A program made the position numbers and the translations under genes. 64,000 nt of DNA. It comes from Burkholderia sp. Bp8992 (lineage in GTDB: Bacteria; Pseudomonadota; Gammaproteobacteria; Burkholderiales; Burkholderiaceae). Shown here one piece after another: positions 1-64,000 of the stretch. Each line of letters begins with the position of its first letter. Positions within the stretch are counted from its first letter, which is position 1. The notes under the pieces are model-generated. The model saw nothing but the letters and a program-made list of their open reading frames with translations. It ran no database searches and was not told where the DNA came from. The stretch lies in NCBI RefSeq assembly GCF_003853705.1, contig NZ_QTQI01000004.1:248001-312000 (forward strand). Direction: 5' to 3'.

Positions 1-26
1 CGCGCGTCAGCCATCGGAGGTGCAGC

Positions 27-1025
27 GTGCGCGTGATCCTGTTCAGCAGCCGGCAGTACGACGACGATTCGTTTACCGCCGCCAACCGGCAGTTCGGCTA
101 TCGGCTGCACTTCCAGCCGTCGCACCTCGACGCGGAAACCGCGATCCTCGCGCACGGCTATGAAGTCGTGTGCCCGTTCGTCAACGACACCGTCGACGCG
201 GCCGTGCTCGAACGGCTCGCCGACGGCGGCACGCGGCTGATCGCGCTGCGCTCGGCCGGCTTCAACCATGTCGACCTCACGGCCGCCGAGCGGCTCGGCA
301 TCACGGTCGTGCGCGTGCCCGCGTATTCGCCGCATGCGGTCGCCGAGCACGCGGTCGCGCTGATCCTCGCACTCAACCGCCGGCTGCCGCGCGCGGTCGC
401 ACGCACCCGCGAAGGCGATTTCTCGCTGAACGGCCTGCTCGGTTTCGACCTGCACGGCAAGACCGTCGGCGTGATCGGCACCGGCATCATCGGCAGCGTG
501 TTCGCGAAGATCATGATGGGCTTCGGGATGCACGTGCTCGCGCACTCCGTGCCGCCGTACAACGACGAGCTGATCGCGTTCGGCGCGCGCTACGTCGAGC
601 TCGACGAACTGCTGCACCACGCCGACATCGTCAGCCTGCACTGCCCGCTGCTGCCGTCGACGCACCATCTGATCAACGAGCGGACGCTCGCACGGATGAA
701 GCACGGCGCGATGCTGATCAACACCGGGCGCGGCGGCCTCGTCGATGCGCAGGCGCTGGTCGACGCGCTCAAGAGCGGCCAGCTCGGCCACCTCGGGCTC
801 GACGTGTACGAAGAGGAAAGCGGGCTGTTCTTCGAGGATCACTCCGACCTGCCGCTGCAGGACGACGTGCTCGCGCGCCTGCTGACGTTCCCGAACGTGA
901 TCGTCACGTCGCATCAGGCGTTCTTCACGCGCGAGGCGCTGGCCGAGATCGCGCATACGACGCTGCTGAACATCGAAGCGTGGCACGCCGGCACGCCGCA
1001 GAACGTCGTGGCGGCAAACCGCTGA
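27..1025 (+). CDS. ldhA: D-2-hydroxyacid dehydrogenase, LdhA-like (D-lactate dehydrogenase)
   Basis: 332 residues, the usual length for NAD-dependent D-lactate dehydrogenases, which interconvert pyruvate and D-lactate in the cytoplasm. The Rossmann motif GVIGTGIIG lies near residue 150. The family catalytic triad is visible as Arg in NTGRGGLVD, Glu in DVYEEES and His in VTSHQAFFT. The start is a GTG at 27, supported by CGGAGG at 15-20 with a 6-nt gap. Nothing upstream is visible, so operon membership is unknown. Substrate specificity within the 2-hydroxyacid dehydrogenase family is inferred from overall resemblance to LdhA. Confidence 0.85.
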   Translation: MRVILFSSRQYDDDSFTAANRQFGYRLHFQPSHLDAETAILAHGYEVVCPFVNDTVDAAVLERLADGGTRLIALRSAGFNHVDLTAAERLGITVVRVPAYSPHAVAEHAVALILALNRRLPRAVARTREGDFSLNGLLGFDLHGKTVGVIGTGIIGSVFAKIMMGFGMHVLAHSVPPYNDELIAFGARYVELDELLHHADIVSLHCPLLPSTHHLINERTLARMKHGAMLINTGRGGLVDAQALVDALKSGQLGHLGLDVYEEESGLFFEDHSDLPLQDDVLARLLTFPNVIVTSHQAFFTREALAEIAHTTLLNIEAWHAGTPQNVVAANR

Positions 1026-1197
1026 GAAAAGGCCCATTTGACGGCCGGCAGCGCACTCGCAATCGTTTGCTTTTGCACGCTACCGCGCGCCGCACTCGTC
1101 TTCATCAACAATTCCGCGCTTTGTTTCGGATGAAGCAACGTTTCGGGCGCGCCGTCTGCTATCGTTGCGCCGACGTCCTCCCCTGCTTTTGCCGCTC

Positions 1198-1947
1198 ATG
1201 CGTTTCGACGACTCCGACATCGCCGCGGTCTACCGCGCCATCTTCGAACGGCGCGACATGCGCCACTTCACGCCGGCGCCCGTCGACCCGGTCGTGCTCG
1301 CGCGCTTGCTGCGCGCGGCGCACCATGCGCCGAGCGTCGGCTTCATGCAGCCGTGGCGCTTCATCCGCATCACCGATCCCGCGCTGCGCACCGCGATCCA
1401 CGCGCTGGTCGAGGCCGAGCGCCGCGCGACCGCCGATGCGCTCGGCGAGCGGCAGGACGAATTCATGCGGCTGAAGGTCGAAGGCGTGCGCGAATGCGGC
1501 GAGCTGCTGGTCGTCGCGCTCGCCGACGGCCGCGAGCGCCACGTGTTCGGCCGCCGCACGCTGCCGGAGATGGATCTGGCATCCGCCGCGTGCGCGATCC
1601 AGAACATGTGGCTCGCGGCGCGCGCGGAAGGACTCGGGATGGGCTGGGTGTCGCTGTTCGACGTCGACGCGCTGCGCACGCTGCTGCGGATGCCCGACGG
1701 CGCGAAGCCGATCGCCGTGCTGTGCATCGGGCACGTCGACGCGTTCTATGCGAAGCCGATGCTCGAACAGGAGCGCTGGGCCGCGCGGATGCCGATCGAG
1801 GCTTGCCTGTTCGAGAACGGCTGGGACGACCCGGCGGCGATCGACGGCGTCGGCACGGCCGCTTCGCGTGCCGACACGGAGCCGGAAGCCGACGTGACGA
1901 CCGTGCCGGACGCCGCCCCCGGCGGATCGCCCGCACGCATCGCGTGA
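1198..1947 (+). CDS. bluB: 5,6-dimethylbenzimidazole synthase BluB
   Basis: BluB cannibalises reduced FMN with oxygen to make 5,6-dimethylbenzimidazole, the lower ligand of cobalamin. The nitroreductase-like fold shows as ERRDMRHFTPAPVDP at the N-terminus, then APSVGFMQPWRFI, AARAEGLGMGWVSLFD and PIAVLCIGHVDAFY. A TTG 11 codons upstream (1165) is in frame, but the ATG at 1198 fits the family N-terminus; neither has a clear Shine-Dalgarno. A 35-residue acidic/alanine-rich tail follows the conserved domain. No cobalamin genes or B12 riboswitch are visible beside it, so it is an orphan here. Confidence 0.85.
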   Translation: MRFDDSDIAAVYRAIFERRDMRHFTPAPVDPVVLARLLRAAHHAPSVGFMQPWRFIRITDPALRTAIHALVEAERRATADALGERQDEFMRLKVEGVRECGELLVVALADGRERHVFGRRTLPEMDLASAACAIQNMWLAARAEGLGMGWVSLFDVDALRTLLRMPDGAKPIAVLCIGHVDAFYAKPMLEQERWAARMPIEACLFENGWDDPAAIDGVGTAASRADTEPEADVTTVPDAAPGGSPARIA

Positions 1948-2188
1948 CGGTCGACCCAGCCACGCCCGTCGTTACGGCCCCGATACGGCCCGACGCGGGA
2001 AATCGCCGCAAAATCCCACACTGTGAGCTTCCCGCCTGCCGGCGCGTCGCACGCCGGCAACAGCCATTTTGGCCCCAAGCGTAAGGGTTTTCACTGAAGT
2101 AGAATCGCGGCTGTCATTCGACTGACCCACCGCCCGTCCCGCGCCTCCCGCGCCTGGCTCGTGCGGCATTTTTCCCGAGCCTACCGCG

Positions 2189-3358
2189 ATGCCCCTGCCT
2201 CTTTTCGCCCTTGCCGTCGCCGCATTTGGAATCGGTACCACCGAATTCGTGATCATGGGGCTGCTGCCCAATGTCGCGCGCGATCTCGGCGTGTCGATTC
2301 CGGCCGCGGGCATGCTCGTGTCGGGCTACGCGCTCGGCGTGACGATCGGCGCGCCGATCCTCGCGATCGTCACCGCGAAGATGCCGCGCAAGCGCGCGAT
2401 GATGGGCCTGATCGGGCTGTTCATCGCCGGCAACCTGTTCTGCGCGATCGCACCGGGCTATGCGGTGCTGATGGCCGCGCGTGTCGTCACGGCGTTCTGT
2501 CATGGCGCGTTCTTCGGGATCGGCTCGGTCGTCGCCAGCAACCTCGTCGCGCCGAACCGCCGCGCGCAGGCGATCGCGCTGATGTTCACCGGCCTCACGC
2601 TCGCGAACGTGCTCGGCGTGCCGCTCGGCACCGCGCTCGGCCAGGCATTCGGCTGGCGCGCGACGTTCTGGGCCGTCACCGGCATCGGCATCGCCGCGGC
2701 CGCCGCGCTCGCGGTGTGCCTGCCGAAGCACCTCGCGATGCCCGACACCAGCATCACGCGCGAATTCAGCGTGCTGAAGCACCCGCAGGTGCTGATGGTG
2801 CTCGGCATCAGCGTGCTCGCGTCCGCGAGCCTGTTCAGCGTGTTCACGTACATCACGCCGATCCTCGAGGACGTGACGGGCTTCTCGCCGCATCAGGTCA
2901 CCTACGTGCTGCTGCTGTTCGGCCTCGGGCTGACGGTCGGCGGCACGCTCGGCGGCAAGCTCGCCGACTGGCGCCGGATGCCGTCGCTGATCGCGACGCT
3001 CGCGTTGATCGGTATCGTCCTCGCGCTGTTCGCGGGCACGATGCACGTGCCGTTCGCCGCGCTCGCGACGATCTTCGTGTGGGGCATCCTCGCGTTCGCG
3101 ATCGTGCCGCCGCTGCAGATCATGATCGTCGATCGCGCCAGCGATGCGCCGAACCTCGCGTCGACGCTGAACCAGGGTGCGTTCAACCTCGGCAACGCGA
3201 CCGGCGCATGGCTCGGCGGGATGGCGATCGGCTCCGGCGTATCGCTCGTGAGCCTGCCGTGGGTCGGCGTCGCGATGGCCGTCGCGGCGCTCGCGCTCAC
3301 GCTGTGGTCGGCGTCGCTCGAACGCCGCCCGATGGGCGTGCCGACCGAGTACGTGTGA
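2189..3358 (+). CDS. MFS transporter, DHA1 family (AraJ-like)
   Basis: 389-residue major facilitator with about 12 hydrophobic segments. It opens with FGIGTTEFVIMGLLP, characteristic of the DHA1 sugar/drug efflux group. The loop 2-3 motif is GAPILAIVTAKMPRKR. Family members export sugars or drugs by proton antiport; the substrate cannot be told from sequence. A TAGAAT hexamer at 2100-2105 could be its -10 box, without a convincing -35. It is followed 104 bp downstream by a second, unrelated MFS gene on the same strand. Confidence 0.8.
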   Translation: MPLPLFALAVAAFGIGTTEFVIMGLLPNVARDLGVSIPAAGMLVSGYALGVTIGAPILAIVTAKMPRKRAMMGLIGLFIAGNLFCAIAPGYAVLMAARVVTAFCHGAFFGIGSVVASNLVAPNRRAQAIALMFTGLTLANVLGVPLGTALGQAFGWRATFWAVTGIGIAAAAALAVCLPKHLAMPDTSITREFSVLKHPQVLMVLGISVLASASLFSVFTYITPILEDVTGFSPHQVTYVLLLFGLGLTVGGTLGGKLADWRRMPSLIATLALIGIVLALFAGTMHVPFAALATIFVWGILAFAIVPPLQIMIVDRASDAPNLASTLNQGAFNLGNATGAWLGGMAIGSGVSLVSLPWVGVAMAVAALALTLWSASLERRPMGVPTEYV

Positions 3359-3462
3359 CGCAACCCTGCTGCGATCCTGCTGCAATCGTTGCGGACACAA
3401 CCCCACTCGATCCTGATGGCCTTCATGGACCTTTCAAGGGCCGCGGTGTAGCATCCCGGCCG

Positions 3463-4623
3463 ATGAAAGCCATTCTCAATCGCGATTTCCTCGCGCTGAT
3501 CCTGAGCGTCGCGGTCGTCGGCCTCGGGACCGGCGCCACGTTGCCGCTCACCGCACTCGCGCTGACCGAAGCCGGACACGGCACCAACGTGGTCGGCATG
3601 CTGACGGCCGCGCAGGCGCTCGGCGGCCTCGCGATCGTCCCGTTCGTCACCGCGCTCGCGCGGCATATCGGCTCGCGCCGCGCGATCGTCGTGTCGGTCG
3701 TGCTGCTCGCGGCCGCCACCGCGCTGATGCAGTTCACGTCGAACCTGATCCTGTGGGGCGCGCTGCGCGTGCTGTGCGGCGCCGCGCTGATGCTGCTGTT
3801 CACGATCGGCGAAGCGTGGGTCAACCAGCTCGCCGACGATTCGACGCGCGGCCGCGTCGTCGCGATCTACGCGACCAATTTCACGCTGTTCCAGATGGCC
3901 GGCCCCGTGCTCGTCAGCCAGATCGCGGGCGCGACGCACATCCGCTTCGCGCTGTGCGGCGCACTGTTCCTGCTCGCGCTGCCGACGCTCGCGACGATCC
4001 GGCGCGCGCCGCTCGCCGGCGACGACGCGCATCACGAAGCACACGACAGCTGGTTCGCGGTGCTGCCCCGCATGCCCGCGCTGATCATCGGCACCGGCTT
4101 CTTCGCGCTGTTCGATACGCTCGCGCTGTCGCTGCTGCCGCTCTACGCGATGGATCACGGCGTCGCAAGCGCGACCGCCGTGCTGCTCGCGTCGATCATG
4201 CTGTTCGGCGATACCGCGATGCAGTTCCCGATCGGCTGGCTCGCGGACAAGCTCGGCCGCGAACGCGTGCACCTCGGCGCCGGCTGGATCGTGCTGACCG
4301 GCCTGCCGCTGCTGCCGTTCGTCATCGCGAATCCGTGGCTGTGCTGGCCGCTGCTGTTCGTGCTCGGCGCGGCGGCCGGCAGCATCTATACGCTGTCGCT
4401 GGTCGCGTGCGGCGAACGCTTCCGAGGCGCGGCGCTCGTCACCGCAAGCTCGCTCGTATCGGCATCGTGGAGCGCCGCGAGCTTCGGCGGCCCGCTGGTG
4501 GCCGGTGCTTTGATGGAGCAACTGGGCAGCAACGCGCTGGTCGGCGTGCTGGTCGCCTGCGTCGCGGCGTTCGTCGCGGCCGCGCTGTGGGAGCGCCGCG
4601 CCGCGTTGCAACGCGCGATCTGA
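3463..4623 (+). CDS. MFS transporter (YcaD/YfkF-like)
   Basis: 386 residues with about 12 membrane segments, an MFS permease of unknown substrate. Conserved features are LRVLCGAALMLLFTIGEAW in the middle of the N-half and the loop motif PIGWLADKLGRERV in the C-half. This arrangement resembles the YcaD group of transporters. The ATG at 3463 begins MKAILNRDFL, directly before the first membrane segment; the open frame extends upstream but without hydrophobic or conserved sequence. A strong hairpin at 4657-4681 follows the stop and probably ends the transcript. Confidence 0.75.
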   Translation: MKAILNRDFLALILSVAVVGLGTGATLPLTALALTEAGHGTNVVGMLTAAQALGGLAIVPFVTALARHIGSRRAIVVSVVLLAAATALMQFTSNLILWGALRVLCGAALMLLFTIGEAWVNQLADDSTRGRVVAIYATNFTLFQMAGPVLVSQIAGATHIRFALCGALFLLALPTLATIRRAPLAGDDAHHEAHDSWFAVLPRMPALIIGTGFFALFDTLALSLLPLYAMDHGVASATAVLLASIMLFGDTAMQFPIGWLADKLGRERVHLGAGWIVLTGLPLLPFVIANPWLCWPLLFVLGAAAGSIYTLSLVACGERFRGAALVTASSLVSASWSAASFGGPLVAGALMEQLGSNALVGVLVACVAAFVAAALWERRAALQRAI

Positions 4624-4656
4624 TTCGTATCGACGAAACCACCTCGACGAATCGGC

Positions 4657-4681
4657 AACGGCCCGCATGACGCGGGCCGTT
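4657..4681. terminator. bidirectional hairpin terminator
   Basis: A perfect 10-bp inverted repeat, AACGGCCCGC (4657-4666) and GCGGGCCGTT (4672-4681), with a 5-nt loop ATGAC. It sits in the 78-bp gap between the convergent MFS gene and fahA, so it can serve both strands. There is no long T-run. Confidence 0.65.
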
Positions 4682-4701
4682 CAGTCCTGCCGTACTACTC
4701 G

Positions 4702-6006
4702 TTACACCTTCCGCGCCGGCAGGATCTTCCCCGCACACGTGCCGAAGCCGACGCGATAGCCGTCGCCCTGGCACCACCCGGCGAGCGTGAGCTCGTCGCC
4801 GTCCTCGATGAACGCACGGCTGCCGCCGCCGTTCAGCGCGATCGGCTCCTTGCCGTTCCACGTCAGTTCGAGCAGGCTGCCGAACGAATCCTTCGTCGGC
4901 CCGCTGATCGTGCCCGAACCCATCAGGTCGCCCACGCGCGTGTTGCAGCCCGCGACCGTGTGATGCGCGAGCTGCTGCGCCATCGTCCAGTACATGTGCC
5001 TGAAGTTCGTGCGGCAGATCGACGTCGCTTCGGCCGCGCCTTCGGCACGCAGCGTCACTTCGAGCGCGATGTCGAACGCATGCTTGCCGGCGTGCCGCAG
5101 ATACGCGAGCGGCTGCGGCGACTGCTCGGGCTGCGCGACGCGGAACGGTTCGAGCGCGTCGAGCGTGACGATCCACGGCGAGATCGTCGTCGCGAAGCCC
5201 TTCGAGTTGAACGGGCCGAGCGGCACGTATTCCCACTGCTGGATGTCGCGCGCGCTCCAGTCGTTCAGCAGCACCATCCCGAAGATATGCGCTTCCGCGT
5301 CCTCGCACGCGATCGGCTCGCCGAGCGCGTTGCCCTTCCCGACGATGAAGCCCGTCTCGAGTTCGATGTCGAGCTTGCGGCACGCGCCGAACACGGGACG
5401 CTCCTGGTCGGGCAGCTTCAGTTGCCCGTTCGGCCGCCGCACCGGCGTGCCGCTCACGACCACCGACGACGCACGGCCGTTGTAGCCGATCGGCATCTCC
5501 GACCAGTTCGGCAACAGCGCGTTCTTCGGATCGCGGAACATCGAGCCGACGTTGGTCGCGTGTTCCTTCGACGAATAGAAATCCGTATAGCCGGGAATCT
5601 CGACCGGCAGATGCAGCGTCGCGTCGCGCTGCGCGACGAGCACTTGCGCGCGCAGCGCCGCGTCGTCACGCAGCGTCGCGTTGTCGCGCGAGAACAGGTC
5701 GGACAGCTGCACGCGCACGCTGCGCCATGCGTCGCGGCCGAGCGCGATGAACGCATTGAGCGTCGGCGCGGCGAACGCATCGGCGCCGGCCGGCAGCGTC
5801 ACGAGGCCCGCGCGCGCGAGCGCCGCGAGATCGACGATCTGGTCGCCCAGCGCCACGCCCGCACGATGCGCCGCCTGCTTCGCATCGCTGAAGATCCCGA
5901 ACGGCAGGTTCTGGATCGGGAAATCGCAGGCGGGCTCGTTCGCGGTGTCGATCCAGCTCTTGCGAGCCGGGTCGAGCGTCGCGCGCCAGTCTTGGGTATC
6001 GCTCAT
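4702..6006 (-). CDS. fahA: fumarylacetoacetase
   Basis: 434 residues. It hydrolyses fumarylacetoacetate to fumarate and acetoacetate, the last step of the homogentisate pathway. Metal and active-site residues of the family can be placed: Asp142 ([11 protein letters not shown]), His149, Glu215 and Glu217 (DIELETGF) and Asp249 (LLNDWSARD). The ATG overlaps the hmgA stop as ATGA (6003-6006), indicating translational coupling. The maleylacetoacetate isomerase gene is not in the visible operon. Confidence 0.95.
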
Positions 6007-7337
6007 CGTTGCTCCGGATTGAAGTGTTTCCTGATGCCTTGCCAGCATTCGAAGTAGTCGGCCTGCAGCTGCGCGGTGTCGAGCGCATAGCGCGTCGGCC
6101 GGATCAGCGTGCGGGTCTCGAACATGAACGCCATCGTCGCGTCGACCTTGTGCGGCTTCGTCGTGTCGCTCGCGGACGCCTTCTCGAACGTATCCGCATC
6201 GGGCCCGTGGCCCGACATGCAGTTGTGCAGGCTCGCGCCGCCCGGCACGAAGCCTTCGGCCTTCGCGTCGTATGCGCCGTGCACGAGCCCCATGAATTCG
6301 CTCGCGACGTTGCGGTGGAACCACGGCGGGCGGAATGTATCCTCGGCCGCGAGCCAGCGCGGCGGGAAGATCACGAAGTCGATCGTGTCGACGCCCGGCG
6401 TGTCGCTCTGCGCCTGCAGCACGAGGAAGATCGACGGATCGGGATGGTCGAAGCTGATCGAGCCGATCGTGTTGAACAGGCGCAGGTCGTATTTGTACGG
6501 CGCGTAGTTGCCGTGCCACGCGACGACGTCGAGCGGCGAATGGCCGATGTCCGCGCGCCACAGGCGGCCGTTCAGCTTCGCGATCAGTTCGAATGCGCCT
6601 TCGCGGTCTTCGTACGCGGCTTGCGGCGTCAGGAAGTCGCGCGGGTTCGCGAGCCCGTTCGAGCCGATCGGGCCGAGATCCGGCAGGCGCAGCTGCGCGC
6701 CGAAGTTTTCGCAGAGATAGCCGCGCGCGTCGCCGTCCGGCAGCGTGACGGTAAAGCGCACACCGCGCGGGATCACCGCGATCTCGAACGGCTCGACGTC
6801 GACGCGGCCGAATTCGGTCGCGATGAACAGGCGCCCCTGTTGCGGCACGATCAGCAGTTCGCCGTCCGCGCTGTAGAAGAAGCGGTCCTGCATCGAGCGG
6901 TTCGCCGCGTACAGGTGGATCGCGCAACCGTTCATCGCGGCGGCCGAGCCGTTGCCGGCCATCGTCACGAGCCCGTCGACGAAATCGGTCGGCTCGACCG
7001 GCATCGGCAGCGGATCCCAGCGCAGCTGGTTCGGCGGCGTCGGCGGCACGTCGACCGAATCGCCGAATTCCGACACGAGCCGCTGCGTGCCCGCGTACGG
7101 CTCGAACGGCCGGTGCACGGCGGCCGGGCGAATGCGGTACAGCCACGAGCGGCGATTGTGGCCGCGCGGCGCGGTAAACGCGGTGCCCGACAACTGCTCC
7201 GCGTACAGCCCGTACGGCGCACGCTGCGGCGAGTTGCGGCCGTGCGGCAGCGCGCCGGGCAGTGCCTCGGTCGCGAATTCGTTCGCGAAACCGCTCAGGT
7301 AGCCGGCGGTTGCCGATTTCGACAGGTCAAGCGTCAT
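6003..7337 (-). CDS. hmgA: homogentisate 1,2-dioxygenase
   Basis: 444 residues. It cleaves the ring of homogentisate to maleylacetoacetate using non-haem iron. Iron ligands are visible as His341 and Glu347 in FHRNVASEF and His377 in SGHGPD. N-terminal landmarks are [19 protein letters not shown] and the NSPQ motif. The gene is the second-to-last of a minus-strand run: hydroxylase, DUF2783, permease, hmgA, fahA. The gap to the permease is 15 bp and the overlap with fahA is 4 nt. Confidence 0.96.
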
Positions 7338-7352
7338 CGTTTCCTTTCTCCC

Positions 7353-8714
7353 TCAATTCATGGCGGCGTTCGGCGCCTGCACGCCGTTGCGCCGCGTCAC
7401 GCCCGCCAGGCCGAGAACGAACAGCGCCGAGCACAGCACGGGCACCGCGGCCGCGTGGAACAGCGCGCCGTTCGACCAGTTGAGCGCAATCAGTTGTCCG
7501 CCGACGAGCGGTCCGAGTACCGAGCCGATCCGGCCGATGCCGAGGCTCCAGCCGATGCCCGTCGAGCGCAGCGACGTCGGGTAATACTGGCCCGCGAGCG
7601 CGTTCACGGCCGGCTGCCCGCCGACCACGCAGAACCCGCCCGCGAACACGACGACCAGCAGCCACGGCAGCGCATGCGCGACCGAGCCGATCAGCCCCAC
7701 CGACACGGCCGCGCACGCGAAGCACACGAACAGCACGCGCACGAAGCCGTAACGTTCGATGAACCAGCCGAGCGACAGCGTGCCGATCACGCCGCCCGTC
7801 TGCAGCACCGTGCCGACGATCACTGCCGTGCCCGGCGAATAGCCGGCGTCGCGCATCACGGTCGGCAGCCAGTTCGACAGGAAATACAGATCGATCAGGT
7901 TCATGAAGCTGATCGCCCACAGCAGCAGCGTGACCGGCAGGCGGCCATGGCTGAACAGTTCGGCGACCGGCGCACCGCTCGCGGCACGCTCGCGCACGAC
8001 GATGCGCGTGTTCGCATCGATACCGGCCTGCGGCGCGAATCGCGCGAGCCAGTCGCGCGCCTGCGCGACGCGGCCTTTCAGCACCAGGAACTGCAGCGAC
8101 TCCGGCAGCCGCGCGAGCATCGCGATCGTCAGCACGAGCGGCACCGCGCCGCCGACGAAGAACACCGAACGCCAGCCGAATGCGGGAATCAGCGCGGCGC
8201 TGATGAAGCCGCCGAGCGCCGCGCCGAGCGTGAAGCCGCACGACACGATCATCATCCGCTTCACGCGATGCGCGGCCGGGCTGAACTCGCCGACCAGCGC
8301 CATCGCGTTCGGCATGATGCAGCCGAGGCCGAGGCCCGTGACGAAGCGCAGCGCCATCAGCACGGGAATCGAACCGGCGAACGGCGTCGCGAGCATCGTC
8401 ACTGCGAAGAACAGCGTCGAGCCGATCAGCACCGGGCGCCGCCCGATCCGGTCGGCCAGCACCGACAGCCCGAGCGCGCCGAGCAGCATCCCGAACAGGC
8501 TCGCGCTGAACACGGGCCCGAGCGCCTGCTTCGGCACGCCCCATTCGGCGATCACGCTCGGCGCGACGTAGCCCATCGCCTGCGCATCGAACCCGTCGAT
8601 CACGAGGCACAGCCCGCACAGCATCAGCAGCATCCAGTGAAAGCCCGGGCGATGGGTCTCGTCGATCACGCGCTCGACCTCGAGCACGCGTGCGTCGGCC
8701 GGCGCCGCGCTCAT
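7353..8714 (-). CDS. MFS aromatic-acid permease (AAHS family, MhaC-like)
   Basis: 453 residues with about 12 membrane segments. CLVIDGFDAQAMGYVAPS in segment 1 (acidic D-G-FD) and the loop LADRIGRRPVLIG mark the aromatic acid/H+ symporter family (PcaK, MhpT, BenK). It overlaps the DUF2783 gene by 4 nt (ATGA, 8711-8714) and lies 15 bp before hmgA. Its position between a flavin hydroxylase and homogentisate genes suggests uptake of a hydroxyphenylacetate, as MhaC does in Pseudomonas putida. The exact substrate is inferred from context. Confidence 0.8.
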   Translation of the reverse strand: MSAAPADARVLEVERVIDETHRPGFHWMLLMLCGLCLVIDGFDAQAMGYVAPSVIAEWGVPKQALGPVFSASLFGMLLGALGLSVLADRIGRRPVLIGSTLFFAVTMLATPFAGSIPVLMALRFVTGLGLGCIMPNAMALVGEFSPAAHRVKRMMIVSCGFTLGAALGGFISAALIPAFGWRSVFFVGGAVPLVLTIAMLARLPESLQFLVLKGRVAQARDWLARFAPQAGIDANTRIVVRERAASGAPVAELFSHGRLPVTLLLWAISFMNLIDLYFLSNWLPTVMRDAGYSPGTAVIVGTVLQTGGVIGTLSLGWFIERYGFVRVLFVCFACAAVSVGLIGSVAHALPWLLVVVFAGGFCVVGGQPAVNALAGQYYPTSLRSTGIGWSLGIGRIGSVLGPLVGGQLIALNWSNGALFHAAAVPVLCSALFVLGLAGVTRRNGVQAPNAAMN

Positions 8715-8941
8715 TGCGCCACCTCGGCGGCCGGATGCACGGGCGGCGTCACGCCCTGGCGCGCGAGCGCCATCGCTTCGCGCAGCACGTCGGCGTCGCC
8801 GACCTGGTTCGCGAGCAGCAGGATCAGCTTCGCGTTGACGAGCTGGCTGTCGCTGTCGGACAGGTCGCGATGCATGTCGATCAGCGCTTCGTAGAACGCG
8901 TCGGGGTCGGCCAGGCGCGGGCGGGTATCGAGTGCGGGCAT
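8711..8941 (-). CDS. small DUF2783-type protein, candidate hydroxylase coupling protein (MhaB-like)
   Basis: 76 residues, soluble, mostly helical, with LADPDAFYEALIDMHRDLS and SQLVNAKLILLLANQVGD. I recognise it as the DUF2783 type found beside flavin aromatic hydroxylases. It lies 28 bp after the hydroxylase gene and overlaps the permease start by 4 nt. In P. putida the 3-hydroxyphenylacetate 6-hydroxylase needs a small coupling protein (MhaB) encoded next to the flavoprotein MhaA. Size and position make this protein the likely counterpart; that assignment is inference. Confidence 0.7.
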   Translation of the reverse strand: MPALDTRPRLADPDAFYEALIDMHRDLSDSDSQLVNAKLILLLANQVGDADVLREAMALARQGVTPPVHPAAEVAQ

Positions 8942-8969
8942 GACGGTGTCTCCGGTGTTTTTATCGTAT

Positions 8970-10631
8970 TCAGCGTGCGCAGGTCGCGCGCGCCAGTGCG
9001 TCGGCGATCGCCTGACGGTCGAGCGTGCGCATGCGCGCGCAGACGTGCTGATCGGGGCGCAGCAGGTAGAACGTGCCCGGCTGCGCGTCGTAGCGTTGCG
9101 CGGCAAAACCGTCGACGTCCTCCACGACGTCGACGCCGGCCACCGGCTGCGCATGGCCGGCCGGCACGACGAGCACCGGACGCACCGGCAGCGCGAGGCC
9201 GTCGACGGCCCTGGCGAGCGCGGCCGCATCGCCCGGCAAGCCGAACAGCACGCCGGTGAAGCCGTCGCGCAGACGCTGCAGCAGCCAGCCCGACGCGTCC
9301 TGCACGCGCACCGGCGCATCGGCCGCCGCCGCGCCCGGCCGCATCGCGCAGGCAAATGCGTCGCCGTTGCGATCGGGCGTGTTCAGCGGCGAATCGGCCA
9401 GTACCGCCGGCACCGACAGGCGGCCGCTGTTCACGAGCTTGCGCGCGAACTCGCAGTCGCGCGCGAGCTTCAGCGTCGCGTCGCGGAACACGCGCGACAC
9501 CGCGCTCTTCGGCGTGATGAAGTCGGTCGAGCGCGTCGAGTTGCGGATGTTCTCGTCGGCCGCGAATTCGCGCTCGCTCGCATACGTGTCGAGCAGGCGG
9601 TCGTCCGAGCGGCCGTCGAGCACGAGCTTCAGCTTCCATGCGAGGTTGTCCGCGTCCTGCACGCCGCTGTTCGCGCCGCGCGCGCCGAACGGCGACACGC
9701 CGTGCGCGGAATCGCCCGCGAACAGCACGCGGCCGTGGCGGAACGTATCCATCCGCTGGCAGCGGAACGTATAGACGCTCACCCATTCGAGCTCGAACTC
9801 GACGTCCGGCCCGAGCAGCGCGCGCACGCGCGGGATCACGCGCTCCGGCTGCTTCTCGGCGACAGGGTCGGCATCCCAGCCAAGCTGGAAGTCAATGCGC
9901 CATACGTTATCGGGCTGGCGATGCAGCAGCACCGACTGGTTGCGGTGGAACGGCGGATCGAACCAGAACCAGCGCTCGGTCGGAAACTCCGCCTTCATCT
10001 TCACGTCGGCGATCAGGAAGCGGTCCTTGAACGTGCGGCCATGGCTTTCGAGGCCCATCATCGTGCGCATCGGGCTGCGCGAGCCGTCGGCCGCGATCAC
10101 GTACCGCGCGTGCAGCGTCGCGATGCCGTCCGGCGTCTCGATCGTCAGCACCGCGTGTTCGGCCGACTGCTCGATGCCCGTCACCTTGTGCTTCCAGCGG
10201 ATGTCGAGGTTCGGCAGCTCGAACGCACGGTCGGCCAGATAGCCTTCGACGTAGTACTGCTGCAGGTTGATGAATGCGGGGCGCGCGTGCCCTTCCTCGG
10301 GCAGCAGGTCGAACGCGTACAGCTGCTCGTCCTGCAGGAACACCTTGCCGACGTGCCAGCTCACGCCCTTGTCGACGAAGCGCTCGCCGCAGCCGAGCCG
10401 GTCGAAGATCTCGAGCGTGCGTTTCGCGAAGCAAATCGCGCGCGATCCGGTCGACAACGTGTCGTCGTCGTCGAGCAGCACGACCGGCACGCCCTGCTGC
10501 GCGAGGTCGATCGCGGCCGCGAGGCCCACCGGGCCCGCACCGACGACGATGACCGGGTGGACGGCCGCGTCATGCGCGCGAGCGCGGTACTCGAACTTCA
10601 GCGTCTGGTAATCGATGCTCATGGTCGCCAT
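8970..10631 (-). CDS. FAD-dependent aromatic hydroxylase (MhaA/MhpA-like)
   Basis: 553 residues of the FAD-binding-3 hydroxylase family. The FAD-binding GxGxxG is VIVVGAGPVGLAAA near residue 27. The second FAD motif is RVLFAGDSAHGVSPFGARG, with the DG fingerprint AADGSRSPMR between them. The C-terminal thioredoxin-like domain of this family is present (about residues 400-550). It is first in the operon ahead of DUF2783, permease, hmgA and fahA, so the product is probably homogentisate, from 3-hydroxyphenylacetate. ATG 10631 has GAGG 6 nt upstream; an ATG three codons in (10622) is the alternative. Confidence 0.82.
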   Translation of the reverse strand: MATMSIDYQTLKFEYRARAHDAAVHPVIVVGAGPVGLAAAIDLAQQGVPVVLLDDDDTLSTGSRAICFAKRTLEIFDRLGCGERFVDKGVSWHVGKVFLQDEQLYAFDLLPEEGHARPAFINLQQYYVEGYLADRAFELPNLDIRWKHKVTGIEQSAEHAVLTIETPDGIATLHARYVIAADGSRSPMRTMMGLESHGRTFKDRFLIADVKMKAEFPTERWFWFDPPFHRNQSVLLHRQPDNVWRIDFQLGWDADPVAEKQPERVIPRVRALLGPDVEFELEWVSVYTFRCQRMDTFRHGRVLFAGDSAHGVSPFGARGANSGVQDADNLAWKLKLVLDGRSDDRLLDTYASEREFAADENIRNSTRSTDFITPKSAVSRVFRDATLKLARDCEFARKLVNSGRLSVPAVLADSPLNTPDRNGDAFACAMRPGAAAADAPVRVQDASGWLLQRLRDGFTGVLFGLPGDAAALARAVDGLALPVRPVLVVPAGHAQPVAGVDVVEDVDGFAAQRYDAQPGTFYLLRPDQHVCARMRTLDRQAIADALARATCAR

Positions 10632-10984
10632 CCGCGCCTCAACCCTGCCGCGCGCGCACCGGCGCGCCCGTCGTGCCCTTCGTCTCCTGCCGGCGCGCCT
10701 GCCCGGCTGTCCTGTCAACCGCCACGTCTCGCTCCTTGCTTCCTGTTGATTCGTGAACGGCGCCGTCTCGCGGCGCCCGCATGCCGCATTTCTTGATCGG
10801 CGACAAATCCTTGGATTTACGAATAGTAAAACCAATTACGAATAGTGAAATCAACGTAAACCCTAGGCGAACGTGTCCGGACGGGATAACCATATGAGCG
10901 AAACGCCAAGCCGAGCTTGGCGCGCGCTGCTAATATCGAGATACGAGGCGGCCCGTTCGGCCGCCGTTTTTCCTTCTTACGCCG
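10632..10984. promoter_or_regulatory. divergent intergenic region with paired dyad operator candidates
   Basis: This 353-bp gap separates the hydroxylase operon (minus) from the EAL gene (plus). At 10816-10830 is TTTAC-GAATA-GTAAA, a perfect dyad. A near copy with the same GAATA core, TTACGAATAGTGAAATC, lies at 10836-10852, exactly 19 bp further on. Two similar half-turn-phased dyads in an AT-rich patch look like a dimeric regulator site for the aromatic operon. No regulator gene for that operon is visible in the window. The rest of the gap holds nothing I can name. Confidence 0.5.
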
Positions 10985-11788
10985 ATGATTCCGCCCACCA
11001 TTCCCGAGCTGGTCGCCCGTGCCGGGCAACTGCCGTATCTGCGGGATCACCTCGCGCTGGCCGAAGGCGGCACCGCGAGCGCGAATCTGCCCGAGCGCAC
11101 GCTCGGCAGCGCCTACGAACCGATCTACGACGTGACGATGCCCGGCGCGCCGCAATCGACCTCATTTGCCGACGCGATCGAGCGCTACGGCGACGAGCTC
11201 GGCTTCCAGGCCGTCACGGTCGTCACGGGCGCGCCGCACGATCCGGTCGACTCGGCCGTCGACGACCAGACGCTGGTCGCGATCGACCGCCTGTCGCGCG
11301 CGCTGCATGCGATCAACTTTTTCGGCGCGCAGCGCCACGGGTTGCTGTTCCTGCGCGTGCACGAACGGCTGCTGAAGAGCGTGAAGTACGACCACGGCAA
11401 GCATTTCTCGTCGGTGCTGCAGCGCTTCGGGCTGCCGCCCGAGCGGGTCGTGATCGAGCTGCCGGCGGTCGCGGTCGCGCACAAGACCTTCCTCGGCTAC
11501 CTGACGCGCAGCTACCAGCATCACGGCTTCAAGGTCGCGGACAAACTGCCCGACCCGGGCCGCATCCTCGCGGTCGAATCGGACATGGCGCGGCCCGACT
11601 TCATCAAGATGGATGCGGGCATCGCGTTGCGCGACGGGATGGTCAAGGCGCTCGTCGCCTATGCGCAGCGCGTGCGGATTCCGCTGATCTTCGACGGCGT
11701 CGTCGACGAGACGCAGTGCGAACTGCTGCGCCAGCACGACGTGCGGTTCATGCAGGGCCCCGTGTTTGCGAAGGTCGTGACGGCCTGA
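10985..11788 (+). CDS. degenerate EAL-domain protein (probably catalytically inactive)
   Basis: 267 residues covering an EAL fold with most catalytic signatures lost. The EAL triplet is EPI (45-47). ELPAVAVA (158-165) replaces ELTE and IKMD (207-210) retains the Asp. The DDFGTG loop is not recognisable, and FDGVVDETQ (236-243) replaces AEGVET with Asp in place of the key Glu. QGPVFAK (257-263) matches the end of the domain. There is no partner GGDEF, PAS or membrane segment. The family either hydrolyses or binds cyclic di-GMP; here a binding or protein-interaction role is more likely. Confidence 0.7.
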   Translation: MIPPTIPELVARAGQLPYLRDHLALAEGGTASANLPERTLGSAYEPIYDVTMPGAPQSTSFADAIERYGDELGFQAVTVVTGAPHDPVDSAVDDQTLVAIDRLSRALHAINFFGAQRHGLLFLRVHERLLKSVKYDHGKHFSSVLQRFGLPPERVVIELPAVAVAHKTFLGYLTRSYQHHGFKVADKLPDPGRILAVESDMARPDFIKMDAGIALRDGMVKALVAYAQRVRIPLIFDGVVDETQCELLRQHDVRFMQGPVFAKVVTA

Positions 11789-12002
11789 GCGGAGGGCGTG
11801 ACCGGCACGCGCGGTGTGCCGGTTGCGAGCGTTGGGCGACGCGCCGTTCGCGGAATCCGTTCGGCTTGCGTCATCCGTGCCCGATGCCGGCCGGTTCGTG
11901 ACCGGATGTCTTGCATGGCCGGCGCAACCGGAAGGCGCCGCCGCCCTCCGCGGTTCCCGCCGACACCGGCGACGACGGCATGGCCGTCGCGCACCGCATG
12001 GC

Positions 12003-12794
12003 TCAGGCCGTCTGCCCGAGCCGTTGCGCGAGCCCTTTCAGCTTCGGCCCGATCTGCGTCCGGAACACGTCCTCGTCCATCGACGACGCGGGACCGCTGC
12101 AGCTCAGGATCAGCCAGCGCCCCTCGCGCGGCTCGCGAAACGGCACGGCCGCCGCGTTCACGTCCATGTGCCACGCGCGGAACGAGTAGCAGCACCCGCC
12201 TGCCGAGAACTCGGCCACCGCAAGCTGCGCGGCGGCGACGAGCGCATCGGCGTCCGCCGCGCCGCCTGCCGCGCGGTGCAGTTCCGTATAGAGCGCGCGG
12301 CGCACATCCTCCGGCTGCACGGCCAGGTACGCACGCCCCATCGAGCTCGTCAGCATCGACAGCCGCGAACCGGGCGCGAGCCCGAGCGTCAGCGCCGTCT
12401 CGCTGCGGATCGTCTCCAGGTAGATCATGTCGAGTCCGTCCCGGCAGCCCAGCGACACGGCCGCGCCGATTTCGCGCGCGAGCGCCTGCATGTGCGGCCG
12501 CGCGAGATCGATCGTCCCCGAACCCGACAGCAGCGCGTAGCCGAGCGACAGCACGCCGGCGTCGAGCGCATACTTTCCAAGCGTCTCGTCGTAGCGCAGG
12601 TAACCGAGCACGGTCAGCGTATAGGCAAGCCGGTTCACGGTCGCCTTCGGCAGCCCCGTGCGCTCCGCGAAGTCGCGGTTGCCGAGCATCGTCTCGCCGG
12701 GCCGGAAGGCGCGCAGCAGGTCGAGCCCGCGCGCGAGCGCGACGACGAACTTGCGTTCGTCGATCGTGGTTTCGTCGATGGTTGAAAGTGTCAT
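12003..12794 (-). CDS. IclR-family transcriptional regulator
   Basis: 263 residues. The N-terminal winged helix-turn-helix includes [21 protein letters not shown] (about 40-60). The C-terminal IclR effector domain carries [11 protein letters not shown] and the typical FS[13 protein letters not shown] region. It is divergent from gcdH with only 115 bp between the starts, and a perfect IclR-type palindrome lies in that gap. It most likely controls gcdH and itself in response to a glutarate/lysine-degradation metabolite (a GcdR-like role); the effector is not known from sequence. Confidence 0.88.
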
Positions 12795-12828
12795 CTGGTG
12801 CTACACTGGGTTCGATTTGCAAAACATT

Positions 12829-12845
12829 GTTCCGCACAGCGGAAC
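12829..12845. promoter_or_regulatory. IclR-type operator, perfect 17-bp palindrome
   Basis: GTTCCGCACAGCGGAAC: 7-bp arms GTTCCGC and GCGGAAC around ACA. It lies 34 bp upstream of the iclR start and 64 bp upstream of the gcdH start. Length and TTCCGC/GCGGAA arms match the operators usually bound by IclR-family dimers. Confidence 0.75.
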
Positions 12846-12909
12846 TACAGTCAAGCGAACTTTTGGCATGGGGCCCGGCTGGAAGACCGGACCAACTGGA
12901 GATGAGACG

Positions 12910-14097
12910 ATGACCGCTGCAACTTTTCATTGGGACGATCCGCTGCTGCTCGACCAGCAACTGACTGAAGAAGAGCGGATGGTGCGCGATGCCGCGCAGG
13001 CGTACGCACAGGACAAGCTCGCGCCGCGCGTCACTGAAGCGTTCCGCCACGAGCGCACCGACGCCGCCATCTTCCGCGAGATGGGCGAAGTCGGTCTGCT
13101 CGGCCCGACGATTCCCGAGGAATACGGCGGCCCCGGCCTCAACTACGTCAGCTACGGACTGATCGCGCGCGAAGTCGAGCGCGTCGATTCGGGCTACCGG
13201 TCGATGATGTCCGTGCAGTCGTCGCTCGTGATGGTGCCGATCTTCGAATTCGGCTCCGACGCGCAGAAGCAGAAATACCTGCCGAAGCTCGCGACCGGCG
13301 AATGGATCGGCTGCTTCGGGCTGACCGAGCCGAACCACGGCTCCGATCCGGGCAGCATGGTCACGCGCGCGAAGAAGGTGCCCGGCGGCTACTCGCTGTC
13401 CGGCGCGAAGATGTGGATCACGAACTCGCCGATCGCCGACGTGTTCGTCGTGTGGGCGAAGCTCGAAGAGAACGGCAAGGACGCGATCCGCGGCTTCATC
13501 CTGGAGAAAGGCTGGAAGGGCCTGTCGGCGCCGGCGATCCACGGCAAGGTCGGGCTGCGCGCGTCGATCACCGGCGAGATCGTCCTCGACGAAGTGTTCG
13601 TGCCGGAAGAGAACCTGATGCCGAACGTGAGCGGCCTGCGCGGCCCGTTCACGTGCCTGAACTCGGCGCGCTACGGGATCGCATGGGGCGCGCTCGGCGC
13701 TGCCGAGTCCTGCTGGCACACCTCGCGCCAGTACGTGCTCGACCGCCAGCAGTTCGGCCGGCCGCTCGCCGCGAACCAGCTGATCCAGAAGAAGCTCGCC
13801 GACATGCAGACCGAAATCACGCTCGGCCTGCAAGGCGTACTGCGCCTCGGCCGGATGAAGGACGAAGGCACGGCGGCCGTCGAGATCACGTCGATCATGA
13901 AGCGCAACTCGTGCGGCAAGGCGCTCGACATCGCGCGCCTCGCGCGCGACATGCTCGGCGGCAACGGCATCTCCGACGAATTCGGCGTCGCGCGCCACCT
14001 CGTGAACCTCGAAGTGGTCAACACGTACGAAGGCACGCACGACATCCACGCGCTGATCCTCGGCCGCGCGCAGACGGGCATCCAGGCATTCTTCTGA
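12910..14097 (+). CDS. gcdH: glutaryl-CoA dehydrogenase
   Basis: 395 residues of the acyl-CoA dehydrogenase family; it oxidises and decarboxylates glutaryl-CoA to crotonyl-CoA in lysine/tryptophan breakdown. Visible signatures are [17 protein letters not shown] (FAD/substrate), [31 protein letters not shown] and the catalytic Glu374 in [13 protein letters not shown]. The ATG at 12910 has GGAG 8 nt upstream. An in-frame ATG 14 codons earlier exists but its peptide is not conserved-looking. It is probably under the divergent IclR regulator. No acyl-CoA transferase gene is adjacent. Confidence 0.93.
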
Positions 14098-14150
14098 ACA
14101 TCCGGACGTGACGCACGCGGCCGCGATGCCGCGTGGCGCAGCGCCAAGCA

Positions 14151-14186
14151 AACGGCCCGCCCGGCATCACTGCCGGGCGGGCCGTT
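14151..14186. terminator. bidirectional hairpin terminator
   Basis: A perfect 16-bp inverted repeat: AACGGCCCGCCCGGCA (14151-14166) and its complement (14171-14186), with loop TCAC. It lies between the convergent gcdH and peroxiredoxin genes and can end both transcripts. The outer arm AACGGCCCGC is identical to that of the terminator at 4657. Confidence 0.8.
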
Positions 14187-14220
14187 GTTCATCGGAACCG
14201 CGGTTCCGGGCCGCCGCTGC

Positions 14221-14859
14221 TTACTTGTTCGGCTGCGGCGTCAGGCGCAGATACGGACGCACTGCGTTGAAGCCCTTCGGGAAGCGCTTCTTCAGCTCTT
14301 CCGGATCCTGCAGCGACGGCACGATCACGACGTCGTCGCCGTCCTTCCAGTTGCCGGGCGTCGCGACCTTGTAGTTGTCGGTCAGTTGCAGCGAGTCGAT
14401 CACGCGCAGCACTTCGTCGAAATTGCGCCCCGTGCTGGCCGGATAGGTGATCGTGAGCCGCACCTTCTTGTTCGGGTCGATCACGAACAGCGAGCGCACC
14501 GTCAGCGTTTCGTTCGCGTTCGGGTGGATCATGTCGTACAGCTGCGAAACCTTGCGGTCCGCATCGGCGATGATCGGAAAGCCGACGACCGTCGATTGCG
14601 TTTCGTTGATGTCGTTGATCCAGCCCTTGTGCGATTCGACGCCGTCGACCGACAGCGCGATCACCTTCACGTTGCGTTTCTCGAATTCGCCCTTCAGTTT
14701 CGAGGTCAGCCCGAGTTCCGTCGTGCACACCGGCGTGTAGTCGGCCGGATGGGAGAACAGGACGCCCCAGCTGTTGCCGAGCCAGTCGTGAAACTTGATG
14801 GTGCCCAGGCTCGATTCCTGCTCGAAATCCGGTGCGATGTCGCCAAGACGCAGACTCAT
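14221..14859 (-). CDS. 1-Cys peroxiredoxin (Prx6 type)
   Basis: 212 residues. It reduces hydrogen peroxide and organic peroxides. The peroxidatic Cys45 is in DYTPVCTTE, with the Prx6-type C-terminal extension (VATPGNWKDGDDVVIVPSL and PKGFNAVRPYLRLTPQP). No resolving Cys is seen, consistent with the 1-Cys class. It is monocistronic between a terminator and a divergent promoter region. The reductant partner is not encoded nearby. Confidence 0.92.
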   Translation of the reverse strand: MSLRLGDIAPDFEQESSLGTIKFHDWLGNSWGVLFSHPADYTPVCTTELGLTSKLKGEFEKRNVKVIALSVDGVESHKGWINDINETQSTVVGFPIIADADRKVSQLYDMIHPNANETLTVRSLFVIDPNKKVRLTITYPASTGRNFDEVLRVIDSLQLTDNYKVATPGNWKDGDDVVIVPSLQDPEELKKRFPKGFNAVRPYLRLTPQPNK

Positions 14860-15176
14860 GATGTTCCCTCCTCGAACGATGCTGGTTGAAACCGCGCGCT
14901 GGACAGCGCGGGACAGTCCATCAGCTTACGGGAAGCAATGGGCCGTGCGAACGATTATTCCGTTTGATATTCATACTTTTTTGTCATTTTTACCCGGCGC
15001 CGGGACGGGACGGGCGACCACGAGGGAAACTTTTCAATCCTTTGCCGCTCTGTTCATGATTACAAGTCGTTTACCATGCAGTCTTGCACTGCCGCCGTGT
15101 GTGTTCCCGGCTCGCCAGCAGGCAGGGGTTTCGCTACGATGTGAACCTGCAGCATGACAGCACGAAGGGAGTTGCA
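14860..15176. other. divergent intergenic region, no gene
   Basis: This 317-bp gap lies between the peroxiredoxin and DUF883 genes, which read away from each other. An AT-rich patch at about 14960-14992 contains a run of T and probably holds the peroxiredoxin promoter. I found no convincing -35/-10 pair or recognisable OxyR site, and no coding sequence. Confidence 0.4.
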
Positions 15177-15479
15177 ATGTCGGAAATCAACAAGGAGAAA
15201 CTGATGTCGGATATCAAAACCGTTCTCTCGGACGCCGAAGACCTGCTCAAGCAAGCAGCGAGCAGCACGGGCGACCGTGCGGCCGAGCTGCGCGAGAAGG
15301 CGATGTCGCGCCTGAAGCAGGCCAAGGAAAAGGCTGCCGACGTCCAGGTCGTGGTGGTCGAGAAAGGCAAGAAGGCCGCACGCGCGACCGACGATTACGT
15401 GCACGAGCACCCGTGGACGTCGATCGGCGTGGCCGCCGGCGTCGGCGTGCTGATCGGCCTGCTGATCAACCGCAAGTAA
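15177..15479 (+). CDS. DUF883/ElaB-YqjD family inner-membrane protein
   Basis: 100 residues. The N-terminal two thirds are charged and helical (DAEDLLKQAASSTGDRAAELREKAMSRL begins the helix). A single C-terminal membrane segment, SIGVAAGVGVLIGLLI, ends at the last few residues, giving a C-tail-anchored protein. E. coli homologues YqjD/ElaB/YgaM sit in the inner membrane and bind ribosomes in stationary phase. It is followed by YqjE-like and a third small gene, paralleling the E. coli yqjDE(K) order. Confidence 0.85.
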   Translation: MSEINKEKLMSDIKTVLSDAEDLLKQAASSTGDRAAELREKAMSRLKQAKEKAADVQVVVVEKGKKAARATDDYVHEHPWTSIGVAAGVGVLIGLLINRK

Positions 15480-15499
15480 CGCGCTCTGCGCCGTTTCGT

Positions 15500-15528
15500 C
15501 CCGCGGGCCGCGTCGCGCGGCCCGCGGG
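15500..15528. terminator. strong GC hairpin between duf883 and yqjE-like genes
   Basis: A perfect 13-bp inverted repeat CCCGCGGGCCGCG / CGCGGCCCGCGGG with loop TCG. There is no T-tract, so it may be a partial terminator or an RNA-processing/stability element inside the small-protein operon. Confidence 0.45.
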
Positions 15529-15600
15529 CGTCGAAGCCAGTCGGCGGTTTCCGCCGGCCGGCTTTGTCCTAGCTGCTCACTGCGCGCACGCACCTCATCC

Positions 15601-15990
15601 ATGACGACAGACACCACCTCGCAGCCGTCCGGCCAAGGACCGCTGCGCCGCCTCGTCGGCTCCGCGATCGGGCTTCTGCAGACACGCCTCGAACTGGTGG
15701 GCATCGAGCTTGCCGAGGAGAAGGAACGCCTGATGGGCGTGCTGTTCCTCGGGCTCGCCGCGATGATGCTCGCGACGATGGCACTCATCAGCCTGACCGT
15801 GCTCGTCGCGATCGCGTTCTGGGATACCTATCGCTGGCAGTCGCTCGCGGTAATCACCGCACTGTATGCCGCCGCCGGCATCGTGTGCGCGCTGAAAGCC
15901 CGCTCGGGCCTGCGCGACGCACCGACCGTATTCGAGGCGACGCTCGCCGAACTCGAGAAGGACCGCGAACTGTTCCGCGGCAAGCCGTGA
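15601..15990 (+). CDS. phage-holin-superfamily membrane protein (YqjE-like)
   Basis: 129 residues with two central membrane segments (about 41-65 and 78-100). They are flanked by LQTRLELVGIELAEEKERL at the N-side and a charged C-terminal tail, ELEKDRELFRGKP. This is the YqjE/holin-X layout. Despite the family name there is no phage context. The neighbours are the DUF883 protein (121 bp upstream) and a soluble-looking helical protein (43 bp downstream), suggesting a small envelope-stress module. Confidence 0.8.
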   Translation: MTTDTTSQPSGQGPLRRLVGSAIGLLQTRLELVGIELAEEKERLMGVLFLGLAAMMLATMALISLTVLVAIAFWDTYRWQSLAVITALYAAAGIVCALKARSGLRDAPTVFEATLAELEKDRELFRGKP

Positions 15991-16033
15991 TCGCCATCGC
16001 GTTCACCCCTCCCACCTACTTCGTCGACGCGCC

Positions 16034-16477
16034 ATGAGCCAGAACGTTACGGGCAATTCACCCCGCTCCCATTCGTCGCGATCGAACTGGAGCGCATCGC
16101 AGCATCGCGCGCTCCGCAAGGAACTGCTGATCCTGCGATCCGAAGTCGAGCGGCTCGAGCTCGCGGAAGCCGCCGGCGAGATGCGCCAGGCCGTCACGCG
16201 CTTCAGCTGGCTCAAGGTTTTCATCCCCGGCCTTTCCACCAACAAGTTCAGCCAGTCCGCCAGGAACCTGAACGCGAGCCTCGGCAATCTCGTCAACCAG
16301 TATCCGATGCTGAGTTCGCTCGCGTCGCTCGTGCTGGCGAAACCCGTTCGCTCGCTGCTGCGCGCGAGCGCGGGCCCCGCGCTGAAGTGGGGCACGCTCG
16401 GCTTCGCCGCATGGGAGGTCTACCGGATCTGGAAGCAATCCCGCGACGAGCGCGAGCTCGACCCGCACGGCGACTGA
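16034..16477 (+). CDS. small helical protein downstream of YqjE (DUF3318-like)
   Basis: 147 residues. A basic N-terminal region and a helix, LRKELLILRSEVERLELAEAAGEMRQAV, are followed by amphipathic stretches. A weakly hydrophobic end (LKWGTLGFAAWEVYRIWK) could touch the membrane. It resembles proteins annotated as DUF3318 in Burkholderiales and occupies the YqjK position in the yqjDEK-type order. Function unknown. Confidence 0.7.
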   Translation: MSQNVTGNSPRSHSSRSNWSASQHRALRKELLILRSEVERLELAEAAGEMRQAVTRFSWLKVFIPGLSTNKFSQSARNLNASLGNLVNQYPMLSSLASLVLAKPVRSLLRASAGPALKWGTLGFAAWEVYRIWKQSRDERELDPHGD

Positions 16478-16541
16478 CCGCCGACCTCACGCGCGCACGG
16501 CCATGCGCCGTTGCGCGCCTTTTTTGCAGACGCTTGCAAAC

Positions 16542-16988
16542 TCAACGCGCGCCCCAGCAGGCCGTGCCCGGCTCGTCGGCGCCATCGCGCCGCACATTGC
16601 CTTTCGTCCCGCCGGAATCCAGCGTGAAGGACCCGCATGGATCGTCGTGCATCGGGCCCGTGTCGAGCGGGCTTGCGTCCAGTTCGTAGCTCACCGGCGA
16701 ATCGTCGCCACCCAGCCGCCGCAGCGTCAGGCGATAGACGGCACGCCCGTCCGGCGGCGCCCGCACGAGCGCGTCCGGCAACGCCGAAGGCAACGAACCA
16801 TCCAGCGTTTCGAGATACTGGGCCGCGCGATACAGCGCGGACACCGCCGACGCGCGATGAACGCGCGCGACATGCTCGCGATACGACGGGATGCCCCATC
16901 CGGCCAGCACCGCGACGATCGCGAGCACGATCATCAACTCGATCAGCGTGAATCCCGTCGATCGGAATACGGAAGGACGGCCGTTCAC
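16542..16988 (-). CDS. pilE: type IV minor pilin, PilE-like
   Basis: 148 residues. The prepilin signature is STGFTLIELMIVLAIVAVLAG: leader ending in Gly12, Phe+1 and Glu5 of the mature chain. A globular domain follows with two C-terminal cysteines (DPCGSF and GTACWG) that could form the pilin disulfide loop. It is the last gene of the minus-strand pilin operon and starts inside the end of the PilX-like gene (ATGA overlap). The single pair of cysteines and short length suit a minor rather than a major pilin. Confidence 0.82.
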   Translation of the reverse strand: MNGRPSVFRSTGFTLIELMIVLAIVAVLAGWGIPSYREHVARVHRASAVSALYRAAQYLETLDGSLPSALPDALVRAPPDGRAVYRLTLRRLGGDDSPVSYELDASPLDTGPMHDDPCGSFTLDSGGTKGNVRRDGADEPGTACWGAR

Positions 16989-17653
16989 TGAAGCACCGCC
17001 GCGACGCGACGCCAGCGCAGCGCGACGACGCGCTCGCCGCGTATCGCGACCTGGTGCTGCAGCCAGACTGCACTCGATGCATGCGCACCGACGCCACGTG
17101 CGGTGACGAGATAAGCACGGCTACCGGGCGGCCCTGCCCCGCGCCACGCCTCGATCAGGCATCGCGGCGGCTGCGCGGCCATCGGCCATCCGGCGAACGG
17201 CGTGAATGCTTCGGCGGCCGCCAGCGGCGGCATGCGCCGCCAGGTGTCGGGCTCCACGTACGATTCGCGCTCGCTCACATAGGGCACCGCGCCACGGAGC
17301 AATCGCGCGGTGCATGCTGCCAGCGCGGCATCGGCTGCGTGGAATGCAATCAGCCGATCGGACAGTGCTCGCGTGCGACGCGATTCCGTCAGCGCGGCTT
17401 CGAACCACGTGCCTGTCAGCGCTGCAATGGCCGCACCGACCGCGATGACTGCCGGCAATGCGAGCCCTGCGTCGCGCCGCCAGGCGCGGGGTGCCGACCG
17501 GAAGCGCATGCGCGGTTCACACGGGTTCGTCGCCAGGGCGCTCGTGCACGCAGCCTGTTGCGGTTCGTCGCCGCTCGCGGCGATGAGCCCATGCGCGTTG
17601 CCTGCTGCAACCCATCGCGATCTCGCCCACACGGACCGACCTGCTCCGCTCAT
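16985..17653 (-). CDS. pilX: PilX-like minor pilin-assembly protein
   Basis: 222 residues from the ATG that overlaps the pilW stop (ATGA, 17650-17653). The pilin-like part starts late: DAGLALPAVIAVGAAIAALTGT, without the Glu5 of true pilins, as is common in PilX. An internal ATG at 17509 (MRFRSAPRAW) would give 174 residues and a normal 15-residue leader, so the true start is uncertain. The downstream fold carries few conserved residues. Identification rests mainly on its place between pilW and pilE. Confidence 0.65.
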   Translation of the reverse strand: MSGAGRSVWARSRWVAAGNAHGLIAASGDEPQQAACTSALATNPCEPRMRFRSAPRAWRRDAGLALPAVIAVGAAIAALTGTWFEAALTESRRTRALSDRLIAFHAADAALAACTARLLRGAVPYVSERESYVEPDTWRRMPPLAAAEAFTPFAGWPMAAQPPRCLIEAWRGAGPPGSRAYLVTARGVGAHASSAVWLQHQVAIRGERVVALRWRRVAAVLQ

Positions 17654-18489
17654 CGCACCACCTCTTGCGTGCGCGCTGCATCAGGCAACGTAGCGTCGAA
17701 GCCGGGCGCTGAATTTCTCAGCGCGATGATGCGATCGAGCGTCAAACGTGCACGTCCGTCCTGTGCAACGGCGGCAAGACCGTTGCAGTCGACATGGCTG
17801 GACGGCTCGCGCATCGGTTCGCCGCGCGCCCGCACGCAGACATGCACGGCCACGACATCGCGCCAGTCTTCGACACGCATCGCATCGGCGTCGACAAATT
17901 GAGCGCCGCCGCGACGCAAATAGCGCACGCGCAACTGATCGATGCCCGATACGACGGGCTGCGGCGTGCCCGGACGGCCGCTCCCTTCGCAATACAGCTC
18001 GGGCTCCCCCGTCGACGGACTGACGTGCGCATCGAAGCGGTTCTCCACCAACGGCCGTTCGCCAGGCGCGCCGACACCTTGCCCGAGGCAATCCGACGCC
18101 TGGCCGCTCACCGTCGACCACGTCGACACCGCATCACCGACGTACCGGACCAGTAGCGCATCCGACGCAGCGCGCACCGACTCGCACCGCACCTGTGCGC
18201 CATCGCCCCGCACGCGCGCCGTCGAACAGCCGAACACCGGCGGCAACGATGACGCGCCTTCCATATCGAGCGGCCGGAACCCCGCCATCTGGATCTGCTG
18301 GCCGACCAACATCAGCGCGGTGCCTGCCGCATCGCGCATCCGGAATGCATCTTCCGCACGCCGTTGCGCAATGCGCTGCGCGTGATGGAGCGCGCCTGCC
18401 GCTGCGAGCACGAGGAGACCGACGGTCATCGCAATCAGCACCTCGAGCAGCGTGTGTGCACGCATACGACGATCAGCGTGCATCGGCAT
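17650..18489 (-). CDS. pilW: PilW-like minor pilin-assembly protein
   Basis: 279 residues. The prepilin-type segment is RAHTLLEVLIAMTVGLLVLAA with Glu near position 5. It is followed by the PilW hallmark GQQIQMAGFRPLD and a C-terminal region with GIDQLRVRYL. The ATG at 18489 has GGGAG 4-5 nt upstream and overlaps pilV by 17 bp; ATGs at 18483 and 18465 are alternatives. The residue before the hydrophobic stretch is His-Thr rather than Gly-Phe, so PilD cleavage here may be unusual. Confidence 0.75.
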   Translation of the reverse strand: MPMHADRRMRAHTLLEVLIAMTVGLLVLAAAGALHHAQRIAQRRAEDAFRMRDAAGTALMLVGQQIQMAGFRPLDMEGASSLPPVFGCSTARVRGDGAQVRCESVRAASDALLVRYVGDAVSTWSTVSGQASDCLGQGVGAPGERPLVENRFDAHVSPSTGEPELYCEGSGRPGTPQPVVSGIDQLRVRYLRRGGAQFVDADAMRVEDWRDVVAVHVCVRARGEPMREPSSHVDCNGLAAVAQDGRARLTLDRIIALRNSAPGFDATLPDAARTQEVVR

Positions 18490-18874
18490 CGGTCTCCCGA
18501 AACGGAATCCGGACGCACGTGGGCGGCTGCCCCGATACACCCGCGGCTTCGCATCGCGGCGACGCAGCCGCGTTGCCGCTACGCCAGCCGACGACCGCGT
18601 AGCGGACGCCGCCCGGCCCGTCGTCGAGCGTCATCGCACCGCCGGGCAGCGACGCAGCCGCCAGCGCCGCAAGGCCATCGTCTGTCCCGGCACCTGCGTA
18701 CAGGCGCTCGATACGCGCGTCGGCCAGCCACAGCGCACGCTCGCGCCAGATCGTCGCCCGCTGGGCGCGCGCCATCGCAAGCTGGCTGCCGGCCACGGCC
18801 AGCATCACGGTCGCGAGCAGCGCGATGGCCAGCGTCGCCTCGATCAGCGACGTGCCGCGCATGGCGTTGCGCAT
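18473..18874 (-). CDS. pilV: PilV-like minor pilin
   Basis: 133 residues. The prepilin signature is MRGTSLIEATLAIALLATVML: a short leader ending in Gly, Thr+1, Glu5. A GTG three codons upstream (18883) overlaps the stop of the preceding pseudopilin gene as GTGA, so translation may start there by coupling. PilV in other bacteria is a minor pilin needed for fibre priming. It is second in the five-gene pilin operon. Confidence 0.75.
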   Translation of the reverse strand: MRNAMRGTSLIEATLAIALLATVMLAVAGSQLAMARAQRATIWRERALWLADARIERLYAGAGTDDGLAALAAASLPGGAMTLDDGPGGVRYAVVGWRSGNAAASPRCEAAGVSGQPPTCVRIPFRETDADAR

Positions 18875-18879
18875 CGCGA

Positions 18880-19443
18880 TCACGCCGAGCCGCAGCGGCC
18901 GGCGACCACCCGCGCCCGGCCGCCCGCCGCAATCCTCACGCAACGCGACACGCGTGCGTCTTCCGCGTCGGACACGCCGCGCCGCGGACGCAATTCGAAC
19001 CGCCGGATTCCGCCGATCGCCTGGCCGGCCGGCGGCGCAAAAGCCAGATCGTGCGCGGCGCCCGCGACGGCCACTTCGGCATCGCGCGGATAGCGTCGCA
19101 GTACGCGCGATTGCCCGTCGACCTGCCCGCTGACGATCCAGTCGCACGACCATTCGGCCGCATCGCACCGCTCGCCGGCACGCAGACAGGTGCCGCCGTT
19201 CCCGGCCCGGCACAGCGTGACACGCGTGCCAAGACGCGTCGCCTCGGTACGCGCAAACGAAAGCGCGCCGAGCAACGCACGCGAGCGTGCATCCACACGC
19301 TCACGCATGCGCCACTGGTCGAACGCGGGCGCCGCGTAGAGCGCGAGCCCGGCCGCCAGCGCGAGCGCAACCATCAGCTCGACGAGCGTGAACCCGCCCG
19401 AGCCTGACAATGGATTTTTCAAAGGTTGAGCGTGCAGCCCCAT
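18880..19443 (-). CDS. fimT: FimT/GspH-type pseudopilin
   Basis: 187 residues. The prepilin segment is GGFTLVELMVALALAAGLAL after a 17-residue leader. It is followed by the GspH/FimT pattern FDQWRMRERVDARSRALLGALSFARTEA and paired cysteines (GTCLRAGERC, CDW). It is the first gene of the pilin operon; GGAGG lies 9 nt before the ATG at 19443 and 3 nt before an alternative ATG at 19449. FimT-type pilins can bind DNA in some species; that is not inferable here. Confidence 0.8.
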   Translation of the reverse strand: MGLHAQPLKNPLSGSGGFTLVELMVALALAAGLALYAAPAFDQWRMRERVDARSRALLGALSFARTEATRLGTRVTLCRAGNGGTCLRAGERCDAAEWSCDWIVSGQVDGQSRVLRRYPRDAEVAVAGAAHDLAFAPPAGQAIGGIRRFELRPRRGVSDAEDARVSRCVRIAAGGRARVVAGRCGSA

Positions 19444-19596
19444 CGCCATCGTCCTCCACCAGAGTGAGGAGACGACTGTAGCGATGCGTGCGGACTCGCG
19501 CCATTTGCCGAACGGCCGACTGGCGACATCCGGTCGCGACCGACACAATCGGCGCGAACTGAACCAACGGAGAAGACGATGAACGAACGCAGCGCG

Positions 19597-20076
19597 TCAG
19601 CGCTTACGCGGGGTCTTGGCGGGAGAGGCGCGACGGAACTCTTCGATCACGTCGGCAAATTCGGAAACGTCCTCGAACCGGCGATACACCGATGCGAAGC
19701 GGACATAAGCGATCGTATCGAGGCCGCGCAACTCGTTCATCACGAGCTCGCCGAGCTTCTCGCTACGCACTTCACGCTCGCCTGTCGCGAGCAGTTGATA
19801 TTCGATGCGGGCGACCGCCGCGTCGATCGCGTCGGCAGCAACCGGCCGCTTGCGCAGCGCGAGTTGCATGCTGGCGACGATCTTGCGACGGTCGAATTCC
19901 GTGCGGCTGCCGTCCTTCTTCACGACGAACGGCAGGGACAGCTCGACCCGCTCGTACGTCGTGAAGCGCTTGTCGCAAGCCGAGCAACGACGGCGCCGGC
20001 GAATCGCGGCGCCATCTTCGGACACGCGCGAGTCTACGACCTGCGTGTCGTCATGCCGGCAGAACGGGCAGCGCAT
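19597..20076 (-). CDS. nrdR: transcriptional repressor NrdR
   Basis: 159 residues. The zinc ribbon uses CPFC (3-6) and CSAC (32-35). An ATP-cone follows from about residue 49 ([18 protein letters not shown]). The conserved [14 protein letters not shown] lies near the C-terminus. NrdR represses ribonucleotide reductase genes by sensing nucleotide pools. It starts 6 bp after the glyA stop, so the two form an operon under the glyA leader. A basic tail (SPAKTPRKR) is extra. Confidence 0.95.
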
Positions 20077-20082
20077 CGGCGA

Positions 20083-21330
20083 TCAGCGATAGACCGGGAA
20101 ACGCTTGGTCAGCTCGGCGACCTGCGCACGCACGCGCTCGATCGTCGCGGCATCTTCCGGGTTCTCCAGCACGTCGGCGATCAGGTTGCCCACCTGCTCC
20201 GCTTCCGCCGGGCCGAACCCGCGCGTCGTCATCGCCGGCGAACCCAGGCGCACGCCGCTCGTCACGAACGGCTTTTCCGGATCGTTCGGGATCGCGTTCT
20301 TGTTCACCGTGATGTGTGCCGCACCGAGTGCTGCTTCCGCTGCCTTGCCCGTGATGTTCTTCGCGCGCAGGTCCACCAGCATCACGTGGCTTTCGGTGCG
20401 GCCCGACACGATCCGCAGGCCGCGCTTCACCAGCGTTTCAGCCAGCACGCGCGCGTTTTCGACCACCTTTTCCTGGTACGACTTGAACTCCGGCGACAGC
20501 GCTTCCTTGAACGCCACCGCCTTCGCCGCGATCACGTGCATCAGCGGGCCGCCCTGGATCCCCGGGAAGATCGCCGAGTTGATCGGCTTCTCGTACTCCG
20601 CCTTCATCAGGATCACGCCGCCGCGCGGGCCGCGCAGGCTCTTGTGCGTCGTCGTCGTCACGAAGTCCGCGTGCGGCACCGGGTTCGGGTACACGCCGGC
20701 CGCGATCAGGCCTGCGTAGTGCGCCATGTCGACCATCAGGTACGCGCCCACCGACTTCGCGATCTTCGCGAGGCGCTCGAAATCGATCTTCAGCGAGAAC
20801 GCCGACGCGCCCGCGACGATCAGCTTCGGCTTGTGTTCCTGCGCGAGCTTCTCGGCCGCTTCGTAGTCGATGTCTTCGTTTTCGTTCAGGCCATAGCTCA
20901 CGACGTTGAACCACTTGCCCGACATGTTGACCGGCGAGCCGTGCGTCAGGTGACCACCGTGCGCGAGGCTCATGCCCATGATCGTGTCGCCCGGCTTGAG
21001 CATCGCGAAGAACACGCCCTGGTTCGCCTGCGAACCCGAGTTCGGCTGCACGTTCGCGGCTTCCGCGCCGAACAGTTGCTTCACGCGGTCGATCGCGAGC
21101 TGCTCGACCACGTCGACGTACTCGCAGCCGCCGTAGTAGCGCTTGCCCGGATACCCTTCCGCGTACTTGTTCGTGAGCTGCGAGCCTTGGGCGGCCATTA
21201 CGGCCGGACTCGTGTAGTTTTCCGACGCGATCAGCTCGATGTGATCTTCCTGGCGGCGGTTTTCCTGCTCGATCGCTGCAAAGACTTCGGGATCGACGTT
21301 CGCGATGGTGCTTTGGGCTCTGTCAAACAT
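20083..21330 (-). CDS. glyA: serine hydroxymethyltransferase
   Basis: 415 residues, standard length. It converts serine and tetrahydrofolate to glycine and 5,10-methylene-THF with PLP. The PLP lysine is Lys230 in [25 protein letters not shown] and YGGCEYVD are family landmarks. The ATG at 21330 (MFDRAQSTI) is the family start; a weak GGA lies 7 nt upstream. The 5' leader contains a ZTP riboswitch (about 21470-21565), which ties expression to folate/purine status. nrdR is co-transcribed. Confidence 0.97.
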
Positions 21331-21469
21331 ACGGTTTCCGTTAAGTGTGTACAGGTTGACCGGAGTGGCCGAGTACGGTGCGCTGCTGGCGGGACCAGCT
21401 CGACGTGGCGGAAGAATCCGAATGACGCGAGGCAGGACAGCCACCGGCAATGCACGCGACGGCGCACAA

Positions 21470-21565
21470 CGGCTGCCCAGGCGAACGGCAAAAACGGCGC
21501 CCCGCGCTTCACGGTGGGATGCTCCACCTTGAACCCGAACGGGTTCTATCGCCAGTCACGCAGGG
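21470..21565 (-). promoter_or_regulatory. ZTP (pfl-motif) riboswitch in the glyA leader
   Basis: Read on the minus strand, the aptamer opens with TGCGTGACTGGCG (to 21550). A GAACCC-GTTC-GGGTTC hairpin follows (21531-21546), then CCCACCGTGAAGCGC, and it closes with CGCCTGGGCA (21474-21483). The conserved start GUGACUGGCG and end CGCCUGGGCA define the pfl RNA that binds ZMP/ZTP. These RNAs commonly control glyA, purH and folD. It lies about 140 nt before the glyA start. I see no clear intrinsic terminator in the expression platform, so translational control is possible. The rest of the 21331-21749 gap holds no gene. Confidence 0.9.
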
Positions 21566-21749
21566 GTGATGAGCGCGTTAGTGTATTGGATGCGTCATGA
21601 ATAGGCAACCGCACGGCAGTGCGCCGGATGCAATTGGGGCCAGACTCTACGTGCCCGTGCCGAAACGCTTTGCCGCCTTGCCGCGGTGCGGCAATCTCAG
21701 TAGGCTTGCGGGATACTACTCGCTATTTTGTCATCGACCAGGAGCAGCA

Positions 21750-22496
21750 ATGATCGTGTTCGTCACAGGCGCGTCCGCCGGCTTCGGCGCCGCCATCGCC
21801 CGTGCCTTCGTCAACGGCGGCCACCGCGTCGTCGCGACCGCGCGCCGCAAGGACCGTCTCGACGCGCTCGCCGCCGAACTCGGCGACGCCCTTCTGCCGT
21901 TCGAACTCGACGTGCGCGACCGCGCGGCCGTCGAGGCCGTGCCGGCCGCCCTCCCCGCCGAATTCGCGGCGCTCGACGTGCTCGTCAACAACGCCGGCCT
22001 CGCGCTCGGGGTCGAACCGGCCCACAAGGCGAGCCTCGACGAGTGGCAAACCATGATCGACACGAACTGCTCGGGCCTCGTGACCGTCACGCACGCATTG
22101 CTGCCCGGCATGATCGCGCGCGGTCGCGGCCATATCTTCAATCTGGGCTCGGTGGCCGGCACCTATCCGTATCCGGGCGGGAACGTATACGGCGCGACCA
22201 AGGCTTTCGTCAGACAATTCAGCCTGAACCTGCGCGCCGACCTGATCGGCACGCCGTTGCGCGTAACCGACATCGAGCCGGGCCTGTGCGGTGGTACCGA
22301 GTTCTCGAACGTCCGCTTCCGCGGCGACGATGCAAAGGCGGCGAACGTCTACCAGAACGTCCAGCCGCTCACGGCCGAGGACATCGCGGACACGATCTAC
22401 TGGATCGCCACGCGCCCCGCGCACGTCAACATCAATACGATCGAAATGATGCCGGTCGCGCAAGCCCCGGCCGGCCTCACGATCCATCGCGGCTGA
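21750..22496 (+). CDS. ydfG: short-chain dehydrogenase/reductase, YdfG-like
   Basis: 248 residues of the classical SDR family. The cofactor site is MIVFVTGASAGFGAAIA; NNAGLALG and the catalytic Ser (NLGSVAGTYPYPGG) with YGATK are intact. E. coli YdfG oxidises L-allo-threonine and 3-hydroxy acids with NADP; the same role is likely here. GGAG lies 5 nt before the ATG at 21750. It is a single gene ended by a GC hairpin and is divergent from glyA. Confidence 0.88.
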   Translation: MIVFVTGASAGFGAAIARAFVNGGHRVVATARRKDRLDALAAELGDALLPFELDVRDRAAVEAVPAALPAEFAALDVLVNNAGLALGVEPAHKASLDEWQTMIDTNCSGLVTVTHALLPGMIARGRGHIFNLGSVAGTYPYPGGNVYGATKAFVRQFSLNLRADLIGTPLRVTDIEPGLCGGTEFSNVRFRGDDAKAANVYQNVQPLTAEDIADTIYWIATRPAHVNINTIEMMPVAQAPAGLTIHRG

Positions 22497-22510
22497 CGCA
22501 CCGCCCGCAG

Positions 22511-22539
22511 CCGCGGGCCCGCCTCCGGCCGGCCCGCGG
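22511..22539. terminator. hairpin terminator after ydfG
   Basis: CCGCGGGCC (22511-22519) and GGCCCGCGG (22531-22539) form a 9-bp stem with an 11-nt loop, 14 bp after the ydfG stop. There is no T-run. Confidence 0.55.
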
Positions 22540-22562
22540 TGTGCTACGGCATACTACATTCC

Positions 22563-22584
22563 GTTACGAATCGGTTACGAATCG
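22563..22584 (+). repeat. tandem 11-bp direct repeat upstream of ybgC
   Basis: Two perfect head-to-tail copies of GTTACGAATCG (22563-22573 and 22574-22584). They end 16 bp before a TAGAAT -10 candidate and so lie over the -35 region of the ybgC-tol promoter. This is a possible activator or repressor site. Confidence 0.6.
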
Positions 22585-22600
22585 GCTTCCTGCCTTCCGG

Positions 22601-22606
22601 TAGAAT
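22601..22606 (+). promoter_or_regulatory. -10 box TAGAAT of the ybgC-tol operon
   Basis: TAGAAT differs from TATAAT by one base. Transcription from it would begin around 22613, at or next to the ybgC ATG (22614), implying a leaderless or nearly leaderless mRNA. No good -35 is present; the tandem repeat occupies that position. Confidence 0.5.
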
Positions 22607-22613
22607 GCGCGCC

Positions 22614-23090
22614 ATGACTCAGCCTACCCGCTCCCCGGAAGCGCCTTCCGGCTTCACCTGGCCGGTGCGTGTGTACTACGAGGATACCGACGCAGGCGGC
22701 ATCGTCTTCTATGCCAACTACCTGAAGTACTTCGAGCGCGCCCGCACCGAGTGGTTACGCGCGTGCGGTATCGACCAGCGTCAGCTCGCCGACGATACCG
22801 GCGCGATCTTCATCGTCCGCAGTACGTCGCTCGACTACCGCGCGCCGGCGCGACTCGACGACACGCTGACGATCACGAGCCGGCCCGGACGCATCGGCCG
22901 CGCCTCGGTGGAATTCACGCAGGAAGCCTGGTGTGGCGACACGCTGCTCGTAGCCGGGCACATTCGCCTCGGCTGCGTCGACCGTAACGGTATCCGGCCC
23001 GCGGCCATCCCGCCGGCCGTGCTCGACGCGCTGCAACGCGGGCCCGTCATCGACGCCGGGCACACTCCAGTGTCAACGAAGCGCGCATGA
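22614..23090 (+). CDS. ybgC: tol-pal-associated acyl-CoA thioesterase YbgC
   Basis: 158 residues, hot-dog fold. The signature is VYYEDTDAGGIVFYANYLKYF with the catalytic Asp and the following helix ERARTEWLRA. YbgC hydrolyses acyl-CoA thioesters and is the usual first gene of tol-pal. ATG 22614 (MTQPT) is preferred; ATG 22605 lies inside the probable -10 box. tolQ follows after 130 bp. Confidence 0.93.
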   Translation: MTQPTRSPEAPSGFTWPVRVYYEDTDAGGIVFYANYLKYFERARTEWLRACGIDQRQLADDTGAIFIVRSTSLDYRAPARLDDTLTITSRPGRIGRASVEFTQEAWCGDTLLVAGHIRLGCVDRNGIRPAAIPPAVLDALQRGPVIDAGHTPVSTKRA

Positions 23091-23220
23091 GCGCCGTTTA
23101 GTCAAAGCCTATGAACTTGCCGTTCTGATTCGATACTAAGCAAGGTTCGGCGTCAGGCATGGCCGGCGCGCCGCGCCGCACGCATACCGGGCGCCCCGAA
23201 GGGCCGTTACTCAAACCTCT

Positions 23221-23898
23221 ATGAACACTTCTCAAGACCTGTCGATCATTTCCCTCGTCCTCAACGCGAGCGTGCTGGCCCAGGCCGTGATGGGACTGCT
23301 GCTGTTGCTGTCGCTGATGTCGTGGACCTTCATCTTCCGCAAGTGGTTCGCGATCCGCCGCGCGCGCGCGCAGACCGAACGCTTCGAGAAGGATTTCTGG
23401 TCGGGCGGCGACCTGCAGGCGCTGTACCAGAGCGCGGCCAACAATCGCCACACGATCGGCGCGCTCGAGCGGATCTTCGAATCGGGGATGCGCGAATTCC
23501 TGAAGGCGAAGGAAAAGCGCATCAGCGATCCGGGCCTCGTGCTCGACGGTGCCCGCCGCGCGATGCGTGCGTCGTTCCAGCGCGAGATGGACGTGCTCGA
23601 AGCGAACCTCGCCTTCCTCGCGTCGGTCGGCTCGGTCAGCCCGTACATCGGCCTGTTCGGCACGGTCTGGGGGATCATGAACTCGTTCCGCGGGCTCGCG
23701 AACGTGCAGCAGGCCACGCTCGCGAACGTCGCGCCGGGCATCGCCGAGGCGCTCGTCGCCACCGCGATCGGCCTGTTCGCCGCGATTCCGGCGGTGGTCG
23801 CGTACAACCGCTACGCGCACGACATCGACCGCCTCGCGATCCGCTTCGAGACCTTCATCGAAGAGTTCTCGAACATCCTGCAGCGTCAGGCCCAGTAA
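23221..23898 (+). CDS. tolQ: TolQ, proton-channel subunit of Tol-Pal
   Basis: 225 residues, inner membrane. Membrane segment 1 is at about 15-37. The paired segments 2 and 3 lie at about 135-160 (ASVGSVSPYIGLFGTVWGIMN) and 170-195. These carry the Thr/Gly residues of the proton path shared with ExbB/MotA. With TolR it forms the energised stator that drives TolA. TolR begins 10 bp after the stop. Confidence 0.96.
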   Translation: MNTSQDLSIISLVLNASVLAQAVMGLLLLLSLMSWTFIFRKWFAIRRARAQTERFEKDFWSGGDLQALYQSAANNRHTIGALERIFESGMREFLKAKEKRISDPGLVLDGARRAMRASFQREMDVLEANLAFLASVGSVSPYIGLFGTVWGIMNSFRGLANVQQATLANVAPGIAEALVATAIGLFAAIPAVVAYNRYAHDIDRLAIRFETFIEEFSNILQRQAQ

Positions 23899-23908
23899 GG
23901 AGCGCGCC

Positions 23909-24358
23909 ATGGCAGGAAGTCCCATCCGATCCAGCATGCGCGGCGGCCGCTCGCGCCGTGCGATGGCCGACATCAACGTCGTGCCGTACATCGACGTGAT
24001 GCTGGTGCTGCTCGTGATCTTCATGGTCACCGCACCGCTCGTCGCCCCGTCGATCATCAACCTGCCGACCGTCGGCAATGCCGCGCCGCAGGAGCAGACG
24101 CCGCCCGTCGTCGTGAACATCAAGGCCGACCGCACGATGAGCGTCAAGTACAAGGGCGACTCGGGCTCGACCCAGGAAGACACGATGACGAAGGCCGAGC
24201 TCGACAGCTTCATCTCGGCCCGGCAGGCCGATCACCCTGACCAGCCGGTCGTGATCGCAGCCGACAAGACCGTGCAGTACGATGCCGTCATGACCGTGAT
24301 GTCGGATCTGAAGGCGCGCGGCGTCAAGCGCGTCGGCCTCCTCGTCAAATCGCAATGA
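23909..24358 (+). CDS. tolR: TolR, stator subunit of Tol-Pal
   Basis: 149 residues. The membrane segment is INVVPYIDVMLVLLVIFMV with the conserved proton-carrying Asp (YIDV). A periplasmic ExbD-like domain follows. AAGGAG precedes the ATG, and the last codons overlap tolA as ATGA, so the two are translationally coupled. Confidence 0.96.
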   Translation: MAGSPIRSSMRGGRSRRAMADINVVPYIDVMLVLLVIFMVTAPLVAPSIINLPTVGNAAPQEQTPPVVVNIKADRTMSVKYKGDSGSTQEDTMTKAELDSFISARQADHPDQPVVIAADKTVQYDAVMTVMSDLKARGVKRVGLLVKSQ

Positions 24359-25404
24359 ACCGGCAGCAATCCACGCGCAGCGCCGCCTACCCGCCTCAGC
24401 CTCCCCGCGAGCGCGGCACCTGGCGCGCGTTCGCGCTCGCCGCGCTGATGCACGTGCTGCTCGCGCTGTTCCTCTATCACGGCGTGCAGTGGCAGAACAG
24501 CACGCCGGCCGGCGCCGAAGCCGAGCTGTGGACCGAGGTGCCCGACGTCGCCGCGCCGCGGCCCGTCGTGACGCCGCCCGCGAAGGTCGCGCCGCCCGCT
24601 CCCCCGGTGCGCGACGAGCAGGCCGACATCGCGTTGCAGCAGAAGAAGCGGCAGCAGGAAGCGGCCGCGCGCGAAGCGCTGCTCGATCAGCAACGCCGCG
24701 CGCAGCAACTGAAAGCCCGGGAGGAAGACGAAGCCCGGCGCGCGCAGCTCGCGGCCCAGCAGGCCGCCGCCCTCGCCGCGCAGAAGGCCGCGGAGCGCGA
24801 CAGGCAGAAGCAGGCCGACAAGCTCAAGCAACAGCAGCTCGCCGAACAGCAGAAGCTCGAACAGCAGAAACTCCAGCAGCAGAAGCAGGCGCAGCTCGAA
24901 GCGCAGCAGGCGGCGAAGGCAAAAGCCGACGCGGCCGCGAAGGCCAAGGCGGAAGCGCAGGCCAAGGCGAAGGCCGAAGCCACGGCGCGCGCGAAGGCCA
25001 GCGCGGCGGCGAACGCGAAGCTCGACCGCGAGCGCAACGCGCGTCTCGCACAGATGCAGGGCCTGTCCGGCGCCGGTGAAGGCGGCGGCGAAGGCCTCGC
25101 GAAAAGCGGCACGGGCACGGGTTCCGGCGGCAATGCCGCGACGCCCGGCTATGCCGACAAGGTGCGCCGCCGCGTCAAACCGAACATCGTTTGGGGCGGC
25201 GAGCGAGCAGGCCTGACCACCGTCGTCAAGATTCGGTGCACGCCGTCCGGTGACGTATTGAGCGCATCGGTCTCCCGCTCGAGCGGGAATTCGGGGTGGG
25301 ATCAAGCCGTGGTGAATGCGATCCACGCATCGGTCCCGTTGCCGCCCGATTCTAACGGTCGTACCCCGTCGGACATTACGATTACCTTCAAGGCAGCGGA
25401 GTGA
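24355..25404 (+). CDS. tolA: TolA, periplasm-spanning Tol-Pal protein
   Basis: 349 residues. A cytoplasmic N-terminus is followed by one membrane anchor (about 24-43). The long Ala/Lys/Gln/Glu-rich helix at about 80-240 spans the periplasm. The C-terminal TonB-like domain is at 255-349 ([31 protein letters not shown]). It couples TolQR energy to TolB/Pal in the outer membrane. The helical region is low-complexity, which produces spurious open frames on both strands. Confidence 0.95.
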
Positions 25405-25513
25405 GCGGAAATGCGCTTACACTCCCGGCGTCGCTGTCAGACGGGAACGAATCGGGTATTTTTACTGTCTCTGCGGTTGCGCAGCGATCCAAGCCATACG
25501 GGAAGCAAGAAGC

Positions 25514-26809
25514 ATGAGTTTGATGACAAAGCTAGGTTTCAGGGCACTCGTGGCCTCGTGTCTGATTACGGCGGGCAGCGCCGCTAACGCCCAGGTCAAC
25601 GTGCTGATCACCGGTGTCGGGTCGACCCAGTTCCCCATTGCCACGGCGAATTTCGCGAACGAGGCGGGCCTGCCGCAGCAGGTCACGTCGATCGTCCGTG
25701 CCGACCTCGCCCGCAGCGGCAAATTCACCAACGTCGACGCAGGCAGCACGCCCGTGCCCGAGACCGCGTCGGTCGATCTCGGCGCATGGAAGGCCAAGGG
25801 CGCGAATGCGTTCGTTGCCGGCAGCGTGAACCGCGAAGCGAACGGCCAGTACAAGGTCAACTTCATCCTGTACGACACCGTGAAGCAGCAAAGCCTCGGC
25901 GGCCTGTCGCTGACGGCCACCGATACCACGCTGCGCACGGCCGGCCACAAGATCGCCGACTACATCTACCAGAAGCTGCTCGGCGTGCGCGGCGTGTTCG
26001 CCACGCGCCTGTCGTACGTGATCAAGACCGGTAACCGCTACCAGCTGCAGATCTCGGATTCGGACGGCCAGAACGCGCGCATCGCGCTGTCGAGCACCGA
26101 ACCGATCATCTCGCCGTCGTGGTCGCCGAGCGGCACGAAGGTTGCGTACGTTTCGTTCGAGCGCAAGAAGCCGATCGTCTACATCCACGACCTGCCGACC
26201 GGCCGCCGCTACATCGTCTCCGACCAGAAGGGCAACAACAGTGCACCGGCCTGGTCGCCGGACAGCAACACGCTCGCCGTTGCGCTGTCGCTGACGGGCA
26301 ATACGCAAATCTATACGGTCAACTCGACGGGCGGCGGCCTGCGCCGCCTCACGCAGAGCAGCTCGATCGACACCGAGCCGTTCTACTCGCCGGACGGCCA
26401 CTGGATCTACTTCACGAGCGATCGCGGCGGTGCGCCGCAGATCTACCGGATGCCCGCACAGGGTGAAAGCGCCGGTGCCGCGCAGCGCGTGACCTTCACC
26501 GGCAGCTACAACACGAGTCCGCGTATCAGCCCGGACGGCAAGCTGCTCGCTTACATCTCCCGCACGGGTGGGGGCTTCAAGCTGTACGTTCAGGATCTGC
26601 AATCCGGCGCGGCGAACGCCGTCACGAATACCAATCACGACGAATCGCCGAGCTTCGCGGCAAACGGCCAGTACCTTCTGTACGCTACCCAGTCGGGTGG
26701 GCGCAATGTCCTGGCTGCAGTGCCCTCCGACGGCAGCGCGCCGCCGCAAATCCTGTCCGTCCAGGGCGGCTCCGTTCGCGAGCCGTCGTGGGGGCCCTTC
26801 ATGCAATGA
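25514..26809 (+). CDS. tolB: TolB, periplasmic beta-propeller
   Basis: 431 residues. A Sec signal peptide ends near SAANA, with mature [10 protein letters not shown]. An N-terminal domain is followed by the six-bladed propeller with repeats such as [27 protein letters not shown] and [16 protein letters not shown]. It shuttles between TolA and Pal. The gap from tolA is 109 bp and AAGCAAGAAGC precedes the ATG, so the start is taken from the family N-terminus. Confidence 0.97.
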
Positions 26810-26826
26810 CCACAAGGAGAGTAACC

Positions 26827-27339
26827 ATGATGTCGAATAAAGCTCGTCTGGCCCTGGCCGTGATGATGATCAGCGCGCTCGCCGCATGTAAGTCGGGCGT
26901 GAAGCTCGACGACAAGGCGAACAACGCGGGCGCAGTCAGCACGCAGCCGAGCGCCGACAACGTCGCGCAAGTGAACGTCGATCCGCTGAACGACCCGAAC
27001 AGCCCGCTCGCGAAGCGCAGCATCTACTTCGACTTCGACAGCTATTCGGTGAAGGACGAGTACCAGCCGCTGATGCAGCAGCACGCTCAGTACCTGAAGA
27101 GCCACCCGCAGCGTCACGTGCTGATCCAGGGCAACACCGACGAACGCGGCACGAGCGAGTACAACCTCGCGCTGGGCCAGAAGCGTGCGGAAGCCGTCCG
27201 TCGTGCGATGGCACTGCTCGGCGTGAACGATTCGCAAATGGAAGCCGTGAGCCTCGGCAAGGAAAAGCCGCAGGCAGCAGGTCACGACGAAGCATCGTGG
27301 GCGCAGAACCGTCGCGCCGACCTCGTCTACCAACAGTAA
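26827..27339 (+). CDS. pal: Pal, peptidoglycan-associated lipoprotein
   Basis: 170 residues. The lipobox is ISALAAC, so the mature protein starts at a lipidated Cys. A Pro/Asn-rich linker leads to an OmpA-like peptidoglycan-binding domain (IYFDFDSYSVKDEYQPLM; GNTDERGTSEYNLALGQKRA). It anchors the outer membrane to the wall. GGAGAG lies 5-6 nt before ATG 26827; the next codon is also ATG and could be used. Confidence 0.97.
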   Translation: MMSNKARLALAVMMISALAACKSGVKLDDKANNAGAVSTQPSADNVAQVNVDPLNDPNSPLAKRSIYFDFDSYSVKDEYQPLMQQHAQYLKSHPQRHVLIQGNTDERGTSEYNLALGQKRAEAVRRAMALLGVNDSQMEAVSLGKEKPQAAGHDEASWAQNRRADLVYQQ

Positions 27340-27358
27340 GTAACGGAAGAATCGCCGT

Positions 27359-28108
27359 ATGACGCACCGTGTAACCTGGCTGCGTGCAGCCGCAGCTCTC
27401 TGCGTCGCCGGCGCGGCGTGGTCGGCCGCGCCGGCGCACGCCGGCGTGTTCGACGACAACGAAGCGCGCCGCGCCGTGCTCGATCTGCGCAGCAAAACCG
27501 ACAACCTGGCGAGCCAGTTGTCGGCCGCCCAGCGTACGATCCTCGATCAATCCGGCCGTCTCGACCAGCTGAACCAGCAGGTCGCGACGCTGCGCGGCGA
27601 AAACGAGGATCTGACGAACCGGCTGACGACACTCGAGCGGCAGCAGAAGGAGTACTACCAGGATCTCGACACGCGGCTCAAGAAGTTCGAGCCGCAGCAG
27701 ACGACGATCGATGGTGTCGAAGGCACCGTGCAGCCGGGTGAAACGGATGCGCTCAGCGCAGCGCAGCAGCAGTTCCGCAACGGCAACTTCAAGGCGGCCG
27801 CGGCTTCGTTCCGCGCGTTCATCGCGAAGTATCCGCAGAGCCCCTACCAGCCGACCGCGCAGTACTGGTACGGCAATGCGCAATACGCGCTGCGCGACTA
27901 CCGCGGCTCGACCGCGACGTGGCAAGGGATCGTCAGCAAGTTCCCGCAGCATCCGCGCGCGGCCGATGCCCTCGTGGCGATCGGGACGAACCAGCTCGAA
28001 CAAGGCCAGAAGGCGGCCGCGAAGAAGACGTTCGAGCAGGTCGTGTCGCAGTACGCCGGGTCGAACGCGGCGCAGACGGCGCAGGGCAAGCTCGAAACGA
28101 TCAAATAA
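27359..28108 (+). CDS. cpoB: CpoB (YbgF), Tol-Pal periplasmic coordinator
   Basis: 249 residues. A signal peptide ends near PAHA. A trimerising coiled coil lies at about 30-105 (RTILDQSGRLDQLNQQVATL). TPR repeats at about 125-249 include FRNGNFKAAAASFRAFIAKYPQSPY. CpoB links peptidoglycan synthesis with outer-membrane constriction. It is the last protein gene of the tol cluster, 17 bp after the tRNA promoter begins downstream. Confidence 0.93.
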   Translation: MTHRVTWLRAAAALCVAGAAWSAAPAHAGVFDDNEARRAVLDLRSKTDNLASQLSAAQRTILDQSGRLDQLNQQVATLRGENEDLTNRLTTLERQQKEYYQDLDTRLKKFEPQQTTIDGVEGTVQPGETDALSAAQQQFRNGNFKAAAASFRAFIAKYPQSPYQPTAQYWYGNAQYALRDYRGSTATWQGIVSKFPQHPRAADALVAIGTNQLEQGQKAAAKKTFEQVVSQYAGSNAAQTAQGKLETIK

Positions 28109-28124
28109 TTATCGCGGCGGGCTG

Positions 28125-28153
28125 TTGACACCCTGACAACCCGTCGCTATAAT
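28125..28153 (+). promoter_or_regulatory. consensus sigma-70 promoter for tRNA-Lys
   Basis: TTGACA (28125-28130), a 17-bp spacer and TATAAT (28148-28153) match the sigma-70 consensus at all 12 positions. Transcription should start near 28160, giving a leader of about 57 nt before the tRNA. The leader can pair GGGTCG (28166-28171) with CGACCC (28193-28198). Confidence 0.9.
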
Positions 28154-28216
28154 CTTTTGCTCTTTGGGTCGCTTCCAAAGTTGTTGAAGCAACGACCCGA
28201 CAGGTTTCAAGAACGT

Positions 28217-28293
28217 GGGGTGGTAACTCAGTTGGTTAGAGTATCTGACTTTTAATCAGAGAGTCGAGGGTTCGAGTCCCTCCCACCCTACCA
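28217..28293 (+). tRNA. tRNA-Lys (anticodon UUU)
   Basis: 77 nt with encoded CCA. Acceptor arm GGGGTGG pairs with CCACCCT (one G-U at the first pair). The D-arm is ACTC/GAGT, the anticodon arm TCTGA-CTTTTAA-TCAGA with TTT at 28251-28253, and the T-arm GAGGG-TTCGAGT-CCCTC. It lies between cpoB and a rho-independent terminator. Confidence 0.95.
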
Positions 28294-28315
28294 ACTATCT
28301 TTGATAGTGCAAATT

Positions 28316-28342
28316 AAAGCCTCCCAAGTGGAGGCTTTTTTG
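28316..28342 (+). terminator. rho-independent terminator of tRNA-Lys
   Basis: AAAGCCTCC (28316-28324), 5-nt loop, GGAGGCTTT (28330-28338), continuing into a T-run. The stem has 9 bp. This is the best-formed intrinsic terminator in the window. Confidence 0.92.
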
Positions 28343-28424
28343 CGTCTGTCTTCTGGCCGTTCGAATCTGGATGCATCGACGATGCGCGCCACGCGCCCAG
28401 TCGCGCGCGGCGCCAGATGCGCAG

Positions 28425-29372
28425 TCAGCGCACACTCACGTCCCGCAGCACCGCCCCATATCCCGCGTACAGATTGCCGTCGGGCAGCAACTGCCGCTGC
28501 GCGAGTTGCCGGTGCACGACCGGCAGGCTATGGAACGGCATCCGCGCGAACAGGTGATGTTCGATATGGAAATGAATCGAATGCGGACCGAACAGGAACG
28601 TCTGCCACGAACGCCGGACGATCGTGCGCGCGTTGCGGCTCTGGTCCTCGCCGGCCGGCAACCCCGCGTGCTCGAAGATCGCCCGCACCTGCCCGGCAAG
28701 CGGCAACAGCGTGACCGACGGCACGATCCACAACGCGACATACAGCAACGGATGTCCGGCCAACGCGAGCGCACCGAACAGCAAACCGTTGCAGGCCAGC
28801 ATCGACACGATCTCCCATGCTGCATATGCGCGCGATTTTTCCACTTTCGGCAACGCATGCGCGAACTTGCCGCGCGCGAGCTTCACGATGCTCGTCACGT
28901 AGCCGACTCCGCACGCATAAGCGAGCAGGCGGCCGACCAACCGCCCGCGCGTCACCGGATAGTCGTGCACGCCGAACAGCAGCGCGACGGGATCGTCCAG
29001 CTGCATCGGCGCGCGATGGTGCTTGAGATGACCCGCACGGTACGTGCGCAGCGACAGCCACAACGGACCGGCCGCGAACAGTTGTCCGAGCAAGTCGTTG
29101 ATGCGCCGATTCCTCGCCAGCAACCCGTGTGCGCCTTCGTGCATCATGACCGCGAGCGCAAGCTGGCTGCGCGCGATCACGATCGCCGCACACACGTACA
29201 CGAACGGATGCGGCAATACGATCGCCACCGCGAACGCCGCGGCAATCATCAACCAGTCGCCGGCCAGTGCCATCGCGACACGCGATGCATCCACGCGAAA
29301 CAACGCGGGATCGGGCTCGAACCGCGCAAGCTCCTCATTCGGCACACCTTGACGAAGATCGGCAGCCGTCAC
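28425..29372 (-). CDS. membrane fatty-acid desaturase family protein
   Basis: 315 residues with several membrane segments and all three histidine boxes of di-iron desaturases/hydroxylases: HEGAH (78-82), HLKHH (115-119) and HIEHH (269-273). These enzymes introduce double bonds or hydroxyls into acyl or sphingoid chains in the inner membrane. The start is a GTG at 29372, overlapping the PAP2 stop (GTGA) and preceded by AGGAGG 5-6 nt upstream. It is the last gene of a six-gene minus-strand operon. The lipid substrate is unknown; sphingolipid and fatty-acyl desaturases share these boxes. Confidence 0.85.
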   Translation of the reverse strand: MTAADLRQGVPNEELARFEPDPALFRVDASRVAMALAGDWLMIAAAFAVAIVLPHPFVYVCAAIVIARSQLALAVMMHEGAHGLLARNRRINDLLGQLFAAGPLWLSLRTYRAGHLKHHRAPMQLDDPVALLFGVHDYPVTRGRLVGRLLAYACGVGYVTSIVKLARGKFAHALPKVEKSRAYAAWEIVSMLACNGLLFGALALAGHPLLYVALWIVPSVTLLPLAGQVRAIFEHAGLPAGEDQSRNARTIVRRSWQTFLFGPHSIHFHIEHHLFARMPFHSLPVVHRQLAQRQLLPDGNLYAGYGAVLRDVSVR

Positions 29373-29986
29373 GCGAACCTCCTGCGCAGCGAACGCCGTT
29401 CGACCCACATCGCACTGACCATCGCGAGCACCACGCCGCCGAGCACATCGACCACCGTGTGCTGCTTGAGCGTCAGCGTCGATACGCAGATCAGCAGCCC
29501 GACCGCAGTTGCCACGATCCGGCGCCGGTCCACCAGCGTCCGGCACGCAAGGCACGTCACCGCGACATGCAGGCTCGGAAATCCGTTGGCCGCGAGATCG
29601 AGCTGCCACATGCGCGCGAGACGATGGCGCACGAACGCGTTGCCGATCTCCGCGACGTCGGGCCGCGGCACGGCTTCCGGAAACAGCAGGAAGCAGACGA
29701 CACCGAGTACGAACGCGATCAGCACGGCCTCCTTGAACGCAACAAACGCGGGCGGCCGTGCATAGGCGGCCAGCACGATCACGAACGGAAAGAACGCGAC
29801 ATAGACGAACCACGACCATGCGAGGAACGGAATCCGCGCATCGATCGCCGTGGCCAGCACGTAGCGCGGCGTAACGCCGCGCTCGAGCACGAAGAAGATC
29901 GCGAGGCCGGCAGCCATGCCGAACGCCGCGGCCAGCATCTGCCGGACATCGAGCCGGCGATCGTCATGAAGCGTCAACGTCTTCAT
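29369..29986 (-). CDS. PAP2-superfamily membrane phosphatase/transferase (Aur1-like motif)
   Basis: 205 residues with about six membrane segments. PAP2 motifs: FPSLHV (136-141) and LKQHTVVDVLGG with His176 and Asp180. The FPSLHV...H...D arrangement resembles the PAP2_3 subgroup that contains inositol-phosphorylceramide synthases as well as lipid phosphatases. It starts by ATGA overlap with the glycosyltransferase upstream and overlaps the desaturase by 4 nt. Its role is probably to transfer or remove a phospho-group on the lipid made by this operon; the subgroup call is from motif appearance only. Confidence 0.75.
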   Translation of the reverse strand: MKTLTLHDDRRLDVRQMLAAAFGMAAGLAIFFVLERGVTPRYVLATAIDARIPFLAWSWFVYVAFFPFVIVLAAYARPPAFVAFKEAVLIAFVLGVVCFLLFPEAVPRPDVAEIGNAFVRHRLARMWQLDLAANGFPSLHVAVTCLACRTLVDRRRIVATAVGLLICVSTLTLKQHTVVDVLGGVVLAMVSAMWVERRSLRRRFA

Positions 29987-31140
29987 CGCGGTGCCGGCGC
30001 CTCGCATCGGGTTTCCGCGTCGGCCGGCCACGCATGCGACCGCAGTGCGAGGATACGCGACGTCCATGCGTCCACGCGCGCACGCGCCTGCTCGCGTCCG
30101 GCGCGCGTTCCTGCCGGCGTGCCCGGATTGCGCATCAGGTCGGCAACGGCCTGCCTGATCGCCTGCCGGAATGCCGCAGCATCGCCACGCCACGTGACGA
30201 CGCGGTGCACGAGTTGCAGCTGCGCCGCGCGCGCAGCGTTGCTCGCCTGCTCGGGCTGATCGGTCAGCACGAGCAGGATCGGGCGGCGATAGACGCGCGC
30301 GATCGACAGCGCGGCCATGCCGGGCGCCGATACGATCAGCGGCGCATGCGCGGCGCGCGTCACCCAGTCGGCATCGACACCGGTCCAGCCGTCGTGCCCG
30401 GCGTAGCCCTCGCCCACGCGATGCGCGGCAAGCCCCGCGTCGCGCATGCCGGCCGACAGCGCATCGGCGAGCGCGACGTCGCGGAAGTGCGGATTCAGAT
30501 AAACGGCCGCGGCAGCCTGTTCGGGCGCCGGCAGTTCGGCGACAACCGGCAACGGCGTCGGCAGCCGGTAGTGTCCGCGCGATGGCGGCACATCGTCGGC
30601 CGCGTCGTACGCAAAATCGTGTTCGATGCAGCCCAGCGCCGAATCGATCTGCCAGTCGACAATCCGTGCGAACGCACGCGCCAGCATGCGCGGCAGCCGC
30701 GCATCGAAATTCCCGGTCAACGCACGGCGCAGGCTGCCGCCATACACGTGAACGACGCGGCGGCGCCAGCCCGGTACCGCGCCCATGAACAGCAGCGCCG
30801 GATGAAACGAATCGTTGATCACGAGATCCGCATCGCGAACGATCGCACGCAGCCGCACGATGTCGCGCAGCATCCGCGTCGGCCTGAACACGTAGTGCGC
30901 GACGTTGCGATCAGTCGCGTCGCGCAGCATGTTCTGCCGCTCGTCGAACTGCACCGCGTAGTGACGGGACAGCACCGGCGCATCGATGCCGAATGCGGCC
31001 AGGAACGCCTGTCCCGCATCGGACGTCGTCAACACGTCGACCTGCGCGCCGGCCGCACGCAACGCATGCACGAGCAATTGCGCGCGCATCAGGTGGCCGC
31101 GCGCATCGGCTGTCGCGAGATAGACGATCCGCAGCATCAT
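29983..31140 (-). CDS. GT-B glycosyltransferase (MurG/UGT-like)
   Basis: 385 residues. The N-terminal domain begins LRIVYLATADARGHLMRAQLLVHAL, the GHxxR-type opening of MurG/UGT-like enzymes that glycosylate lipids or small molecules. The C-terminal nucleotide-sugar site includes HAPLIVSAPGMAALSIARVYRRPILLVLTDQPEQ. It starts at ATG 31140, overlapping the diiron gene stop (ATGA), and ends in a 4-nt overlap with the PAP2 gene. Acceptor unknown; operon context suggests a lipid. Confidence 0.75.
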   Translation of the reverse strand: MMLRIVYLATADARGHLMRAQLLVHALRAAGAQVDVLTTSDAGQAFLAAFGIDAPVLSRHYAVQFDERQNMLRDATDRNVAHYVFRPTRMLRDIVRLRAIVRDADLVINDSFHPALLFMGAVPGWRRRVVHVYGGSLRRALTGNFDARLPRMLARAFARIVDWQIDSALGCIEHDFAYDAADDVPPSRGHYRLPTPLPVVAELPAPEQAAAAVYLNPHFRDVALADALSAGMRDAGLAAHRVGEGYAGHDGWTGVDADWVTRAAHAPLIVSAPGMAALSIARVYRRPILLVLTDQPEQASNAARAAQLQLVHRVVTWRGDAAAFRQAIRQAVADLMRNPGTPAGTRAGREQARARVDAWTSRILALRSHAWPADAETRCEAPAPR

Positions 31141-31886
31141 GCGCGCGGACGAAGCGAATGGATCCAGCCGGCTGCGTACATCGCCAGCGCGCCCGTCACG
31201 CCGAACCCGGCTTCGATCGCGCGGATTTCGCGCAGCAACGCGGCGAGATGCGCGGCCTCCGATGGCGCAACGAGACGACGCAACGTATCCGAACAGAGCC
31301 GCACGTGCCGCGTCTCGTCGGCGAGCACGCGCGAGAGCAACGGACGCAGCGGATGCGTGTCGCCGATCGTCGCGCAGTGGCGTGCGAGCACGCGCATCGC
31401 CATCTGTTCCGCGCACAGGCCCGTCGCATAGGCCGGCACGAGCACGCCTTGCGCGAAATGCGGCGCATGGCGCTGCGCGAGCCTTCGCCATCGCATGATC
31501 TTGCGCCGGCTCAGCCAGTCGGGTTCGTGCGGCCCGGCCGACGCCTCGGCGCCGCGCCGGCGCAGCGCATCGGCAAATGCAACTGCGTGACGGCGCTCGT
31601 CCGCGAGATGCTGCTCGATCCGCGGCGCGAGCCAGGCCGGCGGCTGTCCGGTCCAGTCTTCATGCAACGCGCACTCGGTCGCCTCTTCGCCGATCAGGTA
31701 CATGCGCAGCATCCAGCGCTCGCCGTGCGCGCTGCGATGCAGCCGCCGGATCGCCGCCCGCTTGATGCGATCGACGAGATACGCACGCACCCGCGCCGCA
31801 CCCTGCGGCACGGGTACATCGAGACAGTCGAAGCACGCGCCGTCCGCCGTTTGCGGCGACGCGTGCAGTTCGCCTGCCGCACTCAT
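31137..31886 (-). CDS. ferritin-like diiron protein of unknown function
   Basis: 249 residues, all helical. Two half-sites typical of carboxylate-bridged diiron proteins are visible: Glu67/Glu68 with E97RRH100 (LADERRHAVAF), and Glu160 with E191TRH194 (LADETRHVRLC). This pattern occurs in ferritin-like oxygenases, hydroxylases and rubrerythrin-type proteins. No signal peptide or membrane segment. It is translationally coupled on both sides (ATGA overlaps with the exported protein and the glycosyltransferase). A hydroxylase or oxidase acting on the lipid product is plausible but unproven. Confidence 0.75.
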   Translation of the reverse strand: MSAAGELHASPQTADGACFDCLDVPVPQGAARVRAYLVDRIKRAAIRRLHRSAHGERWMLRMYLIGEEATECALHEDWTGQPPAWLAPRIEQHLADERRHAVAFADALRRRGAEASAGPHEPDWLSRRKIMRWRRLAQRHAPHFAQGVLVPAYATGLCAEQMAMRVLARHCATIGDTHPLRPLLSRVLADETRHVRLCSDTLRRLVAPSEAAHLAALLREIRAIEAGFGVTGALAMYAAGWIHSLRPRA

Positions 31887-32896
31887 GCCGGCACACTCCG
31901 TGCGGACACGGATTTCGTCGCCGCAGCAGCCGCGGCCGGATCGCGACGCCAGCCGAGGATCAGGCCGACGAAGCTTTCCTGCAAGAACGCATGCGCGGAC
32001 GCTGCGGCGCCCGCGAACGCTTCCTCATGGCCGTTCACGCGCAGATAGCCGTTGCCGTCGCGCGCGCCGAATTCGATCCGGTCGTTCTTTTTGAAACCGC
32101 GCTCGCGCACGTCTTTCAGCAGCGCACTGCCGTCGAGACCGAACAGGAACAGCTCGCGCTGCGCGACCCACACCGGAATGTGATTGCTCAGTGCGTCGAA
32201 ACGGATCGACCACGTGCCCGACGCCAATGCGCGATCGACGTCCGCATCGCGCGGTGCATTCGACGTGAAGCTCGCACGTGCGACCGACTTCGTCAGGCCG
32301 CCGACGCCGAGCGCGATCGTGATGTCGTCCGCGGACGGCTGCTTCGGATCGGTCGCGCTCACCTTCACGAGATGCCGCGCGAGCCGCGACGCCAGCGACG
32401 GATGCGCGAACAGCGCGAGCGTTTCGTCCGGCGTCAGCACGTCGCGCTCGCCGTCGCCCTCCTTCACGCGCACACGGTACGGATCGATCCGCACATCGGT
32501 GAACTTGCCGCGCACGGGCGCGTGGACATACACGTCGCGGTCCCATTTCGCGCCGTCGCGGCGCAGCAGCACGTGCACGCTCAGCGGCACGCGCCGTCCG
32601 TCGCCGTCGACACCCGTGCCCTGCAGCAGCACGTCGCCGAGCACGTCCTTCGTGCGGCGGTTCGCATCGCTCGAGAAGACGATCGCGTGCGCATCGGTAT
32701 CGATGCTCGCGTGAACGTCGGACGCATCGAGCGCGATGCGATTGCAGTCCGTCGCGGCCGCACTCGCGAACGGGCAGCCGCTTTGCGACGCGAAGTGATA
32801 GATCCCGCGCCCCGAGTGATCGATCGGCGCGGCATGGGCGCCGGTGCTGGCGGCAAACAGGGTGAGGCAGGCAACACGGGTGGCGAATGAGGGCAT
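31883..32896 (-). CDS. exported protein, family not recognised
   Basis: 337 residues with a clear Sec signal peptide (MPSFATRVACLTLFAASTGAHA, cleavage after AHA). The mature protein is soluble and beta-rich in appearance, with two cysteines near the N-terminus (GCPFAS and DCNRI). It has no repeats or catalytic motif I can name. Late landmarks are SGTWSIRFDALSNHIPVW and RIEFGARDGNGYLRVNGHE. It starts 50 bp after the GT2 gene and overlaps the diiron gene. Presumably a periplasmic partner of the lipid-modifying operon; function unknown. Confidence 0.65.
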   Translation of the reverse strand: MPSFATRVACLTLFAASTGAHAAPIDHSGRGIYHFASQSGCPFASAAATDCNRIALDASDVHASIDTDAHAIVFSSDANRRTKDVLGDVLLQGTGVDGDGRRVPLSVHVLLRRDGAKWDRDVYVHAPVRGKFTDVRIDPYRVRVKEGDGERDVLTPDETLALFAHPSLASRLARHLVKVSATDPKQPSADDITIALGVGGLTKSVARASFTSNAPRDADVDRALASGTWSIRFDALSNHIPVWVAQRELFLFGLDGSALLKDVRERGFKKNDRIEFGARDGNGYLRVNGHEEAFAGAAASAHAFLQESFVGLILGWRRDPAAAAAATKSVSARSVPA

Positions 32897-32946
32897 GGTC
32901 GTCGTCGGAATGGATTCAGGATGTCGAAGTAACGTGGGGCGCCGCT

Positions 32947-34011
32947 TCAATGACGGTGATAGGACAGCGCATCGAGATCGCGCCGGGCCGACGCTCGCCC
33001 TGCGAGCCCGAACCCGCGCGCCAGTGCGCCGAGCGTATCGACGGCGGACGCGGCGATCGTGACGCCGACGGCCGCGAGATAGCGAATCGCACCCAATTGC
33101 GGCAACTGCTGATGATCGAGCGCCCGCAGGCTGTAGCCGAGCCGCATCGCCATCACGCAGAACGGGCCGAGCGGGCCGCTGCGGCCGAGCCATTGCCACC
33201 GGCGCGGCAGGTACGCGTTCACGAGATACGGCGTCAGCCCGACGCTGTCCTCGCCGCGCATCCAGCGCAGCTTCAGCGACTCGAAATGCGTGTCCGGCAG
33301 CCGGTGCTCGGTGTGTGCATCCGGCGCGAACTCGACGGCCACGCCGGCTGCCTGCATCCGCAACCCCATCACCTGGCAATGCGCGCGATAGACGCCATCG
33401 AGCGGCTCGTAGCGGAATTGCGCGAATACATCGCGCCGGAACGCAACGTTGTTCGCATAGAAGTTGCGCGTCGCACCGGCGCGCAGCGGACTCGGGAAAT
33501 ACATGAAATCGATCGACGTCAGCGCGGTGCCGAGCACGTTCGGCGCGTAGCTGGTGCGCCCCGCCACGGCGACGGGTGCGTCGCCCGCCTCCCGCGCGAA
33601 TGGCGCGAGCAGGTGTTCGAGCCAGTCGTCGGCCGGGCGGCAATCTGCATCGCCGAACACGACGATGTCGCAGCGGTCCGCGTCGACGCGATCGAAGCCG
33701 TCGTTTTTCGCATCGTAGTAGCCGGTGCTCGCGCCGATCTCGACGAAATCGATCGGACGGCCGGCCAGCGCAGTGATTTCCGTGCGCGCGTCGGCCGGCA
33801 GGCCGTCGTGCGTGATGATCCATTGCGCGAGTGCCGCCGGCGGCACGGTCTGCCTCGACAGCGCCGACACGAGGCGCTTCAGGCTGTCGACGGCCTGCGC
33901 GAGACCCGCGCCGCCGCGCAGGTTGTTCGTCTCCAGCACGAGCGCGGCCCTCGCTGCCACGGAACGAGCGGCCGCACGCGTACGCGGTGCGGTTTCATTG
34001 AAGTTCGGCAT
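32947..34011 (-). CDS. GT-A glycosyltransferase family 2
   Basis: 354 residues. ALVLETNNLRGG opens a GT2 fold. The nucleotide-sugar DxD is FGDADCRPADDWLE, and the acceptor-side acidic motif is HRLPDTHFESLKLRWMRGED. Weakly hydrophobic C-terminal stretches suggest membrane association. It is the first gene of the operon; GGTGGAG lies 9 nt before ATG 34011. An in-frame ATG at 34044 has no Shine-Dalgarno. The sugar donor cannot be told from sequence. Confidence 0.78.
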   Translation of the reverse strand: MPNFNETAPRTRAAARSVAARAALVLETNNLRGGAGLAQAVDSLKRLVSALSRQTVPPAALAQWIITHDGLPADARTEITALAGRPIDFVEIGASTGYYDAKNDGFDRVDADRCDIVVFGDADCRPADDWLEHLLAPFAREAGDAPVAVAGRTSYAPNVLGTALTSIDFMYFPSPLRAGATRNFYANNVAFRRDVFAQFRYEPLDGVYRAHCQVMGLRMQAAGVAVEFAPDAHTEHRLPDTHFESLKLRWMRGEDSVGLTPYLVNAYLPRRWQWLGRSGPLGPFCVMAMRLGYSLRALDHQQLPQLGAIRYLAAVGVTIAASAVDTLGALARGFGLAGRASARRDLDALSYHRH

Positions 34012-34149
34012 CCGGAATATCTCCACCGTCGTGCGCGACGGCATGGATGAAACGGCAGGAAGGTGGCCAGCGGCGCGCCGGCGAAAGCCGGCCGCCGCGG
34101 ATCACGTCGCCCGGCGGACCGCCTGGTCAGGCGCCCGCCTTGCGCGACG

Positions 34150-34593
34150 TCACTCCTGGATCGACGGCGCGGAGTCTGCGTCGGTGAAGCGCGGCTTCGC
34201 GTTCTGCAGGTCGCGCGTGTTCTTCTGCACGGCCACCGAGCCGAACAGCGCGAGCACGAACGACATCGCGTAGAAGCCCTTTTCGCTCAGTTGCAGCGTG
34301 GCGTTGAAAAGGCCGACGACCAGCAGCGCGATCGACAGCAGCAGCGCGATCCAGCTGAGGCCGTAGTAGATGCCCGTGACGGGAATGCCTTCCGCGCGGT
34401 CGCGCACGCTCTTCTGCAACGAGATCGCCGCGTAAAGGCCGAACACCAGCACTGTGAAGTAGTAGCCCTTCTCGTTGAGTTGCATGCCGGCATTCCAGAG
34501 GCCGATCAGGAAGGCCGCGAAGCCGGCGAGCAGCGCGGCCCACGACGCGGCCACGAACGCGAACGACGGCTGCTGGATGGTGGTCTGGTTCAT
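34150..34593 (-). CDS. yiaA: YiaA/YiaB-family inner-membrane protein
   Basis: 147 residues, four membrane segments arranged as two repeats: FAAFLIGLWNAGMQLNEKGYY and LLVVGLFNATLQLSEKGFY occupy the same place in each half. This tandem yiaAB domain structure and length match E. coli YiaA. Function unknown. ATG 34593 (MNQTTIQQ) matches the family start; a further ATG at 34653 would add 20 charged residues. Confidence 0.85.
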   Translation of the reverse strand: MNQTTIQQPSFAFVAASWAALLAGFAAFLIGLWNAGMQLNEKGYYFTVLVFGLYAAISLQKSVRDRAEGIPVTGIYYGLSWIALLLSIALLVVGLFNATLQLSEKGFYAMSFVLALFGSVAVQKNTRDLQNAKPRFTDADSAPSIQE

Positions 34594-34697
34594 TGCTTTG
34601 CCCTCTCTTTCTTCTTGTTCGAAATCGTTTTCGTTGAACTGCGTTTTGCGCATGGTAGCAGCTTTGGTGCTGCGCCACGACAGTCTCACTTGCAGCC

Positions 34698-35645
34698 TTA
34701 CATGCCGCGCTGCGCGCGCCGCCAGCGCCCCGGCGTCGTGCCGAGTACCGCGCGAAACGCCTTGCCGAAGGCGGCCTCGGACTGGTAGCCGACCGCCTGC
34801 CCGATCTCCGCCTGCCCGCGCTGCGTGTCCTGCAGCAATGCGCACGCGTGCATCATCCGGATCTGCGCGACGAACGCGCCGACGCTCATCCCGGCCTTCT
34901 CGCGGAAATGCCGTGCATACGTCGCACGCGACATGGCCGCCGCGTTGCCGAGCGACTCGACCGTCCACGGCTGCTCCGGCGCCTGCAGCACGGCCTGGAC
35001 CGACGGGCCGAGCCGCGCATCGGCCGCCAGCGCGAGCCAGCCGGACGGCACGCGCGCGCCGCGGCCATAGGCCCGCAGCGCATACGCGAGCAGCGCCTGG
35101 CCGAGCGCGTTCACGATCGCGCCTGCGCCCGGCTGCACGTTCGACGCCTCGGTGCGCAGCACGCTCGTCAGCAGTTGCAGCGGCTCGGCCCCCGATGTTT
35201 CGCGCAATTCGACGTGCAGCACCTGCGGCAGCGTGCGCATCAACAGCTCGCCCGCGCCGCGCGCATAGACGAACCGTCCGCACAGCAGATCCACGCTTGC
35301 GCCGCCCGGTTCGGCCGGATCGAGATTCGACTTGACCGGCAGCACCGCGCCGCCGCCGGCGCCGACGTCGCGCAGCGGCACGGCCGGCTGCGACCGGCCG
35401 CTCCCCGTATCGAGCAGGTCGTGCGCGCCGCCCGCGGGCAGCAGCACGAAATCGCCTGCGGCGAGCTGCAGCGTGCGGCCGTCGACCGTGCGCAGCCGGC
35501 ACGTGCCTGCCAGCACCAGGTGGAACGCCGCCTCGCCGGGCGGCAGCGGATCGTGCGGCATCGCGAATGGCCCATCGAGCAGGCAGCGCACGTCGAGTTC
35601 GACGTGGCTGCGCCCCAGCGACAGCAGTTGACTCAATGCATCCAT
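34698..35645 (-). CDS. AraC-family regulator with cupin N-terminal domain
   Basis: 315 residues. An N-terminal cupin domain (PPGEAAFHLVLAGTCRLRTVDG; LAAGDFVLLPAGGAHDL) senses an unknown ligand. Two C-terminal AraC helix-turn-helices follow (ESLGNAAAMSRATYARHFREK and IGQAVGYQSEAAFGKAFR, ending LGTTPGRWRR). It is divergent from the AhpD-like gene (130 bp between starts) and probably controls it. This cupin-AraC plus carboxymuconolactone-decarboxylase pairing is common in proteobacteria. Confidence 0.88.
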   Translation of the reverse strand: MDALSQLLSLGRSHVELDVRCLLDGPFAMPHDPLPPGEAAFHLVLAGTCRLRTVDGRTLQLAAGDFVLLPAGGAHDLLDTGSGRSQPAVPLRDVGAGGGAVLPVKSNLDPAEPGGASVDLLCGRFVYARGAGELLMRTLPQVLHVELRETSGAEPLQLLTSVLRTEASNVQPGAGAIVNALGQALLAYALRAYGRGARVPSGWLALAADARLGPSVQAVLQAPEQPWTVESLGNAAAMSRATYARHFREKAGMSVGAFVAQIRMMHACALLQDTQRGQAEIGQAVGYQSEAAFGKAFRAVLGTTPGRWRRAQRGM

Positions 35646-35775
35646 GAGACGATTGCGCTAAAAATTGACACTCTAGCGTATCGAAACCCTCAGCGCGAGC
35701 GATCAGAATAGCTCTGCATCGCCCGAGATCGCGGCGCCCGCCGCCCTCCTCACCTCTTCTCGAAAAGGACGCATC

Positions 35776-36105
35776 ATGCTGAACTGGAACGAATACCGGA
35801 AGGAACTCTCGACGCGCATCGGCGAAATTGCCAAGCTGTCGCCCGATACGCTGGCCGGATACAAGGCGCTGTCAGGCGCCGGCGCCAAGACCGGCCATCT
35901 CGACGCGAAGACGCGCGAACTGATCGCGCTCGCGGTGGCCGTCACGACGCGCTGCGACGGCTGTATCGCCGTTCACACCGCCGAAGCGGCGAAGCACGGT
36001 GCAACCAAGGAGGAAGTGGCGGAAGCGCTTGGCGTCGCGATTGCGCTGAATGCGGGCGCGGCGCTCGTCTATTCGGCGCGCGTGATGGACGCGCTCGGCG
36101 ACTGA
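35776..36105 (+). CDS. AhpD-like/carboxymuconolactone decarboxylase family protein
   Basis: 109 residues. The alkylhydroperoxidase signature is VTTRCDGCIAVHTAEAAKHG: CxxC with the downstream His, the proton-relay set of AhpD. It probably works as a small peroxidase or thiol reductant rather than a true decarboxylase. It is divergent from the AraC regulator. A GC hairpin at 36147-36166 lies after the stop. Confidence 0.85.
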   Translation: MLNWNEYRKELSTRIGEIAKLSPDTLAGYKALSGAGAKTGHLDAKTRELIALAVAVTTRCDGCIAVHTAEAAKHGATKEEVAEALGVAIALNAGAALVYSARVMDALGD

Positions 36106-36146
36106 CCGTCACCACGGCGCCGTCGCGGGCCGCCCTGCTGCGCGGC

Positions 36147-36166
36147 GCCCGGCCGCCTGGCCGGGC
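36147..36166. terminator. GC hairpin after the AhpD-like gene
   Basis: GCCCGGCC and GGCCGGGC form an 8-bp stem with a 4-nt loop, 41 bp after the stop. No T-run. Confidence 0.45.
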
Positions 36167-36296
36167 GGCCATCCGCCTCGCGATGTATGAAGATTGGCCG
36201 GCGTGCTCGCGCCGGCAGCCGTGCGCCACGCACGGACGCGGACACGCTGCGAAGTCGGCTACCATGCGCGAACGATCCATCGTGAAGGAGCGCTCC

Positions 36297-37130
36297 ATGT
36301 GCCGCTGGCTCGCCTATACGGGTAATCCGATCCATCTGGAAACCGTGCTGTTCCGCGCGAAGCATTCGCTGATCGACCAGAGCCTGCATTCGGAGCTCGG
36401 CGCCACGACCACCAACGGCGACGGCTTCGGGATCGGCTGGTACGGGCGCCCCGACGAACTCCCGTTCCGCTATCGCTCCGTGCATCCCGCATGGAACGAC
36501 CGCAACCTGCGCGAAGCCGCGCGCGCGATCCGCTCGCGGATGTTCATCGCGCATATCCGCGCGGCGACCGACACGCCGGTGCAGGAAACCAACTGCCACC
36601 CGTTCCGCCACGGTCGCTGGCTGTTCGCGCACAACGGGCTGATCCGCGACTTCCACAAGCTGCGCCGCGACCTGACGATGAAGGTCGATCCCGCGCTGTT
36701 CCCGACGCTTGAAGGCTCGACCGATTCCGAGCTGATGTTCCGTCTGGCGCTGACCTACGGCCTCGAACAGACGCCGCTGCCGGCGCTCGAACGGATGGTT
36801 GGCATGGTCGAGGAAACCGCCGCGCGGCATCGCGTGGCCGATCCGCTCAACATGACGATCTGCGCGACCGACGGCGACCGGATCATCGCGGTGCGCTATT
36901 CGAGCGAACGGCAATCGCGCTCGCTGTTCCACAGCACGTCGTTCAAGCACCTGCACGAGTTGTATCCGCATAACCCGCGCATCGCCGAAGCCGGCGACGA
37001 CGCGTTCATGGTCGTGTCCGAACCGCTCGTCGACTTGCGCGGCGCGTGGGAGGAAGTGCCGGAAGGGATGGCGATCGTCGCGCATGGCGCGGATGTGCAG
37101 CAGCGGCCGTTCGCGCCGCGGCATAAGTAG
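36297..37130 (+). CDS. yafJ: class II glutamine amidotransferase (YafJ-like)
   Basis: 277 residues. The N-terminal nucleophile is Cys2 (MCRWLAYTG), as in type-II (Ntn) glutamine amidotransferases. NGDGFGIGWYG, FIAHIRAATDTPVQETNCHPF and FAHNGLIRDF complete the domain. GGAG lies 7 nt before ATG 36297. YafJ/EgtC-type enzymes hydrolyse gamma-glutamyl bonds; the E. coli YafJ substrate is not established. It is convergent with the GNAT gene. Confidence 0.85.
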   Translation: MCRWLAYTGNPIHLETVLFRAKHSLIDQSLHSELGATTTNGDGFGIGWYGRPDELPFRYRSVHPAWNDRNLREAARAIRSRMFIAHIRAATDTPVQETNCHPFRHGRWLFAHNGLIRDFHKLRRDLTMKVDPALFPTLEGSTDSELMFRLALTYGLEQTPLPALERMVGMVEETAARHRVADPLNMTICATDGDRIIAVRYSSERQSRSLFHSTSFKHLHELYPHNPRIAEAGDDAFMVVSEPLVDLRGAWEEVPEGMAIVAHGADVQQRPFAPRHK

Positions 37131-37151
37131 CGGGCGGCGCCGTACGCGCCG

Positions 37152-37826
37152 TCAGGCGCGGCGCAAAAACCGCATCCGGATCGAATCGAGTTGGGCGGGC
37201 AGCCGGCGCGATCGGGCGCGCCGCCGCGGCAACGCGGCAAACCCGAGCCGTTCGTACAGCGCGCGGGCGCGCACGTTGCGGGTCAGCACGTCGAGCACAA
37301 CTTCGCGGCTGCCGTCGGCCGGCAACGCGCCGGAATCGAGCGCATCGCGGAACAGCGCACTGAAGATACCCGTGCCGCGCTGCCGTTCGTCGGTCGCGCA
37401 ATGCGCGACGAGGATCTGCGAACGCTTCGGCGCCGGGAGTTCCGTTTCGAGGATCAGCCCGCGCAGCAACTGGCCGATCGTGCGGCGCACGCCGAAGAAG
37501 CGCGCGAGTGCCCACACGACATGCACGTCGTCGAACATCGTCCGCCGCCCGTCGTGAATCGCCATCAAGGCAAGCACGGTGCCATCGTCGTCAACCGCGA
37601 CGCGATGCCGGCGCCACGAGAAGCGCCCGTGACGCGACCGGAATGCCTGCTGCAGAAACGCGATGCAGCGCGCGTCGCTTTCGCCGAGAAAGAAGCCGAA
37701 TTCGGCCACGCCGGACGCAAATACGAGCGGCCCGCACGCAGCCGCATCATCCGCATCGGCCGCGCGAAACCGCGCGGCCCCACCAGCGCGCGGGACCGCC
37801 CGCGCAAACGCGGCGGCCTGCGTCAT
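37152..37826 (-). CDS. GNAT-family N-acyltransferase at the end of the capsule PKS operon
   Basis: 224 residues. The acyl-CoA-binding motif is VAHCATDERQRGTGIFSALFRDAL (R/QxxGxG pattern) and a typical GNAT end is NVRARALYERLGFAAL. The start overlaps the wcbT stop (ATGA, 37823-37826), so it belongs to the PKS-LpxC-oxoamine synthase operon. In Caulobacter the enzyme that N-acylates long-chain bases (bacterial ceramide synthase) is a GNAT protein. Here an N- or O-acylation of the oxoamine product is the natural reading, but it is inference. No membrane segment. Confidence 0.75.
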   Translation of the reverse strand: MTQAAAFARAVPRAGGAARFRAADADDAAACGPLVFASGVAEFGFFLGESDARCIAFLQQAFRSRHGRFSWRRHRVAVDDDGTVLALMAIHDGRRTMFDDVHVVWALARFFGVRRTIGQLLRGLILETELPAPKRSQILVAHCATDERQRGTGIFSALFRDALDSGALPADGSREVVLDVLTRNVRARALYERLGFAALPRRRARSRRLPAQLDSIRMRFLRRA

Positions 37827-39151
37827 GCGCTGCGTCCCGCCAGCCGCGACAACACATTAACCGTCCGGCTGATCTGCTCCGGCTCGTGCGTCGAGCAGAT
37901 GAAGAAGCGCAGCCGCGCTGCCTTTTCCTCGACGGCCGGATAGAAGATCGGCTGCACGTTGATCCCTTCGTCGAACATCGCATTCGCCCACTGCGCGGCC
38001 TTCAGCGAACTCCCGGTGATCACCGGCACGACCGCATAGCCCGCGCTCGTGCCCGTATTCAGCCCGGCAGCACGCGCTTCGGTCAGGAACTGCCGCCCGC
38101 GCGCCTGCAGCTGCGCGACGCGCGCCGGCTCGGCCTGCAGGCGTTCGAGCGCGGCCAGCGACGCCTCGGCGAGCGTCGGCGCGAGCCCGACGCTGTACAG
38201 GAAGCCCGGCGCCAGATGGCGCAGCATGTCGACGAGCGGCTGGCAGCCGGCGATGAAACCACCGCAGCCGGCCAGCGTCTTGCTCATCGTGCCCATCCAC
38301 ATGTCGACCTGGTCGGGCGCGACGCCGCAATGCTCGCGGATACCCTTGCCGGTCGCGCCGAGCACGCCGAGCGAATGCGCCTCGTCGACCAGCAGGAACG
38401 CGCCGTGGCGCGTCTTCACGTCGACGAAGCGCTGCAAGTCGGGGAAGTCGCCGTCCATGCTGTACAGCCCCTCGATCGCAATCAGCACGTGCCGGTATTC
38501 GCGGCGCACGCGCGACAGCAATTCGTCGAGCGCCTGCCAGTCGTTGTGCGCGAAGCTCAGCCGCTTCGCGCCGCTCAGCTGCGCACCCTGCACGATGCTG
38601 TTGTGCGCGAGCGCATCGTGGACGACCAGGTCGCCCGGGCCGAACAGCGCGCCGATCACGGTCACGTTGGTCGCGTGGCCGCTCACGAACGCGACGCAGT
38701 CGTCGGTTTCGTAGAACGTGGCCAGCGCGCGTTCGAGATCGCGCTGCACCGGGCGTTCGCCCGCGACCATCCGGCTCGCCGATGCCGACGTGCCGTAGCG
38801 GTCGATTGCGGCTTTCGCGCGCGCGGACACGTCCGGATCGCCGGCCAGGCCGAGATAGTTGTAGTTCGCGAAGTTCAGGTATTCGCGGCCGCCGATCTGC
38901 GTCGTCGCGCCGGCGACGCCGTCGTGCACACGGAAAAACGGCGAGTCGACACGCAGCTTCTCGCCCATCTCGCGCATGATCCGGACCTGCTGATACTGCG
39001 GCATCGACTCGAAGCGGCTGCGCGCCGACGCGGTCTGCGCAGCCGGCGTGCCGGGCACGCCCGGCGCCGCCGCGGCGTCGGTCGCGCGCTCCAGTTGCCG
39101 TTTCAGCGCTTTCGCCGCCAATTGCTGGCGAAGATGCTCTCCCAGTGCCAT
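37823..39151 (-). CDS. wcbT: PLP-dependent alpha-oxoamine synthase (AONS/serine palmitoyltransferase type), WcbT-like
   Basis: 442 residues. The family condenses an acyl thioester with an amino acid, releasing CO2, to give an alpha-amino ketone. PLP lysine Lys291 is in GTMSKTLAGCGGF, with DEAH (256-259) and His159 in VSGHATN. YLNFANYNYLGLAGDP (91-106) is the usual substrate-site strand. About 85 residues precede the core, longer than BioF. There are no biotin genes nearby. It follows an acyl-making PKS that lacks a release domain. The symbol follows the B. pseudomallei capsule locus from memory. Confidence 0.82.
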   Translation of the reverse strand: MALGEHLRQQLAAKALKRQLERATDAAAAPGVPGTPAAQTASARSRFESMPQYQQVRIMREMGEKLRVDSPFFRVHDGVAGATTQIGGREYLNFANYNYLGLAGDPDVSARAKAAIDRYGTSASASRMVAGERPVQRDLERALATFYETDDCVAFVSGHATNVTVIGALFGPGDLVVHDALAHNSIVQGAQLSGAKRLSFAHNDWQALDELLSRVRREYRHVLIAIEGLYSMDGDFPDLQRFVDVKTRHGAFLLVDEAHSLGVLGATGKGIREHCGVAPDQVDMWMGTMSKTLAGCGGFIAGCQPLVDMLRHLAPGFLYSVGLAPTLAEASLAALERLQAEPARVAQLQARGRQFLTEARAAGLNTGTSAGYAVVPVITGSSLKAAQWANAMFDEGINVQPIFYPAVEEKAARLRFFICSTHEPEQISRTVNVLSRLAGRSA

Positions 39152-39215
39152 TGCTTCCTTCGCTGTATCTCGAAAAGGCGCTATGTTACGCCGCGTATTT
39201 TTAAAAAGCGTGGTG

Positions 39216-40133
39216 TCACGCGTCGGAAAACTCGGCCCACTGCCATGCGTCCGGCGCAGCCAGCAGCGCATCGACCAGCCGGAAATTCATCTCGTGGCTC
39301 GGCCGCAACGCGCTCACGCGCGCCAGCAGCGGCGCGCCCGCCAGCGCGAGATCGCCGACCAGGTCGAGCACGCGGTGCCGGACGAATTCCTCCGGCAGCC
39401 GCATCCCGCCCAGCACGCGATTGCCGACGATGGACGCGGTGCACGACGGCCGCGCGCCGCGCAGGATCGGCACACCGCGCAGATAGCCTGCGACGATCGC
39501 CGGCACGGCCCACTTCACACGCCCGTACGAGCGCGACGGCGCGATTTCGGTTTCGAACGCAGCCGGCGTGAGCGCGCCGTCCCAATGCATGTCGCCGAAG
39601 CCGCGCAGGTCGTTGCGCACGCTCAGCTCGTAACGCGGCGCCGGCTCGATCCGCATCTCGCGCCGCTGGTCGCCGTCACCGTCCGTGACGACGACGGGCC
39701 GCAGCACGCGGATGAAGCGCTTCGGCGCATCGAGCGCGACGCGGCCGCACGCGCGGATCGCGTCGACCCACGGCGTTGCGCTGCCATCGAGAATCGGCAC
39801 TTCCTCCGCATCGAGTTCGACGATCGCATGATCGATCTCGCACGCGAGCAGCGACGCGAGCAGATGCTCGATCGTGCGCACGCCGACGCCATCGGCATTG
39901 CGCAGCATCGTGCAGAGCGGCTGCGCGCGGCGCAGCGCGGGATCGACCGGCAGCGTCGCAAGCGTGCGCCCGTGCTCGATGCGACGGAACGCGATGCCCG
40001 TCACGCCGTCTTCCGGACGCGCGGGCAGAATCCGCACACCGACCCGGCGCCCCGTGTGCAACCCGTGCCCGTCGATCGTCAGCGGACGTGCCAGCGTGCC
40101 CTGACGCGCCGCCCAGCCGGCCGGCGCGCTCAC
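39216..40133 (-). CDS. wcbS: LpxC-type deacetylase paralogue, WcbS-like
   Basis: 305 residues, the same length as E. coli LpxC, the zinc enzyme that deacetylates UDP-3-O-acyl-GlcNAc. Zinc and catalytic residues are kept: Glu89-His90 (RTIEHLLAS), His253 and Asp257 (EFVRHRVLDLVGD) and His280 (LRPSHEMN). PILDGSA (113-119) is also present. The segment before it differs (SRSYGRVK where LpxC has a TFGF-type loop). The start is a GTG overlapping the PKS stop (GTGA, 40130-40133) with GAGG upstream. The housekeeping lpxC normally lies in the ftsZ cluster, so this is a second, specialised copy. Confidence 0.85.
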   Translation of the reverse strand: MSAPAGWAARQGTLARPLTIDGHGLHTGRRVGVRILPARPEDGVTGIAFRRIEHGRTLATLPVDPALRRAQPLCTMLRNADGVGVRTIEHLLASLLACEIDHAIVELDAEEVPILDGSATPWVDAIRACGRVALDAPKRFIRVLRPVVVTDGDGDQRREMRIEPAPRYELSVRNDLRGFGDMHWDGALTPAAFETEIAPSRSYGRVKWAVPAIVAGYLRGVPILRGARPSCTASIVGNRVLGGMRLPEEFVRHRVLDLVGDLALAGAPLLARVSALRPSHEMNFRLVDALLAAPDAWQWAEFSDA

Positions 40134-43100
40134 CGCGCGACCTCGAGCGTCGGCGACGCATGCCCGGCGACAGGCGCCTGCGGTGTATCGAGCATCGCGC
40201 GCGCTTCGCCGTCGATCGCATGCTTCGCGGCGAGCGCCGCGACGGCCTCGTGCGCGGCATCGGTTGCCGACGCGCCATCGCAACCCGCATCGGCCGACGC
40301 GCCGATCGAATCGACGATGCGCGCGGCCAGCGTCGTCACCGACGCGCCCTCGGCAATCGCCATCACCGACAGCTTGACCTCGAACGCTTCCTCGACCGCG
40401 AGACCGAGTTCCATCCCCATCAGCGAATCCATGCCCATGTCGAGCACCGACTTGTCGAGCGCGATGCGATCGGGCGTCATGTGCAGGATCCGCGCGATCT
40501 GCGCCTGCAGCGTCCGCGCCACCAGCGCGACCGCTTCGTCGCGCGGCAACGCGAGCACCTCTTCGCGCAGCTGCGTGCCGCCGTCGCGCGCATCGCCGCC
40601 GCTCGCGTTCGATTGCAGCAGCGAATACCGGCGCGCCTTCGCGGCCGGCATGCCGCGCGCGACCGCGTGCCAGTCGAGCCGGACCACGGCTTCGCCGGCC
40701 GCGCCCGCGACCAGCGTGCGCTCGAGTGCAACCATCGCCTCGTCGGACGTGATCGACGCACCGCCGATCCGCGACTGCAGCGCTTCACGTGTATCGGCGT
40801 GGCGCGCGAGGAAACCGACGTCCTCGAGCGGCCCCCAGGCCATGAACGTGCCCGGCAACCCTGCCGCGCGGCGATGTTCGACGAGCGCTTCCAGGAACGT
40901 GTTGGCCGCGACGTAGTTCGACTGCCCCGGATTGCCGAGATAGGTCGTCGCCGACGAATAGACCACGAACAGGTCGAGCGGCAGCCCGCGCGTCGCGCGA
41001 TGCAGGTTCCATGCGCCGGCCACCTTCGGTGCGAGCACCGCGGCCATGCGTGCATCGTCGAGATTGCGCACGAGGCCGTCGTCGATCGCCATCGCGGAAT
41101 GCAGCACGCCCTTCAGCGGCGCGCCACGCCGGACGATCGCGGCAATCATCGCGTCGACCGCCGCGGCATCGGTCACGTCGCACGACACGACGTCGACGGT
41201 GACGCCCAGCACGTCGCGCCAGCATGCGACTTCGTCGCATGCCGCGGCGGCGAGTTCGCCGGAGCGGCTCGCCAGCGTCAGCCGGCGTGCGCCGCGCTCG
41301 ACCATCCAGCGCGCGCTCGCGAAACCGAGCCCGCCCGTGCCGCCGACCACCAGGTACGCGCCGTGCGGATCGAGCACGAGCGAACCCGCGCCCGCGACGC
41401 CGCGCGTCGGCGCCGGCGTGCCGGACGGATAGGTCACGAGCACCTTGCCGATCTGGCGCGCCTGCTGCATGTAGCGGAATGCATCCTCGGCCCGTTCGGC
41501 GGGGAACGCGCGATACGGCAGCGGATGCAGCACGCCTGCCGCGAACAGCGCCATCACTTCGCCGAACAGGCGTTCGGTCAGCTCCGGCAACGCGCCCATC
41601 AACTGGTCGGCATCGATGCCGAAATAGCTGATGTTGTTGCGGAACGGCCGCAGCCCGATATGGCTGTTCTCGTAGAAATCCCGCTTGCCGAGCTCGAGGA
41701 AACGGCCGAACGGACGCAGCGTGTCGATGCTGCGCACCATCGCTTCACCGGCCAGCGAGTTCAGCACGATGTCGATGCCCTGCCCGCCAGTCATCGCGCG
41801 GATCTCGTCCGCGAACGCGAGGCTGCGCGAATCGAGCACGTGGTCGGCGCCGAGCAGGCGCACGAACTCGCGCTTCTCGTCGCTGCCGGCCGTCGCGAAC
41901 ACTTCCGCGCCGAAGTGGCGCGCGAGCTGGATCGCGGCGATCCCGACGCCGCCCGCGCCGCCGTGCACGAGCACGCGTTCGCCGCGGCGCAGCCGCGCGA
42001 GTTCGACGAGCGCGTAATACGCAGTGAAGAACGTGGTCGGCACGGTCGCCGCTTCCTCGAACGACAGGCGTTCGGGCTTCAGCGCGATCGCCTGCGCGCG
42101 CGTCCTGACGCGCGTCGCGAACGATGCCGGCGCGAAGCCGAGCACCGCGTCGCCCGGCGCAAATGCGGTCACGGCGGGGCCGACCCGCACGACGCGGCCG
42201 GACAGCTCCATGCCGATCGTCGCGCCCGCGAAGCCGGTCTCGACCGCTTCATCGGACAGGAGCCCCATCGCATACATCACGTCGCGGAAATTCAGCCCGG
42301 TGGCAACCGGCTCGATTTCCACCTCGTCCTCGCCCAGCGCGCTTTCGGGCAACGCAAACCATTCGAGATTGCGCAACGAGCCCGGTGCGTCGAACGCGAG
42401 CACCGACGCGCGTGCGATCGCGCCATCGTCGCGAGCCGCCGCCTGTGCAGCCGTCAGCATGCGCGGCACCAGCCGCCCGCGTGCGCTCAGGACGACTTCT
42501 TCCTCGACCGCCGAGCCGGTCAGCTCGCGAATCAGCGCATCGGGAATCCCGGCCGCCGCGCGATCGACGTCGATCAGGCGGCACGCGAGTTCGGGATGCT
42601 CGTTCGCGAGTACGCGACCGAGGCCCCACAGCGTCGCCTGCTCCGGGTGCGCATTCGCGGCCCCGGCAAACGGCGCGCCGCCGCGCGTGACGACGGTCAA
42701 TCGCGTGGCCGCGTGCGGCTGCGCACCGAGCGCGCGGACGAGTGCCGCCAGCGCGATCGCGCCGTAACGTTGCGCGGCCATCAGGCCGTCGCCCGTCGCG
42801 GCTTCCGCGAGCGGCGTCTCCGGTGCGCAGAACACGACGTGCGCCGGCTGCCCGGACGGCAGCGACGCGATCGCGTCGGCCGCATGCGTGATGTCCACGA
42901 TATCGGCCGGATAGCCCGCCAGCGCAAGCGCATCGGCCAGTTGCCCGGCGAAACCGTTGAGCGCATCCGGCGCGTGCATCACGAGCCATTGTTCGTTGCG
43001 TGCCAGCGTATCGAGATCGCTCGGGTCGCCGCCACGTTGAGCGGCGATCGTGCTCGCGGGATTGCGCGCGACGACGAACGTCGGCGTGCCGTCCAGATCG

Positions 43101-46100
43101 AGCGACTGCTCGACATGCCGCACGACGTCGACGTAGCCCGCGCGTGCGAGTGCCGCCTCGAGATCAGCCGGTGCCAGCGGCGCGGGCGCATCGACTTCCG
43201 TCGACGCCGCCTGCGGGGCGAACACGATGTCGGAGAAGCGGCCGCGGCGCGATTCGGCCAGCAGCAGCAATCCGCCCGGCGCCAGCCATGACCGCATCGC
43301 ATTCAGCGCATCAATCACATCGTGACGGCCGCTCAACGCACGGTTCGCGACGATCAGGTCGTAAGGCCCGGCATCGTCGGCCGACAGCGACAGCCGCTCG
43401 CCCGATTGCAGTGCCACCGTGCGCACCGCCACTTCCGCGTCCGTATCGAACCCGGCCAGCTGGCCGGCCGTCGCGGCGATCGTGTGATCGCAGCGCGCGG
43501 CCGCGAGATGCATGCCGAGCGTCTGCAGCACGTCGCCGTCCGTCGCGCCCAGTTCGAGCACGCGCAGCCGGCGCGCCGGCTGCCACGCGTCCACCGCCTG
43601 CTCGACGCCGGCCGTCAGCAGTGCGTGCACGTGCTGCCAGGTCGGCGATGCGGCAAGGAGTTGCTCGACCAGGCTGTGCCCGGTCGGCGACAGCCAGCGG
43701 GTGCCGTCCTTCGCGCCGCTCAGCACGTCGCGCAACGCCGCGCCGCAATGCGCAAGCAACGTCAGCTCGGCCACGTGCCCCGGCGATTCGGCCAGCAGCC
43801 CGCGCCACAGCTCGTCGAGCGGCGGCAACGCCGCGCACGCCGCGTCGTCGCGCACGAGGTGCGCGCCGTCGCGATGAGCCAAGCCGTCTTCGACGAGCAT
43901 GTCGGCAAGACGTGCCGCCAGCGCCGCGCGCCCGGGCGCCGGCTGCCATGCAGCAGCGAATGCGCCGAGCGCATCGAATGCACGCAGCACGTAGAGGCTC
44001 GCGAGCACATCGAGCAGCGGCAGGATTTCGGTCAGATGCTGTGTGCGGCGGCCATCGTCTTCGGCCGTATCGAGCCGGGCGACCGCTTGCGCGAGCAGCG
44101 CGTCGGGCGCCGGCAGGCCCGCGGCATCGACGTCGCCCGGCAGCGGCACCTCTTCGAGGCGGTACACGAAGCGCGCGGGCAGGTTCTGCCGGCGGCCGAC
44201 GAGATCGACGCGCCGGAACCGGCAAGCGCCGAGCCGCGCGACGATCGCGCCCTGCGCGTCGAGGAATTCGAAATGCGCGACGACCGAATGCGGGCTGCGC
44301 CGGTCGATCCGCGCGAGCACGCGCGCGACCGTATCGCCGCGCAGATAGTCGACCCGGCCGATCTGCACCGGCACATAAGCCGGATGTTCACCGTCGCGCG
44401 CGTGCGCGGCAAGCAGCGCGAACAGCGGATGAAACCCGCTGTCCATCAGCGCCGGATGCAGCAGATAGGCGGACAGCGCCCGTGCATCGCCGCATGCGGC
44501 GGGTGCCGAGACGTCGGCCAGCGCCGCATCGTCGCCCGCGGCGACCCGCACGGTGCGGACCCAGCGGAACGCCGGCCCGTACGTGAGGCCGATCGCCGCG
44601 GTGTTCGCGTACAGCGTGTCGCCGTCGGCGGCCGGCAGCGCGAGCAGGCGCTCCAGCGTGCCGGACGGCACGACGCGCGCCGCGCCGAGCGCGCTGCCGC
44701 TTTCCAGCATCCGCCCCGTCACGTTCAGCGTCCATGCGCCGTCGGACATCCGGTCGCGCGTCTCGATCGTGAAGGTCGCGGTGCGCGGCTCGATCACGAG
44801 CCGGAACAGCTTCGCCTGCTGCGGCTGGAACACGACCGGTGTGCGGATCTCGACGTTTTCGAGTGCCGCGTCCGTCGTGTCGAAGAACGTGCGCGCCGCG
44901 GCGAGCGCCATTTCCACATAACCCGCGCCCGGGAATGCCACGCCGCCATCGACCACGTGATCGGCCAGCATCGGCAGCTTCGCCGGATCGAGCTGGTTTT
45001 CCCAGCCGAACGCATGTTCGTGCAGGCGATAGCCGAGCAGCGGATGTTCGCGGCGGCGATTGACGAGGCCGTAGCCTTCGACGGTCGGCGTCAGCCAGAA
45101 GCGGTCGCGCTGCCACGGATAGGACGGCAATGCCGCACGCGACGTGCCCGGTGCAAAGCGGTCGGGATCGACGCTCGCGCCGTGCGCGATCGCCGCGAGA
45201 ATCGCCTGCCGCAGCGTCGCCGCGCTGCCGTGATCGCGCTTGAGCGTCGGCAGCACCGCGCCGGTCGCGCCGGCTACGGCGAACGCCTGCTTCACGTACG
45301 TGCGCAGGATCGAATGCGGCGACACTTCGACGAACAGCCGGACGCCCTGCTCGATCAGGTATGCGATGCCGTCGCCGAAGCGCACGGGCTCGCGGATATT
45401 GCGCCACCAGTAACGCGCGTCGAGCTTGGTGCCGGAAAGCGCGCCGCCGGTCACGGTCGACACGAACGCGCCGTTGCCCGGTTGCGGTCGCAGGCTGGCC
45501 AGTTCGGCCAGCACGACCGGCTCGATGCGATCCATGTGGCTGCTGTGGAACGCATAGTCGAGATCCAGCATCTGGAAGAACTTGCCGCTGCCGCGCAGCG
45601 CCGCCTCCAGCGCCTGCAAACCCTGCAGTTCGCCCGCGAGCGTGACGGCATCGGGACTGTTGATGCCGGCGATCTCGACCCGGCGCGCGAGCCCGTGGCG
45701 CGCGATCAGCTCGCGTGCCGCCGCATCGCCGATGCCGACGGCCGCCATCCGGCCGCTGCCGCGTGTCATCGCCTGCGCGCGGCTGCGGATCTTGATCACG
45801 CGCACCGCGTCGGCGAGCGACAGCGCGCCCGTCACCCACGCCGCGGCGATTTCGCCGACGCTATGGCCGATCGCCGCGTCGTAACGCATCCCGCGCGCAT
45901 CGATCACGCGGATCATGCCGACCTGGATCGCGAACAGCAGCGGTTGCGCGTTCTCCGTCGCGGCGAGCCATTCGGCGCCCGCGCCGGCCAGCCATTCCGC
46001 GCTCGGGCCGCCGCGCATTACGTCGACGAGCGACGGGCTGCCGTCGGCACACCACAGCGCATCGACTTCGTCGAGCGCCGCGCGGAAGACGGCGTTCTCC

Positions 46101-47767
46101 GCATAGAGTTCGTTGCCCATTCCGACCCACTGGCAACCGTTGCCCGAGAACACGAGCGCGGTGCGCAGCGCGTCGGCGGGTGCCTGGCCGGTTGCCACGC
46201 AGGCCGGCAGGCCTTCCTGTGCCGGTTGGGCCAGTGCGGCAAGCGCCGCGCGGCCTTCGGCCACGTCGGCCGGTGCGACGATCGCGCGATGTTCGAGCCA
46301 TTGGCGGCGACGCGCGGCCGCGGCGGCAAGCGCCTGCCAGTCGCCGCCGTTGTCGAGCATCGCCAGATAGCGGCCCGCGAGTGCGCCGAGCGCAGTCGCG
46401 CTGCGCGCGGTCAGCGCGAGCGGAGACAATTGCGTTTGAACCGGCTCGGGCGCTGCCGTCGACACGTCGTTTGCGACCGGCGCCTCGGTCAGCACGACGT
46501 GTGCATTCGTGCCGCCGAAGCCGAACGAGTTGACGCCAACCGTCAGCGGCGCGTCGCCCGCGTCGAGCGGCATGTAGCGATCGACGACGCGCAGGCGCCC
46601 GCCGTCGAAATCGATGCCGGGATTGGGCGTGACGAAGTGCAGCGAGCGCGGCACCGCGCGATGCTTCAGGCACAGCACGGCCTTCAGCAGGCCGGCCATG
46701 CCGGAAGCCGTTTCGAGGTGGCCGATGTTGGTCTTCACCGAACCGATGAGCAGCGGACGGTCCGCCGGGCGCTCGCCCGACACGACGTCGATCAGCGCGC
46801 GCGCCTCGATCGGATCGCCGACTGCCGTGCCGGTGCCGTGCGCCTCGAGGTAGGCGAGCGACTGCGGATCGATGCCGGCGCGCGCGTACACGCTGCGCAG
46901 CAGCGACGCTTGCGCGGCCGCGCCCGGCACGCTGATGCCGCCCGGCGAATGGCCCACGGAGTTCACGCCGGAGCCGGCGATGACTGCATGGATCGTGTCG
47001 CCGTCGGCGAGTGCGCGATCCAGCGGCTTGAGCAGCACGAATGCGCCGCCTTCCGAGCGCACATAGCCGTCGCCGGTCGCATCGAACGCGCGGCAACGGC
47101 CGCGCGGCGACAGCATCGACGCCTTGGAGAAGCTGACGAAACCGAACGGATGCAGCAGCAGGTTGACGCCGCCCGCGAGCGCCATCTCGGCTTCGCCGGA
47201 CTGCAACGCCTTGACGGCCTGGTGGAGTGCGACGAGCGACGACGAGCAGGCCGTGTCGACGGACATGCTCGGGCCGCGCAGGTCGAACAAGTAGGACACG
47301 CGGTTCGACGCGATGCTCAGGGTGTTGCCGGTCGCCGAATACGGATCGATCACGTTCAGATCGTCCATGTTGCGGTTGCCGTAATCCATGCTGGCGGCGC
47401 CGACGAAGACGCCGCAGTTGCTGCCGCGCATGTCGGCCGGGCGCACGCCCGCGTCTTCGAACGCTTCCCACGCGAGTTCGAGCAGCAGGCGCTGCTGAGG
47501 GTCCATCTGGGCCGCTTCGCGCGGGGAAATGCCGAAGAACGCGGCGTCGAAGCCGGCGACGTTGTCGACCACGCCGGCCGCGAACGTATAGCTCTTGCCC
47601 GGTTCGCGCTTGGACGGGTGCTGGTAGAAATCGGTGCCGAAGCGGTCGGCGGGGATTTCGGTCACTGCGTCGCGTTCGTCGCGCAGGAGTTGCCAGAAGT
47701 CGCCAAGATTGTTAGCGCTCCCGGGAAACCGACAAGCCACCCCAATTATTGCAATCTTACTGTTCAT
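40130..47767 (-). CDS. wcbR: single-module highly reducing type I polyketide synthase, WcbR-like
   Basis: 2545 residues. Order: KS 1-430 (Cys174 in DTACSSS, His310, His350); AT 537-865 (Ser636 in GHSVGE, YAFH 738-741, malonyl-like); DH 905-1190 (His937...Pro946, Asp1109); a methyltransferase-like region 1245-1570 with a degraded SAM motif (LELGATDGD, 1404-1412); ER 1795-2115 (GGAGGVG 1936-1942); KR 2135-2330 (GGTGGLG 2142-2148, Tyr2285); ACP 2405-2490 (Ser2448 in DMGMDSLM). There is no thioesterase or reductase domain, so the chain must be released by another protein, probably the oxoamine synthase. A complete reductive loop means a saturated, fatty-acid-like chain. It starts 3 bp after wcbQ. 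Confidence 0.92.
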   Translation of the reverse strand: MNSKIAIIGVACRFPGSANNLGDFWQLLRDERDAVTEIPADRFGTDFYQHPSKREPGKSYTFAAGVVDNVAGFDAAFFGISPREAAQMDPQQRLLLELAWEAFEDAGVRPADMRGSNCGVFVGAASMDYGNRNMDDLNVIDPYSATGNTLSIASNRVSYLFDLRGPSMSVDTACSSSLVALHQAVKALQSGEAEMALAGGVNLLLHPFGFVSFSKASMLSPRGRCRAFDATGDGYVRSEGGAFVLLKPLDRALADGDTIHAVIAGSGVNSVGHSPGGISVPGAAAQASLLRSVYARAGIDPQSLAYLEAHGTGTAVGDPIEARALIDVVSGERPADRPLLIGSVKTNIGHLETASGMAGLLKAVLCLKHRAVPRSLHFVTPNPGIDFDGGRLRVVDRYMPLDAGDAPLTVGVNSFGFGGTNAHVVLTEAPVANDVSTAAPEPVQTQLSPLALTARSATALGALAGRYLAMLDNGGDWQALAAAAARRRQWLEHRAIVAPADVAEGRAALAALAQPAQEGLPACVATGQAPADALRTALVFSGNGCQWVGMGNELYAENAVFRAALDEVDALWCADGSPSLVDVMRGGPSAEWLAGAGAEWLAATENAQPLLFAIQVGMIRVIDARGMRYDAAIGHSVGEIAAAWVTGALSLADAVRVIKIRSRAQAMTRGSGRMAAVGIGDAAARELIARHGLARRVEIAGINSPDAVTLAGELQGLQALEAALRGSGKFFQMLDLDYAFHSSHMDRIEPVVLAELASLRPQPGNGAFVSTVTGGALSGTKLDARYWWRNIREPVRFGDGIAYLIEQGVRLFVEVSPHSILRTYVKQAFAVAGATGAVLPTLKRDHGSAATLRQAILAAIAHGASVDPDRFAPGTSRAALPSYPWQRDRFWLTPTVEGYGLVNRRREHPLLGYRLHEHAFGWENQLDPAKLPMLADHVVDGGVAFPGAGYVEMALAAARTFFDTTDAALENVEIRTPVVFQPQQAKLFRLVIEPRTATFTIETRDRMSDGAWTLNVTGRMLESGSALGAARVVPSGTLERLLALPAADGDTLYANTAAIGLTYGPAFRWVRTVRVAAGDDAALADVSAPAACGDARALSAYLLHPALMDSGFHPLFALLAAHARDGEHPAYVPVQIGRVDYLRGDTVARVLARIDRRSPHSVVAHFEFLDAQGAIVARLGACRFRRVDLVGRRQNLPARFVYRLEEVPLPGDVDAAGLPAPDALLAQAVARLDTAEDDGRRTQHLTEILPLLDVLASLYVLRAFDALGAFAAAWQPAPGRAALAARLADMLVEDGLAHRDGAHLVRDDAACAALPPLDELWRGLLAESPGHVAELTLLAHCGAALRDVLSGAKDGTRWLSPTGHSLVEQLLAASPTWQHVHALLTAGVEQAVDAWQPARRLRVLELGATDGDVLQTLGMHLAAARCDHTIAATAGQLAGFDTDAEVAVRTVALQSGERLSLSADDAGPYDLIVANRALSGRHDVIDALNAMRSWLAPGGLLLLAESRRGRFSDIVFAPQAASTEVDAPAPLAPADLEAALARAGYVDVVRHVEQSLDLDGTPTFVVARNPASTIAAQRGGDPSDLDTLARNEQWLVMHAPDALNGFAGQLADALALAGYPADIVDITHAADAIASLPSGQPAHVVFCAPETPLAEAATGDGLMAAQRYGAIALAALVRALGAQPHAATRLTVVTRGGAPFAGAANAHPEQATLWGLGRVLANEHPELACRLIDVDRAAAGIPDALIRELTGSAVEEEVVLSARGRLVPRMLTAAQAAARDDGAIARASVLAFDAPGSLRNLEWFALPESALGEDEVEIEPVATGLNFRDVMYAMGLLSDEAVETGFAGATIGMELSGRVVRVGPAVTAFAPGDAVLGFAPASFATRVRTRAQAIALKPERLSFEEAATVPTTFFTAYYALVELARLRRGERVLVHGGAGGVGIAAIQLARHFGAEVFATAGSDEKREFVRLLGADHVLDSRSLAFADEIRAMTGGQGIDIVLNSLAGEAMVRSIDTLRPFGRFLELGKRDFYENSHIGLRPFRNNISYFGIDADQLMGALPELTERLFGEVMALFAAGVLHPLPYRAFPAERAEDAFRYMQQARQIGKVLVTYPSGTPAPTRGVAGAGSLVLDPHGAYLVVGGTGGLGFASARWMVERGARRLTLASRSGELAAAACDEVACWRDVLGVTVDVVSCDVTDAAAVDAMIAAIVRRGAPLKGVLHSAMAIDDGLVRNLDDARMAAVLAPKVAGAWNLHRATRGLPLDLFVVYSSATTYLGNPGQSNYVAANTFLEALVEHRRAAGLPGTFMAWGPLEDVGFLARHADTREALQSRIGGASITSDEAMVALERTLVAGAAGEAVVRLDWHAVARGMPAAKARRYSLLQSNASGGDARDGGTQLREEVLALPRDEAVALVARTLQAQIARILHMTPDRIALDKSVLDMGMDSLMGMELGLAVEEAFEVKLSVMAIAEGASVTTLAARIVDSIGASADAGCDGASATDAAHEAVAALAAKHAIDGEARAMLDTPQAPVAGHASPTLEVAR

Positions 47768-47770
47768 CTT

Positions 47771-49288
47771 TTATGTCGCTTTCTCGGATGCGTGCGGTTC
47801 TTCCGCGCGATTTCCGTCATCTTGTACCACATGCAAAAGTACCGAACCGAGCTCTTCGGCTGCCAGATTCCGGCATTCGGGAGTGTCTGTGCCGTAATTT
47901 CGCCAAATGAAGTAGTCGCTGTGTTGCGGGGTAACGCCCAGCTTCTGGAAAACATGAGGCAATGCGGGAACATGGTCGCCGTAAAAACAAACGACTGTTT
48001 CACGATCGCGGGTACGCAAATAATCGAGCAAGCGCCCGATCATTGCGTCTGCATTTTCAATGTGCCGCAGATATGCAGTCAGGTCGCGCCAGCAGGCATC
48101 TTCGCCAAGAGTATGCCTCGAAGACGATTCTCCAGGCAAAACCTGCTCGAGATGCAATGGGCCGTGGTTTTCCATCGTCATTGCGAAGATGAAGCGCGGC
48201 TCGCTCCGCGGTTCGTCCAGTACATCGATGACGGCATCCAGTACGGCCGAATCGGCAATATAGGGTCCGGCTCGCGGGGCGTCGGCAAAGCTTTCAATAT
48301 CCCGAAATATGTCGAATCCGAGCAGCGGAAAGACCCGATTCCTTCCGAAGAAGTCCGCATAGTACGGATGAATCGCGACAGTCGTATAACCGCCGCGCCA
48401 AAACCAGGCTGCAATCGTTGTACACGCGCGCCGTACGAAAGCGTAGGGGTAGAAACGGGCGTAGCCGAGACGCGCAGACGTCACTCCGCTCAGCATCGCA
48501 AACTCTGTACGCATCGTGTTCGCTCCCCAGGCCGGCACGAGCAGTTCACCGTGGTAGCTGGATTCCCGGCGCGCAATGTCCAGATTGCGGTAGTTCGCCG
48601 AATCGATCGCCGAGCCAAGACGCCTCGCGTCGAAATACGATTCGCTCTGGATCACGATCACATCAGGGCCCGCAGTCGGCGCGCCCGATGCGAACGGACC
48701 TGTCCGGGCAGCCTCTTCGAATGCGCGCAGCGTCGCGGGACGCAGGCCGTTCAGCAGATACGCAACGAATACGGCAAAAAATCCATGCCGCTGTTGGTCC
48801 GCGCCGGCATCCAGCGTAAGCGGCAAGCGTTTCGCCAACCAACAGGTCATGACCGCGGACGCCACGAGGAGCGCCATAACCGGCCGGAGCCCCCCGTCGA
48901 ACGGCCGCTCAGCGAAGAAGCCGCTCAGCAGCGCCGCGACGCCAATTACGATTCCGATCACCTTGCCGACGCTCAGAAACGGCAGGTATAAGCGGGGATG
49001 GGCGAACAACTGGCTGAACAGACTCAGATCGGTAAAAACAAACGGCTCACGCAGCGACTCATACTTTGCATTGCTCACCGTTGCCAACAGGCCGACCAGC
49101 GCGACCGCAATGCAGGCGGAAAACAGGAGACGCCGGGTCACGATCAGCATCGCACCGGTCAAAAGCATGAGCGCGAAGACATGCAACATGAGTGCAATAC
49201 CGGAACGTCGTCGCGCACGGGGTAGCGCAACCGCGTCCAGCGCGAACGACGCGCCGAGCGCGGCCGCGAGCGACAGGCTAACGCTCAA
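47771..49288 (-). CDS. wcbQ: LtaS/OpgB-like membrane phosphoglycerol transferase (alkaline-phosphatase fold), WcbQ-like
   Basis: About 505 residues. Roughly five N-terminal membrane segments occupy the first 180 residues, with KYESLREPFVFTDL as in OpgB/LtaS. The periplasmic domain follows, with metal-site VIVIQSESYFD and the likely nucleophile Thr in GANTMRTEFAML. CFYGDHVPALP is the C-terminal metal motif. Relatives transfer phosphoglycerol from phosphatidylglycerol to glycans. TTG 49288 has GGGAG 7 nt upstream and begins 1 nt after the wcbP stop; ATG 49336 overlaps wcbP by 47 bp and is the alternative. It sits between capsule and PKS genes, so it may modify the capsule or its anchor. Confidence 0.78.
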   Translation of the reverse strand: MSVSLSLAAALGASFALDAVALPRARRRSGIALMLHVFALMLLTGAMLIVTRRLLFSACIAVALVGLLATVSNAKYESLREPFVFTDLSLFSQLFAHPRLYLPFLSVGKVIGIVIGVAALLSGFFAERPFDGGLRPVMALLVASAVMTCWLAKRLPLTLDAGADQQRHGFFAVFVAYLLNGLRPATLRAFEEAARTGPFASGAPTAGPDVIVIQSESYFDARRLGSAIDSANYRNLDIARRESSYHGELLVPAWGANTMRTEFAMLSGVTSARLGYARFYPYAFVRRACTTIAAWFWRGGYTTVAIHPYYADFFGRNRVFPLLGFDIFRDIESFADAPRAGPYIADSAVLDAVIDVLDEPRSEPRFIFAMTMENHGPLHLEQVLPGESSSRHTLGEDACWRDLTAYLRHIENADAMIGRLLDYLRTRDRETVVCFYGDHVPALPHVFQKLGVTPQHSDYFIWRNYGTDTPECRNLAAEELGSVLLHVVQDDGNRAEEPHASEKAT

Positions 49289-49289
49289 G

Positions 49290-50075
49290 CTAGCGCTCCC
49301 GTCCCGGCAGATAAGACAGTCGGCCAAGTATCGCATCGCCCAGCCGCGCCGGCAGCAGCGTCAACAAGCTCATGCCGAGCGCGAGCATCCCCGGAAACGC
49401 AATGACGGCCCGCCGCGCAGCCAGTTTCCGGCGAATATGGCCAGCGGCCCTGTCTGCCGACCACATGAACGGCTTGCCCCCTGGAAAGACGTCACTCATC
49501 GCGGTCCTGACGAAACCGGGCAACACGATCGCAAGATGCACGCCTTTCCGCGCCAGCAGGGGCCGCACCGAATCGCCGTACGCCTTGAGTGCGGCCTTGC
49601 TTGCGCAATAAGCGGGCGAAATCGCCATGCCGCGTATCGCAGCAATGGAACTCACCAGCCCGATCTGTCCGCTCCGACGCTCCCGCATGCGCGCGATCAC
49701 CGGCAGTACCGCATGCATCGCCCCGTAGAAATTGGTGTCGACGACTGCCGCCATGCGATCAAGCTCCTCCCAATCGCTATCCGAATCGAGCGTACTGGCC
49801 ACCCCGGCGTTAGCAATCAGCAGGTCTATCGGATAAGTGTCGTCGAACTGCCATAACCACGCTCGCATCGCCTCGGCGTCTCGCACGTCGACCTGTGCCG
49901 TGACAACCCTCGCGCCGAGCGCGCGACAGGCATCGGCGCAGGCATCGAGTCGTCGTACGTCCCGACCAACGAGCCCCAATACCACACCGGGCGCCGCATA
50001 GACGGTCGCGAGCGAACGCCCGATGCCGGCACTTGCGCCGGTAATGACAACGTGACGAGGCGCCGCACTACCCAT
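49290..50075 (-). CDS. wcbP: short-chain dehydrogenase/reductase of the capsule operon, WcbP-like
   Basis: 261 residues of the classical SDR family. GITGASAGIG-type cofactor motif (VVITGASAGIGRSLA), NAGVAS, Ser in GLVSSIAAIRG and YCASKAALKAY. A hydrophobic C-terminal stretch (MLALGMSLLTLLPARLGDAI) may attach it to the membrane, as in 3-ketosphinganine reductases and related lipid SDRs. ATG 50075 overlaps the end of the kpsS-like gene by 8 bp. If the oxoamine synthase product is a 3-keto base, this enzyme is the obvious reductase; that is inference. Confidence 0.82.
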   Translation of the reverse strand: MGSAAPRHVVITGASAGIGRSLATVYAAPGVVLGLVGRDVRRLDACADACRALGARVVTAQVDVRDAEAMRAWLWQFDDTYPIDLLIANAGVASTLDSDSDWEELDRMAAVVDTNFYGAMHAVLPVIARMRERRSGQIGLVSSIAAIRGMAISPAYCASKAALKAYGDSVRPLLARKGVHLAIVLPGFVRTAMSDVFPGGKPFMWSADRAAGHIRRKLAARRAVIAFPGMLALGMSLLTLLPARLGDAILGRLSYLPGRER

Positions 50076-51273
50076 GCGCGGCCTCGAGACGAACAACTGC
50101 TCCGGCAACCGCCATTTCGATGCCCGTGCGTGTATAGAAGTCGCCGTTGATCTGTGTGTGATGGACCACGTAGTCCAGAAACGCCTGGTACAGGTTCATG
50201 TCGGGCGGAGGCGCGTCTGGCCAGAAGTCGTCGAGCTCACCCTGCCATGTCAGTCCCGGCATGTTGTAGATCGCCGTACCGAGCGCGATCAACGGGCGGC
50301 GATGATGCAGGGCCGAAAGCCCGACGGTGCTGTTAACGACGACGACCGCACGTGCATGTTCGAGCAGGGTGGGCAAGTGACCGGCGTTGATGAACCGCAA
50401 ACGGTCGGCCACGGCGAACTCGTGCGCAAGTTTCATCGCGTATTGGCGATAATCGACGAGCCCCGTGTCGAGCGGGTGGTTCTTGATGACGAGCCACGTA
50501 TCCGCCGGCGCGTGGCGGGCGAATGATCGAATTACCTTGGCGATCGCGTCGCGGACACCGTCAAACGGTGAATGAACAATTATCTGCGCATCCGAATTCA
50601 ACTGGAGCGGGAAGAGATAGTACCGTTGGCCGACGTTGAGGAGCTCGCGCGTCACGTGCTCGGCGTCACGATGATGGCGGCCCTGGCAAAGTGCGCGCGT
50701 GGCAAGACCAGCGTATTCCATGATGCCGTTTCTCGGGCGGTGGCTGCGGTAATGTGGGAACCGTGCCGCGTAAAGCATGTTCGCCGCGCGATAACGGATA
50801 TCGTGATACGCGCGCTCGCTGAGGTTGTAACCGGTGGACTCGCCGACCGGGCTTGGCGGAATCATGCCCCGCTGGTCGAGGTACCAGGCCGGATCGCGCG
50901 GCAGCGACGAACGTCCGTTAACCCCGCCTCTCTCGAGAGTGAGCCAATGAGGACGGACATAGCCCTCTTCAAAAACATGGACCCGCAGGCCGAACGTCTG
51001 CGAAACCGGATGCATATGGCGGTGAATTTCACGACAATCGCCGAACATGATGACGTCTGTGAATTCACCTGCTCGCGTGATCTCCGTGTACCAGTCGGAC
51101 AAGTCGTTCGGCTTGCCGTCGTAGTCCCACGCATGTTTCGCTCCGCTGTACAGGAGATCCCCGCCACAAAAATTCACCTTGCGTACCGCATGTCCGCGTT
51201 CCCGCAAAGCCGCAGAAAGGTGACTGAAAAACGGCGAGGCCGTCCCTTGCAGGACAAGGAATGAGCGAGGCAT
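50068..51273 (-). CDS. wcbO: KpsS-like capsule lipid-linker Kdo transferase/export protein, WcbO-like
   Basis: 401 residues. KpsS/LipB signature features: FLVLQGTASPFFSHLSAAL at the start, FEEGYVRPHWLTLE, and IVHSPFDGV plus WLVIKNHPLDTGLVDY and NSTVGLSALHHRRPLIALG in the C-half. In E. coli and Neisseria KpsS adds the first beta-Kdo residue to lyso-phosphatidylglycerol, starting the capsule anchor. Here it opens the minus-strand operon that continues through the PKS. No KpsC partner is visible in the window. Confidence 0.85.
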   Translation of the reverse strand: MPRSFLVLQGTASPFFSHLSAALRERGHAVRKVNFCGGDLLYSGAKHAWDYDGKPNDLSDWYTEITRAGEFTDVIMFGDCREIHRHMHPVSQTFGLRVHVFEEGYVRPHWLTLERGGVNGRSSLPRDPAWYLDQRGMIPPSPVGESTGYNLSERAYHDIRYRAANMLYAARFPHYRSHRPRNGIMEYAGLATRALCQGRHHRDAEHVTRELLNVGQRYYLFPLQLNSDAQIIVHSPFDGVRDAIAKVIRSFARHAPADTWLVIKNHPLDTGLVDYRQYAMKLAHEFAVADRLRFINAGHLPTLLEHARAVVVVNSTVGLSALHHRRPLIALGTAIYNMPGLTWQGELDDFWPDAPPPDMNLYQAFLDYVVHHTQINGDFYTRTGIEMAVAGAVVRLEAAHG

Positions 51274-51727
51274 CTGGTCTGGTCAAACGGCGCATAAGGC
51301 CCCCTCGAAATACAGCGGTGACGCCCGCGATGCTTCGATGCAATAAGCCTGTAATGGTTATATGAGGTTCGTGGTCCCGGCAAGGATCGAAGAATACCTC
51401 ATTACAGCTGAAATCAATATAGGAATGGCGAAAAATGCGGCAAGATGTGGTCACAATCACAACACGATGGCGTCTTGCACATCCGGTGGCTATAATCAGC
51501 GGCCTTGGCATGATCTGCGCGTATCTGCCGCAGAGATATGTGCCAACCGAGCACGGCGGCACCCTACTGCGACGAGGCGTCCCTGAGCGCACCAGCAGGC
51601 TGCCAACCCGTTTGAAACGTTCTCCGTAGAGTTGGCGACACATTTTTACGGATATTTTTTGCCCTTCGTCACGAGAACGCCACAAAGTGGTGAACCGTGC
51701 AAAGGGACCAAACAGCCTGGAAAAGAG
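51274..51727. promoter_or_regulatory. divergent promoter region between capsule operons
   Basis: This 454-bp, relatively AT-rich stretch separates wcbO (minus) from the KpsE-like gene (plus). A perfect TATAAT lies at 51491-51496 on the plus strand, but the nearest good -35 (TTGCAC, 51475-51480) is only 10 bp away, so promoter use is uncertain. On the minus strand TATAAC (51357-51362) with TTGCCG 15 bp upstream is a weaker candidate. No JUMPStart/ops element was seen. An in-frame TTG at 51632 could extend the KpsE-like gene into this gap. Confidence 0.45.
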
Positions 51728-52885
51728 TTGGATAACGTATCTAGCAGGACGGCGACATCGGGATCGCCAACAGGAACCAAGAAAGGCCTGATAGAGCAGA
51801 TCAAGAAGATCAATCGGCTCTTTGCGCTAACGGTGCTCGTGCCCACCACGATCGCAACGGTCTATTATGGGCTTGTGGCATCTGATGTCTATGTTTCGGA
51901 ATCGCGTTTCGTAGTCCGCAGCCCCCAACGACAAAACCAGACAAGCGTAGTCGGCGCTCTGCTTCAAGGCACCGGGTTCTCACGGGCCCAAGATGACACT
52001 TACCCCGTAGTCGACTATATTCAGTCACGCGATGCACTTGCCGAGTTGAATCGCGGTAACTATATCCTTAATTCCTACTCGAATCGGGGCGACATTATTA
52101 GCCGATTCAACACAAGCTTCGACGATAGCTTCGAAGCCTTGTGGAAATACTACGGCAAGCACGTCGTATCGGTGGAGTTTGATTCCACGTCTGCAATTAC
52201 TACGCTGCAAGTTCGAGCGTTTACGTCGAAAGACGCTGAAAAGATAAACCAGACGCTTCTGGAAATCAGCGAGCGCCTCGTAAACCGGATGAACCAGCGG
52301 GCAGCGGCGGATACCGTAGAGTTTGCCCAGCGTGAGGTCAACCAGGCCGCGGCAAAGGCAAAGGATGCTGCAGCGGCACTGGCAGCCTACCGAAACTCAT
52401 ACACTGTGTTCGATCCAGAGAAGCAATCCGCGCTACAGCTCCAGCAGGTAACCAGCCTGCAATCGCAGATGTTCGCCGCGCAAACGCAGCTCATGCAACT
52501 GCAGTCCATTTCACCGCAAAACCCGCAAATTCCGGTGTTAAAGACGAACATCGAATCGATGCAGAAACAGATTCAGATTGCAACCGGTGGGGTAACTGGT
52601 GGCAAGGATTCGCTTTCACAGAAGGCCGCGAACTATGCGCGATTGCAGCTCGATGCGCAATTCGCGGACAAGCAACTTGCTTCGGCGATGACTGCATTGG
52701 AAAGCGCTCGAGGCGAAGCGGAACGGAAACAGCTTTATCTGGAAAGATTGGTGCAACCGAATGCACCGGATGTGGCAATAGAGCCCAAGCGACTTAAGTC
52801 CGTATTCGAGGTGTTCGCATTGGGAATGATCGCCTGGGGCGTCCTGAGCCTGCTGCTCGCCGGCGTGCGGGAACACCACGATTAA
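51728..52885 (+). CDS. wcbD: KpsE/BexC-type capsule export inner-membrane protein, WcbD-like
   Basis: 385 residues from the TTG at 51728. A membrane segment near the N-terminus (FALTVLVPTTIATVYYGLVA) is followed by SDVYVSESRFVVRSP, the family opening. A periplasmic coiled coil lies at about 190-330, and a second membrane segment at the extreme C-terminus (FEVFALGMIAWGVLSLLLAGV). It bridges the KpsMT exporter to the outer-membrane channel. A TTG at 51632 would add 32 residues without conserved sequence; neither start has a strong Shine-Dalgarno. Confidence 0.88.
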   Translation: MDNVSSRTATSGSPTGTKKGLIEQIKKINRLFALTVLVPTTIATVYYGLVASDVYVSESRFVVRSPQRQNQTSVVGALLQGTGFSRAQDDTYPVVDYIQSRDALAELNRGNYILNSYSNRGDIISRFNTSFDDSFEALWKYYGKHVVSVEFDSTSAITTLQVRAFTSKDAEKINQTLLEISERLVNRMNQRAAADTVEFAQREVNQAAAKAKDAAAALAAYRNSYTVFDPEKQSALQLQQVTSLQSQMFAAQTQLMQLQSISPQNPQIPVLKTNIESMQKQIQIATGGVTGGKDSLSQKAANYARLQLDAQFADKQLASAMTALESARGEAERKQLYLERLVQPNAPDVAIEPKRLKSVFEVFALGMIAWGVLSLLLAGVREHHD

Positions 52886-52896
52886 GGACAGGCATC

Positions 52897-53688
52897 TTGC
52901 ATCACGACACCCCCTTGCTGAGGTCGCTGCAAATTCAGTTGCGCGTGGTCGGTGCGCTGTTAATGCGCGAGATTCTCACACGGTACGGGAGGCACAACGT
53001 CGGCTTCTTGTGGATTTTCTTCGAGCCGATGATGTTCACGCTGGGGATTCTTGGACTTTGGACCGCCACGAAAGCAACCCATGGGTCCAACCTCCCGATT
53101 ACTGCCTTTGCAGTAACCGGATATTCATCAGTGCTATTGTGGCGCAATTGTGCAAACCGGTGTGCGCTCGCAATCGAGCCAAACCAGGCGCTGCTCTATC
53201 ACCGGAACGTGCGTGTAATTGATCTTTTCATTGCGCGAGTAGCGCTCGAAATCACTGGCACTACGATTTCCTTTGTATTTCTAACCATCGTCTTCATGAC
53301 GCTGGGGATGATGTCGGCACCTCAAGATCTGACGCTTATCATCGGTGGCTGGATACATTTGGCAATCTTCGGCAGCTCGCTCGGATTCATTATCGGCGCG
53401 TTAAGCGAGCGCAGCGAGGCTGCTGACCGGGTCTGGCATACGGTCGCTTACCTGCTCTTCCCGCTATCCGGCGCACTCTTCATGGTGGAGTGGTTGCCGC
53501 CCGCCTTTCAGAAAGTCGTCTTGCTGTTACCCATGGTTCACGGCGCGGAAATGCTACGTGCAGGATATTTCGGCACACTCGTAAAAGCGCACTACGATAT
53601 CCGTTATATGGTCTGGTGCGATTTGGCGCTGCTGTTCATCGGCCTTTCTCTCGTAAAAGATGCAAGCAAGCGGGTTGAACCGGAATGA
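52897..53688 (+). CDS. wzm: capsule ABC-transporter permease (KpsM)
   Basis: 263 residues, six membrane segments, ABC-2 permease. Landmarks are [26 protein letters not shown] near the N-terminus and [18 protein letters not shown] with [12 protein letters not shown] near the end, both typical of KpsM/BexB. It exports finished capsule chain across the inner membrane. The start is a TTG at 52897, 11 bp after wcbD. It overlaps the ATPase gene by 4 nt. Confidence 0.92.
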
Positions 53689-54338
53689 TCGAGCTCGTCG
53701 ACGTCAGTAAGGATTACCACACCCGACAGGGTCGTCGCCGTGTGCTGGATACGATCAACCTGCAGGTGCGAACCGGCGAGAAAATCGGCATTCTCGGCCG
53801 CAACGGCGCAGGAAAATCAACCATGATCCGCATGATCAGTGGCGCCGAATTGCCGACCGAAGGCAAGATTCGCCGCAACATGAGCGTTTCGTGGCCCCTT
53901 GCATTTGGTGGCGCGTTCCAGGGCAGCCTGACCGGCATGGACAACCTGCGGTTCATTTGCCGTGTGTACGGCGCGGATCCCAAAGCAGCCGAGCCATTCG
54001 TCCAGGAATTCTCTGAGCTTGGCTATTATCTGCGCGAACCCGTGAAGAGTTATTCGGCCGGTATGCGTGCGAGACTGGCGTTCGCGATATCGATGGCGAT
54101 CGAGTTTGATTGTTTTCTGATCGACGAAATTGTGGCGGTGGGCGACAGTCGCTTTCATGACAAGTGCCACCACGAGCTTTTCGAGCGACGGCGAGACAGG
54201 TCCCTCATCATTGTGAGCCATGACTCGGGATATATTCGCGAGCACTGTGACCGTGCTGCGGTCCTGGTTCAGGGTAAGCTACACACATTCGACGACATCG
54301 AAGACGCCTACACCTTCTATCAAGAAACCGTGGTTTGA
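53685..54338 (+). CDS. wzt: capsule ABC-transporter ATPase (KpsT)
   Basis: 217 residues. Walker [10 protein letters not shown], signature [16 protein letters not shown], Walker [14 protein letters not shown] and a switch His in [10 protein letters not shown]. It is short: the C-terminal carbohydrate-binding module of O-antigen Wzt proteins is absent, as in capsule KpsT. So the transporter itself does not recognise a methylated chain end. Translationally coupled to the permease (ATGA). Confidence 0.93.
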
Positions 54339-54354
54339 AACCGGTCGTTTTCGA

Positions 54355-55635
54355 ATGCATCGCACAATCAGCACGCTAAATGCCGCAACTCTGCAGTGTG
54401 CAGCGATATGGTGCGCACCGCGATTCGCGAGTCTCGCAAGGCGTGCCGTCATGGCACTCGCCCCGGCCGAAGGCCCAAATGCCTCGTCAAAAAGGACGCT
54501 GCTGATCGACGTGTCGATCATTGCATCGCACGACGCCGGGACCGGCATCCAGCGTGTCGTGAAGTCACTGGCGCTCGATCTGCTCGAATCTCCGCCACCC
54601 GGTTTCGAGGTTCGCCTCGTCCGGGCTACAAGGACACAGCCCTATCGCTACGCCAGTGCGTGGCAAGCATCGCTTACCGGATCCAGGGTCGCAAAAGAAG
54701 ATGAGCACCTTCGCATCTCGAACGGGGATATCTTTCTCGGTCTTGACCTGACCAGCCGCATCTTGCCCCGCCGTCAGGCAGAACTACTTCAATGGCGCAC
54801 GCAAGGTGTTCGCTGCGCGTTCATTGTTTACGACCTGCTGCCGATTCTTCATCCCGAGTGGTTCACACCTCGCGCGCGCCGTTCGTATCGCCACTGGCTA
54901 TCAACACTCGCGGTACACGCGGACGCGCTGTTTTGCATCTCGAAATCGGTGTCCGACGAAGTGCGCGATTGTTTGAATCGCCGATTCAGATTCGCGCAGA
55001 ATGAAATAGCGACGCACTGGTTTCACCTCGGTTCCGCCGCCCCCGTTGATTCGTCGCCGAGACGCGCGGTGAAATCGATAGAGCCGCAGATCTACAGCTC
55101 CGGTGGCGCTCCCACCACGCTCATGGTCGGAACGATCGAGCCGCGCAAAGGCCATGCCCAGGTCCTTGACGCGTTCGATCGATTATGGCGCGACGGCTTC
55201 GAAGGTTCGCTGGTCATCGCCGGCAAGCCAGGTTGGCAAATTGATTCATTGGCTGAACGCTTGACGCAACATGCGGAAGCCGGAAAACGGCTCTTCTGGC
55301 TCTCCGAAGTCGATGACGATGAGTTGGGGCGACTATACACGCAGCTCGATGGACTGTTGATGGCGTCGGAGGCCGAGGGCTTCGGCTTGCCGCTCGTCGA
55401 GGCCGCACGGTACGGTATGCCGATATTCGCTCGCGATCTCCCGGTGTTCCGGGAGATCGCCGGCGCGCATGCATCGTTTTTCACCGCGGACAACGGCAGC
55501 GAACTTGCTCCGCAGTTGTCTACGTGGCTGACCAAAATCCAGAGTGGCACGGCAATCGCGAGCAACGCGATGAATGTCCAGACCTGGAATGCCAGTGCAA
55601 ATCAGCTTCGAACGTTGCTGACGTCGTTAGGCTAG
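54355..55635 (+). CDS. glycosyltransferase family 4 (GT-B)
   Basis: 426 residues from ATG 54355, 16 bp after kpsT. The GT4 core is clear: TLLIDVSIIASHDAGTGIQRVV at the start of the N-domain, GTIEPRKGHAQVLDAF at the nucleotide site and SEAEGFGLPLVEAARYG (E-x7-E). The first 40 residues are not conserved-looking, and ATG 54451 (MALAPAEG) is a possible start. It probably adds one residue of the capsule repeat. Convergent with the next glycosyltransferase. Confidence 0.82.
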   Translation: MHRTISTLNAATLQCAAIWCAPRFASLARRAVMALAPAEGPNASSKRTLLIDVSIIASHDAGTGIQRVVKSLALDLLESPPPGFEVRLVRATRTQPYRYASAWQASLTGSRVAKEDEHLRISNGDIFLGLDLTSRILPRRQAELLQWRTQGVRCAFIVYDLLPILHPEWFTPRARRSYRHWLSTLAVHADALFCISKSVSDEVRDCLNRRFRFAQNEIATHWFHLGSAAPVDSSPRRAVKSIEPQIYSSGGAPTTLMVGTIEPRKGHAQVLDAFDRLWRDGFEGSLVIAGKPGWQIDSLAERLTQHAEAGKRLFWLSEVDDDELGRLYTQLDGLLMASEAEGFGLPLVEAARYGMPIFARDLPVFREIAGAHASFFTADNGSELAPQLSTWLTKIQSGTAIASNAMNVQTWNASANQLRTLLTSLG

Positions 55636-55659
55636 TCGGTGAGTCGCCGCCTGCCATGC

Positions 55660-56781
55660 TCAGGCGAAACGGCGGCAGACATCAAGTGTGCGTTTCGCAC
55701 ATTGGTCCCATGTGGTTACACGCGCAACATCGAGGCCGCGGCCGATTGCGTCGATACGCCACGCGTTGTCGCACAAGACTCGTTCGATCCCGTCTCGTAG
55801 AGCGTCGTGATCGTTTGGCTCGACCAGCCACGCAGCGCCATTTGCCACTTCCGGCAGTGACGAATGGTTCGAGGTCAAGGTAGGTACTCCGCTTGCCAGC
55901 GCCTCAAGCACGGGCAGGCCGAATCCCTCATAGATCGACGGAAATAGAAACGCCTTGGCACCCGAATAAAGCAGCGGCAGGAACGCCTCATCGGCAAAGC
56001 CGAGATACTTCAACCACCCTTCCCTTACGCCTGCGCGGATTTGTTCCTGCAATGCATCACTTAGCCACCCCTTGCTGCCAGCGAGCACCAACGGGTAGGA
56101 GGAGCGCAGCGCCAGCGGAATATCGCGGTAAGCATCAAGCAGCCGGTCGATTCGCTTGCGCGGTTCGAGCGTGGAAACGCAAAGCGAATAGCCGCCATGC
56201 ACGAGGCCATGTTCAAGCAATTGCGCCCCCACTTCTGACGCATCGCGCACGCGAAATTTATCATGGACTCCAAGGCCAATCGCCGTCACGCGTTCAGATG
56301 GCCATCCGAAATAGTCGATCACTTCGGCACGCGTAGCATCCGAGTCCGTGATCAAGTGTGTCGCGCGACGCAATGTCGACGCAAAGCTACGCTCGAAGTG
56401 CCGGATACGTTCAACGGGATGAGTCTCGGGATACTTGAACACGGAAAGATCGTGCACCGTCACGATGCCACCGTCAACCTGATCGGGCAGGAAGTAATTG
56501 GGGGAATGAAATACGTGACCCCGCATTTCGCGCCGTAACCGCCACTGCCGCCAACTCCTCGGCGTTCGCGGAAGACGGAATCTTCCTTTGCGCCCGGAGG
56601 TCTTGCCGGACACGGAATCCAGCAGATGGGTCGGATCTTTGACCCAGCGGTCGGCGCAGAAGAAGCGCAACGCATCAAACTCCCCGTGCATCGCCTGGTA
56701 GCGGCTCGCGAGCTCCCATGCATATCGACCGATTCCGGTAAGTGGAGGTGCGATAGCGTCTACGGCGAGCGCCAATCTCAT
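55660..56781 (-). CDS. glycosyltransferase family 4 (mannosyl/rhamnosyl type)
   Basis: 373 residues. MRLALAVDAIAPPLTGIGRYAWEL opens the N-domain; VSTLEPRKRIDRLLDAY and FPSIYEGFGLPVLEALASG mark the donor site. It overlaps rmd by 4 nt (ATGA), so it is co-transcribed with gmd-rmd and probably uses the GDP-sugar they make (GDP-D-rhamnose). Confidence 0.87.
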   Translation of the reverse strand: MRLALAVDAIAPPLTGIGRYAWELASRYQAMHGEFDALRFFCADRWVKDPTHLLDSVSGKTSGRKGRFRLPRTPRSWRQWRLRREMRGHVFHSPNYFLPDQVDGGIVTVHDLSVFKYPETHPVERIRHFERSFASTLRRATHLITDSDATRAEVIDYFGWPSERVTAIGLGVHDKFRVRDASEVGAQLLEHGLVHGGYSLCVSTLEPRKRIDRLLDAYRDIPLALRSSYPLVLAGSKGWLSDALQEQIRAGVREGWLKYLGFADEAFLPLLYSGAKAFLFPSIYEGFGLPVLEALASGVPTLTSNHSSLPEVANGAAWLVEPNDHDALRDGIERVLCDNAWRIDAIGRGLDVARVTTWDQCAKRTLDVCRRFA

Positions 56782-57671
56782 GCGGGAGTCTCCAGCATCC
56801 AGCGAAGCGTATCGCGTAACGGAATCGCCTCCAACGGGCCGATCGCCTGCTCAAGTTTGATTTTTGAGCCGATCAGCCTTTTCACCTCATTTGCACGTAC
56901 GAAGGAAGGATTAACCCGGATTTCCGGGCTATACCCGGCCAGTTCGCGCATGATCTCAAGAATGTCCTGCAAAGCGCTCCCCACCCCGCTGCAGACATTA
57001 AACGTCTGGCCAGCGAAATCACCATCGAGGAGCCTCATATATGCATTGACGACCACCCGGACATCGGAGAAATCCCGCACCACATGAAGATTCCCGAGCT
57101 CGATCACCGGTGCGCGGTCGCGGAAATGCGAAACGATTTTCGGCAATAGAAAATCGATGCTTTGACCAACGCCCGTATAGTTGAATGGTCGCACGATGGT
57201 AATGGGCAACCGCCCCTCCCACAGGCGGGCGACATATTCCATCGCAAGCTTGCTAACCGCATAATCGTTGGCCGGTTGCGCACCGACCGACTCGTCAATC
57301 ACTTCGACGTCAGCGTTACCATAAACATTCGCACTGCTAGCGACCAGCAGCGATCGCGGCGAGCAACCGGACGCAGCTACCGCATCAAGCAGCGTACGCG
57401 TACCTAGCACGTTGGTCTGGTAGATCGCATTGACATCGCCATGCGCAACGAATGCGATCGCGGCGAGGTGAACGATGGCGTCGGGCCGTTCCTCGGCAAG
57501 AATGTCGGTCAGCTTCGATTTGTCGAGCAAGTCGCACACATGCGTACGCACGCTGGCTGACGGCAAGGGGCGATGGGCGACACCACAAACATCATGCCCT
57601 GCGCGAAGCAGCGCGCCAGCAAGGTGGCGCGCCGTGAAGCCGGAGATACCAGTGATCAGAATCCTGGCCAT
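56778..57671 (-). CDS. rmd: GDP-6-deoxy-4-keto-D-mannose reductase (Rmd-like)
   Basis: 297 residues, extended SDR. The cofactor motif is ILITGISGFTARHLAGALL, the catalytic site SSANVYGN plus YAVSKLAME, and FNYTGVGQSIDFLLPKIV is typical of Rmd. With Gmd it converts GDP-mannose to GDP-D-rhamnose. It starts 3 bp after gmd. Confidence 0.88.
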   Translation of the reverse strand: MARILITGISGFTARHLAGALLRAGHDVCGVAHRPLPSASVRTHVCDLLDKSKLTDILAEERPDAIVHLAAIAFVAHGDVNAIYQTNVLGTRTLLDAVAASGCSPRSLLVASSANVYGNADVEVIDESVGAQPANDYAVSKLAMEYVARLWEGRLPITIVRPFNYTGVGQSIDFLLPKIVSHFRDRAPVIELGNLHVVRDFSDVRVVVNAYMRLLDGDFAGQTFNVCSGVGSALQDILEIMRELAGYSPEIRVNPSFVRANEVKRLIGSKIKLEQAIGPLEAIPLRDTLRWMLETPA

Positions 57672-57674
57672 GCG

Positions 57675-58715
<1,041 letters not shown>

Positions 58716-58954
58716 TCAGACCTCTATAATTCAATTGGTTTATACCGACGTTTGCCTGCGACTTATAAATTCTCTACATCAGATGACATGCGGAATTTAT
58801 GTACAACCCTCGCGGCCCATTCCGCCGATCATGTAAGACGCATTTTGCATGCTTACAATTCAAGGACCTCGACACAATGGCCATCACAATTGCAGTCGAG
58901 CAAGTCGCGCAAATGCGTCGCTCAGCATTCGGCCATCAGATTCTGTCGACCGCG

Positions 58955-61189
58955 TCATTGGGGCTTACCGCGACGCTGTTCGGCGTGCTTGTGCATCGCT
59001 CGCAAATATAAATCGACAAGTTGCCCCGAGATCACAGGCGGCGAGAAGCGTCGCTCATAGGCACGCCGACCTTCGCGGCCGAGAGTAAGTCTCTGCTTGG
59101 GGTTCTGAAGCAATTTCACAATGGAACTTGCGAGCTCGTCCGAATTTCCGGGCTCGACAAGCAATCCGCCGTTGCTTTCGCCGAGGATTTCAGGCACACC
59201 ACCGACTTTGCAACCCACACACGGGACACCGAACATCATCGCCTCGACGTAAATCAAGCCGAACGACTCGAATCGCGAGGGTGCGACAAACAGCGATGCA
59301 CTCTCGAAAAGGGCATCCACCTCCGAGTCCGAGATCTTTCCGAGAAAGTGGACCTGCTTCGTCAATTCCGGATACCGTCGTGTGAAAATCTGGCGGAACG
59401 TTTCTTTCGAACCAGGTGCTGCTATTTGGTCATCACCTGCCAGATTGAAGTGCACATTCGGCAAACGCTTAAGCACCTTCGGAATTGCGTCCAGAAGAAC
59501 ATCAATGCCCTTACGAAGCTCCAAACGCCCCAGGAAGAACACTTCAAGCTTCGGCTGCTCGCGCGCAGGCAATCCGCTTGAGCGATCTTCAAGTGAAAGA
59601 TTGCAAATTTCGACACTCGACGGATTCATTACAATCTCGTTCCGCGTCTCGATTTCGTCAACGATCGCACGGCTGATAGCGCGAATGGAGTCACATTGGG
59701 CCAGGATGAAATTCTCCGCCTCCAACGCCGGCAGAACGAAGTTCTCCATGTGCTCCTTGTCATCGCGCCACTCTGGATGCGATTCCAACGCAATACCAAG
59801 TGAAGTCTGAAGACTCACCACCACCGGGAACTCTCCGGAAGTGGTAAATGCAATTGCCTCGTTATCCCAAACCGGGGCTTCCACGACATCGACCTTGTGT
59901 CGCGAGTTGATGTTCCGAACCTCGTCGAGCATCGCCCGCGAATAGCACCATTGGCTCGCGTGTACTTTAAACGGAAGATCTGCCGGTTGGTCGTCATACC
60001 AACCTGCCGTGAGACGATGTACCCACACCCCATCCTCCCAGTCGATCCGGGCATCGCTTTGCACAAGCGTCAGAACATGGACGATATGACCAAGAGCCGC
60101 AAGCGCTCTGGCCTGAACGCCAATGAAGCGAGCAATGCCGGAATCCACCGCGTCGTACTGACGGCACAGCAGCACGACACACAGCTGCGTCTCTCCGGCT
60201 GAACGTGTCGCGCTGGCTGGCAAAAAGTCCGACGCATGACTTTCCAGCAAATCCGCGGTTAGATATTTCGCAGGCGCCTGGTACCGCTCAAGCGCGTCAT
60301 TGCGGGCCTTCACGTAAACAGCCGGAAGGCTCGCAAGCTTCTCCGCAGGAAGTTCGCCGTGCTCGACAAACCACTTTGCGTCTCGAAGATGAGCCTGATA
60401 AACGTTCTCACCATGCGTCAGAGCGGCGTCTATACCGACCTGGGGGCTCGCATAGCGTAACGCGAAATACAATGTGTTTTTCAGGATCGGATAGTGATGC
60501 ACCGTTGCCTTGCGCGCATTTCGCATATGACTCGGCAAGAACTTGTGATGCACCAGCGCATGATCAATCTGTACGACCTTGTACCCTGCATCGATTACCC
60601 GAACGCATACATCGGTCTCGTCGAGGAAGTACTCATACTCCTCGTCAAAACCGCCAACTTCGAGCAAGACATCACGCCGGAACGAACTATTCGTTCCGAT
60701 CAATGCGCTGAATTTGAACGCATGAGGAAAACTGTAGAGATCCGACGGATCATGCTTCTCCTTAGGCCATGCGCTGCCGTATCGGTCACAAATAATATTG
60801 GTAGCCTGATAGTCGATACCGGTCTGGTCGAAAACATGACCGCCTACTGCCCCGACATCGTTGCTCGTGTAAGCCGCAAGCAATCGCTCCGCCCAGAAGG
60901 GCTCCGGAAAGGCGTCGTCATCGATAAAGGCCACTACATCACCGGAAGACGCAGCAATGCCGATGTTTCTGGACACCGACAAATTGAATTCGGAGCAACG
61001 CAAAGTCTTGATTCGACCCGCATATTTCGAAAGAATCTGCTCCGTGTTGTCCGTAGACGGCCCATTCACCACGACGATTTCCATCTGCGGACAAGCCTGC
61101 TGAAAAAGCGAGCTGATCGTCTTATCCAGGCTTGTTGCACGGTTACACGTATTAATAACGACAGAGAGTGTCTTCGGATTTGCCCGCAT
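58955..61189 (-). CDS. bifunctional glycosyltransferase (GT2 + GT4 domains)
   Basis: 744 residues in two catalytic parts. Residues about 8-250 are a GT2 domain (LSVVINTCNRATSLDKTISSL; AFIDDDAFPEP as DxD; GGFDEEYEYFLDETDVCVR). Residues about 345-740 are a GT4 domain (ELRKGIDVLLDAIPKVL; SRFESFGLIYVEAMMFG). Such fusions usually add two different sugars or build a repeating disaccharide in one enzyme. It starts 3 bp after the methyltransferase stop. Likely polymerase-type transferase of the capsule; donor identities unknown, GDP-D-rhamnose possible. Confidence 0.87.
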   Translation of the reverse strand: MRANPKTLSVVINTCNRATSLDKTISSLFQQACPQMEIVVVNGPSTDNTEQILSKYAGRIKTLRCSEFNLSVSRNIGIAASSGDVVAFIDDDAFPEPFWAERLLAAYTSNDVGAVGGHVFDQTGIDYQATNIICDRYGSAWPKEKHDPSDLYSFPHAFKFSALIGTNSSFRRDVLLEVGGFDEEYEYFLDETDVCVRVIDAGYKVVQIDHALVHHKFLPSHMRNARKATVHHYPILKNTLYFALRYASPQVGIDAALTHGENVYQAHLRDAKWFVEHGELPAEKLASLPAVYVKARNDALERYQAPAKYLTADLLESHASDFLPASATRSAGETQLCVVLLCRQYDAVDSGIARFIGVQARALAALGHIVHVLTLVQSDARIDWEDGVWVHRLTAGWYDDQPADLPFKVHASQWCYSRAMLDEVRNINSRHKVDVVEAPVWDNEAIAFTTSGEFPVVVSLQTSLGIALESHPEWRDDKEHMENFVLPALEAENFILAQCDSIRAISRAIVDEIETRNEIVMNPSSVEICNLSLEDRSSGLPAREQPKLEVFFLGRLELRKGIDVLLDAIPKVLKRLPNVHFNLAGDDQIAAPGSKETFRQIFTRRYPELTKQVHFLGKISDSEVDALFESASLFVAPSRFESFGLIYVEAMMFGVPCVGCKVGGVPEILGESNGGLLVEPGNSDELASSIVKLLQNPKQRLTLGREGRRAYERRFSPPVISGQLVDLYLRAMHKHAEQRRGKPQ

Positions 61190-61192
61190 GTT

Positions 61193-63250
61193 TTACTCGG
61201 CTTCCAGTTCCATTTCAAAGCACAGGCCATTCTTGCGACCACGCGCCAGCCATCGGACGGTTTCGAAACCTGCTTCGCGCAACAACATGCTTAACTGATC
61301 AGGCATCAGCATGTTGTAGTGAAAATCGCCACCGTAATCCTGCCCACCGAAAAGAACCGTGCGGAAGTGTTCGTATGGATAGGTTCCACGGTAATACTCG
61401 GCAAACATGTGCTCGGCATCGGGCACGATCACGTGTAGCGTTCCGCCAGACTTCAAGATCGAGCGCCAATAAGGCAGAACCTCTCTTCGCAACTGCTCTT
61501 GCGGAAAGTGCTCGATCAGATGTGCCGCGCGTAGAACCGATACCTCACCATTGCCGAACGGAAGACCAGTAGCCTCGGCGACAATATCTACACCAGGCAA
61601 TTCGCGGGAATCGACATTGACATGATCAGCCAAAGGAATGTGTCCGCAGCCGACGTTCAGTTTCAACCCCGTAACACGTGCTTCTTCAACTTTTGCTGTA
61701 TTGATGATTCGCGCCGACACAACGTCAGGCTTATTTGCAAATGCGGCAGCGGCACCGTACTTCAATTCGAACAGAGTTTCCCGTCGAACAAACTCGATTC
61801 GGTTATACGCGCGCTGAATCGAAGCACGGATTTCGTCGACACTTTCGTTCAATGCAGCCGCGCCAGCAGCAAGCTGCTCCACGCTGGAAGCATGGTCTCC
61901 TGCGCGTGCGGCAAACTCTGCCCGCACGACATTCAATGCATGTTGAATGGCGGCGGACTCACTATCTTGCCTGTCGATCAATTCACAAGCGCCATCAATC
62001 CTTGACGCCAACTGACCTCGTTCAAGACTCTCACGGTCGAACTCTTGGGCCAGCCGTGCACATTCGGTGCGAAGCGTTCCAAGTGCACCGTCGACGATGT
62101 CGAGGCGCGCCCCCTGCTGTGCGATCCGATGTACCGATTGGTCCAGGCGCTGCACTTCACTTGCCGCACGCAACGTCGAGTGGTCTACCAGTTGCTCAAG
62201 CATGCTGACACGCGAATCCACCGCCTGAGCCAGAACGGCGCATTCTTCGACTTTTGCAAGTGCACGCTCCCGTTCTTCGTCCTTCTGTGTCGCGTCGACA
62301 AACAGTTTCGCGAATTTTGCGTCGTGCGCCTCGAGCGTCGTGATTGCATGCTCGAGTCTGCCAGAGATACTCGACTTCCAGCCCGGCGTCCCGATTTGTC
62401 CGATTTCTTGCTTAAGGGCAATCAGCCGCGTCAACTGGTCACGCATCGTCGCAGGGATCGACGAAGCGAAGTTCTTGAAAGCTTCCAGTTCATGTGCAAT
62501 CCGCTGAATTTCTGCCGCCAGAACAGAGACAGTCGAGCCGAGTTCGGACGCATCACGTTGCGAAGCCCGCTCCCGTTCGTTGAGCGCATTGACCTCCAAC
62601 TCCGCCATCCGCCGCTCAATGGCGCGCATTGTCGCAGGAATCGACGAAGCGAAATTCCGGAGCGAATCCAGTTCCTCGGCGAGCCGCTGAACGTCAGCCG
62701 CCAGCGTAGCCCGGATCGCATGGATTTCGGACGATTCGCTTTGCGACGAATGCACTTGCCCATTTGCGACCTTACTCTCCAATACCGCCAGTCGACGCTC
62801 GACATCGCGCATGTACTGGTGACTTGAATTCACGGTATTGAAGATAGGGTCGAGATCGCGCTGCCGCTCGAGCTGCGTCTCCAGGGCCCCGATTCTGAGG
62901 TGGCCTTCGGAAGCCAGTTCGCGTCCTGCTCGAATATCGCGCAACACTGCAGGCGCGTCGCCTACGAGCCAGAAGGCAGCGACGATCGTTCCCAAGACTG
63001 GAATTTCCATGACGCGCTCGCCAATGGCGGCGAACTTCATGCCATGCACTCGAGTCCCGAGCTTTCGCGCCTCTGCGCTTCGTGCAATGCTCCGTACGAC
63101 CGCGAACTTGCTCCTCCCGCTGCCAAGCATCCTGCGATAGTGCTGCCGCCCCTCCGGATCGGGCTCTCTCAGCAAAATCCTTTGGTAGCATTGTTCGATG
63201 AGTTGTTCGCCGTTATATGGCAAAAGCTCGGATAGGATTACGGTCTGCAT
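61193..63250 (-). CDS. coiled-coil SAM methyltransferase with DUF4214-like N-terminus
   Basis: 685 residues. The first 70 residues (IEQCYQRILLREPDPEGRQHY) resemble DUF4214. About 120-500 is a long coiled coil with a near-repeat: LRNFASSIPATM recurs as FKNFASSIPATM some 60 residues later. The C-terminal domain (about 530-685) is a class I methyltransferase with LKLNVGCGH, LRAAHLIEHFPQE and LKSGGTLHVIVPDAE. Methyltransferases with a coiled-coil ruler (WbdD) cap and measure ABC-exported chains; this may be a capsule counterpart. Co-transcribed with the bifunctional glycosyltransferase. Confidence 0.8.
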   Translation of the reverse strand: MQTVILSELLPYNGEQLIEQCYQRILLREPDPEGRQHYRRMLGSGRSKFAVVRSIARSAEARKLGTRVHGMKFAAIGERVMEIPVLGTIVAAFWLVGDAPAVLRDIRAGRELASEGHLRIGALETQLERQRDLDPIFNTVNSSHQYMRDVERRLAVLESKVANGQVHSSQSESSEIHAIRATLAADVQRLAEELDSLRNFASSIPATMRAIERRMAELEVNALNERERASQRDASELGSTVSVLAAEIQRIAHELEAFKNFASSIPATMRDQLTRLIALKQEIGQIGTPGWKSSISGRLEHAITTLEAHDAKFAKLFVDATQKDEERERALAKVEECAVLAQAVDSRVSMLEQLVDHSTLRAASEVQRLDQSVHRIAQQGARLDIVDGALGTLRTECARLAQEFDRESLERGQLASRIDGACELIDRQDSESAAIQHALNVVRAEFAARAGDHASSVEQLAAGAAALNESVDEIRASIQRAYNRIEFVRRETLFELKYGAAAAFANKPDVVSARIINTAKVEEARVTGLKLNVGCGHIPLADHVNVDSRELPGVDIVAEATGLPFGNGEVSVLRAAHLIEHFPQEQLRREVLPYWRSILKSGGTLHVIVPDAEHMFAEYYRGTYPYEHFRTVLFGGQDYGGDFHYNMLMPDQLSMLLREAGFETVRWLARGRKNGLCFEMELEAE

Positions 63251-63615
63251 ATTCTTGACTCGGAACGCGGATTGTTACGAAAACAGAAGCCGACGCCGAC
63301 TGAATTTAACTCGCACCAACATTTCTCAAATCAAACCAAATCGAGGAAAACGGATGCGATTAATTCAAGCTGCTGTTTAATAAAAACCTGAACTGACAAA
63401 AGGCTCAACCTGCCTTGGATTGCACGCGTGAACGTCGCCGTGCCCGCGCACAAACTCTACAGGTTGAGCCAGATACCGTTGGCCCGATTCGTCGATATCG
63501 CTTCCCCGGTGTGGAACGGTATCGACGCATGCCCTATCCACGTTTGCCAACGACAATAAATTTGAAAGAACTTCAAGCGAGCGGCCACACTAACTTAGCT
63601 CCATCACCTGGAGCA
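63251..63615 (-). promoter_or_regulatory. intergenic region with long inverted repeat (candidate attenuator)
   Basis: This 365-bp gap lies between the Wza/KpsD-type gene and the methyltransferase gene, both on the minus strand. A perfect 11-bp inverted repeat, GGCTCAACCTG (63402-63412) and CAGGTTGAGCC (63460-63470), has a 47-nt loop. Read on the minus strand it is followed at once by TTTT, so it can act as a terminator or attenuator after the export gene. The part nearest the methyltransferase (63260-63400) is AT-rich and may hold a promoter. No gene was seen. Confidence 0.5.
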
Positions 63616-64000
63616 TCACTTGAATGTTTGCACGCCCGTTACTACCGGATACGCCACCGAGAACACCAGATTCAATACCTTCTGGATCTCGGTGACCGGC
63701 GCGTTCGACACATACAACAGATCCTTGTTGTCGATCATGAAGCTCTGGGCAACAAAGAACGAATTCGGGTCCTTGAGATTCACACGATACACGACCGGTA
63801 CCTTACCATCAGCCGTGGTACGAACAGGGACATTTGGCCATTGCAGCGCGGATGCATTTTCAAGCCGAAAAATGAACACCCCGCGCGGGTCGGAGCGCGA
63901 ATCCTGCAGCCCGCCAGCTCGTGCTAACGCCTGCGCAAGCGTAATACCCTGCGCCTCAAAATTGAATTCTTGGTTCTTGCCTGTCGCACCAAGGGATGTG
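63616..64000 (-). CDS. polysaccharide export outer-membrane protein, Wza/KpsD type (partial)
   Basis: Only the C-terminal 127 residues are inside the window; the gene continues beyond 64000. The visible part reads LAQALARAGGLQDSRSD, then VFIFR, VVYRVNLKDPNSFFVAQ and NKDLLYVSNAP. This is the repeated SLBB-type pattern and end of the BexD/KpsD/Wza family. It forms the outer-membrane channel that receives capsule from KpsE. In B. pseudomallei the matching gene is wcbC (from memory). Confidence 0.85.
   Translation of the reverse strand, partial: TSLGATGKNQEFNFEAQGITLAQALARAGGLQDSRSDPRGVFIFRLENASALQWPNVPVRTTADGKVPVVYRVNLKDPNSFFVAQSFMIDNKDLLYVSNAPVTEIQKVLNLVFSVAYPVVTGVQTFK

What the first reader, a model, noticed from the sequence alone, without database searches (positions are those of the whole stretch)
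37152..51273. Capsule operon that may build a sphingoid-like lipid
Seven minus-strand genes are nearly contiguous: KpsS-like, SDR, LtaS-like, reducing PKS, LpxC-like, alpha-oxoamine synthase, GNAT. Junctions are 8-bp overlap, 1 nt, 3 bp, 4-nt overlap, 64 bp and 4-nt overlap. A reducing PKS without thioesterase beside an alpha-oxoamine synthase is the logic of fumonisin/AAL-toxin backbones (Fum1/Fum8). An SDR for ketone reduction and a GNAT for N-acylation would complete a ceramide-like product. KpsS in the same transcript suggests the product is the capsule lipid terminus. Gene names wcbO-T exist in B. pseudomallei; a sphingoid-anchor role is my inference.
Basis: partly seen in the sequence, partly recalled or inferred. 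Interest (0 to 1): 0.92.

Follow-up and report, generated by a model that had tools for sequence, protein, structure and literature searches.

The report
Polyketide-made lipid anchor for capsules
A Burkholderia capsule gene cluster carries its own fatty-chain factory beside an enzyme that would turn the chain into an amino-lipid, probably the greasy foot that holds the capsule; the cluster type is known, but this reading of its chemistry would show what that foot is made of.

Summary
The window is from the Burkholderia cepacia complex. The operon is not a new kind: it matches the wcb genes and the rkp-1-type genes of Sinorhizobium meliloti (PKS, AONS, SDR, LtaS-like, KpsS), already described in print as making a lipid carrier or anchor. 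The PKS-to-AONS logic is well supported: the PKS lies just upstream of the AONS, or one LpxC-like gene away, in 79 of 80 loci; the AONS is fused to a PKS or to an ACP in two other lineages; and it forms its own clade outside serine palmitoyltransferase. 'Ceramide-like' is not supported: the GNAT is exchanged for other GNATs, an acyltransferase-like protein or a formyltransferase, which suggests a short N-cap. The methyltransferase domain looks degenerate. The LpxC-like gene is an operon-linked extra in 28 of 200 genomes of the family, substrate unknown. Best reading: a FAS-like PKS and an ACP-coupled AONS make a single-chain amino-alcohol capsule anchor. No chemistry has been shown.

The parts
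50068..51273 (-). KpsS-like (WcbO/RkpJ) beta-Kdo transferase, predicted to put the first Kdo on the lipid
   Evidence: Pfam Capsule_synth 366 bits; 279 bits to NCBIfam KpsS, under its cut-off of 600
49290..50075 (-). SDR (WcbP/RkpH), predicted ketone reductase; ATG at 50075
   Evidence: Pfam adh_short; junction check
47771..49288 (-). LtaS/GacH-type membrane phosphoglycerol transferase (WcbQ/RkpI), TTG start
   Evidence: Pfam Sulfatase; best solved relative GacH; catalytic E, T, R, H, D, H kept in 61-63 of 64 rows (residue roles recalled)
40130..47767 (-). FAS-like iterative type I PKS (WcbR/RkpA), KS-AT-DH-(degenerate MT)-ER-KR-ACP, no thioesterase match
   Evidence: Pfam; KS motif in 81 and AT serine in 82 of 82 rows, ER and KR motifs in nearly all
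43244..43630 (-). methyltransferase-like stretch of the PKS with an eroded SAM motif
   Evidence: strict ExGxGxG in 1 of 82 rows; 26 of 82, the window among them, keep the first and last G
40316..40513 (-). C-terminal ACP of the PKS, the predicted donor to the AONS
   Evidence: Pfam PP-binding; DSL serine in 82 of 82 rows
39216..40133 (-). second LpxC-like zinc deacetylase (WcbS position), GTG start; accessory
   Evidence: Pfam LpxC; catalytic residues in 51-52 of 54 rows, gaps in the rest; RHR in 52 of 54
37823..39151 (-). alpha-oxoamine synthase (WcbT/RkpG), ACP-coupled clade; ATG at 39151
   Evidence: Pfam Aminotran_1_2; tree; motifs
37152..37826 (-). GNAT, predicted to cap the amine of the AONS product
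   Evidence: Pfam Acetyltransf_1, weak, 28 bits; exchanged for other N-acyl- or formyltransferases elsewhere
51632..52885 (+). KpsE-like export protein (named by position and recalled likeness; no Pfam match)
   Evidence: relatives beside KpsM/KpsT relatives in other loci
52897..54338 (+). KpsM- and KpsT-like ABC exporter (52897-53688, 53685-54338)
   Evidence: Pfam ABC2_membrane and ABC_tran

Best explanation
The operon is the B. cepacia-complex form of the wcb/rkp-1 module and makes a dedicated lipid foot for an ABC-exported capsule. Proposed steps, all inferred from sequence: (1) the PKS works as an iterative fatty acid synthase and leaves a saturated, unbranched acyl chain on its own ACP; (2) with no thioesterase, the WcbT-type AONS takes the chain off the ACP by decarboxylative condensation with an amino acid (Ser, Ala or Gly, undecided), giving an alpha-amino ketone; (3) the SDR reduces the ketone to an amino alcohol; (4) the GNAT caps the amine with a short acyl group, a step done by a formyltransferase in other lineages; (5) the LtaS-like enzyme adds or exchanges a phosphoglycerol group; (6) KpsS, then KpsC, build the beta-Kdo linker, and KpsMTE exports the polymer. 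The LpxC-like enzyme is an accessory deacetylase of unknown substrate. Shown: gene content, order, family, active-site conservation, linkage and exchange of genes. Inferred: every reaction and the order of steps.
For: PKS just upstream of the AONS, or one LpxC-like gene away, in 79 of 80 loci. AONS fused to the C-terminus of a complete reducing PKS module in Planktothrix and to AMP-ligase-ACP in L037. Separate AONS clade of 35 rows split from SPT, Kbl-like and BioF-like rows at 99% SH-aLRT (quick tree), with SPT-like motifs SR, EGxYSM, DEAHS, SK in most rows. The nearest genome has three AONS at E 1e-5: this one, Kbl and BioF; SPT model NF047599 in 0 of 120 genomes of its family (two other SPT models were not searched). 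Strict SAM motif absent in 81 of 82 PKS rows. One class of N-acyl- or formyltransferase in 64 of 91 loci, never two, none seen in 27; in the same bacterial family a formyltransferase stands in for the GNAT in L136. AONS, GNAT and SDR together without PKS, LtaS or KpsS hits in L036. LtaS, SDR and KpsS all found in 16 of 91 fetched loci, 14 of them within 2.6 kb. KpsC in 15 of 91 fetched loci and in the nearest genome; KpsF and KdsB in the Pseudomonas plasmid cluster. Prior statements of a lipid carrier or anchor role.
Against: No chemistry for any of these enzymes was found in what I could read. The LtaS catalytic domain should face the periplasm (by homology, recalled), while KpsS works in the cytoplasm, so the order of steps 5 and 6 is awkward. 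KpsS, SDR and most of LtaS follow the variable capsule region (64-77% DNA identity to G001) while PKS to GNAT are 85-96% identical, so the SDR does not travel strictly with the AONS. In Pseudomonas the GNAT lies 3-6 kb from the AONS in at least 6 of 8 loci, near LtaS, and in L125 the formyltransferase is 7 kb away. No N-cap gene was seen in 27 of 91 loci, S. meliloti among them. The LpxC-like gene has no natural place in the scheme. Clade members L036, L037 and L039 have no full PKS beside them. Residue comparison does not fix the amino acid: the SPT Arg378 position is not even constant among SPTs. The window's own SAM motif keeps two glycines, so methylation is not excluded.
Confidence: 0.6

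Rival explanations
1. Ordinary (lyso)phosphatidylglycerol-Kdo anchor, with the PKS-AONS lipid used elsewhere (free lipid or export helper) and the LtaS-like enzyme decorating the polysaccharide with glycerol phosphate.
For: The beta-Kdo-phosphatidylglycerol terminus is described as conserved, Vi being the sole known outlier (passage of PMC9597891); WcbQ is described as able to move glycerol onto the polysaccharide chain (passage of PMC11766843); KpsS and KpsC are kept.
Against: E. coli-type capsules with KpsS and KpsC manage without PKS and AONS genes (recalled), so the module must add something; it is kept with KpsS in alpha-, beta- and gammaproteobacterial loci; rkp-1 is reported as involved in export of the polymer (PMC4881576 passage).
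Confidence: 0.15
2. One reading: sphingoid base from serine, N-acylated with a second long chain by the GNAT.
For: SPT-like active-site motifs; an SDR and a GNAT in the operon.
Against: Formyltransferases and unrelated GNATs seem to fill the same role; the AONS fails the SPT cut-off, 287 of 500 bits, and lies outside the SPT clade.
Confidence: 0.08
3. Vi-like glucosamine anchor: the LpxC-like enzyme deacetylates an acylated UDP-GlcNAc, the GNAT or formyltransferase re-caps that amine, and the PKS supplies acyl chains.
For: LpxC-like with intact catalytic residues, beside the AONS in 28 of 28 genomes of the family that have it; Vi capsule ends in an acylated HexNAc.
Against: 12 of 16 formyltransferase loci show no LpxC-like gene in the fetched stretch; 5 of 33 AONS genomes lack it; the formyltransferase lies within 80 nt of the AONS hit in 15 of 16 loci, not with the LpxC-like gene; the AONS would have no role.
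Confidence: 0.07
4. The PKS-AONS genes make a separate secreted amino-lipid or natural product that merely sits in the capsule locus.
For: AONS of the same clade occur in clusters without capsule genes in view (Planktothrix; L038 with MMPL and LolA-like genes).
Against: Repeated linkage to KpsS, and often to KpsC or Kps export genes, in distant lineages; capsule phenotypes reported for rkp-1; wcbQ, wcbS and wcbT listed under capsule in a B. pseudomallei lung Tn-seq screen.
Confidence: 0.1

Closest known systems
rkp-1 region (rkpA, rkpGHIJ) of Sinorhizobium meliloti
   Same: Colinear PKS, AONS, SDR, LtaS-like, KpsS and KpsF on pSymB of strain Ak57; lipid carrier or anchor role proposed in print
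   Different: No LpxC-like or GNAT match there; proteins about 29-50% identical. Which gene is rkpA, G, H, I or J is my assignment by likeness; the literature puts rkp-1 on the chromosome of S. meliloti, this copy is on a record named pSymB
wcb genes (wcbO-wcbT) of Burkholderia capsule clusters
   Different: Another capsule type here (GDP-mannose dehydratase and reductase-like genes); I fetched no B. pseudomallei sequence, so gene-by-gene identity to wcbO-T is recalled
Fumonisin/AAL-toxin type PKS plus AONS (Fum1/Fum8, recalled)
   Same: Reducing PKS without thioesterase, chain released by an AONS
   Different: Bacterial, degenerate methyltransferase, capsule setting
Serine palmitoyltransferase of Rhodobacteria (NF047599)
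   Same: Same fold family, several active-site motifs; a special ACP is reported for SPT
   Different: Separate clade and below the family cut-off; here the ACP lies inside the PKS
Vi antigen glycolipid anchor (VexE)
   Same: An ABC-exported capsule with a terminus other than phospholipid-Kdo
   Different: Vi lacks the Kdo linker; KpsS is kept here
Prodigiosin PigH (two carrier domains, then SerT)
   Same: AONS-type domain fed by carrier proteins
   Different: Pigment pathway, no long chain

Membership tests
wcb/rkp-1 capsule lipid module | PKS, AONS, SDR, LtaS-like and KpsS in one cluster | tested here: met
   S. meliloti L121 has the five in a row
wcb/rkp-1 capsule lipid module | loss of the genes abolishes capsule or its export | not testable with these tools
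   reported second-hand for rkp-1
serine palmitoyltransferase | passes an SPT family cut-off | tested here: not met
   287 of 500, 278 of 640, 231 of 670 bits
serine palmitoyltransferase | lies in the SPT clade | tested here: not met
   capsule group and SPT group each one side of a branch, 100% (quick tree; 41 rows in neither group not counted)
serine palmitoyltransferase | uses L-serine | not testable with these tools
   motifs inconclusive
PKS-AONS chain release (Fum1/Fum8 logic) | reducing PKS without thioesterase beside an AONS | tested here: met
   fusion
PKS-AONS chain release (Fum1/Fum8 logic) | working C-methyltransferase (fumonisin chains are methylated, recalled) | tested here: inconclusive
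   strict SAM motif in 1 of 82 rows, not the window's own, which keeps two of its glycines
housekeeping LpxC | passes TIGR00325 | tested here: not met
   169.5 of 187.25 bits; but 624.9 of 423 to NF009666, also named a deacetylase of this type; a second LpxC match is in each of the 28 genomes
LpxC-type zinc deacetylase | catalytic and zinc residues | tested here: met
   (residue roles recalled)
LtaS | passes the NCBIfam LtaS cut-off | tested here: not met
   19.6 of 970 bits
phosphoglycerol transferase (LtaS/GacH/MdoB type) | catalytic Thr and metal ligands | tested here: met
group 2-type ABC capsule with beta-Kdo linker | KpsS and KpsC | tested here: inconclusive
   KpsS in the window, under the NCBIfam cut-off; no KpsC match in the window; a KpsC relative about 21 kb from KpsS in G001
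ceramide synthesis | long-chain N-acylation | not testable with these tools
   exchange with formyltransferases speaks against it

The most novel reading that the evidence does not exclude
Capsules of many alpha-, beta- and gammaproteobacteria are not held by phosphatidylglycerol but by a dedicated single-chain amino-alcohol lipid, built by a FAS-like PKS, released by an ACP-coupled AONS clade distinct from SPT, and N-capped by interchangeable acetyl- or formyltransferases: a second exception after Vi to the conserved phospholipid terminus, and one that keeps the Kdo linker.
Probability: 0.45. Interest if true: 0.8.

Novelty: new variant of a known kind. Interest (0 to 1): 0.6.

Why it matters
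The terminus of ABC-exported capsules is described as conserved, with Vi the sole known outlier (passage of PMC9597891). For rkp-1 a special lipid carrier or anchor has been proposed, and little is said to be known about the Wcb proteins. A concrete chemical prediction, an N-capped long-chain amino alcohol, makes the question directly testable in harmless rhizobia, and would add an anchor class and an ACP-coupled AONS family to capsule biology.

Tried and rejected
Rejected: that WcbT is a serine palmitoyltransferase. Rejected: that a missing Arg378 tells the amino acid; 5 of 6 SPT rows lack it too. Thought unlikely, not excluded: a methyl-branched chain. Rejected: that the LpxC-like gene is the housekeeping lpxC. 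Led nowhere: structure prediction of the GNAT, so no fold search was made; solved relatives of the GNAT are weak, and KpsS has none by sequence at E 0.001. The SDR's two nearest solved relatives say nothing about a keto-sphinganine reductase. The careful tree was not finished; one search gives the quick tree. L126 was first scanned on the wrong strand and then on the right one. Papers: 10 searches, of which I saw listings of 4 to 20 papers each; none of those listed, by title and start of abstract, nor any passage I read, states a PKS-AONS or sphingoid-type capsule anchor. Most subscription papers are not held. Seen as passages only: PMC3908369, PMC12220298, PMC5507470, PMC4881576, PMC9386255, PMC2945791, PMC9597891, PMC11766843, PMC3870968, PMC4631991, PMC1403797 (nothing there on an rkp-1 lipid), PMC3557214. 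Kiss 1997, Mueller 2009 and Cuccui 2012 (its DOI recalled) were not held; the first two are known here second-hand.
Full report
WHAT IS THERE. Seven minus-strand genes run almost without gaps from 51273 to 37152. Families: KpsS, SDR, LtaS-type sulfatase fold, type I PKS, LpxC, AONS, GNAT. All six junctions of the finding are right to the base. On the other side of KpsS, plus-strand export genes follow (KpsE-like by position, KpsM, KpsT), then glycosyltransferases and GDP-mannose dehydratase and reductase-like genes. The AONS is 94-99% identical to those of ten B. cepacia-complex-type loci, L040-L049, so I place the window in that complex; its own assembly is not held, and the nearest genome, G001, shares 21% of its 31-letter words.

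IT IS A KNOWN KIND OF OPERON. The pSymB record of S. meliloti Ak57 carries PKS, AONS, SDR, LtaS-like, KpsS and KpsF in a row, which I take as rkpA, G, H, I, J by likeness. [quoted passage not shown] PMC3908369 states that most wcb and rkp genes are homologues. PMC11766843 calls wcbPQRT of Cobetia lipid biosynthesis and says little is known about the proteins. So 'capsule lipid' is prior art. In the listings and passages I saw, nobody states that the PKS and AONS work together or that the product is sphingoid-like.

THE PKS FEEDS THE AONS. A genome collection gave 159 relatives of the AONS, of which the best 80 were kept. In 35 the PKS lies directly upstream on the same strand (23-263 nt between hits), in 44 the LpxC-like gene lies between, and in one the contig ends. 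Many are near copies from Burkholderiaceae; the rest are Pseudomonas, Thiotrichaceae, Thiobacillus and others. Alphaproteobacterial plasmids add Sinorhizobium, Shinella and Methylobacterium loci with PKS, AONS, SDR, LtaS-like and KpsS. Two further lineages have fused the AONS to a carrier protein: Planktothrix has KS-AT-DH-ER-KR-ACP-AONS in one protein of 2532 aa, and L037 has AMP-ligase-ACP-AONS. Clade members L036 and L039 have no full PKS in view. No thioesterase match was found in the PKS. KS, AT, ER, KR and ACP motifs are kept in nearly all of 82 rows, near copies included. The AT motif, mostly YAFH, suggests malonyl-CoA (recalled rule). The methyltransferase stretch has mostly lost its SAM motif: strict ExGxGxG in 1 of 82; 26 of 82 keep the first and last glycine, the window among them. 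A saturated, unbranched chain is the simplest reading.

WHICH AONS. It misses the NCBIfam cut-offs: BioF 336 of 426, Kbl 262 of 493, SPT 287 of 500; Pseudomonas, Sinorhizobium and Planktothrix members do the same. In a quick tree of 66 rows, 35 rows of this AONS stand apart from SPT, Kbl-like and BioF-like rows at 99%. At four active-site motifs (SR, EGxYSM, DEAHS, SK) most of the clade reads like SPT rather than Kbl or BioF; the residue after the PLP-stacking histidine is Asn in the commonest strings where the other groups have Ala (residue roles recalled). The nearest genome has three AONS at E 1e-5: this one, one over the Kbl cut-off, one over the BioF cut-off. SPT model NF047599 rang in 0 of 120 genomes of the family and 12 of 200 of the phylum, with E. 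coli and Caulobacter among the 14 controls ringing; the two other SPT models were not searched. The amino acid is not decided.

WHAT CAPS THE AMINE. In 91 loci (the 80, plus L033-L038 and L121-L125; L039, L120 and the G001 stretches were left out), the N-acyl gene is the window's GNAT type in 37, a Pseudomonas GNAT in 8, another GNAT in 1, a 2-oxoacid-dehydrogenase-type acyltransferase in 2, a formyltransferase in 16, none seen in 27, and never two kinds (tblastn E 1e-8). The window-type GNAT lies within 272 nt of the AONS hit in all 37, the formyltransferase within 80 nt in 15 of 16 (7 kb in L125), but the Pseudomonas GNAT lies 3-6 kb away in at least 6 of 8. Pfam confirms the formyltransferase of L136 but gives no match to the distant GNAT of L137. 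The formyltransferase triad is legible in most of 16 (N-x-H in 14, D in 15). In L036 an AONS sits with a GNAT and an SDR, with no PKS, LtaS or KpsS hit. Exchange of acetyl- for formyl-type enzymes beside the AONS argues for a short cap on its amine, and against a ceramide. Limits: flanks differ in length, near copies inflate counts, and S. meliloti shows no such gene.

THE LpxC-LIKE GENE. In 200 genomes of the family, 28 carry it (E at most 1e-100), all 28 among the 33 with this AONS, at adjoining coordinates, and each with a second LpxC match. Other loci with it: four formyltransferase loci (L088, L106, L109, L113) at 32-39% identity. Catalytic residues are intact in 51-52 of 54 rows with gaps in the rest, and RHR replaces the RHK of the solved LpxC shown (4mdt) in all 52 rows that cover it. 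It is an accessory; I have no good substrate.

KpsS, SDR AND LtaS. The three are found together in 16 of 91 fetched loci, 14 of them within 2.6 kb; many Burkholderiaceae stretches end inside LtaS, so the count is a lower bound, and G001 has all three. The LtaS-like protein keeps its catalytic residues in nearly all of 64 rows, and its best solved relative is the phosphoglycerol transferase GacH. No KpsC match is in the window; a relative lies about 21 kb from KpsS in G001, and 15 of 91 fetched loci have one. The Pseudomonas plasmid cluster adds KpsF and KdsB. A Kdo linker on a non-standard lipid is therefore the likely product. Topology is a problem: LtaS enzymes act outside, KpsS inside (recalled).

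A RECOMBINATION EDGE. DNA identity between the window and G001, L045 and L055 is 85-98% from 36500 to 48000 and then falls to 64-81% within LtaS, staying low through KpsS in G001 (L040 stays at 88% or more as far as its stretch reaches). The PKS-to-GNAT half looks like species core; KpsS, SDR and most of LtaS go with the capsule type. This speaks mildly against a fixed SDR-AONS partnership.

VERDICT. Observation confirmed; interpretation partly supported. The kind is known, the mechanism is a sharpened hypothesis at about 0.6, and no enzyme reaction is shown.

Noticed in passing
window 48000-49100: Sharp fall in DNA identity to related strains inside the LtaS gene, with G+C falling from about 71% at 44-46 kb to under 60% by 50 kb: a likely recombination edge between a conserved lipid half and a variable capsule half.
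   Followed up: partly
L122:5584-13182: Planktothrix plasmid protein with a complete reducing PKS module and the AONS in one chain, near a fatty acyl-AMP ligase and glycosyltransferases.
   Followed up: partly
   Followed up: partly
L085:12185-12760 and five like it: Chorismate-lyase-like gene next to the formyltransferase in Thiotrichaceae-type loci: an aromatic building block may enter there.
   Followed up: no
L098:12764-13804 and L123:13243-14286: PhyH-type dioxygenase beside the AONS in Pseudomonas, perhaps a hydroxylase of the lipid.
   Followed up: no
window 61193-63250: 685-aa protein with a DUF4214 match in the capsule region.
   Followed up: no
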